Of a DNA stretch of 51,111 nucleotides, positions 1 through 51,111 are shown piece after piece. The notes below the pieces were generated by a model. It saw only the letters and a list, made by a program, of their open reading frames with translations, was not told the DNA's origin and searched no databases. Each line of letters opens with the position of its first letter. Within the stretch, counting starts at the first letter, position 1. Origin of the DNA: a virus; IMG/VR virus record IMGVR_UViG_3300009786_000019, positions 1-51,111 of that record. The stretch is one strand, 5' to 3'. Made by a program: the position numbers and the translations under genes.

Positions 1-1058
1 GACAGTATTTGGCCGTTATCTTCCGATATGGTGACAATATACGGGACTTTTATCCCCGTAGGTTCGCCTTCTTCGTCCACATCTTCGTATCCTTCAAGGT
101 CTAAATTGGCGTGAACCTCTAAAACCGTGCAATCGTAGTCATAATTGCTGGGTTCAACCCCATCAACATAGTCAATTTCTTTGCGAACCTCGTCAATGGA
201 CCCTTGGCCGGGTAAAACCTCAATATCTCGGTACTGTCCCCCAAGTTGTTTCTTCTTCAGATCGTTCAAAGACATGCGAACAACCTGCGTAATGTTCTCG
301 CAAGTGTCTAAATCCGACGTTTCATAGGGAACAACAAGGTTTTCCGCAGGTACAAACCTACTGACACAACGGCCCATCGCCTCATCATAGTAAATTTTCT
401 TAAAAGTGCTCCCTGCAAGCGGCAGATAGAACAACATCTGGTCCATGTCGGGGGTGTAATCCTCCATGACAGACGTTATGTAGTAGTTCATAAACTGCTG
501 AACTCGCCGGGCCTGATCCTTCTTCTCCAGCGTTTCTTCGCCCAAGACTTCTGTTTTTACAGGGCCACGGGAAGGCAATAATTCATTGAAAGCTTGCGCC
601 TGAAACTGCGTTGCAGCCTCCGCTAACAAGGGGTGGGTCACACCGCTGGAGCCTCGAAAGGGTTGTTCTCGCTCTTCGTAGTTAAAACCAAGCAGTTCCA
701 AGCCGTTTGCATACGCATCTTCCCAGTCGTGACGCCCCGCTTTGTTGGCATCAAACTGCTCAAGGAGATTGCTGGCAATGGCCCCCAGATCACGATCTGG
801 TATTTCTTCGGCTAAGTTGGCGTAAAAATCTTCGTTGGTGCCGCGATCATCGGTTGGATCAAAATCTACCGTAGCTCCGCCATCGGCTTCTAAAATAATT
901 TCAATAGAAGGCTCACCCTCAATATCCGACAGATTAACCAAAGGAGCTTGGGAATCGGGAATCTCTATCTCAAGTTCTGCCTCTAAATCTGCTTCATCCA
1001 GTTGTGACGGTACGTTGTTGTCCATCAACGAGCCACGGCCTCTTTGTTCCTCTGCCAT
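1..1058 (-). CDS. Portal protein, N-terminal part (continues at window end)
   Basis: This is the N-terminal 352 or so residues of the portal, the dodecameric ring at the capsid vertex through which DNA is packaged and ejected. The reading frame is open from ATG at 1058 to base 1 and continues in the same frame at 50988 because the contig is circular, giving 814 residues in all. An AGAGG site lies six bases before the ATG, and the gene starts three bases after the preceding gene's stop. The first 70 residues are very acidic; the body then carries the conserved W-E-D-A-Y and F-R-G-S-S-G-V-T-H-P region typical of P22-like portals in marine phages. Family assignment is by recognition of these motifs and its place after terminase. 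Confidence 0.85.
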   Translation of the reverse strand, partial: MAEEQRGRGSLMDNNVPSQLDEADLEAELEIEIPDSQAPLVNLSDIEGEPSIEIILEADGGATVDFDPTDDRGTNEDFYANLAEEIPDRDLGAIASNLLEQFDANKAGRHDWEDAYANGLELLGFNYEEREQPFRGSSGVTHPLLAEAATQFQAQAFNELLPSRGPVKTEVLGEETLEKKDQARRVQQFMNYYITSVMEDYTPDMDQMLFYLPLAGSTFKKIYYDEAMGRCVSRFVPAENLVVPYETSDLDTCENITQVVRMSLNDLKKKQLGGQYRDIEVLPGQGSIDEVRKEIDYVDGVEPSNYDYDCTVLEVHANLDLEGYEDVDEEGEPTGIKVPYIVTISEDNGQIL

Positions 1059-1061
1059 ACA

Positions 1062-2675
1062 TCACCTCTCCGGGTCTGTGCGATCCAGTATTATATCAAT
1101 CTGCTCTTGGATTTCAGGTTCTATGTCAGCGGCATCAGCAGTAGAGTTAACTGGCAACCCCGCCTCTCTCATTTGTTTGCTCAAAGCCGCCTTGTTTCTA
1201 ATGTTCTTTTCTGAACTTTTTCTCACGGGCTTGTCCATATCAAGTGTCCCTATTCCTTTTTCAGAAACTGTATCTGCTTGTTGTTGAGCCATAGCTTGTT
1301 CAGGTGTAAGTGTCGCTGCCCCAACCGCCGCCGCCAAAGGAATTGCCAATTTATATTTTCTAGCAATAGAAATAATCGCTGGATCATAAACCACCATGTT
1401 TTTAGTTTTTCCAGTCTTCGCGGTTCTTGAAAGGCGATCATTGTACTGGGCACCTTTTATGCCTTTCTTCGCCAACTCAATAGACAAAATATTTTCTACC
1501 CCAAATCCTAGATCAAAGGCTTGGCTCAAATCTTCAAAGCTTCTGTCTTGAGCAAGTAAAGCTTCTGTCAGACCTCTTCGTAAATTTTCTATTGGCATAT
1601 CTACCAAAGAATTTTTTAATTTTTCATTTGCTGGGCTTGGGACGCCAAACTCTTCCGCTACATCTTGTTTTTTCAAAATGCTTAAACCAACGTTAACTAG
1701 CCGTTCTTTTGGCAAGCTGTCTAAACTTCCATCGACAACGTCGATAATAGCATTTTTTACGTTTTGGGACTGGTTTATCAGGGTAGCATCATAATCTGCC
1801 AATAAATTAGGATCTACTTCAACATCGACATCATATCCGTAAGCCTTTGCCTTTCCCATAGGGATCATACGTGCGGCATTACCCTCCTCGTTGTACTTGA
1901 TGACGTAAGCTGATCCATCTTCAAACTCCAATCTTGTTAGGTTTTCTCGACCAAATTGGCGTGTAGTATCTACCACATTGGAACCAATCTCACCCTCACC
2001 TATCATTTCATCAACAAAGGCAGAAAAATTTTCTTGTGGAGCATCAGGCCCCTGCCTAAATTGAGGATCGTTTGGCCGCATGTCACCAAAACCAAACTGA
2101 TCTTCCAAATCTGCTGCCATTGAACCCTCTGGGGGCGGTTGTCGCTCGGCTTTCATTGTCGCCATCTGGCGATAATATTCGTCTACCTCTGCTGCCTTTG
2201 GATCGGACAGAAAAACACCTTGACCTTGAACATTTGCACCTTCCCCGGTTTTTATTGTTGTTGGATCAAGTTTAAATTCTTCAAAGCTATGGGGACTAGA
2301 GTGTTTGCGACGAAAAATCTGTTCAATGCCCTCTTTAGGAGCACCGCTTCCAATAGTAGACTTTGTTCCTCTGAAAATTTTTGGTAACTTTGCTGCAAAA
2401 CCCACCAAAGGAATTCCCCCCAATAGCTGTAAACCGCCATCAAGATATTCGCCCTCTAGCAAATTTTTATAAAGAGAGGGGTACCGCTCCCCGCTTCGTA
2501 ACATTTTACTAAAAGAAGTTTTTTTATCTGGCGAGGCTGGCCAAAAACCAAATAAATCTGCTATGCCTCCGGCACCTGTCATCAATCCTGCAAATTGACT
2601 AATCTCTGCTGGAGTATAGTTTTGAGCAATACGAGAAGTGTCTTGTACTAAGGATTGAATATACGGGTCAGACAT
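1062..2675 (-). CDS. Virion-associated polyvalent-type protein with ADP-ribosyltransferase-like motifs
   Basis: A 537-residue protein encoded between large terminase and portal. Two separated motifs resemble the ADP-ribosyltransferase-like domain of phage polyvalent proteins: H-S-F-E-E-F followed by GEGANVQGQGVFLS (about residues 129-157), and GIKGAQYNDRLSR followed by TKNMVVYDP (about 405-432). A short hydrophobic stretch (about 443-454) follows, then a polar tail containing GIGTL. Residues 75-100 are also hydrophobic. Its position suggests packaging in the head and delivery with the DNA, but that is inference. An alternative is a head-assembly protein that keeps only the fold. ATG at 2675, 12 bases after the terminase stop. 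Confidence 0.6.
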   Translation of the reverse strand: MSDPYIQSLVQDTSRIAQNYTPAEISQFAGLMTGAGGIADLFGFWPASPDKKTSFSKMLRSGERYPSLYKNLLEGEYLDGGLQLLGGIPLVGFAAKLPKIFRGTKSTIGSGAPKEGIEQIFRRKHSSPHSFEEFKLDPTTIKTGEGANVQGQGVFLSDPKAAEVDEYYRQMATMKAERQPPPEGSMAADLEDQFGFGDMRPNDPQFRQGPDAPQENFSAFVDEMIGEGEIGSNVVDTTRQFGRENLTRLEFEDGSAYVIKYNEEGNAARMIPMGKAKAYGYDVDVEVDPNLLADYDATLINQSQNVKNAIIDVVDGSLDSLPKERLVNVGLSILKKQDVAEEFGVPSPANEKLKNSLVDMPIENLRRGLTEALLAQDRSFEDLSQAFDLGFGVENILSIELAKKGIKGAQYNDRLSRTAKTGKTKNMVVYDPAIISIARKYKLAIPLAAAVGAATLTPEQAMAQQQADTVSEKGIGTLDMDKPVRKSSEKNIRNKAALSKQMREAGLPVNSTADAADIEPEIQEQIDIILDRTDPER

Positions 2676-2687
2676 CGGGACCTACTG

Positions 2688-4142
2688 TCAGTAATACATT
2701 TTCATTTTAACAGACTCAGCTTCCGCTTCCTCGTCCCAATCGTCACTTGGCAACTGTACAAAGTTACCCTGCCGATAGCGCATCAGCGCCTGAGTCATGC
2801 TATCCACTAAATCGTCATGCTCCCCGTTGGGGAAAGCCGCGACTTCTTCAATCAGTTCTTCTGCAAAAGCGGTGTCCGGATACCATACCATACCCGATTC
2901 AAATAAAGGAGAAACAGAATGAACCCTCGTGATCTTATCATTACCCCTAGAAGGCGTAAAGTTCACTACCGGTATACCCATCTGCCGCATTTCCTGCGTC
3001 AACGGCGTACCACTGGCCTTGGCCTCAACAATTACAGTATCGGGGTCCCAGAACTTATACTCATCAAACGCCATCTGTTTAAGCTCAGGAAAATCCCATC
3101 GACCTTTTTTACTGTCTAGTAAAATTAATCCGGGGGTCCCTGACTCGTTCGGGTAAAAAACACCCCACGTCGTAATCGCACTATAGTCGGCTGTCTCGCG
3201 CTTACTAAACGCGGTGTCATAACTCTGGATCACATAATTAAGATTCGGAACCTCTTCCTTATCCCACATCTGCCACCACTCGCGCTTGATAATCGCACCC
3301 TCTTCGTTCGTCGGATTCTGCTGATACTGCGCGTTCCACTTGCCCAAAGGTATTGATGCGCGAACCGCGTTCAAATCATCAAGACTCCAGAACTCAGGCC
3401 AACACGGCGTACCATCTTCAAAAATTGCCGGAAGCTCTACAATTTCCCACTGATCCGCTAAAGGATCTTTCGCCATTGCACGTAATAACTGGCCCGTCAT
3501 ATCCTTCTCAGACCAGCGCGTCTGCACCAGAACTATCGAACCACCGGGCTGTAACCGCTGCCGAGGACCACCCGTGTACCAATCCCACGCATCCTCAAAC
3601 CCAGAAGCCGACATCGCCGTCTGCTCCGAATGCGGATCGTCAATAATAATTAGATCACCACCACGTCCCGCTAAGTTAGAACCAACGCCCACGGCATAGT
3701 ACATGCCACCCGAACTCGTGTCCCACCGACCAGATGCCTTACTGTCAGCCGCTAACTTTACGTTGGAAAAAATTTCTTTGTACTCGTCCGAATCCAAAAG
3801 ATTCTTTGTCTTACGACCAAAGTTCACCGCAAGCTCTGTCGTATGCGTCGCCTGAAGTATCTTCATTCGCGGATTACGGCCCATCATCCACGCAGGAAAA
3901 AGAAAAGATGCAAACTCACTTTTCGTGTGCCGTGGAGCCATGTTGATGATCAATCGCTTTAAATCACCACTAGCCACGCGCTCAAGCTTTTCCGCAATAA
4001 TTTGATGATGACGACCAGCAATAAAGTCCGGCCACATGTTCTTTACAAAAACTAAAAAATTTTCCTTACACGTTTCGTTTTTTTCAATTTGAGCCAAACG
4101 AAGTTGCAATTTTAGTTCTTGCTCACTGACCTCTACATCCAT
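2688..4142 (-). CDS. terL: Terminase large subunit
   Basis: ATP-driven DNA packaging motor and headful/cohesive-end nuclease, 484 residues, a normal length. The N-terminal ATPase has a degenerate Walker A, PRHTKS (70-75), and a Walker B strand LIIIDDP (164-170), followed by the QTRWSEKD segment. The C-terminal RNase H-like nuclease shows an acidic strand SYDTAFSK (about 310) and a late D-D-L-V-D-S motif (about 450), as expected for the metal-binding aspartates. It is the first gene of the late block; the upstream 444 bp contain no gene. A weak AGGG lies eight bases before ATG 4142. Its small subunit is unusually distant, at 8649-9275, beyond several accessory genes. Confidence 0.93.
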   Translation of the reverse strand: MDVEVSEQELKLQLRLAQIEKNETCKENFLVFVKNMWPDFIAGRHHQIIAEKLERVASGDLKRLIINMAPRHTKSEFASFLFPAWMMGRNPRMKILQATHTTELAVNFGRKTKNLLDSDEYKEIFSNVKLAADSKASGRWDTSSGGMYYAVGVGSNLAGRGGDLIIIDDPHSEQTAMSASGFEDAWDWYTGGPRQRLQPGGSIVLVQTRWSEKDMTGQLLRAMAKDPLADQWEIVELPAIFEDGTPCWPEFWSLDDLNAVRASIPLGKWNAQYQQNPTNEEGAIIKREWWQMWDKEEVPNLNYVIQSYDTAFSKRETADYSAITTWGVFYPNESGTPGLILLDSKKGRWDFPELKQMAFDEYKFWDPDTVIVEAKASGTPLTQEMRQMGIPVVNFTPSRGNDKITRVHSVSPLFESGMVWYPDTAFAEELIEEVAAFPNGEHDDLVDSMTQALMRYRQGNFVQLPSDDWDEEAEAESVKMKMYY

Positions 4143-4434
4143 CTGGGGGACCCTAAAGTATGCGACTTTAAACGATTTAATAAGATAGTTAATCGCGGGT
4201 CAAGGATCATATCATTTTTCTGGTGATTATTTGCGAAGAACATGGCCCTTGTACTCGACTGACAGCCGCCGGGTCGCGGCCCGCGATGCGCTGCGCGGGC
4301 TGGATTCGACGGTTTCGATTAGCCTCGATTGCCGGAGGACCCGTGGAAGTTACTTTTAACGTATGGACTATCCCGGCAGGCTGCGGTCTGCGACGAATCG
4401 GGGAATGTGGAAGTTAACGTGATCACTTCCAACT

Positions 4435-4483
4435 GGTCCGGGGATCGTGGATCGTGGATCGTGGATCGTGGTCCGGGGATCGT
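4435..4483. repeat. Tandem GGATCGT repeats
   Basis: Four perfect head-to-tail copies of the 7-mer GGATCGT (4442-4469) are flanked on both sides by GGTCCGG, and a fifth GGATCGT follows at 4477-4483, touching the palindrome that begins there. A direct-repeat block next to a perfect palindrome looks like a protein-binding site, for example for terminase small subunit or a replication initiator. Confidence 0.8.
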
Positions 4484-4503
4484 TACCCAGGTGACCTGGG
4501 TAA
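4483..4503. repeat. 21-bp perfect palindrome upstream of terL
   Basis: Arms TTACCCAGGT and ACCTGGGTAA are perfectly complementary around a single central G. There is no T-run on either side, so it is not a terminator. A dyad operator or a recognition site for terminase or an initiator is more likely. Function is inferred from symmetry and location only. Confidence 0.75.
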
Positions 4504-4512
4504 AGTCTCATA

Positions 4513-4533
4513 CCGGGAACCGGGAACCGGGAA
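4513..4533. repeat. Three tandem CCGGGAA copies
   Basis: Three perfect 7-bp copies followed by a partial CCG. They sit between the palindrome and the terminator of the 4587-5309 gene. The repeat length is the same as in the GGATCGT block nearby, but the sequence differs. Confidence 0.75.
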
Positions 4534-4541
4534 CCGCGAGC

Positions 4542-4567
4542 AAAAAAAAGCCCGCACGGCGGCGGGC
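4542..4567 (-). terminator. Rho-independent terminator of the 4587-5309 gene
   Basis: On the minus strand, arms GCCCGC and GCGGGC with a short GC-rich loop are followed by eight T. Nearly the same hairpin is used at 5456-5480 and 6172-6197. Confidence 0.9.
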
Positions 4568-4586
4568 TTGGGTAGATCGGGGAAGG

Positions 4587-5309
4587 TTACCAACTATGCT
4601 GAATATCCCCGTGCAACATCTTAGTACCGCTGGCCGTGGTTAGATCCGCGTGATCTCGCAGCGCGGACCAGTCATCGTCATCGGCGGACATCCCCTCGTG
4701 ATTGATCCATTCGCCCGAATACCAGTCCACGCCCGTGTATTCATCAAAGCCCGGACCAGTGGATGCGCTGAACATTGCGGTTTCAAATATAGAGCAGTCG
4801 CAATAATCGTCGATCCGGAATAGCTGCGCGTCGGTGTACCCGCCGCGAACGTCGGCACCATTATGGATTTGGATTAGTTCGTAAGTATCCCCGTCTGAAT
4901 TTTCCAACGTTTGCCCCTGTAAGACCTGACTTAAAATGCTGTCATGGTTGTACGTGTTCCATCCTTGCCCGGTAGGTGATAACCCGTGATCCTCCAGCCA
5001 AGCGCATTGGTCCGCGCTGGTACCGTAAAAATCCCCGTGCCAGTCGTCACAATCTAACGCATTGAATTCCTGCGCGGTGTCGTCCAGTTGAAACGCGCCA
5101 GAGGTGAGAAAATGAAACACACTAATTTCCGCCTCTGGGTAGTCCGGTTCCAGAATGAGAGACGCGTCCGGCTCATTCTGGAAGTCCACAATGGTTCGCT
5201 TTTGATTGTGCTGCCAATGTCTACCCGAACCGCCGCCACTGTCTAGAAAATGCGTTCCGGTACTCTCGGTTAACATCTCAAAAATTACCTTTTCTATTTC
5301 ACTTGTCAT
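4587..5309 (-). CDS. Acidic phage protein of unknown function
   Basis: A 240-residue protein without recognised enzymatic motif. The N-terminus has T-H-F-L-D-S-G-G-G-S-G-R-H-W, a glycine-rich signature seen in unassigned phage accessory proteins. Acidic residues dominate throughout (runs such as ADDDDW and CDDWHGD), so a DNA-mimic or anti-host role is possible but speculative. It is a self-contained unit: sigma70-like promoter (5342-5371), TCAACTAA leader (5328-5335), AAGGGG ribosome site before ATG 5309, and its own terminator. Confidence 0.75.
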   Translation of the reverse strand: MTSEIEKVIFEMLTESTGTHFLDSGGGSGRHWQHNQKRTIVDFQNEPDASLILEPDYPEAEISVFHFLTSGAFQLDDTAQEFNALDCDDWHGDFYGTSADQCAWLEDHGLSPTGQGWNTYNHDSILSQVLQGQTLENSDGDTYELIQIHNGADVRGGYTDAQLFRIDDYCDCSIFETAMFSASTGPGFDEYTGVDWYSGEWINHEGMSADDDDWSALRDHADLTTASGTKMLHGDIQHSW

Positions 5310-5341
5310 GCGTTGCCCCTTGGGCTGTTAGTTGAGATTAC

Positions 5342-5371
5342 ATTCTACCAATCTATATGGGATAAACGCAA
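5342..5371 (-). promoter_or_regulatory. Sigma70-like promoter for the 4587-5309 gene
   Basis: Minus strand TTGCGT, 18-bp spacer, TAGAAT. The spacer begins TTATCCCATA, a string shared with the promoters at 18981-19008 and, in part, 11547-11575, so it may be an operator. Confidence 0.65.
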
Positions 5372-5455
5372 TGAAGGCCCCCGGTCACAGAACTGGTAGG
5401 TTTGGACCACGGCCCACGGCCCTTGGGCGGCTTGTTTAACTGTCAAACACGGAGC

Positions 5456-5480
5456 AAAAAAAAGCCCGCACGTGGCGGGC
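5456..5480 (-). terminator. Rho-independent terminator of the 5497-6087 gene
   Basis: Minus-strand GCCCGC/GCGGGC stem with CACGT loop region, followed by eight T. It is almost identical to the terminators at 4542-4567 and 6172-6197. Confidence 0.9.
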
Positions 5481-5496
5481 TTTGGGAAGGGTAGGA

Positions 5497-6087
5497 TTAG
5501 TAGATGAGGCGAGATTTAACCTCGACACTATCGAGCGCGTCCTTGATAAGGTCCTCGATTTTTTCTGTGGCGATAGTTTGTGCGTCCTCTTTTGCGGTAT
5601 CGATTGCTTCACAAATCAAAGTCTGCACATCGTCGCGATCAACTAGTGTGCCCTCAACTTGCATATCTATAATGCGCTCGCTAACAACTTCCTCGATATC
5701 ACCAAGATCATCTTCGATCATCGTCTGCACATCGTCCCGCTCTACAAAAAGACCTTCATTTTGAAATGATTCCAGTTGCTGGCTCACTTTGACATAAAGC
5801 CAGTCATCAAAATGCGGGATGCTCTCGAACAAATTATACATCTGCTCTCGATGCTCAAAGATTGAGTCATTGACAACCTGCCTTTGCGAATTGGTCTGCT
5901 CATCGACGATATTTTGTGCAGTTGATAACTGTTCCTTAAGTTCTTTCACACGATCCATTAACTGATCGCGTTGCAGTTTGATCAGGGCTGAATCGTCTTC
6001 CTCTTTAACCAGAGTCTCGCCAGAAAAATGAATTGTAGCGCTGGGCTGGTCCTGCTTTTCGTTTTGGTTTTCGTTTTGCTTTTCCAT
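5497..6087 (-). CDS. Coiled-coil accessory protein, unknown function
   Basis: 196 residues from ATG 6087, chosen because GAGG lies nine bases before it; an in-frame ATG 12 codons upstream (6123) falls before the leader element. After a Lys/Asn/Gln/Glu-rich start comes a heptad-like stretch (about residues 35-70). The C-terminal half is acidic and carries a repeated V-(E/D)-R-D-D-V-Q-T motif, twice about 30 residues apart, each followed by a helical segment. It is probably an elongated homo-oligomer. The unit has its own TCAACTAA leader (6101-6108), a TCGCATAC box (6132-6139) and its own terminator. Confidence 0.75.
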   Translation of the reverse strand: MEKQNENQNEKQDQPSATIHFSGETLVKEEDDSALIKLQRDQLMDRVKELKEQLSTAQNIVDEQTNSQRQVVNDSIFEHREQMYNLFESIPHFDDWLYVKVSQQLESFQNEGLFVERDDVQTMIEDDLGDIEEVVSERIIDMQVEGTLVDRDDVQTLICEAIDTAKEDAQTIATEKIEDLIKDALDSVEVKSRLIY

Positions 6088-6131
6088 TTTAAATCCTCGT
6101 TTAGTTGAAAGGTGCAACATCATTGCTGCAC

Positions 6132-6139
6132 GTATGCGA
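6132..6139 (-). promoter_or_regulatory. TCGCATAC box
   Basis: The minus-strand string TCGCATAC, preceded by an A/T-rich YTWAAA, occurs upstream of three genes at 4158-4165, 6132-6139 and 6790-6797. The CATAC part is where a -10 element is expected, but no good -35 is seen, so it may be an activator-dependent phage promoter. Confidence 0.5.
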
Positions 6140-6171
6140 TTTTAGCAACCAACCTTGTAAAAAGTAAAGCC

Positions 6172-6197
6172 AAAAAAAAGCCCGCACGTGACGGGCC
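6172..6197 (-). terminator. Rho-independent terminator of the 6214-6756 pair
   Basis: Minus-strand stem GCCCG/CGGGC with a seven-base loop, followed by eight T. Confidence 0.9.
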
Positions 6198-6213
6198 TTC
6201 TCATGGTTAAGGT

Positions 6214-6615
6214 CTACAAACCGGCTTCTTCGTCTATTGTTCCGCACTCGTCCCTGTAGACGGGATGCCATAACGTCTTAATAGGATCGCCCGGTTTGTG
6301 AGAATCACGCGCCCCTTGCCGAAATTCTAACTCCTCGTCGTAACTCAATTCCCGGAAAAGCAACTTTTGGTATGGTATCTGCTCGACGAATGGCAGATTG
6401 TCAGGGCTTTCGCTACAACGTAGAAAACCAGCCGCGTATCCATCCCATCTATCCGCAGTAGCATCGTGACCCAATCGTGACCCGCCCTGTTCCCTTATAT
6501 GGTCTGCCTTTACGCTGCACACCTCGGCAATGTAATCCATCAATCCGGTCAATTGCTCCTCATCAATAATAGACTCGATAAGGTCAAATCGTTTGTTATT
6601 CTGCAATACGTTCAT
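6214..6615 (-). CDS. Hypothetical accessory protein
   Basis: 133 residues, ATG 6615, preceded by GAGGG ten bases upstream inside the previous gene's end. It is soluble and slightly acidic, with no membrane segment or known motif. Residues 45-65 contain D-R-W-D-G-Y-A-A-G-F, a helix-like pattern seen in small phage early proteins of unknown role. It forms a two-gene unit with the 45-residue gene that ends three bases before it and shares that gene's leader and the terminator at 6172-6197. Confidence 0.65.
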   Translation of the reverse strand: MNVLQNNKRFDLIESIIDEEQLTGLMDYIAEVCSVKADHIREQGGSRLGHDATADRWDGYAAGFLRCSESPDNLPFVEQIPYQKLLFRELSYDEELEFRQGARDSHKPGDPIKTLWHPVYRDECGTIDEEAGL

Positions 6616-6618
6616 CTT

Positions 6619-6756
6619 TCAACCCTCTTCGTCAGTAAGCAATATTTTTTTCAGGTCAGGGACGGTTAATCCGGTTTCGCATGACAAATCTAAAAGTGAC
6701 ATGTTCATGTTTCGATCATAAAACTCACGTATTTCTGCGGGTGTCATTTCATTCAT
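6619..6756 (-). CDS. Small protein with helix-turn-helix-like sequence
   Basis: A 45-residue reading frame from ATG 6756, preceded by GACGAGG and the TTTCAACTAACG leader (6773-6780). The sequence (starts MNEMTPAEIREFYDRN, then a D-L-S-C-E-T-G-L-T-V-P-D-L-K-K-I-L pattern) looks like the paired helices of a small DNA-binding domain, in which a short turn separates two amphipathic helices. Its spacing to the next gene (three bases) and good ribosome site support expression. It may be a regulator of the accessory cassettes; this is inference. Confidence 0.6.
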   Translation of the reverse strand: MNEMTPAEIREFYDRNMNMSLLDLSCETGLTVPDLKKILLTDEEG

Positions 6757-6818
6757 CTTTCAAGCCTCGTCGTTAGTTGAAAGCTAAGAGTATGCGATTT
6801 AAGCAATAGACACAAGCC

Positions 6819-6845
6819 AAAAAAAAGGCCCCCATGATGGAGGCC
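6819..6845 (-). terminator. Rho-independent terminator of the DUF932-like gene
   Basis: Minus-strand GGCCTCC/GGGGGCC stem (one G-T pair), followed by eight T. Confidence 0.88.
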
Positions 6846-6863
6846 CTGAAAGGTTGGTGAAGT

Positions 6864-8036
6864 TTACGCGGCGATTTTGTCGAGCAATGCCCCCGCTTTG
6901 CGTTCAAGATTAACTCGCGCATCCTGATGCGGAATATCTCGCGCAATGGCAGTGATACCTTGGGCCGCATCCCACACATTACGAATCGGCTTTTGCTCCT
7001 CCTGAATGTGCCGAGCCATTGCAGCCTTTGCCATTCTGGCAGATAACCCGCCACGCTTAGTTAGAAACTCCAACGCATCGTCATCATCCTTGGCGATCTT
7101 CGCATCACGTGCCGCCTCGACTCCCGCTAACAAGGTGCTAGTGGAATGATGACTGTAGGTTTCCAGTGCTGGTGCCATTTCATCATAGAACCGATAGACC
7201 GCATTCTTGGTATGCCTGATTTTGATTTCCTCAAAATTCTCGACGCCCCATAGGTTCCGGTTCTGGCAGACCCCGCGCAAGTACATACAGGCAAGCCCGG
7301 CAGTTTTAGAACCTACCTCACTGTTCCACCAGTAAAATCCACGGAACACTAGATCAGGTTCGCCATTCGGAAGTTTGCCTATTTCAATGGGGTTCAAATC
7401 ATCGCAGAGAAAACCGAACATATCCCGGTCACTCGCAAACAAAGTGCTACCCGTGCTGGAATGCGGGTTATACGTGCCATTAACTGACATGCTGCCGGGC
7501 ACTTTCCACTGGCCCTCATTAGCTACCTTGACTACCGGCGCTAACATTTCACGATTCAAAATGCGGCCATAGTCTGGACCAGTGGCAGCCCGTAGATTAC
7601 CGCCGTCACGATGATCATACGTCTTGATGATTTCGCGGCCCCGGTTATGGCGTAATCCCCACGTCAAACAATCCGCAGCTAATGGTGCGGGCAGGTCTTT
7701 TATGTATCCCGCTGGGGCACCCGCTAGGGTTGCCAGTTGACCGGCTGACCAGTTGGTAGGTTCGCTGCTGATTACGGCACCCGTCTTAGGGCAGTCATAC
7801 TCTACGCGCAGTTCACCTTGACTGATGTTCTCTTGGTCAAATTTCCCGACGATGTTGAGTTTATGTGTATCAACTACGCGACTGGTCATACCTTGGCAAT
7901 CGGTATTAGCAAAGGCTACCAGTTCTTCCAACGTATCAAACCGCTCATCTTCCGGGCGGTTAGCGTAATTGCTGGCAAGGTGTGAACCTTCACTACTGAT
8001 GCCGTGCTGTATTGCTGATGTTTTATATGCATCCAT
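6864..8036 (-). CDS. DUF932-family phage/plasmid-like protein
   Basis: 390 residues, resembling the DUF932 (phage/plasmid-like TIGR03299) family, which is common in phages and plasmids and whose biochemical role is unknown. Family-like segments include W-S-A-G-Q-L-A-T-L-A-G (about residue 98), N-R-G-R-E-I-I-K-T-Y, A-A-T-G-P-D-Y-G-R-I-L-N and the late A-A-Q-G-I-T-A-I-A-R helix. Start chosen at ATG 8036, with GAGGA eight to ten bases upstream; a TTG five codons earlier lies on that ribosome site and is rejected. It has a TTCAACTAAC leader (8060-8067) and its own terminator. Confidence 0.8.
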   Translation of the reverse strand: MDAYKTSAIQHGISSEGSHLASNYANRPEDERFDTLEELVAFANTDCQGMTSRVVDTHKLNIVGKFDQENISQGELRVEYDCPKTGAVISSEPTNWSAGQLATLAGAPAGYIKDLPAPLAADCLTWGLRHNRGREIIKTYDHRDGGNLRAATGPDYGRILNREMLAPVVKVANEGQWKVPGSMSVNGTYNPHSSTGSTLFASDRDMFGFLCDDLNPIEIGKLPNGEPDLVFRGFYWWNSEVGSKTAGLACMYLRGVCQNRNLWGVENFEEIKIRHTKNAVYRFYDEMAPALETYSHHSTSTLLAGVEAARDAKIAKDDDDALEFLTKRGGLSARMAKAAMARHIQEEQKPIRNVWDAAQGITAIARDIPHQDARVNLERKAGALLDKIAA

Positions 8037-8078
8037 TTTGTAAATCCTCAAATTAAAAGTTAGTTGAATACCGGCAAT

Positions 8079-8114
8079 AAAAAAACCGATATGCGAATCA
8101 TCCCATACCGGTTT
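8079..8114 (-). terminator. Terminator of the 8141-8263 gene
   Basis: Minus-strand arms AAACCGGTATG and CATATCGGTTT (one G-T pair) around a ten-base loop run into seven T. Confidence 0.85.
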
Positions 8115-8140
8115 ATTTTTATCAACTACTTTTTGAAAAG

Positions 8141-8263
8141 TTATCTGTTTCGTTTACGGACCCTTTTTCTTTTCGGGGGCCTTTTCACAATATCTACCTG
8201 ATCCATCCTTTCTATCTCTTCCTTTGAGTAAAACAATCGTGCAATCCACGTCAAAAAAAACAT
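8141..8263 (-). CDS. 40-residue protein with hydrophobic start and basic tail
   Basis: A small frame from ATG 8263 to TAA 8141. It starts MFFLTWIARLFY, a short hydrophobic helix, and ends in about ten Lys/Arg within the last 14 residues. The size and charge would suit a membrane-touching or nucleic-acid-binding peptide. Support for expression is strong: sigma70-like promoter (8294-8321), TCAACTAA leader (8278-8285), GGAG five bases before ATG, and a terminator downstream. Function unknown. Confidence 0.65.
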   Translation of the reverse strand: MFFLTWIARLFYSKEEIERMDQVDIVKRPPKRKRVRKRNR

Positions 8264-8293
8264 ACGTGCTCCGTCAATTAGTTGAGCATGTAT

Positions 8294-8321
8294 TGTATAG
8301 GAAATTATGGGATTTAATCAA
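8294..8321 (-). promoter_or_regulatory. Sigma70-like promoter for the 8141-8263 gene
   Basis: Minus strand TTGATT, 16-bp spacer, TATACA. The -35 overlaps the end of the VRR-NUC gene. The transcript would begin close to the TCAACTAA leader at 8278-8285. Confidence 0.7.
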
Positions 8322-8719
8322 GGACTATCAGTGATTGCTTTGAACACTTCGTCGAAATGAAACGGTTGTGGCTGGTGCAAATAGGGCTTTAGCCTGACCC
8401 CCACTTCTGCCAGTTCAATAGCGTCCTGCGCTTGATACAAAAAAAGTTCTGCGGGTGTCTCTGAATTTTTTTGTTTGCGAATGAGAACCCATGCACTCCC
8501 GTGGGCATGGCGGGTTAACCAACTAATCTGGTGCGGGCGTAACCCTACCTTGTATGCCGTGATGACTTTGAGTTCAATGAAATGAAAAAGACCCTGCCTG
8601 TCACAGACACAAAGATCAGGTACACCGGCGGTAGCGGTACTTTCAATCCTAGTGGATTTCAGCCCCATCGTTGATGTCTTTAACCACCGTCTTATCTGGT
8701 TCCAAAAGTCCTTTTCCAA
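8318..8719 (-). CDS. VRR-NUC-type PD-(D/E)XK nuclease
   Basis: 133 residues, a stand-alone VRR-NUC-like domain of the kind that can cut branched DNA such as replication or recombination intermediates. The catalytic signature is complete: an N-terminal acid (E2), GVPD with D35, then F-I-E-L-K giving E49 and K51. The start is a TTG at 8719, overlapping the terS end by 71 bp; the first ATG in frame (8668) would remove the conserved first helix E-K-D-F-W, so TTG is preferred. The overlap suggests co-expression with terS, and it may trim branches before packaging. Confidence 0.78.
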   Translation of the reverse strand: MEKDFWNQIRRWLKTSTMGLKSTRIESTATAGVPDLCVCDRQGLFHFIELKVITAYKVGLRPHQISWLTRHAHGSAWVLIRKQKNSETPAELFLYQAQDAIELAEVGVRLKPYLHQPQPFHFDEVFKAITDSP

Positions 8720-9275
8720 CTTCGCCGCTGCTATCAGATTCTCCTTTTGGGGGTGTAATGTCTTTGATTACAGGGGCCGCGTACTGCTCCTTTAAATGTT
8801 CCAGTGCCTTTTGAACTTCTTCCTTGCTCATGCTGTCAATCGAGCCATGCCTTATCTCAGACTTGTTGACATAGATATCACCCTTCGCCTGACCTCGACG
8901 GTACTCCGCCTGAACTGCCGCAGAGTACGCCCCGTTTTGCAAAGCCGTATCCCGGATCAATTGCATGTCCCGCAAGTGTCGCTGATAAGTGATGCCAAAT
9001 TTCTGATCGAGTTCGTCCCGATAAGCCTTGATAGCAGAGACAACGTGGGGACTGATATGGGGGTTAGTCAACTCATACGCCCTAGTGTGCGCGGATGATG
9101 CTGGATACCCTGCATTGATAGCAGCTTCCCGCAAAGTAATCTGCCCATCGTTAGCTACGAGTTCTTTGACAAACAGTTCTTGCTTCCGAGTCAACGGACT
9201 CCGAGTAGATGATTTGGGCCTACCCCGCTTTCGTGGTACGGGGTCAGATTTTTTAGGAGCAGCTTTCCGTGGCAT
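8649..9275 (-). CDS. terS: Terminase small subunit
   Basis: 208 residues. It recognises the packaging site and recruits the large subunit. After a Lys/Arg/Pro-rich start (residues 1-28) comes a Terminase_2-type helix-turn-helix: L-T-R-K-Q-E-L-F-V-K-E-L, then R-E-A-A-I-N-A-G-Y and an A-R-A-Y-E-L-T-N-P segment. A central helical region probably forms the oligomer, and the C-terminus is acidic. The gene is separated from terL by about 4.5 kb of accessory genes, an unusual layout. The ribosome site before ATG 9275 is weak. A TTTACA-18-TAAGAT promoter-like pair lies within 70 bp upstream. Confidence 0.88.
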   Translation of the reverse strand: MPRKAAPKKSDPVPRKRGRPKSSTRSPLTRKQELFVKELVANDGQITLREAAINAGYPASSAHTRAYELTNPHISPHVVSAIKAYRDELDQKFGITYQRHLRDMQLIRDTALQNGAYSAAVQAEYRRGQAKGDIYVNKSEIRHGSIDSMSKEEVQKALEHLKEQYAAPVIKDITPPKGESDSSGEVGKGLLEPDKTVVKDINDGAEIH

Positions 9276-9400
9276 ATCAGTAGTTAACCTAAGTGAGTCG
9301 AGACAAATCTTAGTCTAAGCTATATAGAGATGTAAAATTATAAATAAATATTTTGATTTTCAGGCGCATTAAGGCACTTTCGCTATTTGAACCCTAAAAG

Positions 9401-9567
9401 GTTACATAATAGAGAAAACAAAGAAAAATAAGTAACCCAATAAGTAACCCATAAGTTATTGTTTTAGTTACCTATTGTATAGTGGTTACGTCAGTTACAC
9501 TGGTTACGGGTTGAAATTAAAAAAAATAAAAAAAATAATTCTCTGTCTATATAGGTAGAAGCGTAAC
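9401..9567. repeat. GTAAC/GTTAC iteron cluster
   Basis: Copies at 9401-9405, 9432-9436, 9444-9448, 9467-9471, 9485-9489, 9494-9498, 9503-9507 and 9563-9567. Two tandem GTAACCC copies lie 12 bp apart, and inverted GGTTAC copies follow about 40 bp later. It is not coding on either strand. Confidence 0.75.
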
Positions 9568-9575
9568 TTTCATTC

Positions 9576-9600
9576 AAAAAAAACCCCGCCGAAGCGGGGT
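9576..9600 (-). terminator. Terminator of the cysteine-peptidase-like gene
   Basis: Minus-strand ACCCCGC, UUCG tetraloop, GCGGGGT, then eight T. It is a very stable hairpin. Confidence 0.92.
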
Positions 9601-9610
9601 AAGGTTAGGG

Positions 9611-10363
9611 TTAAAATTCGGCACATAAATCAAATTTACGCAAGTGATGTTCCGGGTGCCGTGGATGGTGTTTCGCGTATTCTGCGACGAGGTATGCAAC
9701 ACCCTCAAGGCTATACGCAAAATGAGCGTCGTAAGCAGGGTCTTCGTCTATCCACTCTGGGCAGTTGATGTACCACCTTTCAAACTCGGGTTCATGTTCA
9801 AAAGCGATGTCCCACTTTTTGGCGAACCGTCTGATCTTCGACACTTCAGCATTATGCTTTCGCTTTGATGCTTCGACCAACTTTGGTTTCTCGGCCAACT
9901 CCGTTTTGCCTTCAGCGGTTAGTCCAACTCTGCCAGAACAAGTGAGTTCCCAAACGTCCGACACTCTGGCACGACGCTTAACCACTTCTCCTTTGATGCT
10001 CACTATGTCTTTTGATATGCCGCAAACGTAACGTTTACCTGATACCAGTTGATAGTGATTACCGGCAACCAGTAAAAACACTCGCCCTGCCGTTCGATCT
10101 TCTTTTGATTTTTTCAGCCATTGCGTAAGCGTTGGCCGGTTTTTGCGATCAGAGGAAAAAACTTCAGTTGCTTCAATGTTCCAGTATTTTTTCAAAGCCT
10201 GTAACAAGACTGAACGGTTAGTTCCTCGAACTGCTCTCTGACCGCTGACCAATCGGATGGCTAATGCCGCCATATTAGTGTCGCAACCAGTGAGAGCAGA
10301 GATAGCGGCGGGGCCGCAGTATCCATTGTGGCCTTTGGGCCGGTTTACTTTTTGAATTTTCAT
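9611..10363 (-). CDS. Cysteine-peptidase-like (C39/papain-like fold) accessory protein
   Basis: 250 residues. The N-terminal third carries G-Y-C-G-P-A-A with a candidate nucleophile C16, and G-N-H-Y-Q-L-V with a candidate catalytic H103. This order and spacing match the C39-like and papain-like cysteine peptidase fold. The C-terminal half (about 150-250) is a separate charged region rich in W, H and E, without recognised family. It could cleave a host or phage protein, but an inactive fold is possible. The ribosome site is poor; GAGGGGG is about 25 bases before ATG 10363. It has its own UUCG terminator. Confidence 0.6.
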   Translation of the reverse strand: MKIQKVNRPKGHNGYCGPAAISALTGCDTNMAALAIRLVSGQRAVRGTNRSVLLQALKKYWNIEATEVFSSDRKNRPTLTQWLKKSKEDRTAGRVFLLVAGNHYQLVSGKRYVCGISKDIVSIKGEVVKRRARVSDVWELTCSGRVGLTAEGKTELAEKPKLVEASKRKHNAEVSKIRRFAKKWDIAFEHEPEFERWYINCPEWIDEDPAYDAHFAYSLEGVAYLVAEYAKHHPRHPEHHLRKFDLCAEF

Positions 10364-10567
10364 AATTGAAAACCGTAAAGGGTTACCCCCTCACGTCCTT
10401 TAAGTAAGTTGAAAGCGTTTGTATCCACATTGTTAAAGAGCGGATGGGACCGGGTCCCACCGTTGACACTATTTGATAATGTCAATATTGACATTGTCTC
10501 ATATACCAACCGTTAAGTCCAACTATTTATTTTCTTCAATTAAATCAACAACTTAGGAGGGGTCTTA
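10364..10567. promoter_or_regulatory. Intergenic control region with two palindromes
   Basis: This 204-bp gap holds a 24-bp near-palindrome (10475-10498) made of two divergent TTGACATT(A/G)TC-like half-sites, a further TTGACA at 10463-10468, and a 15-bp dyad, TGGGACC-G-GGTCCCA (10445-10459). The same TTGACATTATC string forms the -35 and spacer start of the promoters at 11227-11254 and 18981-19008. It is likely a repressor-controlled promoter region for the 9611-10363 gene. I could not fix a convincing -10. A near-copy of the leader, TAAGTTGA, lies at 10405-10412. Confidence 0.55.
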
Positions 10568-10750
10568 TCAGCCTTGTTGAACTCGCCGCCACGCTTCATC
10601 AATTTCTTCCGAGGTGTAGGGCATCATAAAATTTGAACGGTCCGTTGAAAAATACTTCGCAGCGGTGGCTTCATCGTGACTCACGGTCCGTGCAAAGCGC
10701 ACCACGGCCTCGATAATTCTAACGGCCTCTTTGTAGCTTAACTTTTCCAT
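10568..10750 (-). CDS. Small accessory protein, unknown function
   Basis: 60 residues, ATG 10750, overlapping the stop of the upstream gene as TAATG, so translation is probably coupled. It is predicted all-helical: M-E-K-L-S-Y-K-E-A-V-R-I-I-E-A-V-V then a linker and S-E-E-I-D-E-A-W-R-R-V. No known motif. It is the second gene of the unit driven by the promoter at 11227-11254; no clear terminator follows in the next 50 bp. Confidence 0.65.
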   Translation of the reverse strand: MEKLSYKEAVRIIEAVVRFARTVSHDEATAAKYFSTDRSNFMMPYTSEEIDEAWRRVQQG

Positions 10751-11196
10751 TAGGGTTTCTCCCGGGTAGTGACTTCGTTGAAAAGTTCTTGTTCGGTTGG
10801 TGAAAGCGCTCGTTCATTAATTTCCAAAAGAAATTTCTTCATCTTTTCGCGCATCCCTTGGTAATCGGCAATCGGCCACAACTCAGTTTTTTCAACGCCG
10901 TAGTAGATGAACTGCGCCCCACCACTCAATAGTCTTGGTGTTTCCGCGATATCTTCTTCAAGAACGTCATATTCTTGTCCCAAGTACATCGCGCCGTCGT
11001 TATAGTCGATACCGCTGATCAACAGATGTTTGTTGAGTTCCGGGCACCAGTATACTTCGTTCATCTCTACTGGTTGGCTTTCCATCCTTTTGTTGTAAAA
11101 CATTTTTCTCAGGTGCGCCCAAGTGCTGGCTTCTTCAAAAACATCCCTCTTTTTTCTCACTTGTAGCCAAGTGCTGCCTTCTTCAAACACATCCAT
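10750..11196 (-). CDS. Accessory protein with N-terminal duplication
   Basis: 148 residues. The first 31 residues contain two near-identical blocks, DVFEEGSTWLQVRKK and DVFEEASTWAHLRKM, so a 15-17 residue segment (and its DNA, 11101-11194) has been duplicated in tandem. The rest is an acidic mixed domain around Y-W-C-P-E-L-N-K-H-L-L-I-S-G. Start ATG 11196 has GGAG nine bases upstream. The unit is preceded by a near-consensus promoter (11227-11254) and a TCAACTAA leader (11213-11220). Function unknown. Confidence 0.7.
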   Translation of the reverse strand: MDVFEEGSTWLQVRKKRDVFEEASTWAHLRKMFYNKRMESQPVEMNEVYWCPELNKHLLISGIDYNDGAMYLGQEYDVLEEDIAETPRLLSGGAQFIYYGVEKTELWPIADYQGMREKMKKFLLEINERALSPTEQELFNEVTTREKP

Positions 11197-11226
11197 ACCA
11201 TTCTCCGGTTTGTTAGTTGAGTAAGA

Positions 11227-11254
11227 AGTATAGGACGGTATGAGATAATGTCAA
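11227..11254 (-). promoter_or_regulatory. Near-consensus sigma70 promoter for the 10568-11196 pair
   Basis: Minus strand TTGACA, 16-bp spacer, TATACT. The spacer begins TTATCTCATA, the same operator-like string as in other promoters here. TCAACTAAC follows about seven bases after the -10. Confidence 0.85.
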
Positions 11255-11261
11255 TTAGAAT

Positions 11262-11285
11262 AAAAAAACCCCGCGAGGAGCGGGG
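11262..11285 (-). terminator. Terminator downstream of the RHH gene (distal of a tandem pair)
   Basis: Minus-strand CCCCGC/GCGGGG stem with five-base loop, followed by seven T. Confidence 0.88.
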
Positions 11286-11296
11286 TCTGAGGGGGT

Positions 11297-11318
11297 AAAA
11301 GTCCCTCCGAAGAGGGAC
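11297..11318 (-). terminator. UUCG hairpin, proximal of the tandem pair
   Basis: Minus-strand GTCCCTC, UUCG, GAGGGAC followed by TTTT. The U-run is short, so it may be a weak terminator or an RNA-stability hairpin. It lies 45 bp after the RHH stop. An orphan plus-strand TCAACTAA copy is at 11325-11332. Confidence 0.7.
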
Positions 11319-11362
11319 ACGCTTTCAACTAACGTTCTTTGAGGATATCCGTGATGATATCG

Positions 11363-11521
11363 CTATGCAACTTTTTCTGAGGCTTTCCGCGTGTGCGTGT
11401 AAAGTTCTTGCACTTTCCGTAGCTGACCACTAATGGTCCGGCCCTCGCGTTTCGCGTCCCGTTTAATCTGTTCATAGACGGCTTTCGGCACCAGTACCGA
11501 CTTCCATTTATTGGTATCCAT
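11363..11521 (-). CDS. Small ribbon-helix-helix (Arc/CopG-like) regulator
   Basis: 52 residues from ATG 11521, preceded by TTGGAG six bases upstream; the longer frame to 11575 would run across the promoter and is rejected. The sequence K-W-K-S-V-L-V-P-K-A-V-Y-E-Q-I-K-R-D-A-K-R-E-G-R-T-I-S-G-Q-L-R-K-V matches the strand-helix-turn-helix layout of RHH DNA-binding proteins. It is the best candidate for a phage repressor, perhaps acting on the TTGACATTATC-type operators and on its own palindromic promoter. Confidence 0.78.
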   Translation of the reverse strand: MDTNKWKSVLVPKAVYEQIKRDAKREGRTISGQLRKVQELYTHTRKASEKVA

Positions 11522-11546
11522 GTGTTTCTCCAAACTGATGTCTGCG

Positions 11547-11575
11547 ATTATATGGGAACATATATAATAAGTCAA
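11547..11575 (-). promoter_or_regulatory. Consensus promoter with dyad for the RHH gene
   Basis: Minus strand TTGACT, exactly 17 bp, TATAAT. The spacer and -10 form an inverted repeat, ATTATATATG and CATATAAT around TTCC, that a dimeric RHH protein could bind. The -35 overlaps the T-run of the polymerase terminator. Confidence 0.85.
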
Positions 11576-11598
11576 AAAAAGCCCCGTCGAAACGGGGC
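11574..11598 (-). terminator. Terminator of the DNA polymerase operon
   Basis: Minus-strand GCCCCGT, UUCG, ACGGGGC, then seven T, 64 bp after the polymerase stop. Confidence 0.92.
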
Positions 11599-11661
11599 TA
11601 AGGACCCTTGCAGAGAGTCACGCGCTTGAAAGAGCTGACCACAAACAGGGGGCCAATGCAA

Positions 11662-13554
11662 TTATTTTGCTTCGCCCCACGAGTCACCAATCTCGACATC
11701 GCATAAACTAGGTACTTCCAAAGGCACCGCCTCAGTCATAATCTTGGCTACCGCTTCTGCTTCGGCTTTATTTTTCACGGACATCGCTATCTCATCGTGA
11801 ATCTGAAGCATGGGCAATCGTCCGGTGTTATAGATATCGACCATCGCTTTCTTGGTCATGTCAGCAGCAGACGCTTGGATCAGGCGGTTCAGGGCTTTGT
11901 AGGTAAACGCCCGCTTTAATCGCGTGGTTTCACCGTACTCTTTGACCGCATCTTTATACGGCATCGCTTTGCTCATCCCAAAAGTATCGGGTTCCCAGAG
12001 ATCGAACCTGCATTTCCTGCCCAGAATGCTGCGGATCGAGCCACTGGCTGACCGGTCATTCAAGCGGTTTTGCACACCTTGCATCAAACCTTTCACAAAC
12101 GGTACGCGGTTGTGGTATTGCTTGACCAAATCCTTGGCCTCATCCACGGGGATATCTAGCTGTTCACTCAGCTTGTTAACACCCATACCGTACATCATGC
12201 CTAGATTGATCGTCTTAGCCTGTTTGCGCTTAATTTTCGCCATCTCTGCGACCATCGTGTGGAAGTCAGTTGTGGCATCGTTACAATAGCCGTCCACAAA
12301 CTCCTGTACGCCCTCTAACGGGATTCCCCGCGACTGCCCATATATGTGTGCATAATGAACCAAGATCCGTGGTTCCTGCTGAGAGAAGTCTATGGCCGCC
12401 CACTGCTCACCTTCTTCCGGTAGAAACAGACTGCGGATCATGGGGCCAATCTCAGGATCTCTGGCGGGAATTTGTTGCAGGTTAGGATTGTTCATGCTGA
12501 TCCTTCCTGATACCGTACCCCCATCGTCTGAACGAATTTGGTTAATGTGACTATGGATGCGGCCATCTGTGTGCGTGTGACGCATGATTGTGTTGATGAA
12601 GGTCCCGCTAGTCTTGTTCAGGTTCCTAGCTTCAAGGATGAGCTTCGCGAGTGGGGCCTGATGCTCCTGAAGGAAGAGTTTCGTGAACGACGGACTGCCA
12701 TTTTTGGTCTTTGGGAATGTGATCCCGCACTTGTCGAAAGCCTTGGCAACCGATTGTGCTGCCCAAATCTCCACATCCATCCCAGCTTTTTTCTTGATTT
12801 CTTTGATGACGGCCCGTTCCCGTTTGAGAATTTCATCTCGCGTTCGCTCAACTCGGTCAGTGTCCACTCGGACACCCTTCATAGTCATTTCGACGAGGAC
12901 TGGGAGGAGATCAAGTTCGAGATTAACAATGTCCCAAAGGTCTTCCTTGCCAAGCTCGACCCGGAAGTATTGCCAAAGTTCAAGCGCAAGAACCGCGTCA
13001 GTCTCAGCGTAGGGACCGACATACATGGACGGCATCTTCCACATCTCAGCCTTCGGATCGACACCAAATTCCTTCGCAGCAGCGACTAAATCTTTTTCGG
13101 ATTTTGTTTTGTTGAGGTAGTCGTAAGAGCAAGCGTTGAGCGAATAACTAAATCGGTTTTCGTCCAACAGACTGGCGATCAGCATGGTATCTATGATCCG
13201 CCCATTGACTTCAAAGCCACTGGCGCGGAGCCAACCCAGATCATATTGGGCGTTGTGCATGACTTTCTCGCACGGCAACTTTAATAACTTGGTCATCCAT
13301 TTGTCGACAATGCGCTTGTCGATGTTGCCCCCGCCAAAATGTGCGATGGGCACGTAACCCTTCCAATCCTCCGTGGCAATTGCGTATCCGCAGATTTCGC
13401 CATTATTGGTTGCCCAACCCGGTCCCTTTGTTTTCAGGTCCGGGTCCCGCGTTTCGAGGTCAATCGCTATACGTTTTGCGCTGGACAGATCGGGTAGCTC
13501 AAGCGGCGGCACCCACTCCGTCTTTGGTGGAAACATTGCCATCTGTAATGTCAT
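11662..13554 (-). CDS. polA: DNA polymerase, family A with 3'-5' exonuclease
   Basis: Replicative polymerase of 630 residues; no 5' nuclease domain. The exonuclease has Exo I D-L-E-T, Exo II H-N-A-Q-Y-D and Exo III Y-A-E-T-D. The polymerase has motif A (A-I-D-F-S-Q-Q-E-P-R), motif B (R-K-Q-A-K-T-I-N-L-G-M-M-Y-G) and motif C (Q-I-H-D-E). The residue matching E. coli Phe762 is Leu451 (codon 12202-12204), the Leu variant seen in many environmental phages. ATG 13554 overlaps the SNase stop as ATGA, favouring it over a GTG three codons upstream. Confidence 0.95.
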   Translation of the reverse strand: MTLQMAMFPPKTEWVPPLELPDLSSAKRIAIDLETRDPDLKTKGPGWATNNGEICGYAIATEDWKGYVPIAHFGGGNIDKRIVDKWMTKLLKLPCEKVMHNAQYDLGWLRASGFEVNGRIIDTMLIASLLDENRFSYSLNACSYDYLNKTKSEKDLVAAAKEFGVDPKAEMWKMPSMYVGPYAETDAVLALELWQYFRVELGKEDLWDIVNLELDLLPVLVEMTMKGVRVDTDRVERTRDEILKRERAVIKEIKKKAGMDVEIWAAQSVAKAFDKCGITFPKTKNGSPSFTKLFLQEHQAPLAKLILEARNLNKTSGTFINTIMRHTHTDGRIHSHINQIRSDDGGTVSGRISMNNPNLQQIPARDPEIGPMIRSLFLPEEGEQWAAIDFSQQEPRILVHYAHIYGQSRGIPLEGVQEFVDGYCNDATTDFHTMVAEMAKIKRKQAKTINLGMMYGMGVNKLSEQLDIPVDEAKDLVKQYHNRVPFVKGLMQGVQNRLNDRSASGSIRSILGRKCRFDLWEPDTFGMSKAMPYKDAVKEYGETTRLKRAFTYKALNRLIQASAADMTKKAMVDIYNTGRLPMLQIHDEIAMSVKNKAEAEAVAKIMTEAVPLEVPSLCDVEIGDSWGEAK

Positions 13555-13937
13555 TCTCCCCACACCTTAGTTTTAGTGCCACCAAAATAAGGTACTGCCA
13601 ATCCCTCCTCGATCAACGTTTCGCAAATGTTAACGCCGGTTATACCTTTATCGTCAACGGTATAGGGTGCGGCTAACACACGCCCATACTTGTCTAACTC
13701 CTCACTGACGAACCGTACTTTTTCGCCGCATAGTTCTTCAACGCGGGCCGTGGCCTGAAGACCAAGCTTTTTCTCTGCGAGATTACGGGTCCGTTTTTCG
13801 GGGGTGTCGATCCCCAGAAAGCGCAGCCTTTTCTTTTTCAGCACTATGCCAAAGCCAAGGTCCACATCCACATCAATGGTATCGCCGTCCACCACGCGCA
13901 CCACCGTCCCTTCATAGTAATAAAGAGGGTTACTCAT
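13551..13937 (-). CDS. Staphylococcal-nuclease-like (thermonuclease) protein
   Basis: 128 residues, SNase family. V-D-G-D-T-I-D-V-D-V-D-L-G supplies calcium-binding aspartates, R-F-L-G-I-D-T-P-E supplies the catalytic Arg and Glu, and D-K-Y-G-R-V-L-A supplies the second Arg. The C-terminal helix I-C-E-T-L-I-E-E-G-L-A is also present. There is no signal peptide, so it acts inside the cell, possibly in host DNA breakdown or DNA processing. It is joined to both neighbours by ATGA overlaps, within the replication operon. Confidence 0.9.
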   Translation of the reverse strand: MSNPLYYYEGTVVRVVDGDTIDVDVDLGFGIVLKKKRLRFLGIDTPEKRTRNLAEKKLGLQATARVEELCGEKVRFVSEELDKYGRVLAAPYTVDDKGITGVNICETLIEEGLAVPYFGGTKTKVWGE

Positions 13938-14275
13938 TTTTCATTATCCTCACACGGAGCACCATCTAAATTGATTTTCAGAGTTTCAAGCAAATCCAAT
14001 TCGCTTTCGGTGGCTTTAAAGAAAAAGGCAGGGGTTCCATCCCCCATAGAGGCTCCGGCTATGTTGTATTCGTAATATTCGATGGCTTCGTCATAGGACA
14101 TTCCATCACCTATGAGGAGGTTGATAACCTTATCCTCATCGTACAGAAGGCAGTCGTCGTGACCCGATTTCCTACAAAGCCCTATAATTGCTTCATCAAA
14201 GCCATCTATCTTTAATACCTTACCATCCAAGTCCCAACGTCCCGACTCGTCATATTCATACAGTGAATCATTCAT
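13934..14275 (-). CDS. Conserved phage replication-operon protein, unknown function
   Basis: 113 residues. The core D-G-F-D-E-A-I-I-G-L-C-R and G-D-G-M-S-Y-D-E-A-I-E-Y-Y-E-Y-N-I-A-G-A resembles small proteins frequent in cyanophages and other marine phages, for which no function is assigned to my knowledge. It is acidic, has no membrane segment, and is coupled by ATGA overlap to the helicase upstream and to the SNase downstream, so a role in DNA metabolism is likely. Confidence 0.75.
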   Translation of the reverse strand: MNDSLYEYDESGRWDLDGKVLKIDGFDEAIIGLCRKSGHDDCLLYDEDKVINLLIGDGMSYDEAIEYYEYNIAGASMGDGTPAFFFKATESELDLLETLKINLDGAPCEDNEK

Positions 14276-15786
14276 AACTGGTAGCTCCTGTTGTGGTCTT
14301 GGGGTTCGACCAAAAATAAATTTTTTAAACTCCGTGTTATTGCAACATAAAAGGTTCTGTGCATGTCATCGGGGTTCAAGCTCATTTGTTGATCGGCGGC
14401 GGGGGATAGATCGGTGAACACAACAACGTTTTCCGCCTCCCCACCTTTGGCACCGTGGATCGTGGACACTGTGATACGCGGCACGGCGGTAAACTGCTCG
14501 CCCCGGCGTAACATGGCGATAATGTAAGCCCTGTCCTGTTCGGGCAGCTTGTCCATCGCCTGATGCCATAGCATGTCTTTGGTAGCCACTAAGCCATGAT
14601 GTTCCTGCAACTCCTGAAGATTTACCATATCCTCATCGTCGAGGGACGGCAACTTCTTAAAGCCGCGTAACACCCTTGTTTTTAGGGACATAAAGCTATA
14701 AATCTTCCGTGCAGTATCCCCTGTGATGGGACGGCCCTTTCTTAGTTCTTCCCAACCAATCACCGACGCGCTGATTTTTTCGCTGATGCTCCTGAAGCCA
14801 CGGTAGGTAAATAGGTAGCCACTGGATTTCAAATCCTGTTGTACCGGCTGTAGCAGGTACCCAGCCTGACCTAAAATGAGCCATGTGCCGTGGGCCATGT
14901 CCAGTTCGTCAACATTGTCTATTCGCTCTACCCGCCCCTCTTCCTTACGGGGTTCGTATTTTTTGGGGAACCGGTTGCGGATGCGGTTCACAACCTGCTC
15001 TGCAAGACTATGTACCTTGCTGGGTATCCGGTAGCTTTGGGTCAGGGTTTCTACCCCACCCTCCAGATTAATGAAATGATCAACGTCAGCCCCTGCCCAA
15101 CGATAGATGGCTTGGTCATCATCCCCCGCGCAGTACATCTTCTCTGACTTATCATCGAGCAGATGGGCAATGTCCCACTGTAAAGGACTGAGATCCTGCG
15201 CTTCGTCCAAAAAGGTTAACTTAAAATGTGGGCAGTACCGCGCACCAGACTCCACAAACACGGCAAGCATGTCGGTGAAATCGTACAGATTGAAGCGGTG
15301 CTTGTATTCACGTAGCGTCTTGTCCACGTAATCAACCAGATTCCATTCCTCGTCGATGTCGCTGATGTTGTATTGTTCTCTGAGCGATACTTTTCGTAGA
15401 CGGGCCAGATTGATGACCCCAAGGACAGGGTCAGCCGCGCTGTTGATTGACGGCAGATCATCGTCCACCGTGGATTTTGCGCCGTTCAGCGTGACCCCAC
15501 AAACCCGTGACAGTTCCCGATAGTTTTCGGCTTGCATCACCTGATCCCGTTTGATGTCGGTTAGGGTCAAGGCGAGACTGTGCAGTGTCCTGAAGTTTGG
15601 CAGGTCCTCTTTTGGGCAGAGATCAAACCGTTTAGCAGCACGTTCTTTGGCCTCGTTCGCGGCTTTGCGCGTAAAAGCCAGAAACGCAATCTCCGTGGGC
15701 CGTGTGCCCTGCTCCAAGGCTTGGTCAACCATATCCAAAAGTGTCGTAGTCTTACCCGTGCCGGGTGGACCGAAGATACGGAACAT
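14272..15786 (-). CDS. UvrD/PcrA-like superfamily 1 DNA helicase
   Basis: 504 residues, shorter than cellular UvrD (about 720). Walker A GPPGTGKTT (6-14), motif Ia F-T-R-K-A-A-N-E-A, DEAQD (Walker B), G-D-D-D-Q-A-I-Y-R-W (motif III), Q-S-Y-R (motif IV), S-T-I-H-G-A-K-G-G-E (motif V) and Y-V-A-I-T-R-S (motif VI) are all present, so it should be an active 3'-5' translocase. With a primase and polymerase beside it and no ring helicase, it is a candidate replicative helicase. Its ATG shares one base with the preceding stop (TGATG). Confidence 0.93.
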   Translation of the reverse strand: MFRIFGPPGTGKTTTLLDMVDQALEQGTRPTEIAFLAFTRKAANEAKERAAKRFDLCPKEDLPNFRTLHSLALTLTDIKRDQVMQAENYRELSRVCGVTLNGAKSTVDDDLPSINSAADPVLGVINLARLRKVSLREQYNISDIDEEWNLVDYVDKTLREYKHRFNLYDFTDMLAVFVESGARYCPHFKLTFLDEAQDLSPLQWDIAHLLDDKSEKMYCAGDDDQAIYRWAGADVDHFINLEGGVETLTQSYRIPSKVHSLAEQVVNRIRNRFPKKYEPRKEEGRVERIDNVDELDMAHGTWLILGQAGYLLQPVQQDLKSSGYLFTYRGFRSISEKISASVIGWEELRKGRPITGDTARKIYSFMSLKTRVLRGFKKLPSLDDEDMVNLQELQEHHGLVATKDMLWHQAMDKLPEQDRAYIIAMLRRGEQFTAVPRITVSTIHGAKGGEAENVVVFTDLSPAADQQMSLNPDDMHRTFYVAITRSLKNLFLVEPQDHNRSYQL

Positions 15787-15989
15787 CAGTCGTCGCAGTT
15801 GGGGCAGCTACCTCTGGTGTAGTCCCCCTTTGCAAACCAGTTCTCCTCGGTCTGACTTTTCATTCGCTCAAACACCTGACGAACACGTTCACGGGACAAA
15901 CCCAGACGCTCACCGATAGCGGTGAACGTCATGTCCTCGACATGTCGCATTCGGTAAATTTCTGCATTTCTATCTGATTTTTCCTGCAT
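15786..15989 (-). CDS. Mini sigma-region-4-like HTH protein with CxxC tail
   Basis: 67 residues. Residues 21-43 (T-F-T-A-I-G-E-R-L-G-L-S-R-E-R-V-R-Q-V-F-E-R-M) match the helix-turn-helix of sigma70 region 4, which reads the -35 box. Regions 2 and 3 are absent. The C-terminus adds G-S-C-P-N-C-D-D, a CxxC that might bind metal as a dimer. Stop-start overlaps with the primase (TAATG) and helicase (TGATG) place it firmly in the replication operon. It could redirect host RNA polymerase to late promoters, or simply bind DNA. Confidence 0.8.
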   Translation of the reverse strand: MQEKSDRNAEIYRMRHVEDMTFTAIGERLGLSRERVRQVFERMKSQTEENWFAKGDYTRGSCPNCDD

Positions 15990-17521
15990 TAGAACACTGC
16001 CTCTTTCGTTTCAAATTGTGGTGGGTCTATTTCAAGGTCCATTGCTTCAAAGGCGGGGATCACCCAGACCCGCACACTTCTTCCTTTGATTTTCAACACC
16101 GTTGATTCGCCATGAATGTCTCGTAGCCGCTGTGCAATCCGGTGCGATTTGTACTCAAACCATTTGTTTTTCTTCAGGTAGTTTTCAAAATCCTTCAATC
16201 GGAAATACGTCCGGTTGATCTCTTCATCCGTCCACGGTCTGCGTAACAGAATCTCTTCTTTATCCTGCGCCTGCTGCATGTGGCGGCAGAACTCCTCAAG
16301 GTAGTCATAGAACTGTCCACTGACGCTCGCGTCCTGCGATACCTCTACTATGGCGGATTCATTCTCTTTCATGTCGTTCAACAGCGAACTGATACGCCCT
16401 TCCCACGTCTGCTTCACAACACTGCGCGGCATGAAGTTGAGTTGCTCAAGACAGGCTTTTTGAAAAGCTGTCTGATTCATCAAGCCCTCAGTATCTAGCT
16501 CTAAAGGTTCTGAATTTACGTCCATAAACCAGACCGGCGGGGTGCTGTTGTATTTTCTGAGGTTGCCAATGCTGGCCCCCTGCACGGCAGACCCCACACC
16601 AAACTTTCGGGTATAGCAAAGCTCTTTGTTGCAGTGAGCGTTGATCGGTGCGTCACTACACTTATAGGCGTAGTCTTTGCGCTGCACCTGTTTCGCCACT
16701 ACGTTAACTTCGTTCAGCGGCAAGGGCGGAACGAGGTATTGCATGTTGTAGCTTAAAATCTCGCTCTCCCAGCTATCCGGGAACGCTTTTCGCAGATATA
16801 CCCCAATGTTAAATAAACCATTGTTGCGACCACCCTCGCTGATCTTGTCAGTACAAAGGATTTGAAGGCACGGCGGGCCGTCTGCCAGTAATTTCTTTTC
16901 TTTTACTTTGACGACCTGTAAGCCAATTACCTGCTCTGGGGTCTGGACGTGGGCTTCGTAAATCTCAAAAAACTCTTGAATCGTAGCGGAGGTGCCATCA
17001 TCCTGAATCGCGTACCGCAATCCCTCTTCTGCATTAAAATAAGGAAGATTGAGAAAGTTACCCACATCGCCGCGATCTAAATGCAGCTTGATCTGTTTCG
17101 GAAATATCTCGCTTTCGCCATAACCCAGCGCCGCAGCCATACACTGCAACGCTTTCTGCATATCTTTTGCTGCGACCCACTCTTTGGCAAACAAGAAACA
17201 ATGTGCGCCGCCGGACTTACTGCGACACACCACCAAAGGTAATTTCATTTTCCTAATCTTTTCAACAAGAAGTTTGTGATCGAGAGGGTATTGGTCTACA
17301 TCAATGCACCCCCACCGACACTCATCGTCCCGGTTAATTGGGATTATCCCAATCCCGGTCTTGCCTTTTAAATGGTTCTCCCACAAGACCGTGGTCCGTG
17401 ATTCACGCACGACGGCGGCTTTGCCTTGCATTTTGCCACTAGCACTTTCCTTTTCGATCCGGAAAGTGCCGTACGCTTCTTGGAGTCCATCAAAAATATC
17501 AATAAATTTTTGGACACTCAT
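15989..17521 (-). CDS. Archaeo-eukaryotic-type primase (TOTE-like AEP)
   Basis: 510 residues. The N-terminal domain has the AEP catalytic strand G-C-I-D-V-D-Q-Y with D74 and D76, then C-R-S-K-S-G-G-A-H (99-107) and the downstream F-P-K-Q and N-F-L-N-L-P-Y-F sequences of TOTE-type primase-polymerases. A middle helical region (about 220-300) resembles a PriCT-like module and ends in Y-K-C-S-D-A-P-I-N-A-H-C-N-K-E-L-C-Y, a probable zinc site. The remainder is unassigned. GGAG lies six bases before ATG 17521. It most likely makes primers for the family A polymerase. Confidence 0.87.
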   Translation of the reverse strand: MSVQKFIDIFDGLQEAYGTFRIEKESASGKMQGKAAVVRESRTTVLWENHLKGKTGIGIIPINRDDECRWGCIDVDQYPLDHKLLVEKIRKMKLPLVVCRSKSGGAHCFLFAKEWVAAKDMQKALQCMAAALGYGESEIFPKQIKLHLDRGDVGNFLNLPYFNAEEGLRYAIQDDGTSATIQEFFEIYEAHVQTPEQVIGLQVVKVKEKKLLADGPPCLQILCTDKISEGGRNNGLFNIGVYLRKAFPDSWESEILSYNMQYLVPPLPLNEVNVVAKQVQRKDYAYKCSDAPINAHCNKELCYTRKFGVGSAVQGASIGNLRKYNSTPPVWFMDVNSEPLELDTEGLMNQTAFQKACLEQLNFMPRSVVKQTWEGRISSLLNDMKENESAIVEVSQDASVSGQFYDYLEEFCRHMQQAQDKEEILLRRPWTDEEINRTYFRLKDFENYLKKNKWFEYKSHRIAQRLRDIHGESTVLKIKGRSVRVWVIPAFEAMDLEIDPPQFETKEAVF

Positions 17522-17542
17522 TTCACACTCCGCAGAAAAAAC

Positions 17543-17565
17543 AAAAAGGGCGACTTACGCCGCCC
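17543..17565 (-). terminator. Hairpin between ssDNA-binding candidate and primase genes
   Basis: Minus-strand GGGCGGC, GTAA loop, GTCGCCC (one G-T pair), then five T. It lies between the stop at 17574 and the primase ribosome site, so it probably attenuates primase expression instead of ending the operon. Confidence 0.75.
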
Positions 17566-17573
17566 CGCAACAA

Positions 17574-18347
17574 TCAAAAAACGTCTTTTGTTGCCTTCTG
17601 TTCTTCCTGCTCATGCTTCACAAGCACATCGCCTTCAGATATCGAATCGTGGAACTCCTTAGCACGAACGTACAAACTTTTGTCCGTGATCGGTCCAACG
17701 CGGGACATCTCCCAACCATGCCAACTGCCCTTAGAATTTTCTTCCTTAACAGTCTTCATTTCGTAGAGGTGCGAATATCGGGGCGGGTTGAAGGGACCCT
17801 TTGCCCCCACCATCTGCACCGATTGCATCATCGAGTTCCACTTGCGAGACTTTTTAAGCTGCGTGGATTTCATCGCAATCAACGCTGTTTCCGCTGATCC
17901 GTCCTCGTTCACCACCACGACAAAGTGCTGGTGCGTTTCCTCAATATACTCGCCCGAACCGCCGACAACATATTCTTTGTTATCTTCGGGTGACCGCTCC
18001 GTTTTGGGCATTTCCTGTCCCGGCTCATAGATCGCCTGTGGTGCGCCGCTGCCTTCGCCACGCGGTGCCCAACAAATGAACCTACGGTGATAAGCGCAAG
18101 GTATCACGGTGATGCCCTCACCACCCGCATAGATAGTGCCGGTAACAGTGTTGTAAATATCACCTTTTCGGGCATTCGTGTCTGCGTCATCCAAAACGGG
18201 ATCATTGCCGCTTAGAACTTTCAGAAAGGGTAACGCTAAATCCTCTTGCCCCATGTCCTGCAAGCCAGAACCCGCGTCGTCCTCAAACAGACCCAAAACT
18301 TCCGTGCTAACTTCCGTACTTGCTTTTTCTTTTAATGCTTTAGCCAT
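17574..18347 (-). CDS. Candidate single-stranded-DNA-binding protein
   Basis: 257 residues, no assigned family that I can name with certainty. It lies first but one in the replication operon, before the primase. The middle (about 60-215) is beta-rich with many aromatic and basic residues (H-R-R-F-I-C-W-A-P-R; K-S-R-K-W-N-S-M). The C-terminus is charged and ends D-V-F, recalling the acidic tail plus terminal Phe by which SSB-like proteins recruit partners. The 17543-17565 hairpin would let it be made in excess over primase, as expected for such a protein. The function is inference. Confidence 0.55.
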   Translation of the reverse strand: MAKALKEKASTEVSTEVLGLFEDDAGSGLQDMGQEDLALPFLKVLSGNDPVLDDADTNARKGDIYNTVTGTIYAGGEGITVIPCAYHRRFICWAPRGEGSGAPQAIYEPGQEMPKTERSPEDNKEYVVGGSGEYIEETHQHFVVVVNEDGSAETALIAMKSTQLKKSRKWNSMMQSVQMVGAKGPFNPPRYSHLYEMKTVKEENSKGSWHGWEMSRVGPITDKSLYVRAKEFHDSISEGDVLVKHEQEEQKATKDVF

Positions 18348-18349
18348 CG

Positions 18350-18928
18350 TTACTTACTCCTCTTGATAGTGGCACGTTGCCCAATAAAAGCCCCGAACAA
18401 ATCCATCGGGAACTCATTTCCATTTTCAGTTTGCTCTTTGACCCACGCCCGCAACGTCTGCGGATGGACAGCCGTTTTCTGCTCCGGAGCAAAACCTTTC
18501 TCTTCAGCCATTGTTGAAAAGGCAGCAGCCTGATCATCTTCACCTCTGCCGAATTGGCAGGTAACAGTATTTTTGATGATGTCATCGTGACCGTACTGGC
18601 GGAGCCAACCGTGCGCTTCCTCTTTGTTGGCTTGCGTAATGCTGCCACCGTAAGTTTGCTTGACGACTACCTCGCTGCCATCGTCGAGCGAGAACTTGCT
18701 GATGCCCATTTCATTCAGCATCGCAGGGAGTTCTTCGTCGGTGAGCTTCAGGAGGCTTTTCTTCTCTTCTTTCACGTGCTGCTCAAGAGCAGCAATCGTA
18801 GTCTCAGTAGCTAGAATTTGTCGAGAGATTGCGGCGACGGACGTAAGCCCGCCCTGATCCACTTTCTCGACGCTAGAGGCTTGTTTAGCCTCAAATTCGG
18901 ATTCAAACATCTCATTTAAATCGTCCAT
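18350..18928 (-). CDS. Conserved phage protein, first gene of the replication operon
   Basis: 192 residues from ATG 18928 (AGAGGA eight to ten bases upstream; a longer frame to 18982 would cover the promoter). Residues 1-75 are acidic and heptad-like (I-L-A-T-E-T-T-I-A-A-L-E-Q-H-V-K-E-E-K-K), a coiled coil. The second half has G-H-D-D-I-I-K-N-T-V-T-C-Q-F-G-R-G-E-D and L-R-A-W-V-K-E-Q, repeated in phage proteins beside ssDNA-binding genes. Function not recognised; a partner of the next protein is plausible. A Gam-like role was considered but not supported. Confidence 0.7.
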   Translation of the reverse strand: MDDLNEMFESEFEAKQASSVEKVDQGGLTSVAAISRQILATETTIAALEQHVKEEKKSLLKLTDEELPAMLNEMGISKFSLDDGSEVVVKQTYGGSITQANKEEAHGWLRQYGHDDIIKNTVTCQFGRGEDDQAAAFSTMAEEKGFAPEQKTAVHPQTLRAWVKEQTENGNEFPMDLFGAFIGQRATIKRSK

Positions 18929-18967
18929 CGTGTTTCCTCTTTCGTAGTTAAAGGCACCGTTCGGGCC

Positions 18968-18995
18968 TTGACAATTACCCATATTATCGTATCAT
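18968..18995 (+). promoter_or_regulatory. Rightward promoter for the SNF2 helicase
   Basis: Plus-strand TTGACA, 16-bp spacer, TATCAT. It overlaps the leftward promoter at 18981-19008. The spacer starts ATTACCCATATTATC, nearly the mirror image of the opposite promoter's TTATCCCATGATAC, so one regulator could control both. Confidence 0.75.
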
Positions 18996-19008
18996 GGGAT
19001 AATGTCAA
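18981..19008 (-). promoter_or_regulatory. Leftward promoter for the replication operon
   Basis: Minus-strand TTGACA, 16-bp spacer, TAATAT. Transcription would start about 45 bp before ATG 18928. The TTGACATTATC core recurs at 11254-11244 and in the 10475-10498 dyad. Confidence 0.82.
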
Positions 19009-19021
19009 CAGGAATAATCAG

Positions 19022-20473
19022 ATGGACTTTAATTTTAAGACTCAGCCTTACCAGCACCAGTTAGCAGCCCTAGAAGAATCGTGGGCCGCGCCTCATTATG
19101 CGTTGCTCATGGAGATGGGAACCGGCAAAACAAAAGTCGCACTCGATACGATGGTAAAACTTTACGAAGAAAACAGACTTGAAGCCGCGCTAGTTATCGC
19201 CCCAAAGGGGGTATACGACAACTGGATAAAAAACGAAATCCCAACTCACGTTCCCGACGAAATCGAGCCTTTGATATTACGTTGGCAACCTGCCCAAAGC
19301 AAGAAATACCAAGATGAAGTGTCCCAGTTCTTGTTTGACAAGACGGGCGTACTAAAAATATTCGTAATGAACGTCGAAGCTTTCTCTACGCCAAAAGGCA
19401 CAAAGATGGCAAACACCTTTTGTAAGCGGCATCCAGACAACATGGTGCTTGTGGACGAAAGCACGACGATCAAAAACCGTAAAGCAAGACGTACCAAGAA
19501 CATCGTAGCGCTCAACAAAGTTAGCAAGTATCGACGCATCTTGACGGGCAGCCCAATAACAAAATCCCCAATGGATTTGTTCAGCCAGTGTTTGTTTCGG
19601 GACTAAAAAGCCTTGGGATTTGAGAACTTCTTAGCCTTTCAAGCGCGTTACAGCATCCTTGCCCGCCGTGTCATCAACAACCGCAGCTTTCAGGAAGTTA
19701 CAGGGTATCGCAGACTCGACGAGTTAACGGAAAAGCTTGAGCATTTTTCTAACCGGGTTCTGAAGAAAGATTGCCTTGATTTGCCTGATAAAATTTACAT
19801 GCGCCGAAATGTGGATTTGACGGACGAACAAGTTAAGTTGTATCGACAGATGCAGAAGCTGGCCCTTGCGAAGCTGCAAAACGGTGAGCTTGCTACAACG
19901 CAGAGTGTTTTGACCCAAATTATGCGTTTGCAGCAGATTTGCTGTGGTTTCTTGCAGCCCGACGAAGGAGAACTCCAACCTATCCCCAGTAAGCGTATGA
20001 GCGCCCTCAGAGAGATTGTGGATGAGGCTGATGGTAAGGTCATTATCTGGGCTACGTACAGACACGACATTGCTAAGATCACTGAGATGCTGCAAAAGGA
20101 GTTTGGCCCAAGGTCCGTGGCTTCCTATTTCGGAGACACGCCGCAAGAGGACCGGCAAGATATCGTGAATCGGTTCCAAGACCCAACTTCAGATTTGCGG
20201 TTTTTCGTCGCTCAACCCAAGACCGGGGGCTACGGGATTACGCTCACGGAAGCCAGCACCGTAGTGTACTACAGCAATTCCTATGATTTGGAAATCCGTT
20301 TACAGAGCGAGGACCGCGCACACCGGATCGGGCAAAAACGAGCCGTTACCTATATTGATCTGGTATCTCCAGACACGATTGACGAAAAGATCCTGAAAGC
20401 CTTACGGAGCAAAATTAACATTGCCAGCGAAGTGTTGAACGAAGATACGATGTCTTGGCTTAGTGAGTCATAA
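19022..20473 (+). pseudogene. SNF2-type helicase interrupted by an in-frame TAA
   Basis: The only plus-strand gene. From ATG 19022 (AGGA eight bases upstream) the frame reads Walker A G-T-G-K-T (33-37), DExx-type V-D-E-S, and L-T-G-S-P-I-T, then meets TAA at 19604-19606 (codon 195). The same frame stays open to 20473 with V-I-I-W-A-T-Y, G-G-Y-G-I-T-L-T-E-A-S and the motif VI D-R-A-H-R-I-G-Q-K-R. Together the halves make a normal-length SNF2-like helicase. Either a point mutation or a sequence error made a pseudogene, or the stop is read through, or both halves work separately. Homologues would put a coding codon (for example Gln) here. Confidence 0.85.
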
Positions 20474-20567
20474 AAAACTCAAATCCAAATCCAAAAACAC
20501 CCTGTGTTGGCATAGAGAAAACTGTAGCAATGCCCGGAACGAACATTCTCTTTGGATTCAAACATTT
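20474..20567. other. Convergent intergenic gap
   Basis: The helicase and the last late gene converge here. The only visible symmetry is AATCCAAA and TTTGGATT about 60 bp apart; no strong bidirectional terminator is seen. Confidence 0.4.
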
Positions 20568-20915
20568 TTACCCACCCGGCAGTAGTTTAAGGGCGTGAGG
20601 CTCATCAAGATGATCGTCAAATTCTTCTTGAATTTTGGCTAGTTCTTTCTGAATATACTCAATATTTAAATCCTGAACGGCGTCGTCCGGTAAGGCTCCC
20701 AATTCGCCGCGAGGCCACTTGATCCTGAACTCTTCGTTGGTTTTTACCGAGTCTTGCATCCGGATAACATCAATTTGGAGCGCGGAAATCTCGCTTGTCA
20801 ACGTGAAATAAACACCCGCCACAAACAGCAGCAGAGCCAACACACCTACCAGACTTTTTATGTCAATGGTCACGGTGCTGTCCTCGCTAACCTGCAAATT
20901 GCTTTCGTTTTCCAT
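20568..20915 (-). CDS. Small single-pass membrane protein at end of late region
   Basis: 115 residues: a polar N-terminus, one membrane helix (about 20-40, S-L-V-G-V-L-A-L-L-L-F-V-A-G-V-Y-F), then a helical, acidic exterior or cytoplasmic domain (E-L-A-K-I-Q-E-E-F). This layout fits a lysis accessory or spanin-like inner-membrane protein, but there is no partner lipoprotein beside it. Conserved W-P-R-G-E-L-G-A-L-P in the middle has no function I recognise. It is the terminal gene of the leftward late transcription block. Confidence 0.65.
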   Translation of the reverse strand: MENESNLQVSEDSTVTIDIKSLVGVLALLLFVAGVYFTLTSEISALQIDVIRMQDSVKTNEEFRIKWPRGELGALPDDAVQDLNIEYIQKELAKIQEEFDDHLDEPHALKLLPGG

Positions 20916-20928
20916 CGTTAGTAACTAA

Positions 20929-21186
20929 TTACTTAGGGTTGGGTTTTTGAGTATCTGACAGCACTTGATAGGACTCCATCAAAATGTGAATAACATCCTC
21001 AATTTCGGAGGAGTCTAGCCACATCTTTACCGATTTGTTTTTTTCAACTTGTTCTAGCAACACGCCGGGCACCTGCCCGGAGTCGTTTTTTGCGTAAACG
21101 TTTGCCCGGTATTTGACAACGTTTTTTGCTCGCATCTTGTGTAGATATTCTTTCATGCTTGTGACGTTGTTTTTCAACGGCAGCAC
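20929..21186 (-). CDS. Small virion-region protein, unknown function
   Basis: 85 residues when started at GTG 21186, which has GGAG eight bases upstream within the end of the preceding gene; the ATG ten codons later (21156) lacks a ribosome site and is the alternative. The sequence has a basic start (K-E-Y-L-H-K-M-R-A-K-N-V-V-K-Y-R-A-N-V-Y-A) and an acidic helical end (D-S-S-E-I-E-D-V-I-H-I-L-M-E-S-Y). It overlaps the large ejection-type gene by its start, so the two are probably translated together. No family recognised. Confidence 0.6.
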   Translation of the reverse strand: MLPLKNNVTSMKEYLHKMRAKNVVKYRANVYAKNDSGQVPGVLLEQVEKNKSVKMWLDSSEIEDVIHILMESYQVLSDTQKPNPK

Positions 21187-21187
21187 A

Positions 21188-24100
21188 TCACTCGCTCCGC
21201 AAAGAACCAATACCCTGTTCTTCCGCCCGAATCAGACCAGACGTAATGTCTGACGGAAATAGGGCGGCGTACCGAGACCGGTCCACCGGCCCACTAGGGG
21301 CCGGGGCCGGAGCAGCAGGGGGCGGAGACATGGTGGGAGTAGTCTCTGCTCTCTGAAGTTGGCGTGATTCGCGGTCCATGAACTGCGGCACGGGTTGTAA
21401 CGAAGCTTGCGGGTCTGGCAACGGAACTATGGTTGTCGCTGGCTGTTCTTCTCTAACCTCCTCTTCTATTACGGGAGGCACTTCTTTAACAAACATAGGG
21501 TTTCGTCTAATTAAAGTTTCCCCTAAAAGTTGATTTACTGCGCTAACAGACTTTCCAAATTGTTTCTCGTCTGTTGTTTCTCGTAACGCTGCCGCCAATG
21601 CTTTAGGGTTTTCCATTATTCGTACCATTTCTTGTACGATTAAAGTTTCAGGTCCGGTAATAAACAAACGAGGACCCGCTTGAGCGCCAACACTACCGGC
21701 TACAACTCCTGCACCAACCAAATCGCCCTGTATAACATTGCCAAAACCCGGAATACTTTTTATTAAACCCTTAAACCTTTCTAAAGCTGTGCCTACGGCT
21801 AATGCGCCAGCAATTTTTAACGCTCCTAATTTTGCTACACTACCTTTCTTAAAAAGAATTGGAGATAAGTCTCCTGTTTCAAAAGCTTCATCCACAGAAT
21901 TTATGGTTTTAATCATTTGTTGAAGATTTTTAACGTATTGATCATCAACTAAATCGTTTTTCTTCATAAAGTCTATGAGTTTAAAATCTAAACTCAAATC
22001 AACGCTTTTCAAAGGATCAAAAAGATAAGACTGAAAAGCTTTTGCGTTAAATTTTGTGCCGAAATTACCAGACTTTAAAGCGGCTGCGTTGATTAGAGAT
22101 GCACGGAAACCCTCAAGAACTTGCTTTGTGGTGTAGGATACCCCTGTTTCGGGGTCTACAACGTCACCAAGTTGTTTTATGTTATCAACCATTCTTTGTA
22201 AGGTTCTAGCCGGAGGTATATTTACACCTTCTGAAGACGTTCCTGATAAAATCTGTGACATCGTTGTTGCCGCAGATTCCGGTCTTTTTAAAAACAAACG
22301 AAAAGCAACGTTTTCTGATGTGTTTTTTAACACGTTATTATCAATAGTAGTTGCGTTTATAAGTTGCTGTGCTTTTTCCAAAGAACTTAAATCTTTTTTT
22401 AATGTTGGAAACGTACTAAAAAGTCTTTGCGCTCTTTCAGAATTTCTAAAAGTTTCTAACTTTTTAGAATCTACAGTTCGAGAAACAACTTCACCTGTAA
22501 CCGGATCTGTTGTTTGGTTAACAAACTCTCTATTAACATTTCTGATTGCTTCTAAAACTGTTTCTCCTAGCTCTTCCTCTTGTTGTGCAGCATTAAAAGG
22601 CACATTTCTCTGTTGACGACCAGCAGAGTCCGTAAAATCAACAGTCTCTACGCCTTCAAATTTTTCTTCAAAACCTATTTCTTTAAAAGCTTTCCTGTCC
22701 ATGACTCCGGGCGCAAAAGAATCATCAAACTCTTGAGCGGCCCTCATAATCTGCTCTACTCTTTGTGCTTCTATTCGTGAGCCTTTCTTTAAAAGATTTA
22801 AAGCGTCCGAAGCGTCAATTAAACCCGCTCCGTCGCCTGTAGTTCTTGTCATTTGTCCTAAAAGAGTTCTTTTAAAAACGTTTGCCCCAGCAAAACTGTA
22901 CGCTTTTGCATCAAGATATGCTTGTCTACCCGCTGTTTGTGGATCTAATGAATATAAATCCTCGTCCATTGCTCTTACTAATCTACCTAAAAATTCACCT
23001 CCTTGCGCGTTCGGCACTACACCTGAAATCATGGAGCGAGTTTTTTTCTTTAACGCACTGCGAATACTTTGAAACGTTTCTAAATCGAGAGGGTTGACAG
23101 TTACTTTGAGACTTCCATCTTGATTCGTTGCGCCTGTAAAAAAATCAATAATATCGTCAATGTCAGCTTTGTAGTCTCCAAGGGCCGATTCAAACTCAGC
23201 TTTGCTACCTCGAACACGTCCAAAATCTAAACCTCCTTTGTTTGCTGAAAGGCCGAAAATTTCAACCATTGCAGGTACACCAGAAGAACTCCCATCTTGT
23301 TTGTTGAAAGGACCGGCTATGGTGAAATTAGGTATTTCGTCCCAAAGTTGGCCTTCTCTCTTTTTAAAAGCAGCAATTTGCTTTTCTAGTAGCTCATAAA
23401 GTTTGGGAGCAATTTCGTTGGCTTTGTCTTGCGGTATCTCATCTAAATTTGTAATGTCTGGATAAATTTTTCGCAAAGAAGTTTCTAAAGTATTAACGGC
23501 AAGTTCCATGCTGTTAACAAGCTGCTGTTCCATTAAGCCTTGTTGAATAATGCTTGCCATCGTCAAAGCTTCAGGATGATCAACTAAAGCTAATGCTTCT
23601 ATTTTTCGTTTTGCCTCTGAAATAAACTGCTCTTTACCTGCATCTGAAGCCATCGCTAAAGCATCACTGGATGCACTTAATTGTCGGTCAAGCTCTTTTA
23701 AAATAGATGAAAAAGGAGTGTCTTTTACTTGTGCAGAAGCAGTAGCAGCAATGTCGTCTGGAAGTTCAATAGAAGGATCTAATAAAATTTTCCTTAATGC
23801 CGCTATTTCTTCTTCTGGAGTGCCAGAGGTAGGAAACTCCGGATGGGTAAAAATAAACTTAAACAAACGGCTTGCAGCTTGTTTTCCGGTTTTGTCCCCT
23901 ACAAATGTTTCTGCGGCCTCTTGCGGGCTTTTAGCAATGGCTATAGCTCGTTTTCCGTAATCAAGAAGACCTCCGAATAAAGCTGTCCCTGTTTTTGTAA
24001 CAAGAGGAGTAGCCCCCGCTGTTGATAATTCAAATCCTAATCTAGCTAACACGCTACCGGGAGCAATTTCTTCTGCTAAATAAGCACCGCTCGCCGCCGC

Positions 24101-25183
24101 ACCGGACATTAAAGATTCCAAGCCAATAAAAGCTTTAGGGTTTTTTGCAGCTTCAGTCAAACCTTTTGCCACACCTTCTGCAATCGCAGTCGGAAGTCTT
24201 GCTTTAATAGGCCCTTTTGTTGCATCAGGCCTAACTTTCTCTTTAAGTTTTCCGATACGAGTTGTAGGTGCGGGCCGGTCTCTAAGCCTCATTGCCCGTT
24301 CAAACTCTTTTCGGCCCAGACTTCTGATTAAAGCCTCATCCATTACTTTCGGATCAAATTTACCAGACGCTACCGCTTTAAAGTTTTTTAAGAACTTTAG
24401 ACCTTGAAAGCTTTCTACAACGGGTTTTATAGCTATTTTTGCGGCTGCCGCTGGGGTTGCCAAGGCGCTAATACCATAAGTAAACGTTTCCCCCGCATTG
24501 TATGAAGATTGCAAAGAAGGCAACAAAATGGGGTCATCTGCATCAAAAATAAAATCATCAACTAAACTGCCTAAATAAGCAGCAGCACCCCCGCCAATAA
24601 ACCCGCCTACAATAGCAGCACCACCTACAACCAAAGGTCCATAAGGACCCGCATAAGCCGCAGGTACAGCAGCCGCTATAGCAGCCGCTCTTGCACCCGC
24701 AAGGCCCCCCGGTATAGAAAAAGCCGCAGGTACAGCAGCCCTCCCTGCACCAGCTCTTAAAGCGTCTAATCGCGGGGACGGCTCTACAAATTTTTGTTCG
24801 CCAGTTTCTTCGTCAACCACAGGGATGTTGTCGTATTTACCGTAGTCTTCTACATCTGTAAACAGTGTTAAAATCTGTTCGTCATTTTGCCGCCTTCCAG
24901 ATGGGCCAAGGGACTGATCAACACTAGGCAATATGTCCAAAATTGGTGAAGTTCCATCCAGTAATTCTTCATATATAATTTCAGTTTCAGGGAACAAAGC
25001 ATTAACAACCTCAACAACTTCTTGAGTAACTCCGGTTAATCCTTTTTCTTTTATTTTTTCTTGAAAATAAAGAGGGTCGTTAAAACTGTAAAGTGCGCCA
25101 GACAGAGGCGCAGGAGTTGTTGAAGCAGGAACGCTACTTTGTCCATTAGTTAAAGCGGGGGAGCTAGTCGTTGTCGTAACCAT
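21188..25183 (-). CDS. Large internal virion / ejection-type protein
   Basis: 1331 residues, the largest protein here. After a Thr/Ser/Pro-rich start, residues 150-215 form Ala/Gly-rich hydrophobic segments (G-G-L-A-G-A-R-A-A-A-I-A-A-A-V-P-A-A-Y-A-G and V-V-G-G-A-A-I-V-G-G-F-I-G-G-G-A-A-A-Y), then a long helical body rich in K, E and Q. The C-terminus is proline-rich and ends E-E-Q-G-I-G-S-L-R-S-E. Size, membrane-seeking stretches and position after the tail genes fit a core protein that enters the cell envelope with the DNA, as in P22 gp16 or T7 gp16. No lytic domain seen. Confidence 0.6.
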   Translation of the reverse strand: MVTTTTSSPALTNGQSSVPASTTPAPLSGALYSFNDPLYFQEKIKEKGLTGVTQEVVEVVNALFPETEIIYEELLDGTSPILDILPSVDQSLGPSGRRQNDEQILTLFTDVEDYGKYDNIPVVDEETGEQKFVEPSPRLDALRAGAGRAAVPAAFSIPGGLAGARAAAIAAAVPAAYAGPYGPLVVGGAAIVGGFIGGGAAAYLGSLVDDFIFDADDPILLPSLQSSYNAGETFTYGISALATPAAAAKIAIKPVVESFQGLKFLKNFKAVASGKFDPKVMDEALIRSLGRKEFERAMRLRDRPAPTTRIGKLKEKVRPDATKGPIKARLPTAIAEGVAKGLTEAAKNPKAFIGLESLMSGAAASGAYLAEEIAPGSVLARLGFELSTAGATPLVTKTGTALFGGLLDYGKRAIAIAKSPQEAAETFVGDKTGKQAASRLFKFIFTHPEFPTSGTPEEEIAALRKILLDPSIELPDDIAATASAQVKDTPFSSILKELDRQLSASSDALAMASDAGKEQFISEAKRKIEALALVDHPEALTMASIIQQGLMEQQLVNSMELAVNTLETSLRKIYPDITNLDEIPQDKANEIAPKLYELLEKQIAAFKKREGQLWDEIPNFTIAGPFNKQDGSSSGVPAMVEIFGLSANKGGLDFGRVRGSKAEFESALGDYKADIDDIIDFFTGATNQDGSLKVTVNPLDLETFQSIRSALKKKTRSMISGVVPNAQGGEFLGRLVRAMDEDLYSLDPQTAGRQAYLDAKAYSFAGANVFKRTLLGQMTRTTGDGAGLIDASDALNLLKKGSRIEAQRVEQIMRAAQEFDDSFAPGVMDRKAFKEIGFEEKFEGVETVDFTDSAGRQQRNVPFNAAQQEEELGETVLEAIRNVNREFVNQTTDPVTGEVVSRTVDSKKLETFRNSERAQRLFSTFPTLKKDLSSLEKAQQLINATTIDNNVLKNTSENVAFRLFLKRPESAATTMSQILSGTSSEGVNIPPARTLQRMVDNIKQLGDVVDPETGVSYTTKQVLEGFRASLINAAALKSGNFGTKFNAKAFQSYLFDPLKSVDLSLDFKLIDFMKKNDLVDDQYVKNLQQMIKTINSVDEAFETGDLSPILFKKGSVAKLGALKIAGALAVGTALERFKGLIKSIPGFGNVIQGDLVGAGVVAGSVGAQAGPRLFITGPETLIVQEMVRIMENPKALAAALRETTDEKQFGKSVSAVNQLLGETLIRRNPMFVKEVPPVIEEEVREEQPATTIVPLPDPQASLQPVPQFMDRESRQLQRAETTPTMSPPPAAPAPAPSGPVDRSRYAALFPSDITSGLIRAEEQGIGSLRSE

Positions 25184-27858
25184 TATTTTCTCTCCCGCTG
25201 TCGATTAAGCTCATCTCGTAAAGTGCTTTGATCGTCATTTCGATTACCTGACTGTGTTTCACCAAAAGCAGAGTTTGGAAAGCCTAAAGCAAGTTTTAAG
25301 TTATCTTCAAAAGCAACCAGTTCTGCAATTACACTTTCTAAACGTCTTTGTTCTCGTTGAATTGGCAACAATTTAGAAGCTTCAGGTACATTAATATTAA
25401 AATAGTCAGGCAAACTCAAAGCATTATCCGCAAACAAAATTTGCAACTGTTCACGTATACCGCCTACGGCTGCTAAATTATTTGCATCGTATGCAAAAAT
25501 ACCTGAATTAACTTCATCTTTTACACGTTCAATTTCTGCCGAAATACGAGCGGGTATACGGTTCTCAATAGTTGTATCAACTAAAGCTCCTGTCAGTTGC
25601 AACATCAAATTTTGCATTTTTCTATCAACGTCAAATTTCATTTTGCCGTCTGGGGTAAGGCGGTCCTCTTTAAGACCAAGTTCTCGAAAAAGTTCTCTCG
25701 CATTGTCTATAACTCTATCGGGAATGCTGCCAATTCCAATATATTTTTCGAGTTCTAGGTCTTCTGCTGAAAAAATTGACGTTGGGCGTAATCGCCAAGC
25801 CAAAGAATCAGGATTTACCTGACCGCTAGGATTAAAATATAATTTTTTAAACTCAGGGCTTTGATAAATTTCTACAGGAACTTTACCGTCTTTATACTGT
25901 CTTCCAATTTCAGCAGCAATTTTTATCTGGTTTTGTAGTTTAGTCTCTCTTCTTTGCGCTTCGTTTAGTACAGCTTCGCCTTTTGCTACGTCCCCTGCGT
26001 TTAGAAACTTTTCAAGCTCTGGCGTAACAGGTTTAATTTGAGGAAACAGCTTTGAAAAATCTGAAGTAGGTAGACCGCTTTCTAAACGAGTTCTGTAAGA
26101 ATTTGTTACTAATTTGGTCGGAGTGTCTGCACTTGTAATAGTGCCGCCCTGACCGTCTGGTCGTTCTTTTGGCGAATATTGTTCCGCTATGGCTGCTTCA
26201 ATAATTGCAACACTTTCAGGATCTAAAGCTCCGGTTCCGTAAGCCGCCATACTAGTTGGATCTGATAAAATTCGTAATGTATCGCTTAGTTGTGGCTTGT
26301 CAGCTTTGATAGCGGCAGTTCCCGCTAAAACGAGACTATCAGGGTGTAATGCCTGAAGCTCAGAAAGACGATTTGCACCATCGGGACTGGTAACGTCAAT
26401 TAAATAAGTTTGGCCTGTATCAGTATTCACGAAATTCTTATAATTAACGCGCTGTGCGGCAGTAGATTGTGTAGCCGGACCTGTAAGAACTTGGTTTGGG
26501 TCCTTAACAAGTGCGTCGTACTCAGGTGTTCTTTTTATTACAGTGGTAAGATTTCCAGTTGTTTGGTCTTGAAAATTTACTGGTTTTGGTCCTGTATCGC
26601 TTTGACTAGCGGCACCAAACTCGACAAACCCCATTTGCGAGTAAAAGCGTTGTACACTTTTTGGAACGTTTATCATAGTATCTGGTCGGCCTTGCAAACC
26701 AATATTTACCATTCCGGTAGGCATGTTTTTAATTCGTTGCAATGCCCTAGCTTGTTCAGAAGCAGTTAAATCGCTTCTACTTTTTATTGCGCTTTGTAAT
26801 GCCGCCGTGTCTAAAGTTAAAGTCTGTTTTTGTCGAGTTAATTCTTGTTCTTTTTTTAAATCAAACAAGCTTTGACTTCTTGCCCCAAGCTTATCGAACA
26901 ACTGTGTTTCTTGTGCGGATTCTGCCAAACGTTCAGCGGGACTCATTTGCCGTGAGCCGGGAGTCGCGAACGCTAACGCGGTGTTCGCAACGTCAAACAG
27001 CATTTGTGCTTGCGTTTGCTCTCTTTGTTGTTGCAATAGTTGCTGGTTCAACTCGTCACTAGGCCTGATACTTCGATATACGTCTTTGAACTCACTAAAT
27101 TCTTCTTTCAAAGTTGGTACATCAATTGTTGGATATTGATTTTGCAATAAAGCTAATTGTTCAGGCGTGGGGACTTCAGGACGAACAACACGTTGCAGAT
27201 TTTCATCAGCAAAATACTGTACGGCACCCCCTTGGTTAAAATTTACAGGGGGCTGACTACCAACCTCCATCATTGCAGCTTCGGCGGGCATCTCAGGAGC
27301 CATATTGACGGTAGACATAATGCCCTCGGCCATCGGACCCTCTACCGAAGTTTCCATCATTTCTTCTTCGGCTAAACTGCCAATACCCTGATCAATACCG
27401 GCAAGCTGCATGACAGGCTGCACCAGAGCTAATACTGTATCCGGCGTTTGTTGTGCATCATCAGGACCCACATATTCTGCAAGTTCTGCTCGGCGGGCTT
27501 CAACCGGTTGCACATCTCCGCGAACCGCGTTCATCATTTCTTCCAAATCGTCAGAATCTTCAAGCGTGTCCATCTGCCCTTGCATTTGCTCAAAAATTTG
27601 AGTAAATCCTTCGGGAGAGGCTTGTCCTTCTTGCGGCATCATCATGGGATCTTGCGGCATCATTGCTGGTCCGGGAGCCGCGATCATCGGTTCTTCCATC
27701 ATCATGGGCGCTTGAGGGACCATGCCACCCTCTTGCTTTTCGATTACGCCGCGCCCCATCAAAATGTCTTTTTGGGTAACTTGCCCATCACCGCTCAAGT
27801 CAGGAAAGGCTACGCCCCCCATCTTAAACATCTGACGATTCATTAAACCTCTGTTCAT
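25183..27858 (-). CDS. Virion protein with EF-hand-like loop and Met/Pro-rich region
   Basis: 891 residues. Near the N-terminus D20-L-S-G-D-G-Q-V-T-Q-K-D31 fits the 12-residue EF-hand calcium loop (acids at 1, 5 and 12). Residues 45-75 are Met/Pro-rich. D-Q-G-I-G-S-L-A lies at about residue 155-160. The rest (about 230-890) is a long, helix-rich, Gln/Leu-rich body with no enzyme motif. Its ATG overlaps the previous stop as ATGA, and its stop overlaps the next start as TAATG, so the two neighbours and this protein are co-translated. Likely an internal core or ejection protein. Confidence 0.6.
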   Translation of the reverse strand: MNRGLMNRQMFKMGGVAFPDLSGDGQVTQKDILMGRGVIEKQEGGMVPQAPMMMEEPMIAAPGPAMMPQDPMMMPQEGQASPEGFTQIFEQMQGQMDTLEDSDDLEEMMNAVRGDVQPVEARRAELAEYVGPDDAQQTPDTVLALVQPVMQLAGIDQGIGSLAEEEMMETSVEGPMAEGIMSTVNMAPEMPAEAAMMEVGSQPPVNFNQGGAVQYFADENLQRVVRPEVPTPEQLALLQNQYPTIDVPTLKEEFSEFKDVYRSIRPSDELNQQLLQQQREQTQAQMLFDVANTALAFATPGSRQMSPAERLAESAQETQLFDKLGARSQSLFDLKKEQELTRQKQTLTLDTAALQSAIKSRSDLTASEQARALQRIKNMPTGMVNIGLQGRPDTMINVPKSVQRFYSQMGFVEFGAASQSDTGPKPVNFQDQTTGNLTTVIKRTPEYDALVKDPNQVLTGPATQSTAAQRVNYKNFVNTDTGQTYLIDVTSPDGANRLSELQALHPDSLVLAGTAAIKADKPQLSDTLRILSDPTSMAAYGTGALDPESVAIIEAAIAEQYSPKERPDGQGGTITSADTPTKLVTNSYRTRLESGLPTSDFSKLFPQIKPVTPELEKFLNAGDVAKGEAVLNEAQRRETKLQNQIKIAAEIGRQYKDGKVPVEIYQSPEFKKLYFNPSGQVNPDSLAWRLRPTSIFSAEDLELEKYIGIGSIPDRVIDNARELFRELGLKEDRLTPDGKMKFDVDRKMQNLMLQLTGALVDTTIENRIPARISAEIERVKDEVNSGIFAYDANNLAAVGGIREQLQILFADNALSLPDYFNINVPEASKLLPIQREQRRLESVIAELVAFEDNLKLALGFPNSAFGETQSGNRNDDQSTLRDELNRQRERK

Positions 27859-30503
27859 CCGAATAACCCCGCTCTATTTGCACCTGCCGCAGCAGACAAA
27901 CCTGCTACACCCAAGCCAAGGAATGTTTGTGCTGGTGACACATTAGGTGAAGATTGTGCAGTCACTGACATTTGTGACGATGGTGCGCCTTTGTAGATGT
28001 CAGACAAAAAGCCCACTCGTTGATAAGGCTCGTAAATCTGCGCCATTTGGTTCTGCCGGTTTGCTTCCAGAACTGCTTGATTCTGCGCTTGCTCAGTTTT
28101 ACCAAGATCGAACAAGAATCCTTGCTCACGTTGTCCCAGATTCTGACCAAGTTCGCCAAGACTGGCCTGTTGTAAGCCCAGTGTACCAAGTTGCTTGCCC
28201 TGCTCAAGCCCTAATCGGGCAACATCGCTGCCAAGTGCCGCGATCCCTTTGCCTATATCCGCTTGCATACCCAGACCTTGTAAACCTAGCTGACCCGACG
28301 CTTGTGCTCCCTGCATACCCATTTGAGCCATGCCTTGGCCCAATCTCCCCGATGTTTCAGCACCTTGCATACCCATCTGAGCTATGTTTTGACCTAATCT
28401 CCCCGATGTTTCAGCACCTTGCATACCCATCTGGCCCATGTTTTGACCTAATCTCCCAGATGTTTCAGCGCCTTGCATACCCATCTGAGCTATGTTTTGA
28501 CCTAATTGACCAGAAGTCTGAGCACCCTGCATACCCATCTGGGCCATGCTTTGTCCTAATTGACCGCTACTTTGCGCTAATCGTCCGGCAAGTTCAGAGG
28601 CTTGCATACCAGTTTGCGCGGCGGCTTGCTCCAGACCTAAGCCTGTTGATGCCAAAGACTGAGCATTAGCAGAGGCAAATTGTTCTGCGGTCATGCCCAG
28701 TTGCGCGGCTTTAGCAGTGTTCTGAGCGGCTTGCTGTTGCGCGGCAAGCCCTAATTGACCCCCGCTCAATGCTCCAGTCTGTCGCAGTTGTTGTGCATCA
28801 AGTCCAGTACGAGCCATTAGCTGCTGACCCGTCAAATCAAGTTGGCCTTGTTGCATAGCTTGTTGTGCGGCTAGTTGTTCCGCCGAAAGTCCAAGACTAC
28901 CTGCGGCTTGTGCCGCCCCTGCTGCGGCCTGAGATCCTTGAGAACCCAGTGCGCCGGTTAATTGTGCGGCTTGTTGTTGACGCGCTTGCTGTTGTTCAAA
29001 GGCTTGTTGCGCTCTTTGCGAGGCGCTTTCAAAACCTGATTGACGTAATTGTGAAGCCGCTTTTGCTTGCTGCTCTAAAACATTTCTTCCCAGTTCACTT
29101 TCCATGATACCGCTTCGGGAACCACCGAAAGCCCCTGCTGACACAGCCTGTGCTCTTTGTTGTTCGCGCTGAATATCGCCCTGCCTTGCAATATCTCCAA
29201 GCGTTCGGTCAATAACCTCTTGTTCAAAAGGGTTCATAAACCGTTGCGACGCATTCGGATCAAACTCGCCGGTAGAACCATACAAATCGGCAATACCCCG
29301 CGCCGCAGTGCCCATGCCGAACTGTCCGGCTCTGGATAAATCTTGTGCCGCTCCCGCAGTAATATCTCGACTACGCGCAGTAGCATCTGCGGCGTCGTCA
29401 TAAGATCTTTGACGGGACCGTAAAGTACCCGCTTGCGCCTGACGTTGAACGTTTTCCGCTGCGCGGCCAACATCCTGAACACCCGACATTGTTTGCCCAA
29501 ACACATCTAAACCGCCTTGTGTGGCGGCACCTAACTGTTGTCCGGCTTGTCCTGCAAGCGCCCTACTCGTTTCCGTAGTAGGCGCTAAACTAGCGCCTAA
29601 TTGCCCAACAATTTCTCTGCCCCGTGTTCCAAGGCCCGTGGCTACTCCAGCAGCACCCGTTGCCGCCGCTTGCATTCCTGCTTGTGCTTGACGGGTATCA
29701 CCTAAACCAGTTCTTAAAGCATCGCCTATTCCCGCTTGCGCTTGACGAGTGTCTCCTAGACCAGTTCTTAAAGCATCGCCTATTCCTGCTTGTGCTTGAC
29801 GAGTGTCTCCTAAACCAGTTCTTAAAGCATCGCCTATTCCTGCTTGTGCTTGACGGGTGTCTCCTAGACCAGTTCTTAAAGCATCGCCTATTCCCGCTTG
29901 TGCTTGACCGGTATCCCGAAAACTTGAGCTTAAAGCATCGCCTATTCCCGCTTGCGCTTGACGGGTATCACCTAGACCAGACCGTAAAGCACTGGTTAGG
30001 CCTCTTTGTGCAGCGCCCGTATCGCGTATACCCGCCCCCAAAGCGCCCGTAATTCCTTGTTGTGCTCCAGAAACTTGAGTACCTACTCCTTGACCGGCGG
30101 CATCCATATATTGTGCCGCTCTGGTTTGATAGGGCTGCGCTTGTGCAATTGCGCCAGATGTTGCTGTTTGTGCCTGACCTAACGTGTTGGTAGCGCCTTC
30201 TAAATAAGGTTGAAAGCCCCCAATACCTCCAGCAGCTTGCGCCAAAGCTTCTCTTTGCAAAGGCGTCATTCCAGCAATTTGCTGTTGTGGGAGTTGTACA
30301 AAGGGCCTTTGCTTCTCTTCAATCTCACCCGTTTCCGGGTTACGCTCTTTGTACGTTTCCATGATCATGTTGCCGTCAGCGTCGTACTGAGGCACACCCA
30401 CGGGTTGTCGTGCTAGGTCTAGAGAATCCCGTAAAAGCCCTAGCTTATAGGCTTCAATATCCGGGGATTCACGGATAATCTGTTCTGTAGTGTCAACGGC
30501 CAT
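27855..30503 (-). CDS. Repeat-rich helical virion protein
   Basis: 882 residues dominated by Ala, Gln and Gly. It contains two unrelated families of tandem 18-residue repeats: near the N-terminus R-T-G-L-G-D-T-R-Q-A-Q-A-G-I-G-D-A-L (about five copies), and near the C-terminus M-G-M-Q-G-A-E-T-S-G-R-L-G-Q-N-I-A-Q (about five). An 18-residue period equals five helical turns, fitting a long fibrous helix. It sits between two ejection-type proteins, so it may be a rod-like core or tape-measure-like protein, perhaps forming a channel. The stop and start overlaps with neighbours are by one to four bases. Confidence 0.62.
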   Translation of the reverse strand: MAVDTTEQIIRESPDIEAYKLGLLRDSLDLARQPVGVPQYDADGNMIMETYKERNPETGEIEEKQRPFVQLPQQQIAGMTPLQREALAQAAGGIGGFQPYLEGATNTLGQAQTATSGAIAQAQPYQTRAAQYMDAAGQGVGTQVSGAQQGITGALGAGIRDTGAAQRGLTSALRSGLGDTRQAQAGIGDALSSSFRDTGQAQAGIGDALRTGLGDTRQAQAGIGDALRTGLGDTRQAQAGIGDALRTGLGDTRQAQAGIGDALRTGLGDTRQAQAGMQAAATGAAGVATGLGTRGREIVGQLGASLAPTTETSRALAGQAGQQLGAATQGGLDVFGQTMSGVQDVGRAAENVQRQAQAGTLRSRQRSYDDAADATARSRDITAGAAQDLSRAGQFGMGTAARGIADLYGSTGEFDPNASQRFMNPFEQEVIDRTLGDIARQGDIQREQQRAQAVSAGAFGGSRSGIMESELGRNVLEQQAKAASQLRQSGFESASQRAQQAFEQQQARQQQAAQLTGALGSQGSQAAAGAAQAAGSLGLSAEQLAAQQAMQQGQLDLTGQQLMARTGLDAQQLRQTGALSGGQLGLAAQQQAAQNTAKAAQLGMTAEQFASANAQSLASTGLGLEQAAAQTGMQASELAGRLAQSSGQLGQSMAQMGMQGAQTSGQLGQNIAQMGMQGAETSGRLGQNMGQMGMQGAETSGRLGQNIAQMGMQGAETSGRLGQGMAQMGMQGAQASGQLGLQGLGMQADIGKGIAALGSDVARLGLEQGKQLGTLGLQQASLGELGQNLGQREQGFLFDLGKTEQAQNQAVLEANRQNQMAQIYEPYQRVGFLSDIYKGAPSSQMSVTAQSSPNVSPAQTFLGLGVAGLSAAAGANRAGLFG
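28290..28560 (-). repeat. Five 54-bp tandem repeats in the 882-residue protein (C-terminal family)
   Basis: The string GCATACCC recurs on the plus strand at 28313, 28367, 28421, 28475 and 28529, exactly 54 bp apart. The units code for 18 residues around M-G-M-Q-G-A-E-T-S-G-R-L-G-Q. Confidence 0.93.
29676..29996 (-). repeat. 54-bp tandem repeats in the 882-residue protein (N-terminal family)
   Basis: The string CTTAAAGCATCGCC recurs at 29713, 29767, 29821, 29875 and 29929, again exactly 54 bp apart. The units code for 18 residues around G-L-G-D-T-R-Q-A-Q-A-G-I-G-D-A-L. They share the period, but not the sequence, of the family at 28290-28560. Confidence 0.93.
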
Positions 30504-32320
30504 TAGGACATAGCCCTCCCTCGTGATTCTAAGTTACGCATTACCGAATACATATTATTGATACCTTTGTTCATATCTCCGTTCCCTGCCCCACGGACAG
30601 CGTTGGTAGTCATTACAAACTCACCGGGCATCAACATGGCTTTCACACTATCTTCGTTCGGTATGCCTTCATTTGGCATTATACCACCGGTCCTACGTGG
30701 GAATATCTCGCCCCCTTCAGCCGCCATTTGCGTTTGGTAAGGGACCAACGGGGAGGCGTATGGACGGTAAGTGGGCCGAAAGCCTTCCGGAAAAATTCGA
30801 TATTTATAAGGATCTGCATCAACATAATCTGAGCCAGTGCGTAGCTTGCCGTCTTCGTCACGGTCTAGTAGACCGGCTTGTTCCTGCTCTGGTACATCAA
30901 AAAACCCCATTGGTGCCGCAGCAAGTGACAAACCAGCCGCTGCCGGTCCAAAACGCCGCATTAAACCGGGGGCTAAACCAGCATCTGCCAGTAGTCTTTT
31001 CGCCGCTTCTTCTTGTAGGGTAGTAGCAGTTGCCTTACTTACCCCTTCTGGCAAAAATTTTGCGTAATCACCGGTCTTTGGAAGAAACAAATCTCTACTT
31101 GCTTCAAAAAACCCTTTCTGACTATCGCCCAGACCAAAATCAAACATTTCTTTGAGGTTTCCCAAAGTCGTGCCAGAGCCGGTTTCGGCAAGTTTTTCAA
31201 TTCCTGAAATTTCGGGGAATGTAGTCTGCCCATAATCAACCTCAAGCGTACCCGGTTTATAAAAACTTGTTGCATCACTAGCTTTTTCAATACCAGTAAG
31301 AACATCAGTAGGGTCTAAAAGATTAGCGTCAGTACCAGTAAGAACACTTTCCCTTGGACCCGCCCCGGCAAGGTTGCTGACCTTACGGAGTTCGCTGGCA
31401 TTAGTACCAGCAACACCAGCGTCAGGACCCAATCCCGATTGGTCAATCGGTATTTCAAGAACGTTTATTTCTTTGTTAAAATCTGCGTTTATCCTATCGG
31501 AAGCACCTGTAACTTCTTTTGGAATATCTGCGTAATTACCGGTCTTTGTGGGATTAAAATCTCTTCCCAACGTTTTGAAAAAACCCTCGCCTCCTTTGCC
31601 AGTAAAAGCATCTTTAAAAGCAGTGCCTGTTTGAGCAAAACGAGCGCCGGGACTAGCTAAAGATTCGCTAATAGCTTGACCTGCTGTCATGTTAGGATCA
31701 ATCGCGCCTTGAATACCTTTAAAAACTCCAGCCGTTGCCCCGGCTATTAAACCCGCTTTTAGGGCATCTTTTATACTGCCGCCTTGTATCAGCGTCCCTA
31801 TGCCAGAACCTAAAGCAGCACCATAAATAGCTCCAAGACCGGTCATGGCTAGACCAATTGCAAGAATCGTTGGCGCAGCTTTCTTGAGGACCTTACCAAT
31901 CTTCTTAAATGCTTTTTTAATGCCTTTGAATATCTTGGAGAAAAAACCAAACTCCATCAGCCCTGTTTCCGGGTTGATGCTGTTTTCGGCATCTCCTACA
32001 ACATAACGCTCCGGATCTTCGATACCGGCTTCGCGTAAGTGTTGAAAAATAGATTCTTTGAGTTCAGGGCTTTGATCAATAAGCCGTCGTGGAACAATTA
32101 ATTCGCCCGTTTCAACGTGCGCTACCTGATCGTCACCAAAACGACCATACGCAGCAATCCGACCAGCCGTGTTTTCAAACCGGGCTATACCTTCATTTCC
32201 GTACTCTTGTTCGGCATTTTGTCTTTCAAGGGCTTGAAAAGCCTTTTCAGACATCACAAAATCACCGATACCGCCGGACGGAACCTCTTCGATTTCGAGT
32301 TGTTCGGCTGTGTTCGCCAT
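30503..32320 (-). CDS. Virion protein with cationic/glycine-zipper membrane segment
   Basis: 605 residues from ATG 32320 (GGAG seven bases upstream; an upstream ATG at 32356 lacks one). Residues about 130-195 begin with a strongly basic helix (F-K-G-I-K-K-A-F-K-K-I-G-K-V-L-K-K) followed by a glycine-zipper hydrophobic segment (A-L-G-S-G-I-G-T-L-I-Q-G-G). Two similar strands occur at both ends: V-A-H-V-E-T-G-E-L-I-V-P-R-R and V-K-A-M-L-M-P-G-E-F-V-M-T-T-N. The basic helix plus zipper resembles membrane-inserting peptides. It may help DNA cross the cell envelope. No enzyme motif. Confidence 0.62.
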   Translation of the reverse strand: MANTAEQLEIEEVPSGGIGDFVMSEKAFQALERQNAEQEYGNEGIARFENTAGRIAAYGRFGDDQVAHVETGELIVPRRLIDQSPELKESIFQHLREAGIEDPERYVVGDAENSINPETGLMEFGFFSKIFKGIKKAFKKIGKVLKKAAPTILAIGLAMTGLGAIYGAALGSGIGTLIQGGSIKDALKAGLIAGATAGVFKGIQGAIDPNMTAGQAISESLASPGARFAQTGTAFKDAFTGKGGEGFFKTLGRDFNPTKTGNYADIPKEVTGASDRINADFNKEINVLEIPIDQSGLGPDAGVAGTNASELRKVSNLAGAGPRESVLTGTDANLLDPTDVLTGIEKASDATSFYKPGTLEVDYGQTTFPEISGIEKLAETGSGTTLGNLKEMFDFGLGDSQKGFFEASRDLFLPKTGDYAKFLPEGVSKATATTLQEEAAKRLLADAGLAPGLMRRFGPAAAGLSLAAAPMGFFDVPEQEQAGLLDRDEDGKLRTGSDYVDADPYKYRIFPEGFRPTYRPYASPLVPYQTQMAAEGGEIFPRRTGGIMPNEGIPNEDSVKAMLMPGEFVMTTNAVRGAGNGDMNKGINNMYSVMRNLESRGRAMS

Positions 32321-32387
32321 TATCTTGCTCCACCGACAATGATCCGTTTTGATCATTGTACTGAGTTTAGTTTATTCAGTCTACGAG

Positions 32388-32684
32388 TTAACTTATCGTC
32401 ACTGTAACTGATCCAACTGCACTTGTTCCCACCGAACCCCGTACATAGGGTGAATTTATTACCGGAACCCTTAACGCCCCACCATGTTCAAAAACAGCCC
32501 CTGTTTCCAAGCCGCTGTCATCGGTCTGTAGATTAGTCAGCGTTATGCCCGTGGCCCGTGATTCTCCGGGGGTGTTAACTTGCTCCTGAAACACGGAAAA
32601 AGTCCGTGTTAATTGCGCCATATAATCCGGCGTATAAGCTTCCGGAGGGTTAGGAAATGGTAAAAAAGTTAAAGCTCTTGCCAT
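32388..32684 (-). CDS. Small structural protein, unknown
   Basis: 98 residues; starts MARALTFLPFPNPPEAY. The C-terminal half (V-R-G-S-V-G-T-S-A-V-G-S-V-T-V-T-I-S) is beta-strand rich. ATG 32684 overlaps the gp10-like gene's stop as TAATG, indicating it is translated with the tail hub and is probably a tail component. No known domain is recognised. Confidence 0.65.
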   Translation of the reverse strand: MARALTFLPFPNPPEAYTPDYMAQLTRTFSVFQEQVNTPGESRATGITLTNLQTDDSGLETGAVFEHGGALRVPVINSPYVRGSVGTSAVGSVTVTIS

Positions 32685-34603
32685 TATTGTCTACCATCCG
32701 GCCTGATATCGACTCTGGGTGCGCCGAACCGCCACTGTGTTCCTTGAGCCGTGGACTCTACCCTGACTGCAAAGGACCTGCCCCGTAATCTCACAAAAAG
32801 CTGGTCTGTAAACTGTTCTACCGGTGAAGTTGCAGAGCGTGTCACGCCGCCTTCATCTGTTTGCAAGTAGTTTCCACCCGGAAAATTCCTTGCTTTCATC
32901 GTAAAATTAGCAGAGGGCGCGTCTGAAGTAGACCCCACAAACGTCAAATCCGGTAAAACCCGACGCATAAACACAAACTTATCACCATCGCCAATATCAA
33001 TCTGACTGCTTTCGACATAAGACGTAATTGACGACACAGGGTTTGTGCTGCCGTCATCGTTACCCACTTCCTGCAAATACAAAAATCCTTCCGAAGCAGC
33101 GGTAGGATCGTCGTCTATACCCTTATCAACCCACGCGGTGCGCGATAAAGTACCGTAGTACCACGTCTTTTCGAGGTAGTTATACACCACATACCGATCA
33201 TTTTCGTCGCTGTCGGCAGAAGGATAAAACCACCAAATTTCAGAAAAAGCACTGTTTGACCCTGCAATTACTTTTTCCCGTTGTTGGTCATTAAAATCAT
33301 TAAAAACATAACTTTTGACAGTACAGGGCAGTTTTTGCGTTTGCCCGGTATAGACATAAAAGTCGCCCTGACCCATCCAAAACACGTTGTCATCAACAGC
33401 CGTCACGGACAAAGGCCCCGCTATCGTCGTATTTTCACCCACTTGTTGAATACCGAACGTAAACGGAGGACCTATAAACTGTAGCGCGTGAACGCCAACA
33501 TCTGTAATTACAACGATCTGTTGTTTGGTTTCAACGGCTTTTACAATCTTGGTTCCAGAGCCTATCCGTAAATCACCGGCTGAATTGGTAACTTCAGACT
33601 TCCAAGTTGTCAGGCTTGCAGAAGAAGAAAAACGTATTAGCAGCGGATCTTGTGTGCCAATACTGGTTTCGGCATCACAACCAAATGCCAGTATATGCTT
33701 GTCATTATCAGAAACTAATATTTGTTTTGCTACAGTGGGTGTTTCAGTATCCGCTCCTGCAAGATCCTTTAAAGCTACGGCTCTTGCAGAAGTGCCACCA
33801 CTTTCATCCCAATAAAAAATACCGGCATCTCTGGCGTTAAATAACAGGTCTTCACCAAAATTATCGTGTTCCCAGATACGAATAGAATTACCTGCGATGG
33901 CAAGACTAGCTGACGATCCCCACGTGCTACGGCCCCATGCTCCTGCGCCCCAACCTGTGCCAAGGACCGTGGTGTTCAATCCAATGTTGACTTGGTAAGC
34001 ACCAACAATACTGCCGCCGCCATTTCCAGTATCTGAGCCGTTTGCTTCAACAGCGGTTGGAACGAGTGCCCCTGCGACTGTAATGTCTGGGATTGTTGTA
34101 CTAGCAGTACGTGCCGTAAAAGTATAAGAGTTTACGTTGACGATGGTGTCGATCTGATATTCTTGATTCAACACATTGGCGGTTATAGTGCCGCCTAAAG
34201 AAGCCGCCCCAGAAAAAGTAACAAAGTCCCCTTTGATTGCACCGTGATCCGCGTCTGTTGCTGTAATGGTAGAGGAGCCGTTGGTCGCGGCGAACGTGAC
34301 ATCCCCCGCGCTTGTAGTAACACGCAAAGGCGTAATGTCTGCGTAAGCCCCGCCAGATTCTAAAAAATATTTTAAATTAGTGCCAAGCCCCCGGTAGCGT
34401 TCACCATCGAGCGCGGCAAAAGGATGTATACTTCTTGCGGTGCCTAAAAATGAAATAATAGAAAGTTTTTGCCAGCCGCCTATTTTTTCCGGCGTACCAA
34501 ATCGGAACCTGACTTTATCACAGTCAAACCAACCCCCTTCGTTTGCGTAGGAAGTTGTTTCTCTATTAACACCCGGTCTAAACTCTAATTTTGTTAAAGG
34601 CAT
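32684..34603 (-). CDS. P22 gp10-like tail hub / stabilisation protein
   Basis: 639 residues. The start K-L-E-F-R-P-G-V-N-R-E-T-T-S-Y-A-N-E-G-G-W-F and following W-Q-K-L match the head-proximal end of gp10-type packaged-DNA stabilisation (tail nozzle) proteins. The body is a set of beta-strands typical of a propeller-like ring (repeated V-x-W-x-G, F-W-M-G-Q-G-D-F-Y). It sits after two adaptor genes and before the ejection genes, as in P22 order. It would form the lower tail tube that closes the DNA channel. Confidence 0.8.
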   Translation of the reverse strand: MPLTKLEFRPGVNRETTSYANEGGWFDCDKVRFRFGTPEKIGGWQKLSIISFLGTARSIHPFAALDGERYRGLGTNLKYFLESGGAYADITPLRVTTSAGDVTFAATNGSSTITATDADHGAIKGDFVTFSGAASLGGTITANVLNQEYQIDTIVNVNSYTFTARTASTTIPDITVAGALVPTAVEANGSDTGNGGGSIVGAYQVNIGLNTTVLGTGWGAGAWGRSTWGSSASLAIAGNSIRIWEHDNFGEDLLFNARDAGIFYWDESGGTSARAVALKDLAGADTETPTVAKQILVSDNDKHILAFGCDAETSIGTQDPLLIRFSSSASLTTWKSEVTNSAGDLRIGSGTKIVKAVETKQQIVVITDVGVHALQFIGPPFTFGIQQVGENTTIAGPLSVTAVDDNVFWMGQGDFYVYTGQTQKLPCTVKSYVFNDFNDQQREKVIAGSNSAFSEIWWFYPSADSDENDRYVVYNYLEKTWYYGTLSRTAWVDKGIDDDPTAASEGFLYLQEVGNDDGSTNPVSSITSYVESSQIDIGDGDKFVFMRRVLPDLTFVGSTSDAPSANFTMKARNFPGGNYLQTDEGGVTRSATSPVEQFTDQLFVRLRGRSFAVRVESTAQGTQWRFGAPRVDIRPDGRQ

Positions 34604-34658
34604 AATTCACCTTGTTAGGCCGCTGGGGGTCAGGTTTGAATATCATAGCAATTAAAAA

Positions 34659-34826
34659 TTACTTGAGATAACTGACTGTTAGAACAAGGGTGACCATGAA
34701 GGGGTAGAGCGCGTAAACCGCCATTTCAACACGAGTCACTCTGTCACTGGCAATCTTAAACTGCTCTTTAAAACCTTCATAACGAAGGGCGCACTCGGTT
34801 TCATGTTTTTGTAAATCAGTTTTCAT
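34659..34826 (-). CDS. 55-residue single-pass membrane protein
   Basis: Open frame from ATG 34826 to TAA 34659. A charged N-terminus (K-T-D-L-Q-K-H-E-T-E) and a heptad-like segment precede one membrane helix (about 37-54, M-A-V-Y-A-L-Y-P-F-M-V-T-L-V-L-T-V-S-Y). It sits between the tail chaperone and the gp10-like gene. Size and layout resemble small holin-like or type II-type phage membrane proteins, but there is a better holin elsewhere. Ribosome site weak (GGTAG). Confidence 0.55.
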   Translation of the reverse strand: MKTDLQKHETECALRYEGFKEQFKIASDRVTRVEMAVYALYPFMVTLVLTVSYLK

Positions 34827-34858
34827 AAAAACTACCCTACTTACAGTTAACTTCTATG

Positions 34859-35167
34859 CTAGCTTCCGAGCGTTGGCTTGGTATCTGGGAAATCATCTGT
34901 TGAAGGCCAATCTCTGAGTGCTGTTCTATACGCTGCAATCTCAGTTTTTTGCGGATGGTCTGTCAGCACAGACAAAGAGTCAGTTCTTGCTAACTCACTA
35001 TCCCGCCACTGCCTAGCCTCTTGTTCTTTTTCCGCAGCAATTTCTGAATCAGTGGGAACATAGGTTACATCCTCACAAGTGTGGTCAGGGTAGGTCGCTT
35101 GCGCCCAAGCAAGATCAGCAATAATGTTATTGCTTACGCCATCTTTTGTAATTTTAATAGTTGCCAT
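34859..35167 (-). CDS. Tail-fibre assembly chaperone-like protein
   Basis: 102 residues. The C-terminal half, R-Q-W-R-D-S-E-L-A-R-T-D then H-P-Q-K-T-E-I-A-A-Y-R-T-A-L-R-D-W-P, matches the Phage_tail_APC-type chaperone pattern (a W-R-D/L-A-x-T-D helix followed by Y-R-x-x-L-R-D). Such proteins fold or trimerise tail fibres. It follows the glycine-rich fibre gene with no gap, the usual place for this chaperone. Confidence 0.78.
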   Translation of the reverse strand: MATIKITKDGVSNNIIADLAWAQATYPDHTCEDVTYVPTDSEIAAEKEQEARQWRDSELARTDSLSVLTDHPQKTEIAAYRTALRDWPSTDDFPDTKPTLGS

Positions 35168-36121
35168 TTATCCCATCCTTATTGGAAAAATCATTACTAA
35201 TCCAGAACCGCCACAACCACTAAACCCATAATTTGTGCCGTTAGAATTCATTCCTGCTCCACCTCCAGCTCCAACACCGCCAGCCATAGCGTAAACATTT
35301 CCACCACTTTTGTTTCCTTTGAAACCCGCTCCACCGCAAAAAGGCCCAGCTATAGCGTAAACTTCCTGATTCGCCGTTGTTTCACCCTTGAACATGTTTG
35401 ATAAGGTCAAATCATGCCCATTGTTTTTATCGGTTGAGTCTAGGCCGTTTCCATGGAGAATTAAGTTTGAGAAAAAACTTATTGAAACTGCAGCATCTTT
35501 GTATCCAGAAACACCCGTTGTCAGATAGTCACGATTATAATTCGTTTCATATGACCAGCCGACAGGTGTTCCGCCTCTGGCATATCTACTTTGCTCCCCC
35601 TCGCCATGACAGTTAGAGCCATACAAATTAACACCGCCTCCTGCACTAACTTTAGCAGCAGCGCTAGTGTTTGCACCACCACCACCTCCGGTATTATTCA
35701 TCAGGCTGCCTCCTGAAGCAGTACCGCCTCCAGTGGTGACGTCTTGGGCGCTAGTACTAACACCACCAGCAGCACCCCCATTTGTAGTCATCGTTGTAAT
35801 CCCTGTCCCTGAAAGTTCTGAATTACCACCAGCATCTCCAGCTACGGAATTACCCGAATTTACATCATCACCGCCACTTCCAATTGTTACTGTATAGTCT
35901 TGAGCAGCTAATGTAAGCCTTGAAACAGCGCATCCTCCTGCTGCTCCACCTCTGGCGTTAGTAGTAGAATCTAGGTGGCCCCCGACTGCTCCACCACTTC
36001 CTCCCGCACCAATGACATAAACTATCGCTTCCATAGCCACAGGACACGCCCATGTTTGACTTTTTTGAAAAATAATTGATGGATAAGCACCCTGTTCATT
36101 GTTTGTTCCTAAAACTGCCAT
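35168..36121 (-). CDS. Glycine-rich receptor-binding tail fibre tip
   Basis: 317 residues. Runs of Gly with Ser/Ala/Asn (G-A-G-G-S-G-G-A-V-G-G, G-G-G-G-G-A-N, G-A-G-G-G-A-G-M-N) across the whole protein resemble glycine-rich distal fibre adhesins, in which polyglycine helices bear variable host-contact loops. It ends in S-G-L-V-M-I-F-P-I-R-M-G, a beta strand that probably docks on the trimer. Placed between the main fibre and its chaperone, it is the likely host-range determinant and a candidate for rapid variation. Confidence 0.78.
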   Translation of the reverse strand: MAVLGTNNEQGAYPSIIFQKSQTWACPVAMEAIVYVIGAGGSGGAVGGHLDSTTNARGGAAGGCAVSRLTLAAQDYTVTIGSGGDDVNSGNSVAGDAGGNSELSGTGITTMTTNGGAAGGVSTSAQDVTTGGGTASGGSLMNNTGGGGGANTSAAAKVSAGGGVNLYGSNCHGEGEQSRYARGGTPVGWSYETNYNRDYLTTGVSGYKDAAVSISFFSNLILHGNGLDSTDKNNGHDLTLSNMFKGETTANQEVYAIAGPFCGGAGFKGNKSGGNVYAMAGGVGAGGGAGMNSNGTNYGFSGCGGSGLVMIFPIRMG

Positions 36122-36133
36122 ACTATTTCTCCG

Positions 36134-37456
36134 TTAAATCTCAAACCAGCCAATTGTATCGTCCACATAAACCAACTGGACTGAATTTCCTTGGGGGACT
36201 GTGCCATCCGCTGCAACACTGTTAATTTTCTGACTTCCATTCCTCCCAACTGTTACCAACGCTGCTCCTGCATTTGAAATTATCACAGTGTCGTTTGCAG
36301 AACCTGCTGGCAGAGTTATTGTGAAAGCCGTACTCGCGTGGTTGCACACTAGTTGATCACTAGCACTTGCTGTGTAGTTAGTTGTCTTGATTGCCCAAGC
36401 AGTGTACGCCCCGCCAGATGTAACCCAGTCCAAAACCCCACTGCCATTTGTGCTTAAAACCTGATCCGCATCGCCGTCATCCGCAGGAAAAGTCAGGGTC
36501 ACATTGCTTGCAACTGTTGCAGGAGCCTGTAGAGCGATATATTGCCCACCACTACTGTCCTGTAAGCGCAAATCGCCTTGGGCTAAAATATTTACATTTC
36601 CGTGAAAGTTTGCATCGGTTCCCCCGGTGGGGATTGCAATTACATCCCCATCTGCATCGTTTTTGATGGTGACATCGTTGGTAGCCCCCTGACCGGTCAG
36701 TATCAAGCCTTCAGCAGCGGTATAACCCATTGCCGCATTGTCGTCTGCTGCGGTATCGCCATCTGCATTTACCGTTGCCGCTGTAACATCTCCGACAATA
36801 TCTACATTTGTTGTGCCGGTAGGAATTGTTAAAACCGCGCCGTCAGCGTCATTCTTTAAAGTAACGTCTGAGGTAGCCCCCTGACCGGTCAGTATGGCCC
36901 CTTCAGCAGCGGTATAACCCATTGCCGCATTGTCGTCTGCTGCGGTATCGCCTGTAGCCTCTACGGTTGAACCGGTTATAACACCTGAAGCAGTTAAGGC
37001 CGCAACCGTGGTTGTGCCAGTAAGGTCCAAATCTACGGTTGCCTCAACAACAGCCCCGCCACTACCTGCGCCATCCAAATAAACAATTTTTACGCCGCCA
37101 TTTGGTATATTGACCGTCGCACCGTCCCCTTGTTTTATAGTAATAACCTGAGAACCGGTGGTAGCATTTTCAATAATCATTACACGAGACACGGTGTTCG
37201 GGGCGATGGTTAAAACCCGTGTAGTCGATAAAGTGGCTCCAGACGTTACTTTGTAATAAAAAGAACGTGCTGGATCAGTAGAACCGTCAGCAACCGTAGT
37301 GGTTGCATTTGCGTCAGACCCAAAAGCAGCTTCTGTTCCGTAGCTTAAAGACTCTCCGATAAGTTCTAAATTCACATTTGTAGTGGTGCCCCAAGTTCCT
37401 GAACCTTCGCCAGTAGCAAGCTCAGTCAACCTCAAATCATTTACATAAGTAGCCAT
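36134..37456 (-). CDS. Tail fibre with internal 64-residue repeats
   Basis: 440 residues, rich in Thr, Ala, Gly and Asp. The N-terminus (L-R-L-T-E-L-A-T-G-E-G-S-G-T-W-G) resembles virion-attaching starts of marine-phage fibres. The middle has two units starting D-T-A-A-D-D-N-A-A-M-G-Y-T-A-A-E-G, 64 residues apart, forming a triple beta-stalk. The C-terminal 90 residues (S-A-N-D-T-V-I-I-S-N-A-G) form a beta-rich knob. It is followed by the glycine-rich tip gene. Host contact is inferred. Confidence 0.75.
   Translation of the reverse strand: MATYVNDLRLTELATGEGSGTWGTTTNVNLELIGESLSYGTEAAFGSDANATTTVADGSTDPARSFYYKVTSGATLSTTRVLTIAPNTVSRVMIIENATTGSQVITIKQGDGATVNIPNGGVKIVYLDGAGSGGAVVEATVDLDLTGTTTVAALTASGVITGSTVEATGDTAADDNAAMGYTAAEGAILTGQGATSDVTLKNDADGAVLTIPTGTTNVDIVGDVTAATVNADGDTAADDNAAMGYTAAEGLILTGQGATNDVTIKNDADGDVIAIPTGGTDANFHGNVNILAQGDLRLQDSSGGQYIALQAPATVASNVTLTFPADDGDADQVLSTNGSGVLDWVTSGGAYTAWAIKTTNYTASASDQLVCNHASTAFTITLPAGSANDTVIISNAGAALVTVGRNGSQKINSVAADGTVPQGNSVQLVYVDDTIGWFEI
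36670..36955 (-). repeat. Two 192-bp repeats in the tail fibre gene
   Basis: Two units with long identical stretches, including GCCCCCTGACCGGTCAGTAT and GCAGCGGTATAACCCATTGC, 192 bp apart. The high nucleotide identity suggests a recent duplication or ongoing recombination between copies. Confidence 0.8.
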
Positions 37457-37475
37457 AATTCATGCCTCTCCTTCA

Positions 37476-37796
37476 CTAAGGCGTTGCAACAATCTCTGTC
37501 CAAGTCACTGTTGCGTCCGGTATAATTCTACCCCAAACCAAAACTTGATTGGTAGCTCCTGTTGCTTGCACTCCTGTCACACTAACAGAAATTCCTGTCC
37601 CGTCTATTACCGTAACGCCATTAAGCAAGGCAGACGCAGCTATCCCTGTTAGTGTAACACTGTCGTTTAATAATACAGTGACCGCACTTAACGCACCGGT
37701 AGCTCCCGGTACTGCTGTATCTCCGCCCCAAGTGCCTGAATTCCATGTTGTATTAGAGGAATTCCAGCCACTAAAAGCAACACTTGCGTCGGCCAC
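37476..37796 (-). CDS. Small virion protein, unknown
   Basis: 106 residues starting at GTG 37796 (stop of the upstream gene and this start overlap as TAGTG; AGGA lies seven bases upstream). Low-complexity Thr, Ser, Gly, Val and Ala composition, W-N-S-S-N-T-T-W-N-S-G-T-W-G near the start, and a beta-rich body. It is probably a virion surface or fibre-collar protein by location between two tail-region genes. No family recognised. Confidence 0.65.
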   Translation of the reverse strand: MADASVAFSGWNSSNTTWNSGTWGGDTAVPGATGALSAVTVLLNDSVTLTGIAASALLNGVTVIDGTGISVSVTGVQATGATNQVLVWGRIIPDATVTWTEIVATP

Positions 37797-38230
37797 TAGG
37801 CGATCCTAATTATCGCGTTACTCGCATCCGCAGTTGGAAAGACAATTACGAAATCACCGCTTGAAGACTCTTTATCAGAACCAAAATCTAAAACCAAAAC
37901 AGTTGGGTCTCCAGAAGCTGAATCATTGAATATCAAGGCTCCACGAGCCGTAATGGTGCTGCTTCCGAAAGTGACATCTGCAAAATCTGTCAAAGCTGTT
38001 GTGCTTGAGGTTGTTGGGGTAACGTTTGTCAACGTCGCACCTTTTGCCGTATACCCGGTGCCACTAACCTCATTTCCAGTGGTATATGCTGTTGTTGCGG
38101 CTGTAAAAGTTGCACTATTCGTATACAACGCAATTTTAAACGTGTTCCCGCTGGTATTAGTAAAGTTGTGCGTACCAGTAAGGAGTTCCTTCTTAAAACT
38201 GGTACACATAAAATTTCCGTCAAATGCCAT
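37796..38230 (-). CDS. Beta-rich virion structural protein, unknown
   Basis: 144 residues. Starts MAFDGNFMCTSFKKELLTG, followed by beta-strands with Thr-rich turns and a hydrophobic end V-I-V-F-P. Similar small proteins occur in many tail gene clusters; I cannot assign a function. ATG 38230 overlaps the previous stop (TAATG), so it belongs to the tail-adaptor operon. Confidence 0.65.
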   Translation of the reverse strand: MAFDGNFMCTSFKKELLTGTHNFTNTSGNTFKIALYTNSATFTAATTAYTTGNEVSGTGYTAKGATLTNVTPTTSSTTALTDFADVTFGSSTITARGALIFNDSASGDPTVLVLDFGSDKESSSGDFVIVFPTADASNAIIRIA

Positions 38231-38523
38231 TATATTCTCCTCAACGCTTCCGCTAATTTAGGTTGTCCCGCATCACGCAACATGTTGTAAACATTTGTTC
38301 TGTCGCTTTTAACTGCTTCTTTTAAATAAAAAGAAATCAGAACCAACATTTGCTCTTTGTAAGCCAAAGCCTGTGCTTTAATAACCTCCGGTGCGGTGTC
38401 TGATACAGATATAATGTGCTTTACACATCTTTCCGCTATTTCTTCGGGGGTAGAACCACGGTTTTGCGTTGTAGTAACTGTAATCCCAAAATCAGTTGGA
38501 GTGCTTGCGCTATCTGTCCACAT
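38230..38523 (-). CDS. Small helical tail-region protein, unknown
   Basis: 97 residues. A short beta-rich start, then helices (P-E-E-I-A-E-R-C-V-K-H-I and V-I-K-A-Q-A-L-A-Y-K-E-Q-M-L). Overlaps both neighbours by stop-start codons. It may be a completion or adaptor-associated protein; no motif supports a specific role. Confidence 0.65.
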   Translation of the reverse strand: MWTDSASTPTDFGITVTTTQNRGSTPEEIAERCVKHIISVSDTAPEVIKAQALAYKEQMLVLISFYLKEAVKSDRTNVYNMLRDAGQPKLAEALRRI

Positions 38524-39170
38524 TATGTTTTTTGCCTCGTTACAAGTCCTGTTCTATAAGCATCTGTAACTTCTTTTGCTTCACCAAACATTTTCAAAGC
38601 CGTTAAAGCTTGCAAAAACTTTTTGTCATACTCTTGCATCAAATCTTTTTCGCCTTTCATATAAGTATAACATTCAATTAAAGACCCATAAAGTAAGGTA
38701 ACTTCAGCATTTTCACTAAGCCAAGTTGTTCCAGAATCTGCTCCCGCAGTTAAACTGGCGGGTCTGTAGTAATAATGTAGCTCCGATTCATAATTTGCGG
38801 ATGCCGTAGGCGCTAAAATAAGGTTTTCAATGTCAAACAATGCGTAATATCTAGGAACCCCGGTTGTTGCGGGGTTCGGGTTAAAGGATTGTAAAAAGTT
38901 AACGTCTTTGAATTCTAAAAATATTTTTTCATTACTGTTTGTTAAAGCAAAAGAAAAAGGCGCAAGAAAGTCCTCCGGAAGATTAAGATACAAACTACCG
39001 GACGCAATTGTTCCCTCAACATTTTTACGAAACAATGTTAATTGGACGTTTTTAAGAATACGTTCTTCGGCTTGTCTTATGAAAACAGGCAGATTATTAA
39101 CAAAGCTGGTTTCTTGGTTTTCAGTATAATCCTGCAATGCAGTTTTAAGTTGCGCGTAAGTAAAGCTCAT
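38523..39170 (-). CDS. SU10-like tail adaptor protein
   Basis: 215 residues. The start S-F-T-Y-A-Q-L-K-T-A-L-Q-D-Y-T and R-Q-A-E-E-R-I-L-K-N-V match phage SU10-type adaptors, ring proteins that bind beneath the portal and join the tail. The remaining body has F-L-A-P-F-S-F-A and the Y-Y-R-P-A-S-L motif of that family. ATG 39170 overlaps the preceding stop as ATGA. Together with the 221-residue protein upstream it would form the connector. Confidence 0.8.
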   Translation of the reverse strand: MSFTYAQLKTALQDYTENQETSFVNNLPVFIRQAEERILKNVQLTLFRKNVEGTIASGSLYLNLPEDFLAPFSFALTNSNEKIFLEFKDVNFLQSFNPNPATTGVPRYYALFDIENLILAPTASANYESELHYYYRPASLTAGADSGTTWLSENAEVTLLYGSLIECYTYMKGEKDLMQEYDKKFLQALTALKMFGEAKEVTDAYRTGLVTRQKT

Positions 39171-39469
39171 GTAGTCACCGTTACTTGCCCAACAAACCCT
39201 ATTCCTTTAAAAGGTTTAGGGGTCATGTCTTCTACATTAAGTATACCCACGTAAACTTCCATAGGTTCTACACGATCCGGACGAGCATCTCGCAAAGCTT
39301 GTGGATCTACATCAGAGCGAAACGGCCCCAATTGTGGCTGTTTGGGTTCATATTCATCTTTGCCAACCAACATGCCATTCCACTCTTTACGCATATCTCT
39401 GTACCGATATCGAAAACCAGATCGGTCAGATATAGCATAAGCGTGTTTTCCTGAAGCATACTTTGCCAT
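39167..39469 (-). CDS. Conserved tail-adaptor-region protein
   Basis: 100 residues. Starts M-A-K-Y-A-S-G-K-H-A-Y-A-I-S-D-R-S-G and includes R-Y-R-Y-R-D-M-R-K-E-W-N-G. The N-terminus suggests a small beta-hairpin fold with a basic, aromatic patch, and the C-terminus V-G-Q-V-T-V-T is a strand. It is found between the two adaptor genes and is probably a minor tail protein. No known function. Confidence 0.68.
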   Translation of the reverse strand: MAKYASGKHAYAISDRSGFRYRYRDMRKEWNGMLVGKDEYEPKQPQLGPFRSDVDPQALRDARPDRVEPMEVYVGILNVEDMTPKPFKGIGFVGQVTVTT

Positions 39470-39470
39470 T

Positions 39471-40136
39471 TTAAGTCCTAAAATACATATAGCTTGGCGT
39501 TATGTTGAAAGAGGCTCTATCCCTGTCTTCATTTGCCGCCCTCTCAAATTCTTCTTCATAAATAGTTTTCAACAACGGAGTTTTCTGAGGGGCTTTCTTT
39601 ACGGATATGTAGTAAGCCAGACCTGCTGCAAGACAAGGGAAAAACCTGAAAGGAAGCTCTACAGTGTTGGTGTATTCCCCCGCGTCATCTATGCGGGTTA
39701 GAGCATCATATATAATCACATCCGTACTGTTGTCTGGTGTAGGCCAAACATTCAAAACCGGGGTGATTTGTCTATCAAGGAAAAACTGATTGGGTCGTGC
39801 TTGTGTCGTTTTGTTGGGTATGTTTAAAAACCCACTACGACTTAATCTTTCCGCAGAAATATCCGTACTATCTCGCCTTACCACTACGGACAAGATGTCA
39901 ATTACATCGGTGCCTAGACTATAAGAAGCCGTACCTGCGGTTACTGTTTGTGTGCGTTGGGTGATAGTCCACTGGTTCAAGCCCCTATTTGCCCAATCTG
40001 CAAAAAGAATATTTAAAGACCTTCTGGCTGATTTTAGGTCATAGCCCGTTCGTGCTTCTAAGCCGCAACGCTCAAAAGCTTCTTCAATGTAATCATTTAC
40101 ATCTAGTTCAAAAGTTGTGGTCCCAGACGTAGCCAT
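39471..40136 (-). CDS. P22 gp4-like tail adaptor
   Basis: 221 residues. The start V-N-D-Y-I-E-E-A-F-E-R-C-G-L-E and A-R-R-S-L-N-I-L-F-A-D-W-A-N-R-G-L-N-Q-W match the P22 tail accessory factor (gp4-type) family, a ring that binds portal and starts the tail. Lacks a lytic motif, unlike P22 gp4, which can cut peptidoglycan. It is the first of two adaptor-like genes, a pattern known from podoviruses with a longer tail stem. Confidence 0.83.
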   Translation of the reverse strand: MATSGTTTFELDVNDYIEEAFERCGLEARTGYDLKSARRSLNILFADWANRGLNQWTITQRTQTVTAGTASYSLGTDVIDILSVVVRRDSTDISAERLSRSGFLNIPNKTTQARPNQFFLDRQITPVLNVWPTPDNSTDVIIYDALTRIDDAGEYTNTVELPFRFFPCLAAGLAYYISVKKAPQKTPLLKTIYEEEFERAANEDRDRASFNITPSYMYFRT

Positions 40137-40145
40137 TTCCGCACC

Positions 40146-40835
40146 CTATGAGTCTTCTGTCTCATTATCGTGATAAAGATTGTCAAATACAATGGAGGGG
40201 TCCATATAGCTTTCATGTCCCTCTGCGGAATGAATAGTTTGGCTAGGCCGAAAATCCGGTGCGCCCTCTCCTGTAGCCCATAAAGCAGGGCTTGTAGCCC
40301 TTACTCGATTATTAGGTAACGCCACCATATTACCGTACCAAGCTCCCGGCTCTGTAATATACATGACATGACTTTGTTTATGCTGGGCAGGATCATCCGC
40401 GATATTATGGTCCGTATAATCGACGGTAAACATATATCGAGCAGAGTAAAATTCATGGTCAATCTTTGCAACCCACGGACTACTACTCACCCGATCCATC
40501 ACAACTACGCCATGATTTCTCGATTCGCAATCCCACGGTTGTGCTAAATGATCTATCATCCTTTCGGGCCATTCATCCATTACTATATCGGCAACAAGTG
40601 CCTGTATGGGCATTCTGGCCCACATCGCCCCACCATGCAGGTTTGGTTCATCGTCCTCTGGATCTACTTCACATCCAGTGAAAACCACCTGAAAACTTAA
40701 ACTTCTATCCGGTATTGTGTTTACAGCAATTGCCATTGCATGAAGATAATCCCCATGATGACGCATGTGGTTACACGTAAACTCTCTCCGAACCCAACAA
40801 TTAAAATGCGGTATATTGCTTATTAAATACGGCAT
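40146..40835 (-). CDS. Conserved virion-region protein, unknown function
   Basis: 229 residues. Starts P-Y-L-I-S-N-I-P-H-F-N-C-W-V-R-R-E-F-T and contains several conserved His, Trp and Cys residues. It resembles proteins encoded between head and tail genes in uncultured marine phages, whose function I do not know. The fold appears mixed alpha/beta, with no catalytic signature. It may be a head-completion protein. ATG 40835 lies one base past the stop of the lysine-rich gene upstream. Confidence 0.7.
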   Translation of the reverse strand: MPYLISNIPHFNCWVRREFTCNHMRHHGDYLHAMAIAVNTIPDRSLSFQVVFTGCEVDPEDDEPNLHGGAMWARMPIQALVADIVMDEWPERMIDHLAQPWDCESRNHGVVVMDRVSSSPWVAKIDHEFYSARYMFTVDYTDHNIADDPAQHKQSHVMYITEPGAWYGNMVALPNNRVRATSPALWATGEGAPDFRPSQTIHSAEGHESYMDPSIVFDNLYHDNETEDS

Positions 40836-40836
40836 T

Positions 40837-41040
40837 CTAAGCTTTTTTGTTTACAGAATACCCTTTGTCTTTCAAAAACGCTCGTGCTTTGGCAACAGTC
40901 ATTGCTCCGCCATTCGATCCGTTTTTGCTTTTCTTCACAGCGCCACCCTTTTTCATACCTTTCGGATAAGCCGCACCGCCTTTACGCATCATCTTAGGTG
41001 CGCCACCTTTTCTCATCATCTTAGGTCTTTTTCCAGCCAT
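40837..41040 (-). CDS. Lys/Gly-rich basic protein with KGGA repeats
   Basis: 67 residues, about 25 percent lysine. Four K-G-G-A motifs (two as K-M-M-R-K-G-G-A) occupy the first 35 residues, then a helix A-K-A-R-A-F-L-K-D-K-G-Y-S-V. The composition suggests binding of packaged DNA or contact with negatively charged capsid surfaces. One of three small lysine-rich frames within 1.2 kb of the capsid genes. Confidence 0.7.
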   Translation of the reverse strand: MAGKRPKMMRKGGAPKMMRKGGAAYPKGMKKGGAVKKSKNGSNGGAMTVAKARAFLKDKGYSVNKKA

Positions 41041-41049
41041 TTTCCCACC

Positions 41050-41193
41050 TCATACTGTTGAAACTGAACCCGTAGTTACTTTCCTACGATTTGGCAAAAT
41101 TGCACCACAACCTCTTGCAACCAAGCCGCCTTTCCTAAGGTAAGTAACTTTAGGAGTTTTTGGCTTTGGGCCTATTTTTACGGCACGTCCCAT
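41050..41193 (-). CDS. 47-residue basic virion protein
   Basis: ATG 41193 overlaps the preceding stop as TAATG. Contains R-K-G-G-L-V-A-R-G-C-G-A-I-L-P-N-R-R-K-V-T-T, a pattern I have seen in short proteins of marine phage genomes near capsid genes. Strongly basic, no membrane segment. It belongs with the KGGA and KA/KP-rich genes nearby, probably a minor head component. The small size makes it easy to miss. Confidence 0.7.
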   Translation of the reverse strand: MGRAVKIGPKPKTPKVTYLRKGGLVARGCGAILPNRRKVTTGSVSTV

Positions 41194-41807
41194 TAAGCAT
41201 GGAAAGCAGTAATAGTAGTAAAAGTAGCTACTGTGTACTGAATATACACCCCATCCGTAAACATAACGCCTTCTTCCGGAATATTCACATCGCGTGTAAC
41301 AGTGGCACTAGCTACCGTCCCTAACTTCATCACAGAAGTACCTGAAGGGGACGTAGTTAAAAAATCTAAAGTACCCGCTGTACCAGAATTAACAATGTAA
41401 ATCCCTTTTAGACGGGATCTTCCTGCAAAGACAACATCTGCCGCTCCACCAGCCATTCCAATAGAAACATTAGCCGCAGGTTGCGCCGAAGCATCTGCCG
41501 CCGTTATTGTCTTAAAATATTTAGTGCCAGCATGGGCGGTAGCTGATGCAGAAAGCGTGATAACTTCTGTCTGAGAATCTCCATTAACGTCTGTACCGGT
41601 TAACGTTACGGTTTTACCGTTATCGCCCGTTCCGGCTGTCGTACAGGTGATGATTCTTCCTGCGGCAAAAGTAGCTACCCCACCATCGGTGTCTGTGCCA
41701 TCTATAGTAAAAGCCGTATTGGGACGAGCGGCGGCGGCTACTGAAGCCGCATCCACTGCATTTGTGTCGGCAGTAATAAAAACTGCTTGTGCATCAGAAC
41801 CTGCCAT
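41193..41807 (-). CDS. Head-decoration-like structural protein
   Basis: 204 residues; Ala/Thr/Gly-rich with beta-strand repeats (G-T-G-D-N-G-K-T-V-T-L-T-G-T-D, V-N-G-D-S-Q-T-E-V-I-T-L). Such compositions are usual in capsid decoration or fibre proteins, and it lies a few genes after the major capsid gene. No enzyme motif. Its stop overlaps the next start. Specific role unproven. Confidence 0.68.
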   Translation of the reverse strand: MAGSDAQAVFITADTNAVDAASVAAAARPNTAFTIDGTDTDGGVATFAAGRIITCTTAGTGDNGKTVTLTGTDVNGDSQTEVITLSASATAHAGTKYFKTITAADASAQPAANVSIGMAGGAADVVFAGRSRLKGIYIVNSGTAGTLDFLTTSPSGTSVMKLGTVASATVTRDVNIPEEGVMFTDGVYIQYTVATFTTITAFHA

Positions 41808-41810
41808 CGT

Positions 41811-41987
41811 TTATTCCTCTATTTCACCCCGTAAAACCAAAGCTTTACGAGCAGCACTTCCTATGGGGGGAAGTGCTGCCGTGTTGACTGCTTTAGGTTT
41901 TGCTTTAGGTTTAGGTTTAGGTTTAGCTCCAGTTTTAGCTTTAACTTTAGCTTTAACTTTAACTTTAGCTTTCTCTTTTGCAGCCAT
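41811..41987 (-). CDS. Histone-H1-tail-like lysine-rich protein
   Basis: 58 residues from ATG 41987. Residues 1-33 alternate Lys with Ala, Val and Pro (K-A-K-V-K-V-K-A-K-V-K-A-K, then K-P-K-P-K-P-K-A-K-P), like the DNA-binding tail of histone H1. The C-terminal 20 residues lack the bias (I-G-S-A-A-R-K-A-L-V-L-R-G-E-I-E-E). It could neutralise packaged DNA. Its coding DNA contains a strong hairpin (41851-41879). Confidence 0.72.
   Translation of the reverse strand: MAAKEKAKVKVKAKVKAKTGAKPKPKPKAKPKAVNTAALPPIGSAARKALVLRGEIEE
41851..41879. repeat. Perfect 11-bp stem inside a coding region
   Basis: Arms GCAGCACTTCC and GGAAGTGCTGC around a seven-base loop. There is no adjacent T-run on the minus strand, so it is unlikely to be a terminator; an mRNA processing or stability signal between the capsid and downstream genes is more likely. 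Confidence 0.75.
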
Positions 41988-41998
41988 AGCTAATTACC

Positions 41999-42715
41999 TT
42001 AACGGTTTTGTGATGTAAACAAATAATCAATAGTTGCTGATTTAGTTCCAGTCGCAGACCCTGAAAGCTCCATAGCACCGATAGTTAGGTTCTCGTTATC
42101 GGGAAGATTATCTGTATGCGTAGCAACAAGGTTCCTGTTTACAAAAAATTCAACTGAACCCGTTTCTTTAACGTGAAAACCAAGCGTTATATAAGTGCCG
42201 GGAACTATATCCACACCAGAGTCTGTTGTGGTTGCGGTGCCATCTTTTTCTGTTACGCAGTCAATATTGCTGTCGCCATCGTCAATTTGGAAAACAATTC
42301 TGTCGGTAGCGGTTAACATGGCTTCTGGATTAGTAGCAAAGTTAAGCGTCAGGCCAACACAAACGTCCATTGCATCACCTTCGTCGTCGGTAATAAACAG
42401 CTTTGTTTCAAACCAAATATCTCTTGACGAAGATAGGGCATATATTTCGTTACCCTGTACAGAAGCGCCATCATTGTCTGTGGTAGCTTGAGAAGTTAAA
42501 ACAAGAGTGCCGTTTTCAGCGTCAGCGCCCAAAGCAGCAGTGGCACTTGAATCTTTAACGACTGTCCAGTCGTTAGTTGCATCAAGCGCAATTCCCGTAA
42601 AATCGTCCATATAAGTGACGAAATCAGGGTTTTTATCAACCGGAAGGTTTTCAAACCACTTTCGTGGTGAATCCTTACCAGCAAAAAGAATAGGACCAGT
42701 AAAATGAACAGCCAT
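41999..42715 (-). CDS. Lectin-like structural/decoration protein
   Basis: 238 residues; beta-rich, with C-terminal L-G-F-H-V-K-E-T-G-S-V-E-F-F-V-N-R-N-L-V-A, the pattern of concanavalin-like/LamG jelly-roll strands. It follows the major capsid gene's terminator, so it may be expressed at a different level. Its likely role is capsid decoration or host-surface contact. Ribosome site GGGAG before ATG 42715. Confidence 0.68.
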   Translation of the reverse strand: MAVHFTGPILFAGKDSPRKWFENLPVDKNPDFVTYMDDFTGIALDATNDWTVVKDSSATAALGADAENGTLVLTSQATTDNDGASVQGNEIYALSSSRDIWFETKLFITDDEGDAMDVCVGLTLNFATNPEAMLTATDRIVFQIDDGDSNIDCVTEKDGTATTTDSGVDIVPGTYITLGFHVKETGSVEFFVNRNLVATHTDNLPDNENLTIGAMELSGSATGTKSATIDYLFTSQNR

Positions 42716-42782
42716 GATTTTCTCCCGTCTTGGCTAATGTCAGTCACCCAATGCGACTGTCAGGAAAGGAAAATCATACCCT

Positions 42783-42809
42783 AAAATAAAAAAGGCGGCA
42801 AGCGCCGCC
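42783..42809 (-). terminator. Terminator after the major capsid gene
   Basis: Minus-strand GGCGGC, short loop, GCCGCC, followed by TTTTTTATTTT, 20 bp after the capsid stop. It probably reduces downstream transcription while capsid mRNA is made in excess. Confidence 0.9.
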
Positions 42810-42828
42810 TTTCTCAATAGAGAGCTAA

Positions 42829-43740
42829 TTAAGCTCCCGGTGTACCGATCACTGATCTCCAATCGGAAACGCCGAACGAATAACGAGCACGGGCTTTAAA
42901 ACGCATGTTGCCAGTATCAAAGTCCCCTTCCATTGCCGTTTTAACCGGCGAACGGTTGAAGTATTTGAAACCATTTGGCGCATCAGTTTTAATGAAGAAT
43001 GCATCCGTATCAGTGAGGAAGTGGTTAACCACCGCACCTTCAGGGAGCATACCCATTGCCTTAGTAGCGTTAATGTCGTTATCAGCAGTTCCGGGTCTCA
43101 GGTTAGAATTAATAATTCTTTCTGAGATGAACTGGAGTTCTTTAGGAATAATAAGTTTCATTCCACGAACTGCGATCTTCAGGCCCCGCTCGTCGGTAAA
43201 GCCAGCAATATCGATTAACATTTGCTCAAGCGAAGTCTCGTTGAGATCCGCAGCAACTGCCAATACGTTAGTCTGATTACCGGACAAGGATGGGTGAGAA
43301 GCAGAACATAAAGCTGCGCCGTCACCCAAAGCAAAACCATTGCTGGTAGAAAAAGCGTTGTTGAGAACAGCAGCCGCTTTTATTTGCTTTGTGGTAGCCA
43401 TTGATCGAGCCAATGCCTTGGTATAGCGGGAAGCAAGACGGTCATAAAGATTATCTTCAATAGCTTCTTCTGTAATTGAAAAAGCGAGAGCGATAGTCTC
43501 ATGCGTATATCTTGCTGTATAGGTCTCTTGTGCGTCGTCAAAGCTTATTGTACCACCTTCACTTTTGACAGGAGCACTTGCGAAACCGCCCAGCATAACC
43601 TCCTCTTCAAAGGCTCTGTCCGAAGACTCTTCCTCAAAGATTTCAGCATCTTCGTTTTCGTAGCGATCATACTCTAAGCCGAACAGCGCATTAAGGCCGG
43701 GTTCTAGCTCTTTCGCTAATTGCGATCTTGAAATAGCCAT
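42829..43740 (-). CDS. Major capsid protein
   Basis: 303 residues, HK97-fold by inference. Sequence E-E-E-V-M-L-G-G-F-A, R-Y-T-H-E-T-I-A-L-A-F-S-I-T-E-E-A-I-E-D-N-L-Y-D and L-K-I-A-V-R-G-M-K-L-I-I-P-K match the Mu gpT-like/capsid shell group. It lies after co-chaperonin, scaffold and two head genes, and is followed by a strong terminator, as for abundant capsid proteins. No protease gene is seen beside it. ATG 43740. Confidence 0.87.
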   Translation of the reverse strand: MAISRSQLAKELEPGLNALFGLEYDRYENEDAEIFEEESSDRAFEEEVMLGGFASAPVKSEGGTISFDDAQETYTARYTHETIALAFSITEEAIEDNLYDRLASRYTKALARSMATTKQIKAAAVLNNAFSTSNGFALGDGAALCSASHPSLSGNQTNVLAVAADLNETSLEQMLIDIAGFTDERGLKIAVRGMKLIIPKELQFISERIINSNLRPGTADNDINATKAMGMLPEGAVVNHFLTDTDAFFIKTDAPNGFKYFNRSPVKTAMEGDFDTGNMRFKARARYSFGVSDWRSVIGTPGA

Positions 43741-43752
43741 TAGTCTGCCTCC

Positions 43753-44403
43753 TTAAATGCCTAACGAGGTCGCAGTAGTCTGCGAGTCGAAACGGCTTGT
43801 TGATGAGTTAAAATGAGCGTTAAGACGAACCAACAACGGTATACCCGCAGCAGCGAAGTCGCTGTTTGCTGCTTCATCAGCTACGCCGACGACTCTTAAA
43901 GGTAAAGTTGCAGTGGTTGCTATTGTGCTCACACCAAATGCAGAGTTTGAAACTCCGGTATTGCTATCTCCCGTTCTTGCAGAAGTTCCTAAAGAAGCAT
44001 TAGCGAAAACAGCCGCTTGCGCGGTTGCTCTGTCCGTTAAAGACGCATCGCTTGCTACTTTAAAAATTTGCATAGGATTATCTGCTACAAACGCTTTTAC
44101 AGGAAAATTTGTATCGACGCTTACAGATCCCGATCCGGGCCAGTAGTTAATCCAAACAGGTTTTTTTTGCACAGAATCTTGGTACTGTACGCCCATTAGA
44201 ACGCCCAATGCTTGTGTCGTTCCGCCATCGGTGGCTCCTGCAAAGGTTATTACGCCCGCAGCAAGAGGTACACAGATACCGTATTGATATATAGCATCGG
44301 TGTTGTTAGAAGCGATCTCATACTCAGTTACGCCAGTAGAGTTTACGCCACTTCCAACTATTCCAACAGGACGAAGACCAAAGGCAGTGTTGCTATTAGC
44401 CAT
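43753..44403 (-). CDS. Capsid-associated decoration protein
   Basis: 216 residues starting M-A-N-S-N-T-A-F-G-L-R-P-V, a common start for decoration/structural proteins of marine phages. Body beta-rich, Ala/Thr/Ser-rich, no enzyme motif. Immediately precedes the capsid gene, with a 12-bp gap; likely stabilises the capsid shell. Precise fold unassigned. Confidence 0.7.
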   Translation of the reverse strand: MANSNTAFGLRPVGIVGSGVNSTGVTEYEIASNNTDAIYQYGICVPLAAGVITFAGATDGGTTQALGVLMGVQYQDSVQKKPVWINYWPGSGSVSVDTNFPVKAFVADNPMQIFKVASDASLTDRATAQAAVFANASLGTSARTGDSNTGVSNSAFGVSTIATTATLPLRVVGVADEAANSDFAAAGIPLLVRLNAHFNSSTSRFDSQTTATSLGI

Positions 44404-44430
44404 TTTACTTCCTCCAATAAAAAACGGTCA

Positions 44431-44916
44431 TCACTTACGTGGACCGCCAAAAGTTACACGAGATTGACGATCCGGGTGTGCAATCGCCATAGTTGAGTGT
44501 GCATTTTCCCGCAACATGTCTGAATCAACAGCTTCCATTTGATCTGAATTTTTTGAATTAAAATATGCAGTTCTTTCAGCTACTGTTTCTAAAGGCATTC
44601 TTGCAAGAAGCAGCCCACCTACTCCGAACACACCTTCGTATCTACCTGATTCAACAACAGGGGCTTCAAAATCGGGGTGTTCGTCTTTACGAACTAACTC
44701 CCAGCCCTCTCTTATTCTTGCACTGACGTTCTTGGTATCACTAAATCCCCGGACTTCATCACGAATCCAACGATGTTTATACCCATCAGGCGCAGGTGGT
44801 GCGTCGAGCATAGATGGTGGACTCCAAGGCTTACGCATAGCCTTTTTGTCTCTAGTGTTATTTGCGCGAGAAGCTCGTTTAATAGGCTCATCAACTGTAT
44901 TGATTTCTTCACTCAT
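44431..44916 (-). CDS. Conserved head-assembly-region protein
   Basis: 161 residues. Basic N-terminus (R-A-S-R-A-N-N-T-R-D-K-K-A-M-R-K-P-W), then G-Y-K-H-R-W-I-R-D-E and F-G-V-G-G-L-L-L-A-R-M-P-L-E. Found between the scaffold and capsid genes; such proteins recur at this place in marine phage genomes, but no function is known to me. It may help scaffold-capsid assembly. Confidence 0.72.
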   Translation of the reverse strand: MSEEINTVDEPIKRASRANNTRDKKAMRKPWSPPSMLDAPPAPDGYKHRWIRDEVRGFSDTKNVSARIREGWELVRKDEHPDFEAPVVESGRYEGVFGVGGLLLARMPLETVAERTAYFNSKNSDQMEAVDSDMLRENAHSTMAIAHPDRQSRVTFGGPRK

Positions 44917-44920
44917 ATCC

Positions 44921-45790
44921 CTACTCCTTCACGTATTTCGCGTATTCTTCAAGCGGCACACCCAATTTTTTTGCTATCGAAATTTGGCTAGGGGTGAGTC
45001 TAACCTGTCTTTTCCCACTGCGCCCTGTTGTTTGTCTACTAGCAGAAGCCACTGTCTGGGCGGGACGGCGGTTCTGTTCTTTAAACTTATGCGGAAACTC
45101 TTCAGAGACTCTCCGATCCAATTCATTATAGTAATCATCGGACTGCGGGTCAAATCCCTGTTCTTCGACTAACTTTTTGTGTATGCCAAAAGCCGCATAC
45201 GTCATAGCCTCGTCTTCACCGAACCAGTCGTTTTTGACGGCCCACTGTTCTGCTTTAGGGTCGGGCCTTTTTGTTTGCGGTTGTTGTTGCGGCATCGGTT
45301 GGTTTAACTGAGCTTGTTGTTGGGCCGCAAGCTGTTGTTGATACCTTTCTTGCTGGACTTTAGCCTGTTGGGCGCGATCATTTTCAATCGCCAAAGACGT
45401 TAGTTGCCGTTGAGCATCTACAACCGCTTTTGTGTCCCCCACATCCATAGCGCGTTGCATAGTTTCTTCAGCTTGTTGCTGTTGAGTGTTTACTCGATTA
45501 CTAAACTCATTAACATAATGACTATCCAAACTGTTCATGCGAGTTTTTATTTGTTGAGACTCTTCTTGCACTTGTTTGGCGTAGCTTATTGCTTCAACTT
45601 CACGACGTTCGGCGTCCCGCATTTTTTTAGTCAAACGATTTATTCGTTTTTGCGTGGCCGAATCTGCTTTGTCAAACTGATCTTCAGTGGTTCCTTCAGC
45701 GCCTTCCTCTTCAGTACCCGGCACTTCAACCACGGTTTCTTTATCTTCTAATTCAAGTTCTACCTGTTCTGTTGCGTTTTCAGCATTCAT
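44921..45790 (-). CDS. Capsid scaffolding protein
   Basis: 289 residues. Acidic N-terminus, long coiled coil (about 40-165) and a stretch with 40 percent Gln (Q-Q-L-A-A-Q-Q-Q-A-Q-L-N-Q-P-M-P-Q-Q-Q), then a basic C-terminal end L-T-P-S-Q-I-S-I-A-K-K-L-G-V-P-L-E, as the helix-loop-helix capsid-binding tip of scaffolds. Located just upstream of the capsid genes and after the co-chaperonin. Confidence 0.83.
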   Translation of the reverse strand: MNAENATEQVELELEDKETVVEVPGTEEEGAEGTTEDQFDKADSATQKRINRLTKKMRDAERREVEAISYAKQVQEESQQIKTRMNSLDSHYVNEFSNRVNTQQQQAEETMQRAMDVGDTKAVVDAQRQLTSLAIENDRAQQAKVQQERYQQQLAAQQQAQLNQPMPQQQPQTKRPDPKAEQWAVKNDWFGEDEAMTYAAFGIHKKLVEEQGFDPQSDDYYNELDRRVSEEFPHKFKEQNRRPAQTVASASRQTTGRSGKRQVRLTPSQISIAKKLGVPLEEYAKYVKE

Positions 45791-45799
45791 AAGTCACCT

Positions 45800-46258
45800 T
45801 TAGTAATGTTTGACATTTTCGGGGTCTGATATTCTTGCAAGAATCTCATCATCGTTCAAAATCCTTACCTCCCCGCCGTCAATGGAAAACCGTGATCCGG
45901 CATAACGGGCAAACATCACCCAGTCTTTTTCTTTACACCACGGACCTATGGGAAACTTTTCGGGATCTTTGTACGCTAAATCGCCAACTTTCAAAACATA
46001 CCCTACTTGCGTGGAAATATGCTGTTGTTCCACGGACTCTTTGGGTAAAGCAATCCCCCCGGTAGTCTTACCTACACCTCTGTACGGAAGAATAAGTATT
46101 CTCCAGCCGGTAGGTGACGGCAATTTTTCCAGTAAGGTTTCGCCTATGTTTTCGGGTCTAAGATAAGGCTCTTCTTGATATGCATCCTCCAGCGTAGCTG
46201 CTTTAACGCTTTGGCTGGGGGCCGCAGAAAGGTCTATTTTTGACTTACTCATCATCAT
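45800..46258 (-). CDS. GroES-like co-chaperonin
   Basis: 152 residues. From residue 52, R-I-L-I-L-P-Y-R, then the mobile-loop sequence G-K-T-T-G-G-I-A-L-P-K (63-73) with the GroEL-binding G-G-I-A-L, then G-Y-V-L-K-V-G-D and F-S-I-D-G-G-E-V-R-I-L-N-D-D-E-I-L-A matching the Cpn10 barrel. The first 50 residues are an extra acidic extension. Three consecutive ATGs (46258, 46255, 46252); the last has the best spacing to GGAG. Likely substitutes for host GroES in folding the capsid protein, like T4 gp31. Confidence 0.88.
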   Translation of the reverse strand: MMMSKSKIDLSAAPSQSVKAATLEDAYQEEPYLRPENIGETLLEKLPSPTGWRILILPYRGVGKTTGGIALPKESVEQQHISTQVGYVLKVGDLAYKDPEKFPIGPWCKEKDWVMFARYAGSRFSIDGGEVRILNDDEILARISDPENVKHY

Positions 46259-46442
46259 GCTCCTGTTTTTCTAGCAGGTCTTTTAACTCCTGATCCACGT
46301 GATTTAGAGCTTCTAAATTGCCCATAAGTTCACGATATTGCTCCATAGACTTTACATTTCCGTAAATTAACGAATCTACAACAGATTGCCTACGATCTCT
46401 GGTGATTGAAAAAACTGCCGAAGCGGTTTTTATCTCATTCAT
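46245..46442 (-). CDS. Small helical protein, first gene of the head operon
   Basis: 65 residues, ATG 46442, overlapping the co-chaperonin start. Acidic, predicted helical (M-E-Q-Y-R-E-L-M-G-N-L-E-A-L-N-H-V-D-Q-E-L-K-D-L). Upstream lies a promoter candidate at 46474-46503. No known function, but its tight linkage to co-chaperonin suggests a role in head assembly. Confidence 0.65.
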   Translation of the reverse strand: MNEIKTASAVFSITRDRRQSVVDSLIYGNVKSMEQYRELMGNLEALNHVDQELKDLLEKQEHDDE

Positions 46443-46473
46443 TCTTATATTTACACATATAATCTTGGATCGT

Positions 46474-46503
46474 CAGATTTTATCTGATCAACTCTTATAT
46501 GTA
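46474..46503 (-). promoter_or_regulatory. Head-operon promoter with dyad
   Basis: Minus-strand TTGTAC, 18 bp, TAAAAT. The -10 is in the centre of a TCAGAT-AAA-ATCTGA palindrome, which may be an operator. It precedes the helical, co-chaperonin, scaffold and capsid genes. Confidence 0.6.
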
Positions 46504-46510
46504 CAACACC

Positions 46511-46963
46511 TTATACGGTTTTACAGTCTTCTCCTTGCCACAACAGGGCTTCGGCCTCTCTTCTTCGCACCAGTCCTTCTAAAACTTTACCACCTGCTCG
46601 GTTCCAGCGTTTCATCTGATAAGGAATGTCAGCCCGGCTACTATCACTATCGTCGTTAATACGCTGAAGAAGAGTAGACTTCCGTAAGTTAGTTCCACCG
46701 AGGTTGTAGACCCAAGAAACGAGCGCATCGAACTCATTTTGTTTGAGAGGTACGTTGACAAGTTTTTGTATCGTTGCTTCAAACTCCTCAAGATCCTCCT
46801 GTAATAAAACATCAGATTCTCCCTGTGTACATGTATCACCTTCTTGAACGCCCGCAGTGTGTCCATAACCAATCGTCCATACGGAAGCACTGCACTGATA
46901 AGCTTCAAGTTCGCAGCCTTCAAATTTTTTAATAAGAGCAATCCCTTCCGCACTTGTTTTCAT
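46511..46963 (-). CDS. Endolysin, GH24 lysozyme
   Basis: 150 residues from ATG 46963 (GGAG five bases upstream; an earlier ATG at 46978 has none). E15, C24 and T30 give the E-8-C-5-T catalytic triad found in R-type phage lysozymes, with Cys in the Asp position. T-I-G-Y-G-H-T and the W-V-Y-N-L-G-G-T-N and R-R-R-E-A-E-A-L-L helices are present. No signal sequence, so a holin is required for release. Downstream of a holin gene cluster (47182-48048). Confidence 0.92.
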   Translation of the reverse strand: MKTSAEGIALIKKFEGCELEAYQCSASVWTIGYGHTAGVQEGDTCTQGESDVLLQEDLEEFEATIQKLVNVPLKQNEFDALVSWVYNLGGTNLRKSTLLQRINDDSDSSRADIPYQMKRWNRAGGKVLEGLVRRREAEALLWQGEDCKTV

Positions 46964-47004
46964 CCTAACTCCATACATATAAGAGAAAGACTACCACAAA
47001 CCCT

Positions 47005-47172
47005 TTATTTTTTCTTGGATGTTTCACGTGGAACTTCAACGTAAGCTTCATTAACGTCAGGAGTCGATTTGTCATCCCCAACAAACTGGCCTTTAGCATC
47101 TCTTGCTCTTACTAAATCAACTTCTTTCTTAGCAAAGAATTTCAAACTAATACGTTTTAACCATTTAATCAT
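47005..47172 (-). CDS. Small basic protein in lysis cluster
   Basis: 55 residues from ATG 47172. Starts M-I-K-W-L-K-R-I-S-L-K-F-F-A-K-K, basic and amphipathic, then A-R-D-A-K-G-Q-F-V-G-D-D and a lysine-rich end. Small proteins of this pattern are seen near lysis genes in marine phages. No family assigned; may bind membrane or act as a regulator of lysis. Too small to be certain, but has AGGA upstream. Confidence 0.62.
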   Translation of the reverse strand: MIKWLKRISLKFFAKKEVDLVRARDAKGQFVGDDKSTPDVNEAYVEVPRETSKKK

Positions 47173-47181
47173 TTTAGTTTG

Positions 47182-47328
47182 TTAGTCCTTATCCTTTTTG
47201 TTGTGTAAATCAAATAAAGCTATTATTTGTTTTTTAATATGTCCCACATCGACATGTAATTTGATTAGGGAATAGACAACCACGGACACCCCCCCCAGAA
47301 TAAGGATTAGGGTGTTAATGACATCCAT
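47182..47328 (-). CDS. Small single-pass membrane protein (lysis cluster)
   Basis: 48 residues from ATG 47328. One membrane helix, residues 4-23 (I-N-T-L-I-L-I-L-G-G-V-S-V-V-V-Y-S-L-I), followed by a basic, helical tail. It begins 15 bases after the holin stop. It could be a second holin, antiholin or part of a spanin system. No lipoprotein signal seen. Confidence 0.65.
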   Translation of the reverse strand: MDVINTLILILGGVSVVVYSLIKLHVDVGHIKKQIIALFDLHNKKDKD

Positions 47329-47342
47329 TAGCTTTATCTCTT

Positions 47343-47735
47343 CTATTTTGATACGCCCTTATATTTTTCAAAGGAGCGCAAAGAACCAAGTCCTAATAAT
47401 CCGCCTAAAACAGTAAGGAGCGACGACATGTCAAAGTCCGGTAAATCCGGTATTTCCTGACCTGCATAGCTTAGTATAAATATTAGAAGTGGTTGAAAAA
47501 CAAAGTGCCATCCGAAAGCAATTGCACAAACCCAACCGACTAAGGGCCTCCAAGACGATTGAAACCAGTTACCTTGGGCCTCAAGCTTATTTACCTCTAT
47601 CTGAGCTAAGGCAACGTCATGTGCCTGTTTTTCGGCCATTGTGGCAATCTCGTGGGCCAAGGCGTTTTTCTGATCTTTGTCCTCTACAAATTTGTCTAAT
47701 AGACCGGTAACTGGACCAATGAGGGCTTGTAACAT
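47343..47735 (-). CDS. Holin of the 3TMs type
   Basis: 130 residues. Amphipathic N-terminus and heptad-like helix (A-L-A-H-E-I-A-T-M-A-E-K-Q), then N-W-F-Q-S-S-W-R-P-L-V-G-W-V-C-A-I-A-F-G-W-H-F, a match to the GTA_holin_3TM signature, followed by two more hydrophobic segments. It should form the inner-membrane pore that releases the endolysin. Next to the EF-hand membrane protein upstream. Confidence 0.85.
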   Translation of the reverse strand: MLQALIGPVTGLLDKFVEDKDQKNALAHEIATMAEKQAHDVALAQIEVNKLEAQGNWFQSSWRPLVGWVCAIAFGWHFVFQPLLIFILSYAGQEIPDLPDFDMSSLLTVLGGLLGLGSLRSFEKYKGVSK

Positions 47736-47745
47736 TTAAGGCTCC

Positions 47746-48048
47746 TTATTTTCTACTCATAAAAGCCGTAGCCCCAAAATAAGCGGCTACGATTGAAGCT
47801 TGCGCTATGTAGAACAACCCTAGTAAATCAGAAAGAGCTTGCACTCTTGAATCCGGCATGGCTGGAAGCATTAGAAAAATAGAAAAAAGCAACATGCTAA
47901 TCATGGCAAGCCAAGCCATTTGTTTTTGACTTTCTGCTTTTTCTTCTCGTAATTCCAGTTCCACCAACTGTTGTTGACGTTCCAACTCTTTGTCGGTTAC
48001 TTCGCCATCCCCATCTAGGTCATATTTTTCATATTGTTGGGTCACCAT
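47746..48048 (-). CDS. EF-hand membrane protein (lysis cluster)
   Basis: 100 residues from ATG 48048 (a TTG at 48066 is an alternative). Residues 10-21 read D-L-D-G-D-G-E-V-T-D-K-E, a canonical EF-hand loop with acids at 1, 3, 5 and 12. A coiled-coil stretch follows, then two membrane helices (about 44-62 and 74-92). The placement next to holin suggests a calcium-sensitive lysis regulator, holin or antiholin; this is inference. A single loop may bind calcium only weakly or as a dimer. Confidence 0.7.
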   Translation of the reverse strand: MVTQQYEKYDLDGDGEVTDKELERQQQLVELELREEKAESQKQMAWLAMISMLLFSIFLMLPAMPDSRVQALSDLLGLFYIAQASIVAAYFGATAFMSRK

Positions 48049-48332
48049 TTGACTCGATCCGCCCAATAAGCTGCTGACATTTTGCCTTTTGCTATGTTCT
48101 TAGCGTGACGCGCCTTAAAACTTTTGCGCTTGCGCTTCACGGCCTCACTTTCTCCCTTTTTGGGCTTACCTGCCGTCTTAGCCCCTTGCTGTCCAAACCG
48201 TATTGTTTTAACTTTATCTCCAACTTTTGCCACGACAATATGACTTTTTGTCGAGTGGTTTGGAGTGCGCTTCGGTTCGTTGAACCCTTCAACTTTCGCA
48301 CGTTTTAGCCTTGGGTCTTTTTCTTTAGCCAT
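48042..48332 (-). CDS. Conserved basic protein, unknown function
   Basis: 96 residues, about 23 percent Lys. V-K-T-I-R-F-G-Q-Q-G-A-K-T-A-G, K-R-K-S-F-K-A-R-H-A-K-N-I and A-A-Y-W-A-D-R-V-K-W resemble a conserved marine phage protein found near portal or lysis genes. Probably DNA- or RNA-binding; not assigned. Overlaps next gene's start region by seven bases and its start overlaps preceding stop as TAATG. Confidence 0.72.
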   Translation of the reverse strand: MAKEKDPRLKRAKVEGFNEPKRTPNHSTKSHIVVAKVGDKVKTIRFGQQGAKTAGKPKKGESEAVKRKRKSFKARHAKNIAKGKMSAAYWADRVKW

Positions 48333-49393
48333 TATCGAACAAAGGAACCAATGCCTTGTTGAAAAGGTACTGGACCCCCTTGGTAATAAGCAACAATCTC
48401 ATTGGGGGCTGGACGACGATTACCCTCTAAATTCATAGGTAAAATAGTCTGCTGACTGAAAGGACTCGGTGGCGGAGCCTGAATCGTATTGACTGGCTCA
48501 GAAAACGGGTTTGTAGAGATTGGGGGAATACCAACAGTATCATAAGACGGGAATACGGCCTCGCGTTCCACAGGGGTAATTACGTTCGGATAAATCTCGC
48601 TTGCTGGTAAAGGATAGGTAGGCGCTTGCTGTTGAAGCATGGGATCGGGTCCCACGCCATAGAGGGGTCCCCCCATGTAGGGGGGTATCGGGGTAGTGGT
48701 CGGGGTATCGGTGGTGCCGTTATCGGTGGTGCCGTTATTGGTGGTATTGGTAGTGCCAACCGGATCATTAATAGAAGGGATATATGCACCACCAAGAGGG
48801 GAGCCATAGCCATACGGATCTTCTACTGGTACGAACGTTTCCGGCTGTATGGGCATTGTTCCCAATACGTTTCCTTGAGAGTCGAACATAGAACCGGAGC
48901 TATCATAAGTGGCCCCTTCAACAGTGACCGGTACTTCTATATCACCAAAAGGTCCAGAAATTATTTTAGTGCGAACGCCCTGAAACGGGTCCCCCGCCAT
49001 AGGACTAGTGGTTGTGTAATTTTCTGGATCAAACATAAGGCCACCCTCCGCCATAGAACGGACCCCTGCGTAACCTTCTGGATCAGGCAAAGAACCTATG
49101 CCTTGCAACATATCAAGCTGCTGCATTATAGGGCCTTGAAGAGGGGAAGATGGGGGCATTGGAGGGCTGGCAGGTCTATCCGGGGTTCTTTGTAGAGTAA
49201 CCGTATCAGCGCCTTCAGGCATTCTAGAATCAACGTTTGAAAAAATCTTGTCTATATAACGCTGTGGCATACCATACTGAGCGGCTTGTTGCCGCCCTTC
49301 CGCTATATCAGCCGCTATGGACGCTTGAACCTGTGCCTGTGAAGGAGCTTCTGGCTGGTTGCCCCGAATTTGATCCCTTGTGAAAAATCCCAT
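48332..49393 (-). CDS. Proline-rich virion-region protein with repeated GIGS motif
   Basis: 353 residues, rich in Pro, Gly, Thr and Asn (N-T-T-N-N-G-T-T-D-N-G-T-T-D). Contains Q-G-I-G-S-L at about residue 96-101 and Q-G-I-G-S-F at its end (residues 346-351, then V-R), plus M-A-E-G-G. Looks intrinsically disordered, with a beta-rich middle. Probably a minor head or core component; may be a scaffold-like linker. No known domain. Confidence 0.62.
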   Translation of the reverse strand: MGFFTRDQIRGNQPEAPSQAQVQASIAADIAEGRQQAAQYGMPQRYIDKIFSNVDSRMPEGADTVTLQRTPDRPASPPMPPSSPLQGPIMQQLDMLQGIGSLPDPEGYAGVRSMAEGGLMFDPENYTTTSPMAGDPFQGVRTKIISGPFGDIEVPVTVEGATYDSSGSMFDSQGNVLGTMPIQPETFVPVEDPYGYGSPLGGAYIPSINDPVGTTNTTNNGTTDNGTTDTPTTTPIPPYMGGPLYGVGPDPMLQQQAPTYPLPASEIYPNVITPVEREAVFPSYDTVGIPPISTNPFSEPVNTIQAPPPSPFSQQTILPMNLEGNRRPAPNEIVAYYQGGPVPFQQGIGSFVR

Positions 49394-49402
49394 AGTAAAC
49401 CC

Positions 49403-49600
49403 CTAAGAGTAACCCATGTACCCGCCACCTTTCACAGCAGCGCCCATACCTCTGGCCGTCATTTTTTTCATTTTTTCCGGAACCGCAACATCTTTTGCAG
49501 TGCCGTAAGGAATCCTACCTTGACCCTTAATATCGGCATACGGAACAGCCGCAGGTGACTTGGTGGGAGTGTTTGTCACTATCTTTACTGTTCTAGCCAT
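49403..49600 (-). CDS. Small basic protein after portal
   Basis: 65 residues, basic, with a Gly-rich C-terminus (G-M-G-A-A-V-K-G-G-G-Y-M-G-Y-S). Starts M-A-R-T-V-K-I-V-T-N-T-P-T-K. The start is one base before the portal's stop, implying coupling. Unknown role; may be a portal-associated or head-completion peptide. Confidence 0.65.
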   Translation of the reverse strand: MARTVKIVTNTPTKSPAAVPYADIKGQGRIPYGTAKDVAVPEKMKKMTARGMGAAVKGGGYMGYS

Positions 49601-49601
49601 T

Positions 49602-51111
49602 TTAACGCCCCTGTTGTTTTAAAATTTCACGTTCTCTTGCTGCTGCTATTCTAGCCGCAGTTTGCGATTCTTGCGAATCCAAACGCTGGTTAAACTGTCT
49701 GTCCCGCATAGCAATAGTCTCTGCATTAAGCTCTACTTTGGTTTGATCAATCTGAGCATCCGCTTGATCACGCTGCGCTCGTAGCTGTAATTCCTGCTCT
49801 TTCAGTGCTACCAGAGGATCTGGCCCTTCCTGACCCGCGCCTGAAAGCTGCTGAGAAAGCTGCTGAAGTTGCTGCATCCCTTCTGCAACAAACTGTGCCG
49901 TCAATGCCTCTACCTGAAGCATCTCTTCTGGCGATAGAGGCTCACCTTCGCGCTCCGTCACTTTCTGCATATAAGCCACCGACGCCCGTTCACGAGCCGC
50001 CAGCTTAACATGTTGCAGTACGTGTTTTTGTAGTTGTACGGCGATTGGCGGTAAAGAAGCAACCATTGGTGTACCACCAAAAATTAAATGCGCCGTGATG
50101 TGCGCTTGGTGATCCTGACCCTCAAAAGCTTGCAACTCCAGCATATTCATGGAGTCTATGTTCTCTTGGGCAGGGTCCGTGGGCCGTGGGTCGGGAAGTG
50201 CTTTCATAATCCGATCAATATCCGTCACGCCCAACGCCTCGTACATATCACGATATACTTCGTGCAGGTTATGCAAATCGGGTGCTGCCGTCGCAAGTTC
50301 TAACTTACTTTGTGCTAAAGCAATACGCTGTGCCTGACTGAAAGTATTAGGATTACTGATCGGGATGACATCAATGCGATCATCAAAATCGTCTGCCATT
50401 ACGCTACGATCCGCGCCCGCTACAGCATACGGGTACTCTGGAGGAAGACTCTCACCCATTACCCGCGCAAGAATCCTAAATTCAATCCGCATGGCGTAAT
50501 GCAAGCGTTTATGGACTGCACTCATCACTCGTGAGCCTTGCTCAATCATCGCCATCGTCGTGCCAACCGCCGCCGATGGATCAGTATCACCAATTTTCAT
50601 GTCAGTAATGGTCGCAAACCGTTGACCCGCCTGAACAACAAAGCCTAATAGCTGAAACAGCGTGGGATCGGGTCCCTTAAAGGGTAACGGCATCAAACTA
50701 TCCCGAATTGCCCCGCCGGGAGCGTCTACATCCCTGAATTCACCGGGCTGGAGAGGCTCATCATTGTCCCTGATCCGTAGGCCACGGGCCTTGAACCCTG
50801 CGGGAAGGTTACTAAGCGTCCCAGCATCAATAAGTTGCCGTAAAGCAGACGTTGCCGTGCGGGAAAGGCCACCAATGGTGTGAATTAGCCCTAATCCGTA
50901 GAATCCGAAGCCCGGAAGGAACTTATAATGAACAAAATATTGGATTTTTTTCTTTAATTCGTCATCTTCGCCGTAATTTCTACGAATCGACAGTATTTGG
51001 CCGTTATCTTCCGATATGGTGACAATATACGGGACTTTTATCCCCGTAGGTTCGCCTTCTTCGTCCACATCTTCGTATCCTTCAAGGTCTAAATTGGCGT
51101 GAACCTCTAAA
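49602..51111 (-). CDS. Portal protein, C-terminal part (starts at window beginning)
   Basis: C-terminal ~502 residues of the portal, whose start lies at 1058. The frame enters from the window end; 50989-51111 duplicates 1-123. Contains F-L-P-G-F-G-F-Y-G-L-G-L-I-H-T-I-G-G-L and S-A-A-V-G-T-T-M-A-M-I-E-Q-G-S-R-V-M, matching P22-like portals' stem and wing. The last 120 residues are a Gln/Glu-rich helix that would form the barrel reaching into the head. An M at 51068 is internal and not the real start. Confidence 0.88.
   Translation of the reverse strand, partial: LEVHANLDLEGYEDVDEEGEPTGIKVPYIVTISEDNGQILSIRRNYGEDDELKKKIQYFVHYKFLPGFGFYGLGLIHTIGGLSRTATSALRQLIDAGTLSNLPAGFKARGLRIRDNDEPLQPGEFRDVDAPGGAIRDSLMPLPFKGPDPTLFQLLGFVVQAGQRFATITDMKIGDTDPSAAVGTTMAMIEQGSRVMSAVHKRLHYAMRIEFRILARVMGESLPPEYPYAVAGADRSVMADDFDDRIDVIPISNPNTFSQAQRIALAQSKLELATAAPDLHNLHEVYRDMYEALGVTDIDRIMKALPDPRPTDPAQENIDSMNMLELQAFEGQDHQAHITAHLIFGGTPMVASLPPIAVQLQKHVLQHVKLAARERASVAYMQKVTEREGEPLSPEEMLQVEALTAQFVAEGMQQLQQLSQQLSGAGQEGPDPLVALKEQELQLRAQRDQADAQIDQTKVELNAETIAMRDRQFNQRLDSQESQTAARIAAAREREILKQQGR
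50989..51111. repeat. 123-bp exact repeat of the window start
   Basis: Bases 50989-51111 equal 1-123 without mismatch. The break is inside the portal coding region, so this is best read as assembly overlap of a circular or circularly permuted genome, not a biological terminal repeat. Confidence 0.93.

Follow-up and report, generated by a model that had tools for sequence, protein, structure and literature searches.

A gene encoding a 537-residue protein, here designated P0001, lies between the genes for the terminase large subunit (TerL) and the portal protein of a marine phage in the IMG/VR record IMGVR_UViG_3300009786_000019. We interpret this gene, with a probability of roughly one half, as the ADP-ribosyltransferase (ART)-bearing allele of a polymorphic slot between TerL and portal, the product of which would dock through a constant C-terminal tail, travel as virion cargo and act in the host. 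The record was analysed over its entire length of 51,111 nucleotides, referred to as the window. Judged from sequence comparisons, TerL and portal flank a slot for polymorphic effectors in which a C-terminal tail is kept constant. It is the locus that appears to be new here; the ART-like family and its packaging-gene neighbourhood were already known. Our search, mostly of freely available literature, found no published description of the slot or of its tails.

The locus between TerL and portal

The preliminary description of this DNA, which was made from the letters alone, placed a 537-residue protein between terminase and portal. ORF calling and translation confirmed the protein on the minus strand, and both neighbours were identified as TerL and portal. 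The gene order is TerL, P0001 and portal, with gaps of 12 nt between TerL and P0001 and 2 nt between P0001 and the portal gene.

2688-4142, minus strand: terminase large subunit, TerL (phrog_38, E=4.8e-111)
1062-2675, minus strand: slot gene P0001, the putative ART-bearing allele (ORF and translation; relatives L002-L005 at 79-99%)
1-1059, minus strand: portal protein, N-terminal part (phrog_1216), continuing at 49602-51111 across the record ends
49602-51111, minus strand: portal protein, C-terminal part (phrog_1216, E=1.9e-30)

The two ends of the record overlap, positions 1-123 and 50989-51111 being identical over 123 bases. Because of this overlap and of the portal gene running across the ends, the record probably represents an entire genome that was linearised within the portal gene. 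Among deposited phages, the closest match of the window TerL is Pelagibacter phage HTVC027P with 62.6% identity. A tblastn search of 50,697 phage records with P0001 or with the start of its ART region gave nothing useful; accordingly, none of these deposited phages has a close copy of P0001. The non-coding stretch before TerL (4143-4586) contains short direct repeats (ggatcgtggatcgtgg, gggaaccgggaaccgggaacc) and a terminator-like hairpin and is a possible packaging or regulatory region.

A divergent ART-like domain

Direct searches of Pfam, PHROG and PDB sequences with P0001 gave no match. A search of 2.9 million viral contigs for DNA encoding G-E-G-A-x3-G-x-G-(hydrophobic)-(F/Y) gave at least 120 matching contigs. 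Of the first 80, almost every one codes for a member of a single recognisable family, termed the GEGA family, with the pattern HGSPHDFDKFDxSKIGTGEGAQAYGHGLYFAE ... LDWDKPLSxQ ... GIPGIKYLDxGSR...GTRNYVVFDD. A hidden Markov model (HMM) of 30 other phage proteins of this family, with P0001 left out, matched residues ~121-447 of P0001 with 97.6 bits and E=3.1e-28. The match is not circular, since it holds with the collecting motif masked (E=2.9e-19 without the GEGA block and 9.7e-18 with the H block masked too) and fails with shuffled sequences, the best of 200 shuffles of P0001 reaching E=1.7. The Pfam model ART-PolyVal (PF18760) was matched by four of the five GEGA members scanned (E 3e-7 to 4e-5) and weakly by the fifth, one of the four exceeding the curated cut-off; the same model matched neither P0001 nor its pieces. 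P0001 is thus a divergent member of the GEGA family, which is common in phages. As P0001 matches its GEGA relatives and these match PF18760, it is by transitivity, as far as sequence tells, also distantly related to ART-PolyVal, and we do not class it as a Pfam member.

The two motifs from which the ART-like domain had been proposed, GEGANVQGQGVF at residues 144-155 and GIKGAQYNDRLSR...TKNMVVYDP at residues 405-432, are both present. The family HMM, the link to PF18760 and the structural matches to predicted viral proteins in BFVD described below support their assignment to the two ends of a phage polyvalent-type ART-like domain. Polyvalent proteins combine several effector domains in a single polypeptide and are delivered with the DNA (PMC5512222); P0001 has a single recognisable effector domain in addition to an N-terminal module and a C-terminal tail. 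The N-terminal module shares 38-48% identity (BLAST) with the slot proteins of relatives L006, L010 and L012, whose middles differ.

2385-2675, minus strand: N-terminal module, residues 1-97 (BLAST between slot proteins)
1335-2315, minus strand: ART-like domain, residues 121-447 (HMM E=3.1e-28; model pLDDT 75.8)
2301-2303, minus strand: H125, the predicted catalytic His of strand 1 (His in 96/97; model and alignment)
2211-2246, minus strand: GEGANVQGQGVF block, residues 144-155 (F155 in place of the Tyr found in 95/97)
1383-1463, minus strand: C-terminal ART block, residues 405-431 (invariant N426; D431)

Just after the domain, an Ala-rich stretch and an EQAMAQ-like motif occur at residues 443-464 as well as in the stand-alone GEGA ARTs of L128 and L098. 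A transmembrane segment in P0001 was considered and dismissed: the best 19-residue hydropathy is 1.29, and the Ala-rich stretch is not strongly hydrophobic.

The ART domain was modelled from 97 sequences with a pLDDT of 75.8 and a pTM of 0.69, and a full-length model from five near-identical sequences was discarded (pLDDT 35.6). The fold search that had been suggested as a check had a divided outcome. Foldseek against BFVD retrieved 20 predicted viral proteins at E<=0.001, with E down to 1e-9, among them proteins named ART-PolyVal-like, PolyVal ADP-ribosyltransferase and large polyvalent protein. The low TM-scores of these matches (0.24-0.42 by query length) make the support for an ART fold modest. 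Against solved structures, Foldseek found no ART and nothing at E<=0.001, and the ART fold of P0001 hence rests on the family rather than on a solved homologue. Profile matches in the PDB to HIV gp41 coiled coils, each stretch at E about 0.04-0.07, were rejected as chance matches of helices.

The active site of polyvalent ARTs is H-Y-D, with the Asp in strand 5 (PMC5512222). H125, F155 and N426 of P0001 are located in predicted strands 119-127, 154-157 and 425-429, respectively, which in the model are strands of the kind holding the ART triad. Of the 97 aligned sequences, 96 have His at position 125, 95 have Tyr and two have Phe at position 155, and all have Asn at position 426. D431, which follows strand 425-429, is D or E in 79 of the 97. 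The alignment of catalytic residues thus left a mixed result, with H125 and N426 kept and Tyr replaced by Phe155, and neither a fold without an ART core nor a lack of the catalytic residues, either of which had been named as speaking against an ART, was encountered. The close relative L004 also has Phe at position 155. From the sequence, this replacement may lower or abolish the transfer.

P0001 could accordingly be a pseudo-ART that kept the fold, perhaps with binding of NAD or ADP-ribose, and lost the transferase to serve as a decoy or binder. F155 fits such a loss, as does S126 in place of the usual Gly of H-G-S/T. On the other hand, H125, N426, the G-rich loop, Y168, D296, Q302 and R417 are all retained, and the domain has been under purifying selection (dN 0.058 and dS 0.251 against L004). 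We consider this degenerate form unlikely.

P0001 resembles ART-PolyVal in the strand-1 His, in the G-rich loop followed by an aromatic residue in strand 2, in the conserved block at the C-terminal strand and in the phage packaging neighbourhood, with GEGA-type members reaching PF18760. It differs in falling below Pfam detection, in having Phe for Tyr, in the long inserts inside the domain and in the last core strand, which bears the invariant Asn with the acidic D431 five residues on. T4 Alt is an ART of the R-S-E type (PMC5512222). Alt is packaged, as we propose for P0001, which would likewise act at entry; however, P0001 has H125, F155 and N426 at the places corresponding to R-S-E in Alt and VIP2, and we found no sequence relation between Alt and P0001.

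The preliminary description regarded both the place and the stand-alone form of the protein as unusual. Neither view is borne out by the family. Among 97 immediate neighbours of GEGA-family genes, the TerL families phrog_2 and phrog_7579 account for 18 and 13, and portal families for 8, 6 and 4, where one protein may match more than one PHROG family. Genes for terminase, portal and capsid proteins are frequent neighbours of phage ART genes, about 44% of which have surroundings that point to packaging (PMC9503650). TerL and portal being among the commonest neighbours, in agreement with this published survey, the location of P0001 is ordinary for its family. Stand-alone forms are frequent as well, since about 50 of the first 80 GEGA members listed are ORFs of <700 residues, some of them cut by contig ends.

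Exchanged cassettes and constant tails

We fetched 80 related contigs with TerL as an anchor and read the interval from TerL to portal, which is complete in 71, some of them near duplicates. The slot is empty in 18 of the 71 (gap up to about 50 nt) and filled in 53, with one or two genes and up to 3.7 kb. A gene with an HExxH motif is found in 24 intervals, and 17 of 65 slot proteins have weak Pfam matches to DUF6973. Besides the window lineage, we counted as ARTs only the PF18760-type slot proteins of L046 and L083, which have a different tail (tail B), because the loose pattern HG[ST] over-calls ARTs. Pelagibacter phage HTVC027P, HTVC023P and the more distant phage DSL-LC04 each encode yet another protein in the TerL-portal interval; most of these proteins are uncharacterised, and that of DSL-LC04 is PcfJ-like. 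None of the three slot proteins gave a significant match to the tail of P0001 (tail A).

1199-2631, minus strand: exchangeable cassette, absent from L009, which has an unrelated HExxH cassette instead (blastn breakpoints)
1065-1223, minus strand: tail A, residues 485-537, constant C-terminal part (tail HMM; 45 of 53 filled slots)

The exchange is clearest in the comparison with L009. On the upstream side, the DNA of L009 is 93.9% identical to the window, and this similarity extends into the slot gene as far as codon ~15; it resumes 46 codons short of the end of that gene and continues into the portal gene with 99.5% identity. Between these breakpoints, the 1,432-nt ART cassette of the window is replaced in L009 by an unrelated one of about 1,150 nt with HEYRH. 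L006, L010 and L012 lose DNA similarity to the window at nearly the same breakpoints. Exchange appears to have occurred within the ART module as well: in a comparison with L004, another carrier of the ART, dS of P0001 is 0.86 for residues 1-110, 0.20 for 111-180, 0.04 for 181-300, 0.60 for 301-400 and 0.71 for the tail, and the low values over residues 111-300 suggest that part of the module was recently exchanged.

Tail A comprises ~50 residues with the consensus MDxRNNAxGxxLLKxAGxxATPxxLxxxVDxxxFxQLDxILGR. In 45 of the 53 filled slots it forms the C-terminus or ends within about 50 residues of it. L015 encodes the HExxH (peptidase-like) protein and tail A in two distinct genes, whereas L014 and L020 have a single gene for the fusion of both. 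Among the ORFs searched, tail A was found in slot proteins only, and in the window once, in P0001. For the window we therefore discarded the idea of a general tag that marks several proteins per genome for packaging, and tail A may serve something local. In relatives, the weak DUF6973 match runs into the start of tail A, so that tail A may also be part of, or descend from, an ancestral domain instead of being a tag.

Other slot proteins, which have HExxH or ART domains, terminate in a second tail, tail B (...RGPRGVASLAPVARNMNRPMVS). In members called with an HMM it ends exactly at the stop codon (L046:4993-7113, L083:2512-4473, L086:8614-11025 and about 12 others). A 66-residue ORF before the portal gene in L036 and L038 ends with a remnant of tail B, and in L042:2989-4560 tail B is internal (residues 202-237 of 524), as if two slot genes had been fused.

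The tails might owe their constancy to the DNA, as a homology arm for cassette exchange or as the region where portal translation starts, and have no function as a tag. The breakpoints of the swap coincide with the tail boundary, and the last bases of tail B, directly before the portal ribosome-binding site, are conserved also at third codon positions, which makes a recombination or portal-translation anchor possible there. For tail A, however, dS is saturated in 646 of 741 pairs, codon positions 1 and 2 agree in 58% and position 3 in 32%, and the median dN/dS is 0.32 in the 90 measurable pairs, all of which argues that the protein is under selection. A purely DNA-level role of the tail is thus doubtful.

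The sole match for the tail in a genome collection was L211, a contig of a Verrucomicrobiales MAG. We rejected it as an unreliable pointer to the host, as L211 and the virus contig L017 both have 21,061 b and are probably one phage contig binned with a bacterium. A short motif, F/K-x-x-G-G-V/A/R, recurs between modules of slot proteins and in some GEGA ARTs (e.g., KFEDGGAV, TFADGGSV and KAEGGV; L077:6383-10123, L022:8280-10799, L111, L103) and could represent linkers or processing sites.

A proposed role as virion cargo

The virus probably carries P0001 as cargo and delivers it to the host cell. It would be made together with the packaging and head genes and taken into the virion, where the tail is the best candidate for docking to portal, TerL or the procapsid. 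After entering the cell along with the DNA, the ART-like domain would use NAD+ to modify a host macromolecule or act on an NAD/ADP-ribose-based defence, and the cassettes would be exchanged in the course of an arms race over host targets. We prefer the tail as a docking or loading element because it stays while the enzyme changes and because the gene is situated among packaging genes. More tentatively, and with somewhat less confidence than for P0001 itself, the slot proteins may constitute a new class of polymorphic effectors of marine phages delivered by the virion, in which the short C-terminal tails A and B act as a cargo-loading tag and bring freely exchanged enzymes, among them ARTs and metallopeptidase-like proteins, to the head at the TerL-portal locus.

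The absence of the slot gene from about a quarter of the intervals counts against the cargo reading. As an accessory gene missing in 18 of 71 intervals, it could instead encode a late intracellular protein that makes use of the late operon, is not packaged and takes part in host takeover, in anti-defence or in excluding other phages. The constant tail on unrelated enzymes and the position between packaging genes fit delivery better, and ARTs near terminase and portal have been predicted to be packaged (PMC9503650; PMC5512222). We therefore judge a purely intracellular role improbable. Even less probable is a role in assembly, as a minor protein of the head or one associated with the portal, in which the enzyme domains would be decoration: the gene is among head genes and the window has one tail A per genome, but a gene missing from about a quarter of related intervals is not essential for assembly.

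The nearest working analogues of the proposed cargo are the MuF polymorphic toxins of temperate phages, which combine a constant part with variable enzymes in the terminase/portal module (PMC5576092). The two systems differ in several respects. The MuF toxin gene directly follows the portal gene, whereas P0001 directly precedes it; the constant part of MuF toxins is N-terminal, whereas the best conserved constant part in the slot is C-terminal; and P0001, which gave no Pfam match of any kind at E<=10, has no MuF domain. MuF toxins come with a small downstream immunity gene; here the slot gene is followed after 2 nt by the portal gene, which leaves no room for one, and a toxin-immunity pair was accordingly rejected.

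Should the tail prove to be a loading signal, sequence alone would tell which gene products of abundant marine phages, most of them without a known function, reach the host together with the DNA. The tail would also provide a small tag for loading phage heads with an enzyme of choice. The natural swap from ART to HExxH in a near-identical phage offers a ready-made allelic comparison of effector action on the host. Elsewhere in the window, three very large neighbouring ORFs (1331, 891 and 882 residues; 21188-30503), two of which were scanned against PHROG with no match, are possible internal virion or ejection proteins.

Follow-up and report, generated by a model that had tools for sequence, protein, structure and literature searches.

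Positions 11662-20473 of an oceanic bacteriophage genome, kin to the HTVC023P-type pelagiphages, are reasonably likely to form a replication module that is complete in itself and belongs to a lytic tailed phage, and the gene evidence indicates that a UvrD-like protein, not the SNF2 protein, most likely fills the fork-helicase slot within it. The stretch analysed (the window, 51,111 nt) is a complete phage genome with a 123-bp direct terminal repeat (copies at 1..123 and 50989-51111), which makes the absence of a ring helicase from it meaningful. Pfam and PHROG profile scans upheld the gene identities that the first-pass annotation had proposed for the module. The features are:

8318..8719, minus strand: VRR-NUC/Hjc-like nuclease (weak match), outside the module; probably an accessory replication or recombination nuclease
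11662..13563, minus strand: DNA polymerase A (PolA; PF00476, 2e-64) with a 3'-5' exonuclease domain (PF01612, 2e-10)
13551..13937, minus strand: staphylococcal-nuclease-like (SNase) protein (PF00565, 1.4e-11)
13934..14275, minus strand: 113-aa protein, with homologues at variable positions in many relatives
14272..15786, minus strand: compact UvrD/PcrA-like SF1 helicase, 504 aa (PF00580, 8.7e-32, 111 bits)
15786..15989, minus strand: 67-aa sigma-70-region-4-like HTH protein (PF04545, 6e-9)
15989..17521, minus strand: archaeo-eukaryotic primase (AEP, TOTE family), 510 aa (PF22548, 2e-13; phrog_21866, 3e-102)
17574..18347, minus strand: Pam3 gp34-like OB-fold protein (PF23977, 6e-61)
18350..18928, minus strand: Pam3 gp33-like (DUF7307) protein, kept in every related viral contig of sufficient length
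18966..19010: two face-to-face sigma-70-like promoter motifs from a consensus scan, putatively functional, between the leftward replication operon and the rightward SNF2 gene; conserved in part among relatives
19022..20473, plus strand: SNF2-family SF2 ATPase (PF00176 and Helicase_C), interrupted by a TAA and intact in relatives

For the gp33-like gene, the ATG that follows the promoter-like site was taken as the start. The SNF2 gene is transcribed from the strand opposite to that of the other module genes. A defence system was considered and rejected: the PADLOC matches (GajB, ZorD, PrimPol) stem from the broad resemblance of helicases and primases to one another.

Hexameric rings are the accepted form of fork helicase in bacteria and in most DNA phages. 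The first-pass annotation had claimed that the window encodes none, and profile searches against helicase families agreed: DnaB_C gave no matches, neither did the DUF5906/SF3 and VapE profiles, and AAA_25 gave a sub-threshold match only, located on the UvrD P-loop. A Walker A scan of all frames of at least 100 aa found one plausible motif, that of the UvrD-like protein. When the window was pooled with 18 related near-complete genomes, DnaB_C and VapE were each found in 0/19 and SF3 in none above the cut-off. As a measure of sensitivity, the same kind of search detected the divergent phage DnaB of MW202803 at 24 bits. UvrD and SNF2 were both present in all 19 of these records, and UvrD adjoined the primase in 112/112 related viral contigs of sufficient length. 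The combination had been called unusual; that view did not survive these counts, the publication in 2018 of the association of Leu762 PolA with SNF2 and UvrD, or the presence of the module in cultured phages.

The 510-aa protein has the fold and motifs of the AEP superfamily and is predicted to synthesize primers. It consists of a Prim-Pol domain (residues 1-207), a PriCT-like helical segment in which Cys 288, 297 and 302 are conserved, and a C-terminal domain (about 312-495) whose last element is a winged helix. D74 and D76 of the DxD motif, S103, G105 and H107 of the SxGxH motif and the acidic residue E138, the presumed third ligand, are invariant among 58 sequences. The best solved fold match of the N-terminal 207 residues is the CRISPR-associated Prim-Pol CAPP (Z 20.7, rmsd 2.9, 189 residues aligned), in which the DxD is required for activity (PMC8211822); CAPP differs from the window protein in its CRISPR context and in its C-terminal half. 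Sequence searches of solved structures with the primase and gp34 as queries gave nothing useful. The TOTE label of the first-pass annotation holds at the level of the domain (PF22548, 50.7 bits, cut-off 27) but no further. TOTE conflict systems are defined by an AEP in one polypeptide with a helicase or nuclease, whereas domain profiles and the Walker A scan revealed neither in the 510-aa protein, whose gene belongs to a phage replication operon.

The UvrD-like protein has the PF00580 core and SF1 motifs of the UvrD/PcrA/Rep group (SF1A), and its closest solved relatives are PcrA, UvrD and Rep. The helicase motifs are invariant in 30 relatives, and by analogy with this group its polarity would be 3'-5'. 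It does not belong with the Pif1/Dda-like SF1B class, given its UvrD/PcrA affinity and a far weaker match to a Dda-like PHROG (8e-10 versus 4e-80). UvrD-type helicases have low processivity alone and mostly act in repair.

Among 50,697 phage records, AEP and the UvrD-like helicase occurred together in 24 of the 25 records containing each, the co-occurring records representing about nine lineages rather than independent cases. The two exceptions mirror each other: in MW202803 an isolated AEP domain co-occurs with a DnaB-like helicase, and in Thermus phage Riverbug a primase C-terminal domain lies beside UvrD, with no recognisable AEP. Physical linkage alone does not explain the co-occurrence, because gene order differs: UvrD adjoins the primase in the marine and Nanhaivirus groups and PolA in Acinetobacter, Klebsiella and Salmonella phages. 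In the PolA relatives YuA, Bordetella MW2 and AIIMS-Plu-RaNi, and in JG024, which has a different polymerase, an AEP or primase is accompanied by an SF3 ring helicase, and there is no PF00580 helicase. The near one-to-one relation to AEP, the mirrored exceptions and the SF3 swap in sister phages together place the UvrD-like protein in the fork slot as the most likely candidate. The link is not absolute, since in the prophage-like homologues L201, L205, L217 and L226 the AEP has its C-terminal domain yet no UvrD gene lies within 10 kb.

The C-terminal domain is present in all UvrD-linked intact primases. AEP homologues in bacterial genomes lack it and are fused to SF3, AAA_25 or SF2 domains (L227, for example, to an SF2-like domain). 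We do not conclude that the primase arose from an AEP-SF3 protein by helicase loss: its C-terminal part has no profile similarity to that of the L223 fusion, though its winged helix resembles the C-terminus of the SCCmec Cch helicase (Z 7.1). Helicase context switches several times on the AEP tree, which serves as background only, as its deep branches are weak, its L201 row is a wrong fragment and the partner of L219/L220 is weakly identified.

A phage genome without a ring helicase could instead recruit the host replicative helicase (DnaB), with AEP and PolA working on host-opened forks and the UvrD-like protein serving repair or restart. Temperate phages, lambda and P2 among them, are known to use the helicase of their host, and L201, L205 and L217 carry AEP with no helicase gene of any kind nearby. 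Yet a mere repair enzyme would not be expected to be retained nearly one-to-one with AEP, nor to be replaced by SF3; Pfam recognised no DnaC- or lambda-P-like loader among the region's proteins; and phages that infect SAR11, roseobacters, cyanobacteria and gammaproteobacteria all make use of one and the same gene set. We consider host recruitment unlikely.

The exonuclease and polymerase motifs of PolA are intact, with Leu at the position of E. coli 762 (RKQAKTINLGMMYG at 446). Its UvrD and SNF2 neighbours match the description of group II, which makes it a candidate member of that group by gene neighbourhood. Strand displacement has been found for some SNF2-linked viral PolAs, for which helicase-free unwinding was proposed (PMC9069017), and is also an ability of the related CAPP Prim-Pol (PMC8211822). 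PolA might accordingly unwind the template itself, making a dedicated fork helicase needless and leaving UvrD and SNF2 to clear obstacles only. VpKK5 and ply2008005c, PolA relatives in which the same profiles found neither a ring nor a UvrD helicase, fit such a scheme and indicate a different solution in some of the phages with this type of PolA. For the present group we regard it as improbable: UvrD, with motifs intact, is present in 19/19 complete or near-complete records and 112/112 long contigs, which implies strong selection together with the primase.

The gp34-like protein is probably a single-stranded-DNA-binding protein. Its AlphaFold2 model (mean pLDDT 91) aligned with the RB69 gp32 core at Z 6.3; a Foldseek search gave no matches at E 0.001 or better, the OB fold thus being recovered by the second aligner only.

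In the window, the SNF2 gene is split by an in-frame TAA at 19604-19606, where the 99%-identical L002 and L003 read AAA. Four transversions lie within 35 nt (simulated P 0.0015). Because the TAA is private and the transversions are clustered, it is probably a local base-call or assembly error, and a pseudogene or stop-codon recoding was rejected. SNF2 had been named beside the UvrD-like protein as a possible fork motor; of the two, the UvrD-like protein is the better candidate, as it tracks AEP and replaces the SF3 ring in sister phages. SNF2 is present in 19/19 related records at a conserved position upstream of the module, as a main motor might be, but it also occurs in 1,345 of the 50,697 phage records and coexists, as do gp33 and gp34, with SF3 rings in all three sister phages screened for SNF2 (YuA, MW2 and JG024). 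In addition, the window copy holds a stop codon, and SNF2 proteins are translocases that generally leave strands unseparated (PMC9069017). That SNF2 is the main fork motor is thus very improbable.

Our preferred reading, which we hold with fair rather than high confidence, is that the AEP primase would lay primers, the Leu762 PolA extend them and gp34 coat single strands, while the UvrD/PcrA-like helicase would open the fork in the ring helicase's place. The primase would most likely keep the helicase on the fork, possibly by a contact that its C-terminal domain makes, and this tether could give a non-ring motor the processivity missing when alone. SNF2 would be an accessory double-strand translocase for protein clearing and fork remodelling. 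If true, ring-shaped processivity is dispensable for a 50-80 kb genome in an abundant marine phage group. The natural swaps (between UvrD and SF3 or DnaB, and between primases with and without the C-terminal domain) offer a candidate coupling domain and make the fork-motor question directly testable in cultured relatives.

Non-ring helicases adjoining Leu762 PolA have been published (Nasko 2018; Keown 2022). The passages of Nasko et al. 2018 (PMC6302109) on Chesapeake Bay virioplankton contigs of the Leu762 group II PolA describe, as in the window, a Leu762 PolA with SNF2-like and UvrD-like neighbours and no ring helicase, and already draw the non-ring conclusion; unlike the present work, these passages name no primase and contain no co-inheritance or ring-exchange test. 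A literature search located the UvrD-for-ring arrangement in gene surveys and no test of it in a phage. New here are the AEP/UvrD co-inheritance across 50,697 records, its mirrored exceptions and the SF3 exchange in sister phages.

HTVC023P and HTVC027P (PMC9599517) share with the window the primase, UvrD-like helicase, PolA, gp33, gp34, SNF2, a GroES-like gene (Cpn10, 45800-46258 in the window) and TerL. The published core genome of this type includes helicases and polymerase (PMC9599517); the window has the shared core genes PolA, helicases, TerL and GroES, a match at the level of gene content. Identity to the HTVC023P type is 56-63% for TerL and 49-51% for PolA but only about 25-31% for primase and UvrD, and those genomes are 57-61 kb against 51 kb. 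Phage DSL-LC04 (OR003939) is collinear with the window, with SNF2 on the plus strand and gp33, gp34, primase, sigma-like protein, UvrD and PolA on the minus strand (identity 52% for primase, 56% for PolA and 60% for TerL), but lacks the SNase gene that separates UvrD from PolA in the window and has a PD-(D/E)XK nuclease gene after SNF2. The modules of YuA and MW2 (Mesyanzhinovviridae) and of Pbunavirus likewise contain SNF2, gp33 and gp34, with PolA in YuA and MW2, but there a different AEP either forms a fusion with an SF3-type ring helicase or is encoded next to one, in place of AEP-TOTE with UvrD.

Herpesvirus UL5-UL52(-UL8) similarly joins a non-ring SF1 helicase to an AEP primase instead of a ring, a functional analogy rather than homology. 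UL5 is an SF1B helicase with 5'-3' polarity (PMC12695949), whereas the window protein groups with UvrD/PcrA (SF1A). Tentatively, and with less than even confidence, we suggest a widespread tailed-phage class with a two-protein primosome, AEP plus a non-ring SF1A helicase, coupled by the C-terminal domain and evolved by ring-for-UvrD exchange, as a convergent counterpart, of opposite polarity, to the herpesvirus SF1-AEP pair. If true, herpesviruses would no longer provide the sole well-known SF1-AEP primosome.

The perfect 123-bp direct terminal repeat of the 51,111-bp window indicates a complete, circularly assembled phage genome. Its TerL is 56–63% identical to those of HTVC023P-type pelagiphages, 023Pt_psg01 and DSL-LC04, and a GroES-like Cpn10 is a core gene of the HTVC023P type (PMC9599517). 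The replication module is real, intact and without a ring helicase, and belongs to a known, abundant phage type. Its leftward operon encodes, in order, a Pam3 gp33-like protein (gp33), a Pam3 gp34-like protein (gp34), an AEP primase, a sigma-region-4-like HTH protein, a UvrD-like helicase, a 113-aa unknown protein, an SNase and PolA; SNF2 is transcribed rightward out of the same intergenic region.

Further coding features of the window
6864–8051, DUF932-like protein (phrog_1362), upstream of the replication operon
15786–15989, leftward, sigma-70 region-4-like protein of 67 aa, between UvrD and primase
45800–46258, GroES-like Cpn10, between a scaffold-like gene and small ORFs

The 67-aa protein is carried by only part of the relatives, and DSL-LC04 has a gene annotated sigma-G at the equivalent position. 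Between the operon and SNF2, at 18966–19010, face-to-face sigma-70-like promoter motifs, TTGACA-16-TATCAT (+) and TTGACA-16-TAATAT (−), are nearly superimposed and conserved in close relatives; such motifs could fire only alternately. Strong terminator-like hairpins (AAAGCCCGC..GCGGGCTTT plus a T run) stand behind almost every small leftward gene at 4538–6853, and others at 9583–9600, 11266–11288 and 11580–11599. Terminator-like sites are about twice as frequent as in shuffled sequence, and four of the hairpins form one repeat family. Elsewhere, two arrays of 54-bp tandem repeats (28294–30051) encode 18-residue units rich in A, G, Q and T (for example RTGLGDTRQAQAGIGDAL) within an 882-aa ORF (27855–30503) whose product is probably a virion protein.

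The window PolA has exonuclease and polymerase motifs and Leu at the 762 position. The UvrD-like helicase is nearest to PcrA, UvrD and Rep, and 30 relatives keep its motifs (Walker A, DEAQD, GDDDQ, YR, H..KG.E, R) with little or no change; in the primase, all 58 sequences compared share residues D74, D76, S103/G105/H107 and E138 as well as cysteines 288 and 302. An AlphaFold2 model of the primase (mean pLDDT 88) takes the Prim-Pol fold of CAPP over residues 1–207 (Z 20.7, rmsd 2.9, 189 aligned); its residues 395–495 fall among winged helices (Z 6–8). The gp34 model (pLDDT 91) has an OB-fold arrangement; its highest-ranked structural match was the phiC31 RDF (Z 8.4), with RB69 gp32 at Z 6.3 (rmsd 4.5, 153 aligned) and T4 gp32 at Z 5.5, and we infer an SSB function. 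The module's protein parts are likely active. An in-frame SNF2 codon (19604–19606) reads TAA in the window and AAA in two close relatives (L002/L003), the TAA being private to the window assembly. SNF2 is otherwise nearly identical to theirs, and four transversions cluster within 35 nt (19599–19633; probability by chance about 0.0015), so that a local base-call error seems likelier than a dead gene.

The absence of a ring helicase, proposed in the first-pass annotation, was confirmed. The window had no match to DnaB_C; SF3 (DUF5906) and VapE profiles were negative, and AAA_25 gave only a sub-cut-off match, on the UvrD P-loop, which holds the sole plausible Walker A among ORFs of at least 100 aa in all six frames. 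In the window together with four IMG/VR genomes and 14 deposited phages, all 18 of them related and near-complete, DnaB_C was found in 0/19, UvrD in 19/19 and SNF2 in 19/19; DnaB_C was absent also from 31 further partial contigs. The search was sensitive enough to pick up the divergent DnaB of phage record MW202803, which scored 24 bits.

The combination had also been called unusual, which did not hold. Two IMG/VR scans gave 158 loci, close relatives and hence non-independent; where contigs were long enough, UvrD lay downstream of the primase on the same strand (112/112), SNF2 upstream on the opposite strand (56/56), and gp33 with gp34 (99/99) and PolA (38/38) were present. The same gene set recurs in cultured phages that are more distantly related and infect SAR11, roseobacters, cyanobacteria or gammaproteobacteria. 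The genomic pattern is already published in part: Leu762 PolA groups adjoin UvrD- and SNF2-like, not ring, helicases (Nasko et al. 2018, PMC6302109), and PolA strand displacement has been proposed as possible compensation (Keown et al. 2022, PMC9069017). In the text examined of these two papers, no tie of this pattern to an AEP primase was found.

UvrD-like helicase and primase are co-inherited. At the thresholds used, 50,697 phage records held the AEP primase in 25, the UvrD-like helicase in 25 and both in 24, spanning about nine lineages; SNF2, by contrast, occurred in 1,345 and gp34 in 479. Shared position does not cause the co-occurrence, since UvrD adjoins the primase in some phages and PolA in others. 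The two exceptions are mirror images. MW202803 encodes an AEP domain missing the primase's C-terminal half; UvrD is absent and a DnaB-like helicase is present. In Thermus phage Riverbug (L234), the UvrD-like gene is overlapped by Riverbug_47, which matches the primase C-terminal domain only, and no AEP domain was recognised; the primase appears split (26982–28564), Riverbug_48 resembling PriCT by eye. Four prophage-like loci (L201, L205, L217, L226) keep AEP and C-terminal domain with UvrD absent within 10 kb, so this domain may have some other role.

Helicases are also exchanged. The window's SNF2, gp33 and gp34 recur in YuA, Bordetella MW2 and Pbunavirus JG024, and its PolA in YuA, MW2 and AIIMS-Plu-RaNi; in all four an SF3-type ring helicase accompanies the primase, as a fusion or a neighbour, and the PF00580 helicase is absent. 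Bacterial genomes encode homologues of the AEP as fusions to SF3, AAA_25 or SF2-like domains; these fusions lack the C-terminal domain, which intact UvrD-linked primases possess. Seven bacterial contigs (L222, L223, L224, L228, L209, L214, L218), from SAR116, Rhodospirillaceae, Mesorhizobium and Woeseiaceae genomes, carry AEP-TOTE/PriCT/DUF5906 (SF3) fusions, and two (L229, L230) carry AEP-TOTE fused to AAA_25. Neither ring nor UvrD helicase was found in the PolA relatives VpKK5 and ply2008005c. Co-occurrence, mirrored exceptions and slot exchange together indicate that the UvrD-like protein holds the place of the ring helicase of sister phages. Of the three fork motors first suggested, the UvrD-like protein, SNF2 or a recruited host helicase, the UvrD-like protein is thus favoured (24/25 pairing with AEP; it takes the SF3 slot); SNF2, widespread and coexisting with SF3 rings, is not, and host recruitment is a less likely alternative.

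We propose that the AEP would lay primers, PolA extend them and gp34 coat, while the UvrD-like helicase, tethered by the primase C-terminal domain, would unwind 3'–5' along the leading template. As far as searchable papers go, three elements are new and testable: the AEP–UvrD pairing, the swapping of UvrD with SF3/DnaB, and the hypothesis of a coupling domain. Elsewhere forks are driven by tethered SF1A helicases: phiX174 uses Rep, and rolling-circle plasmids use PcrA.
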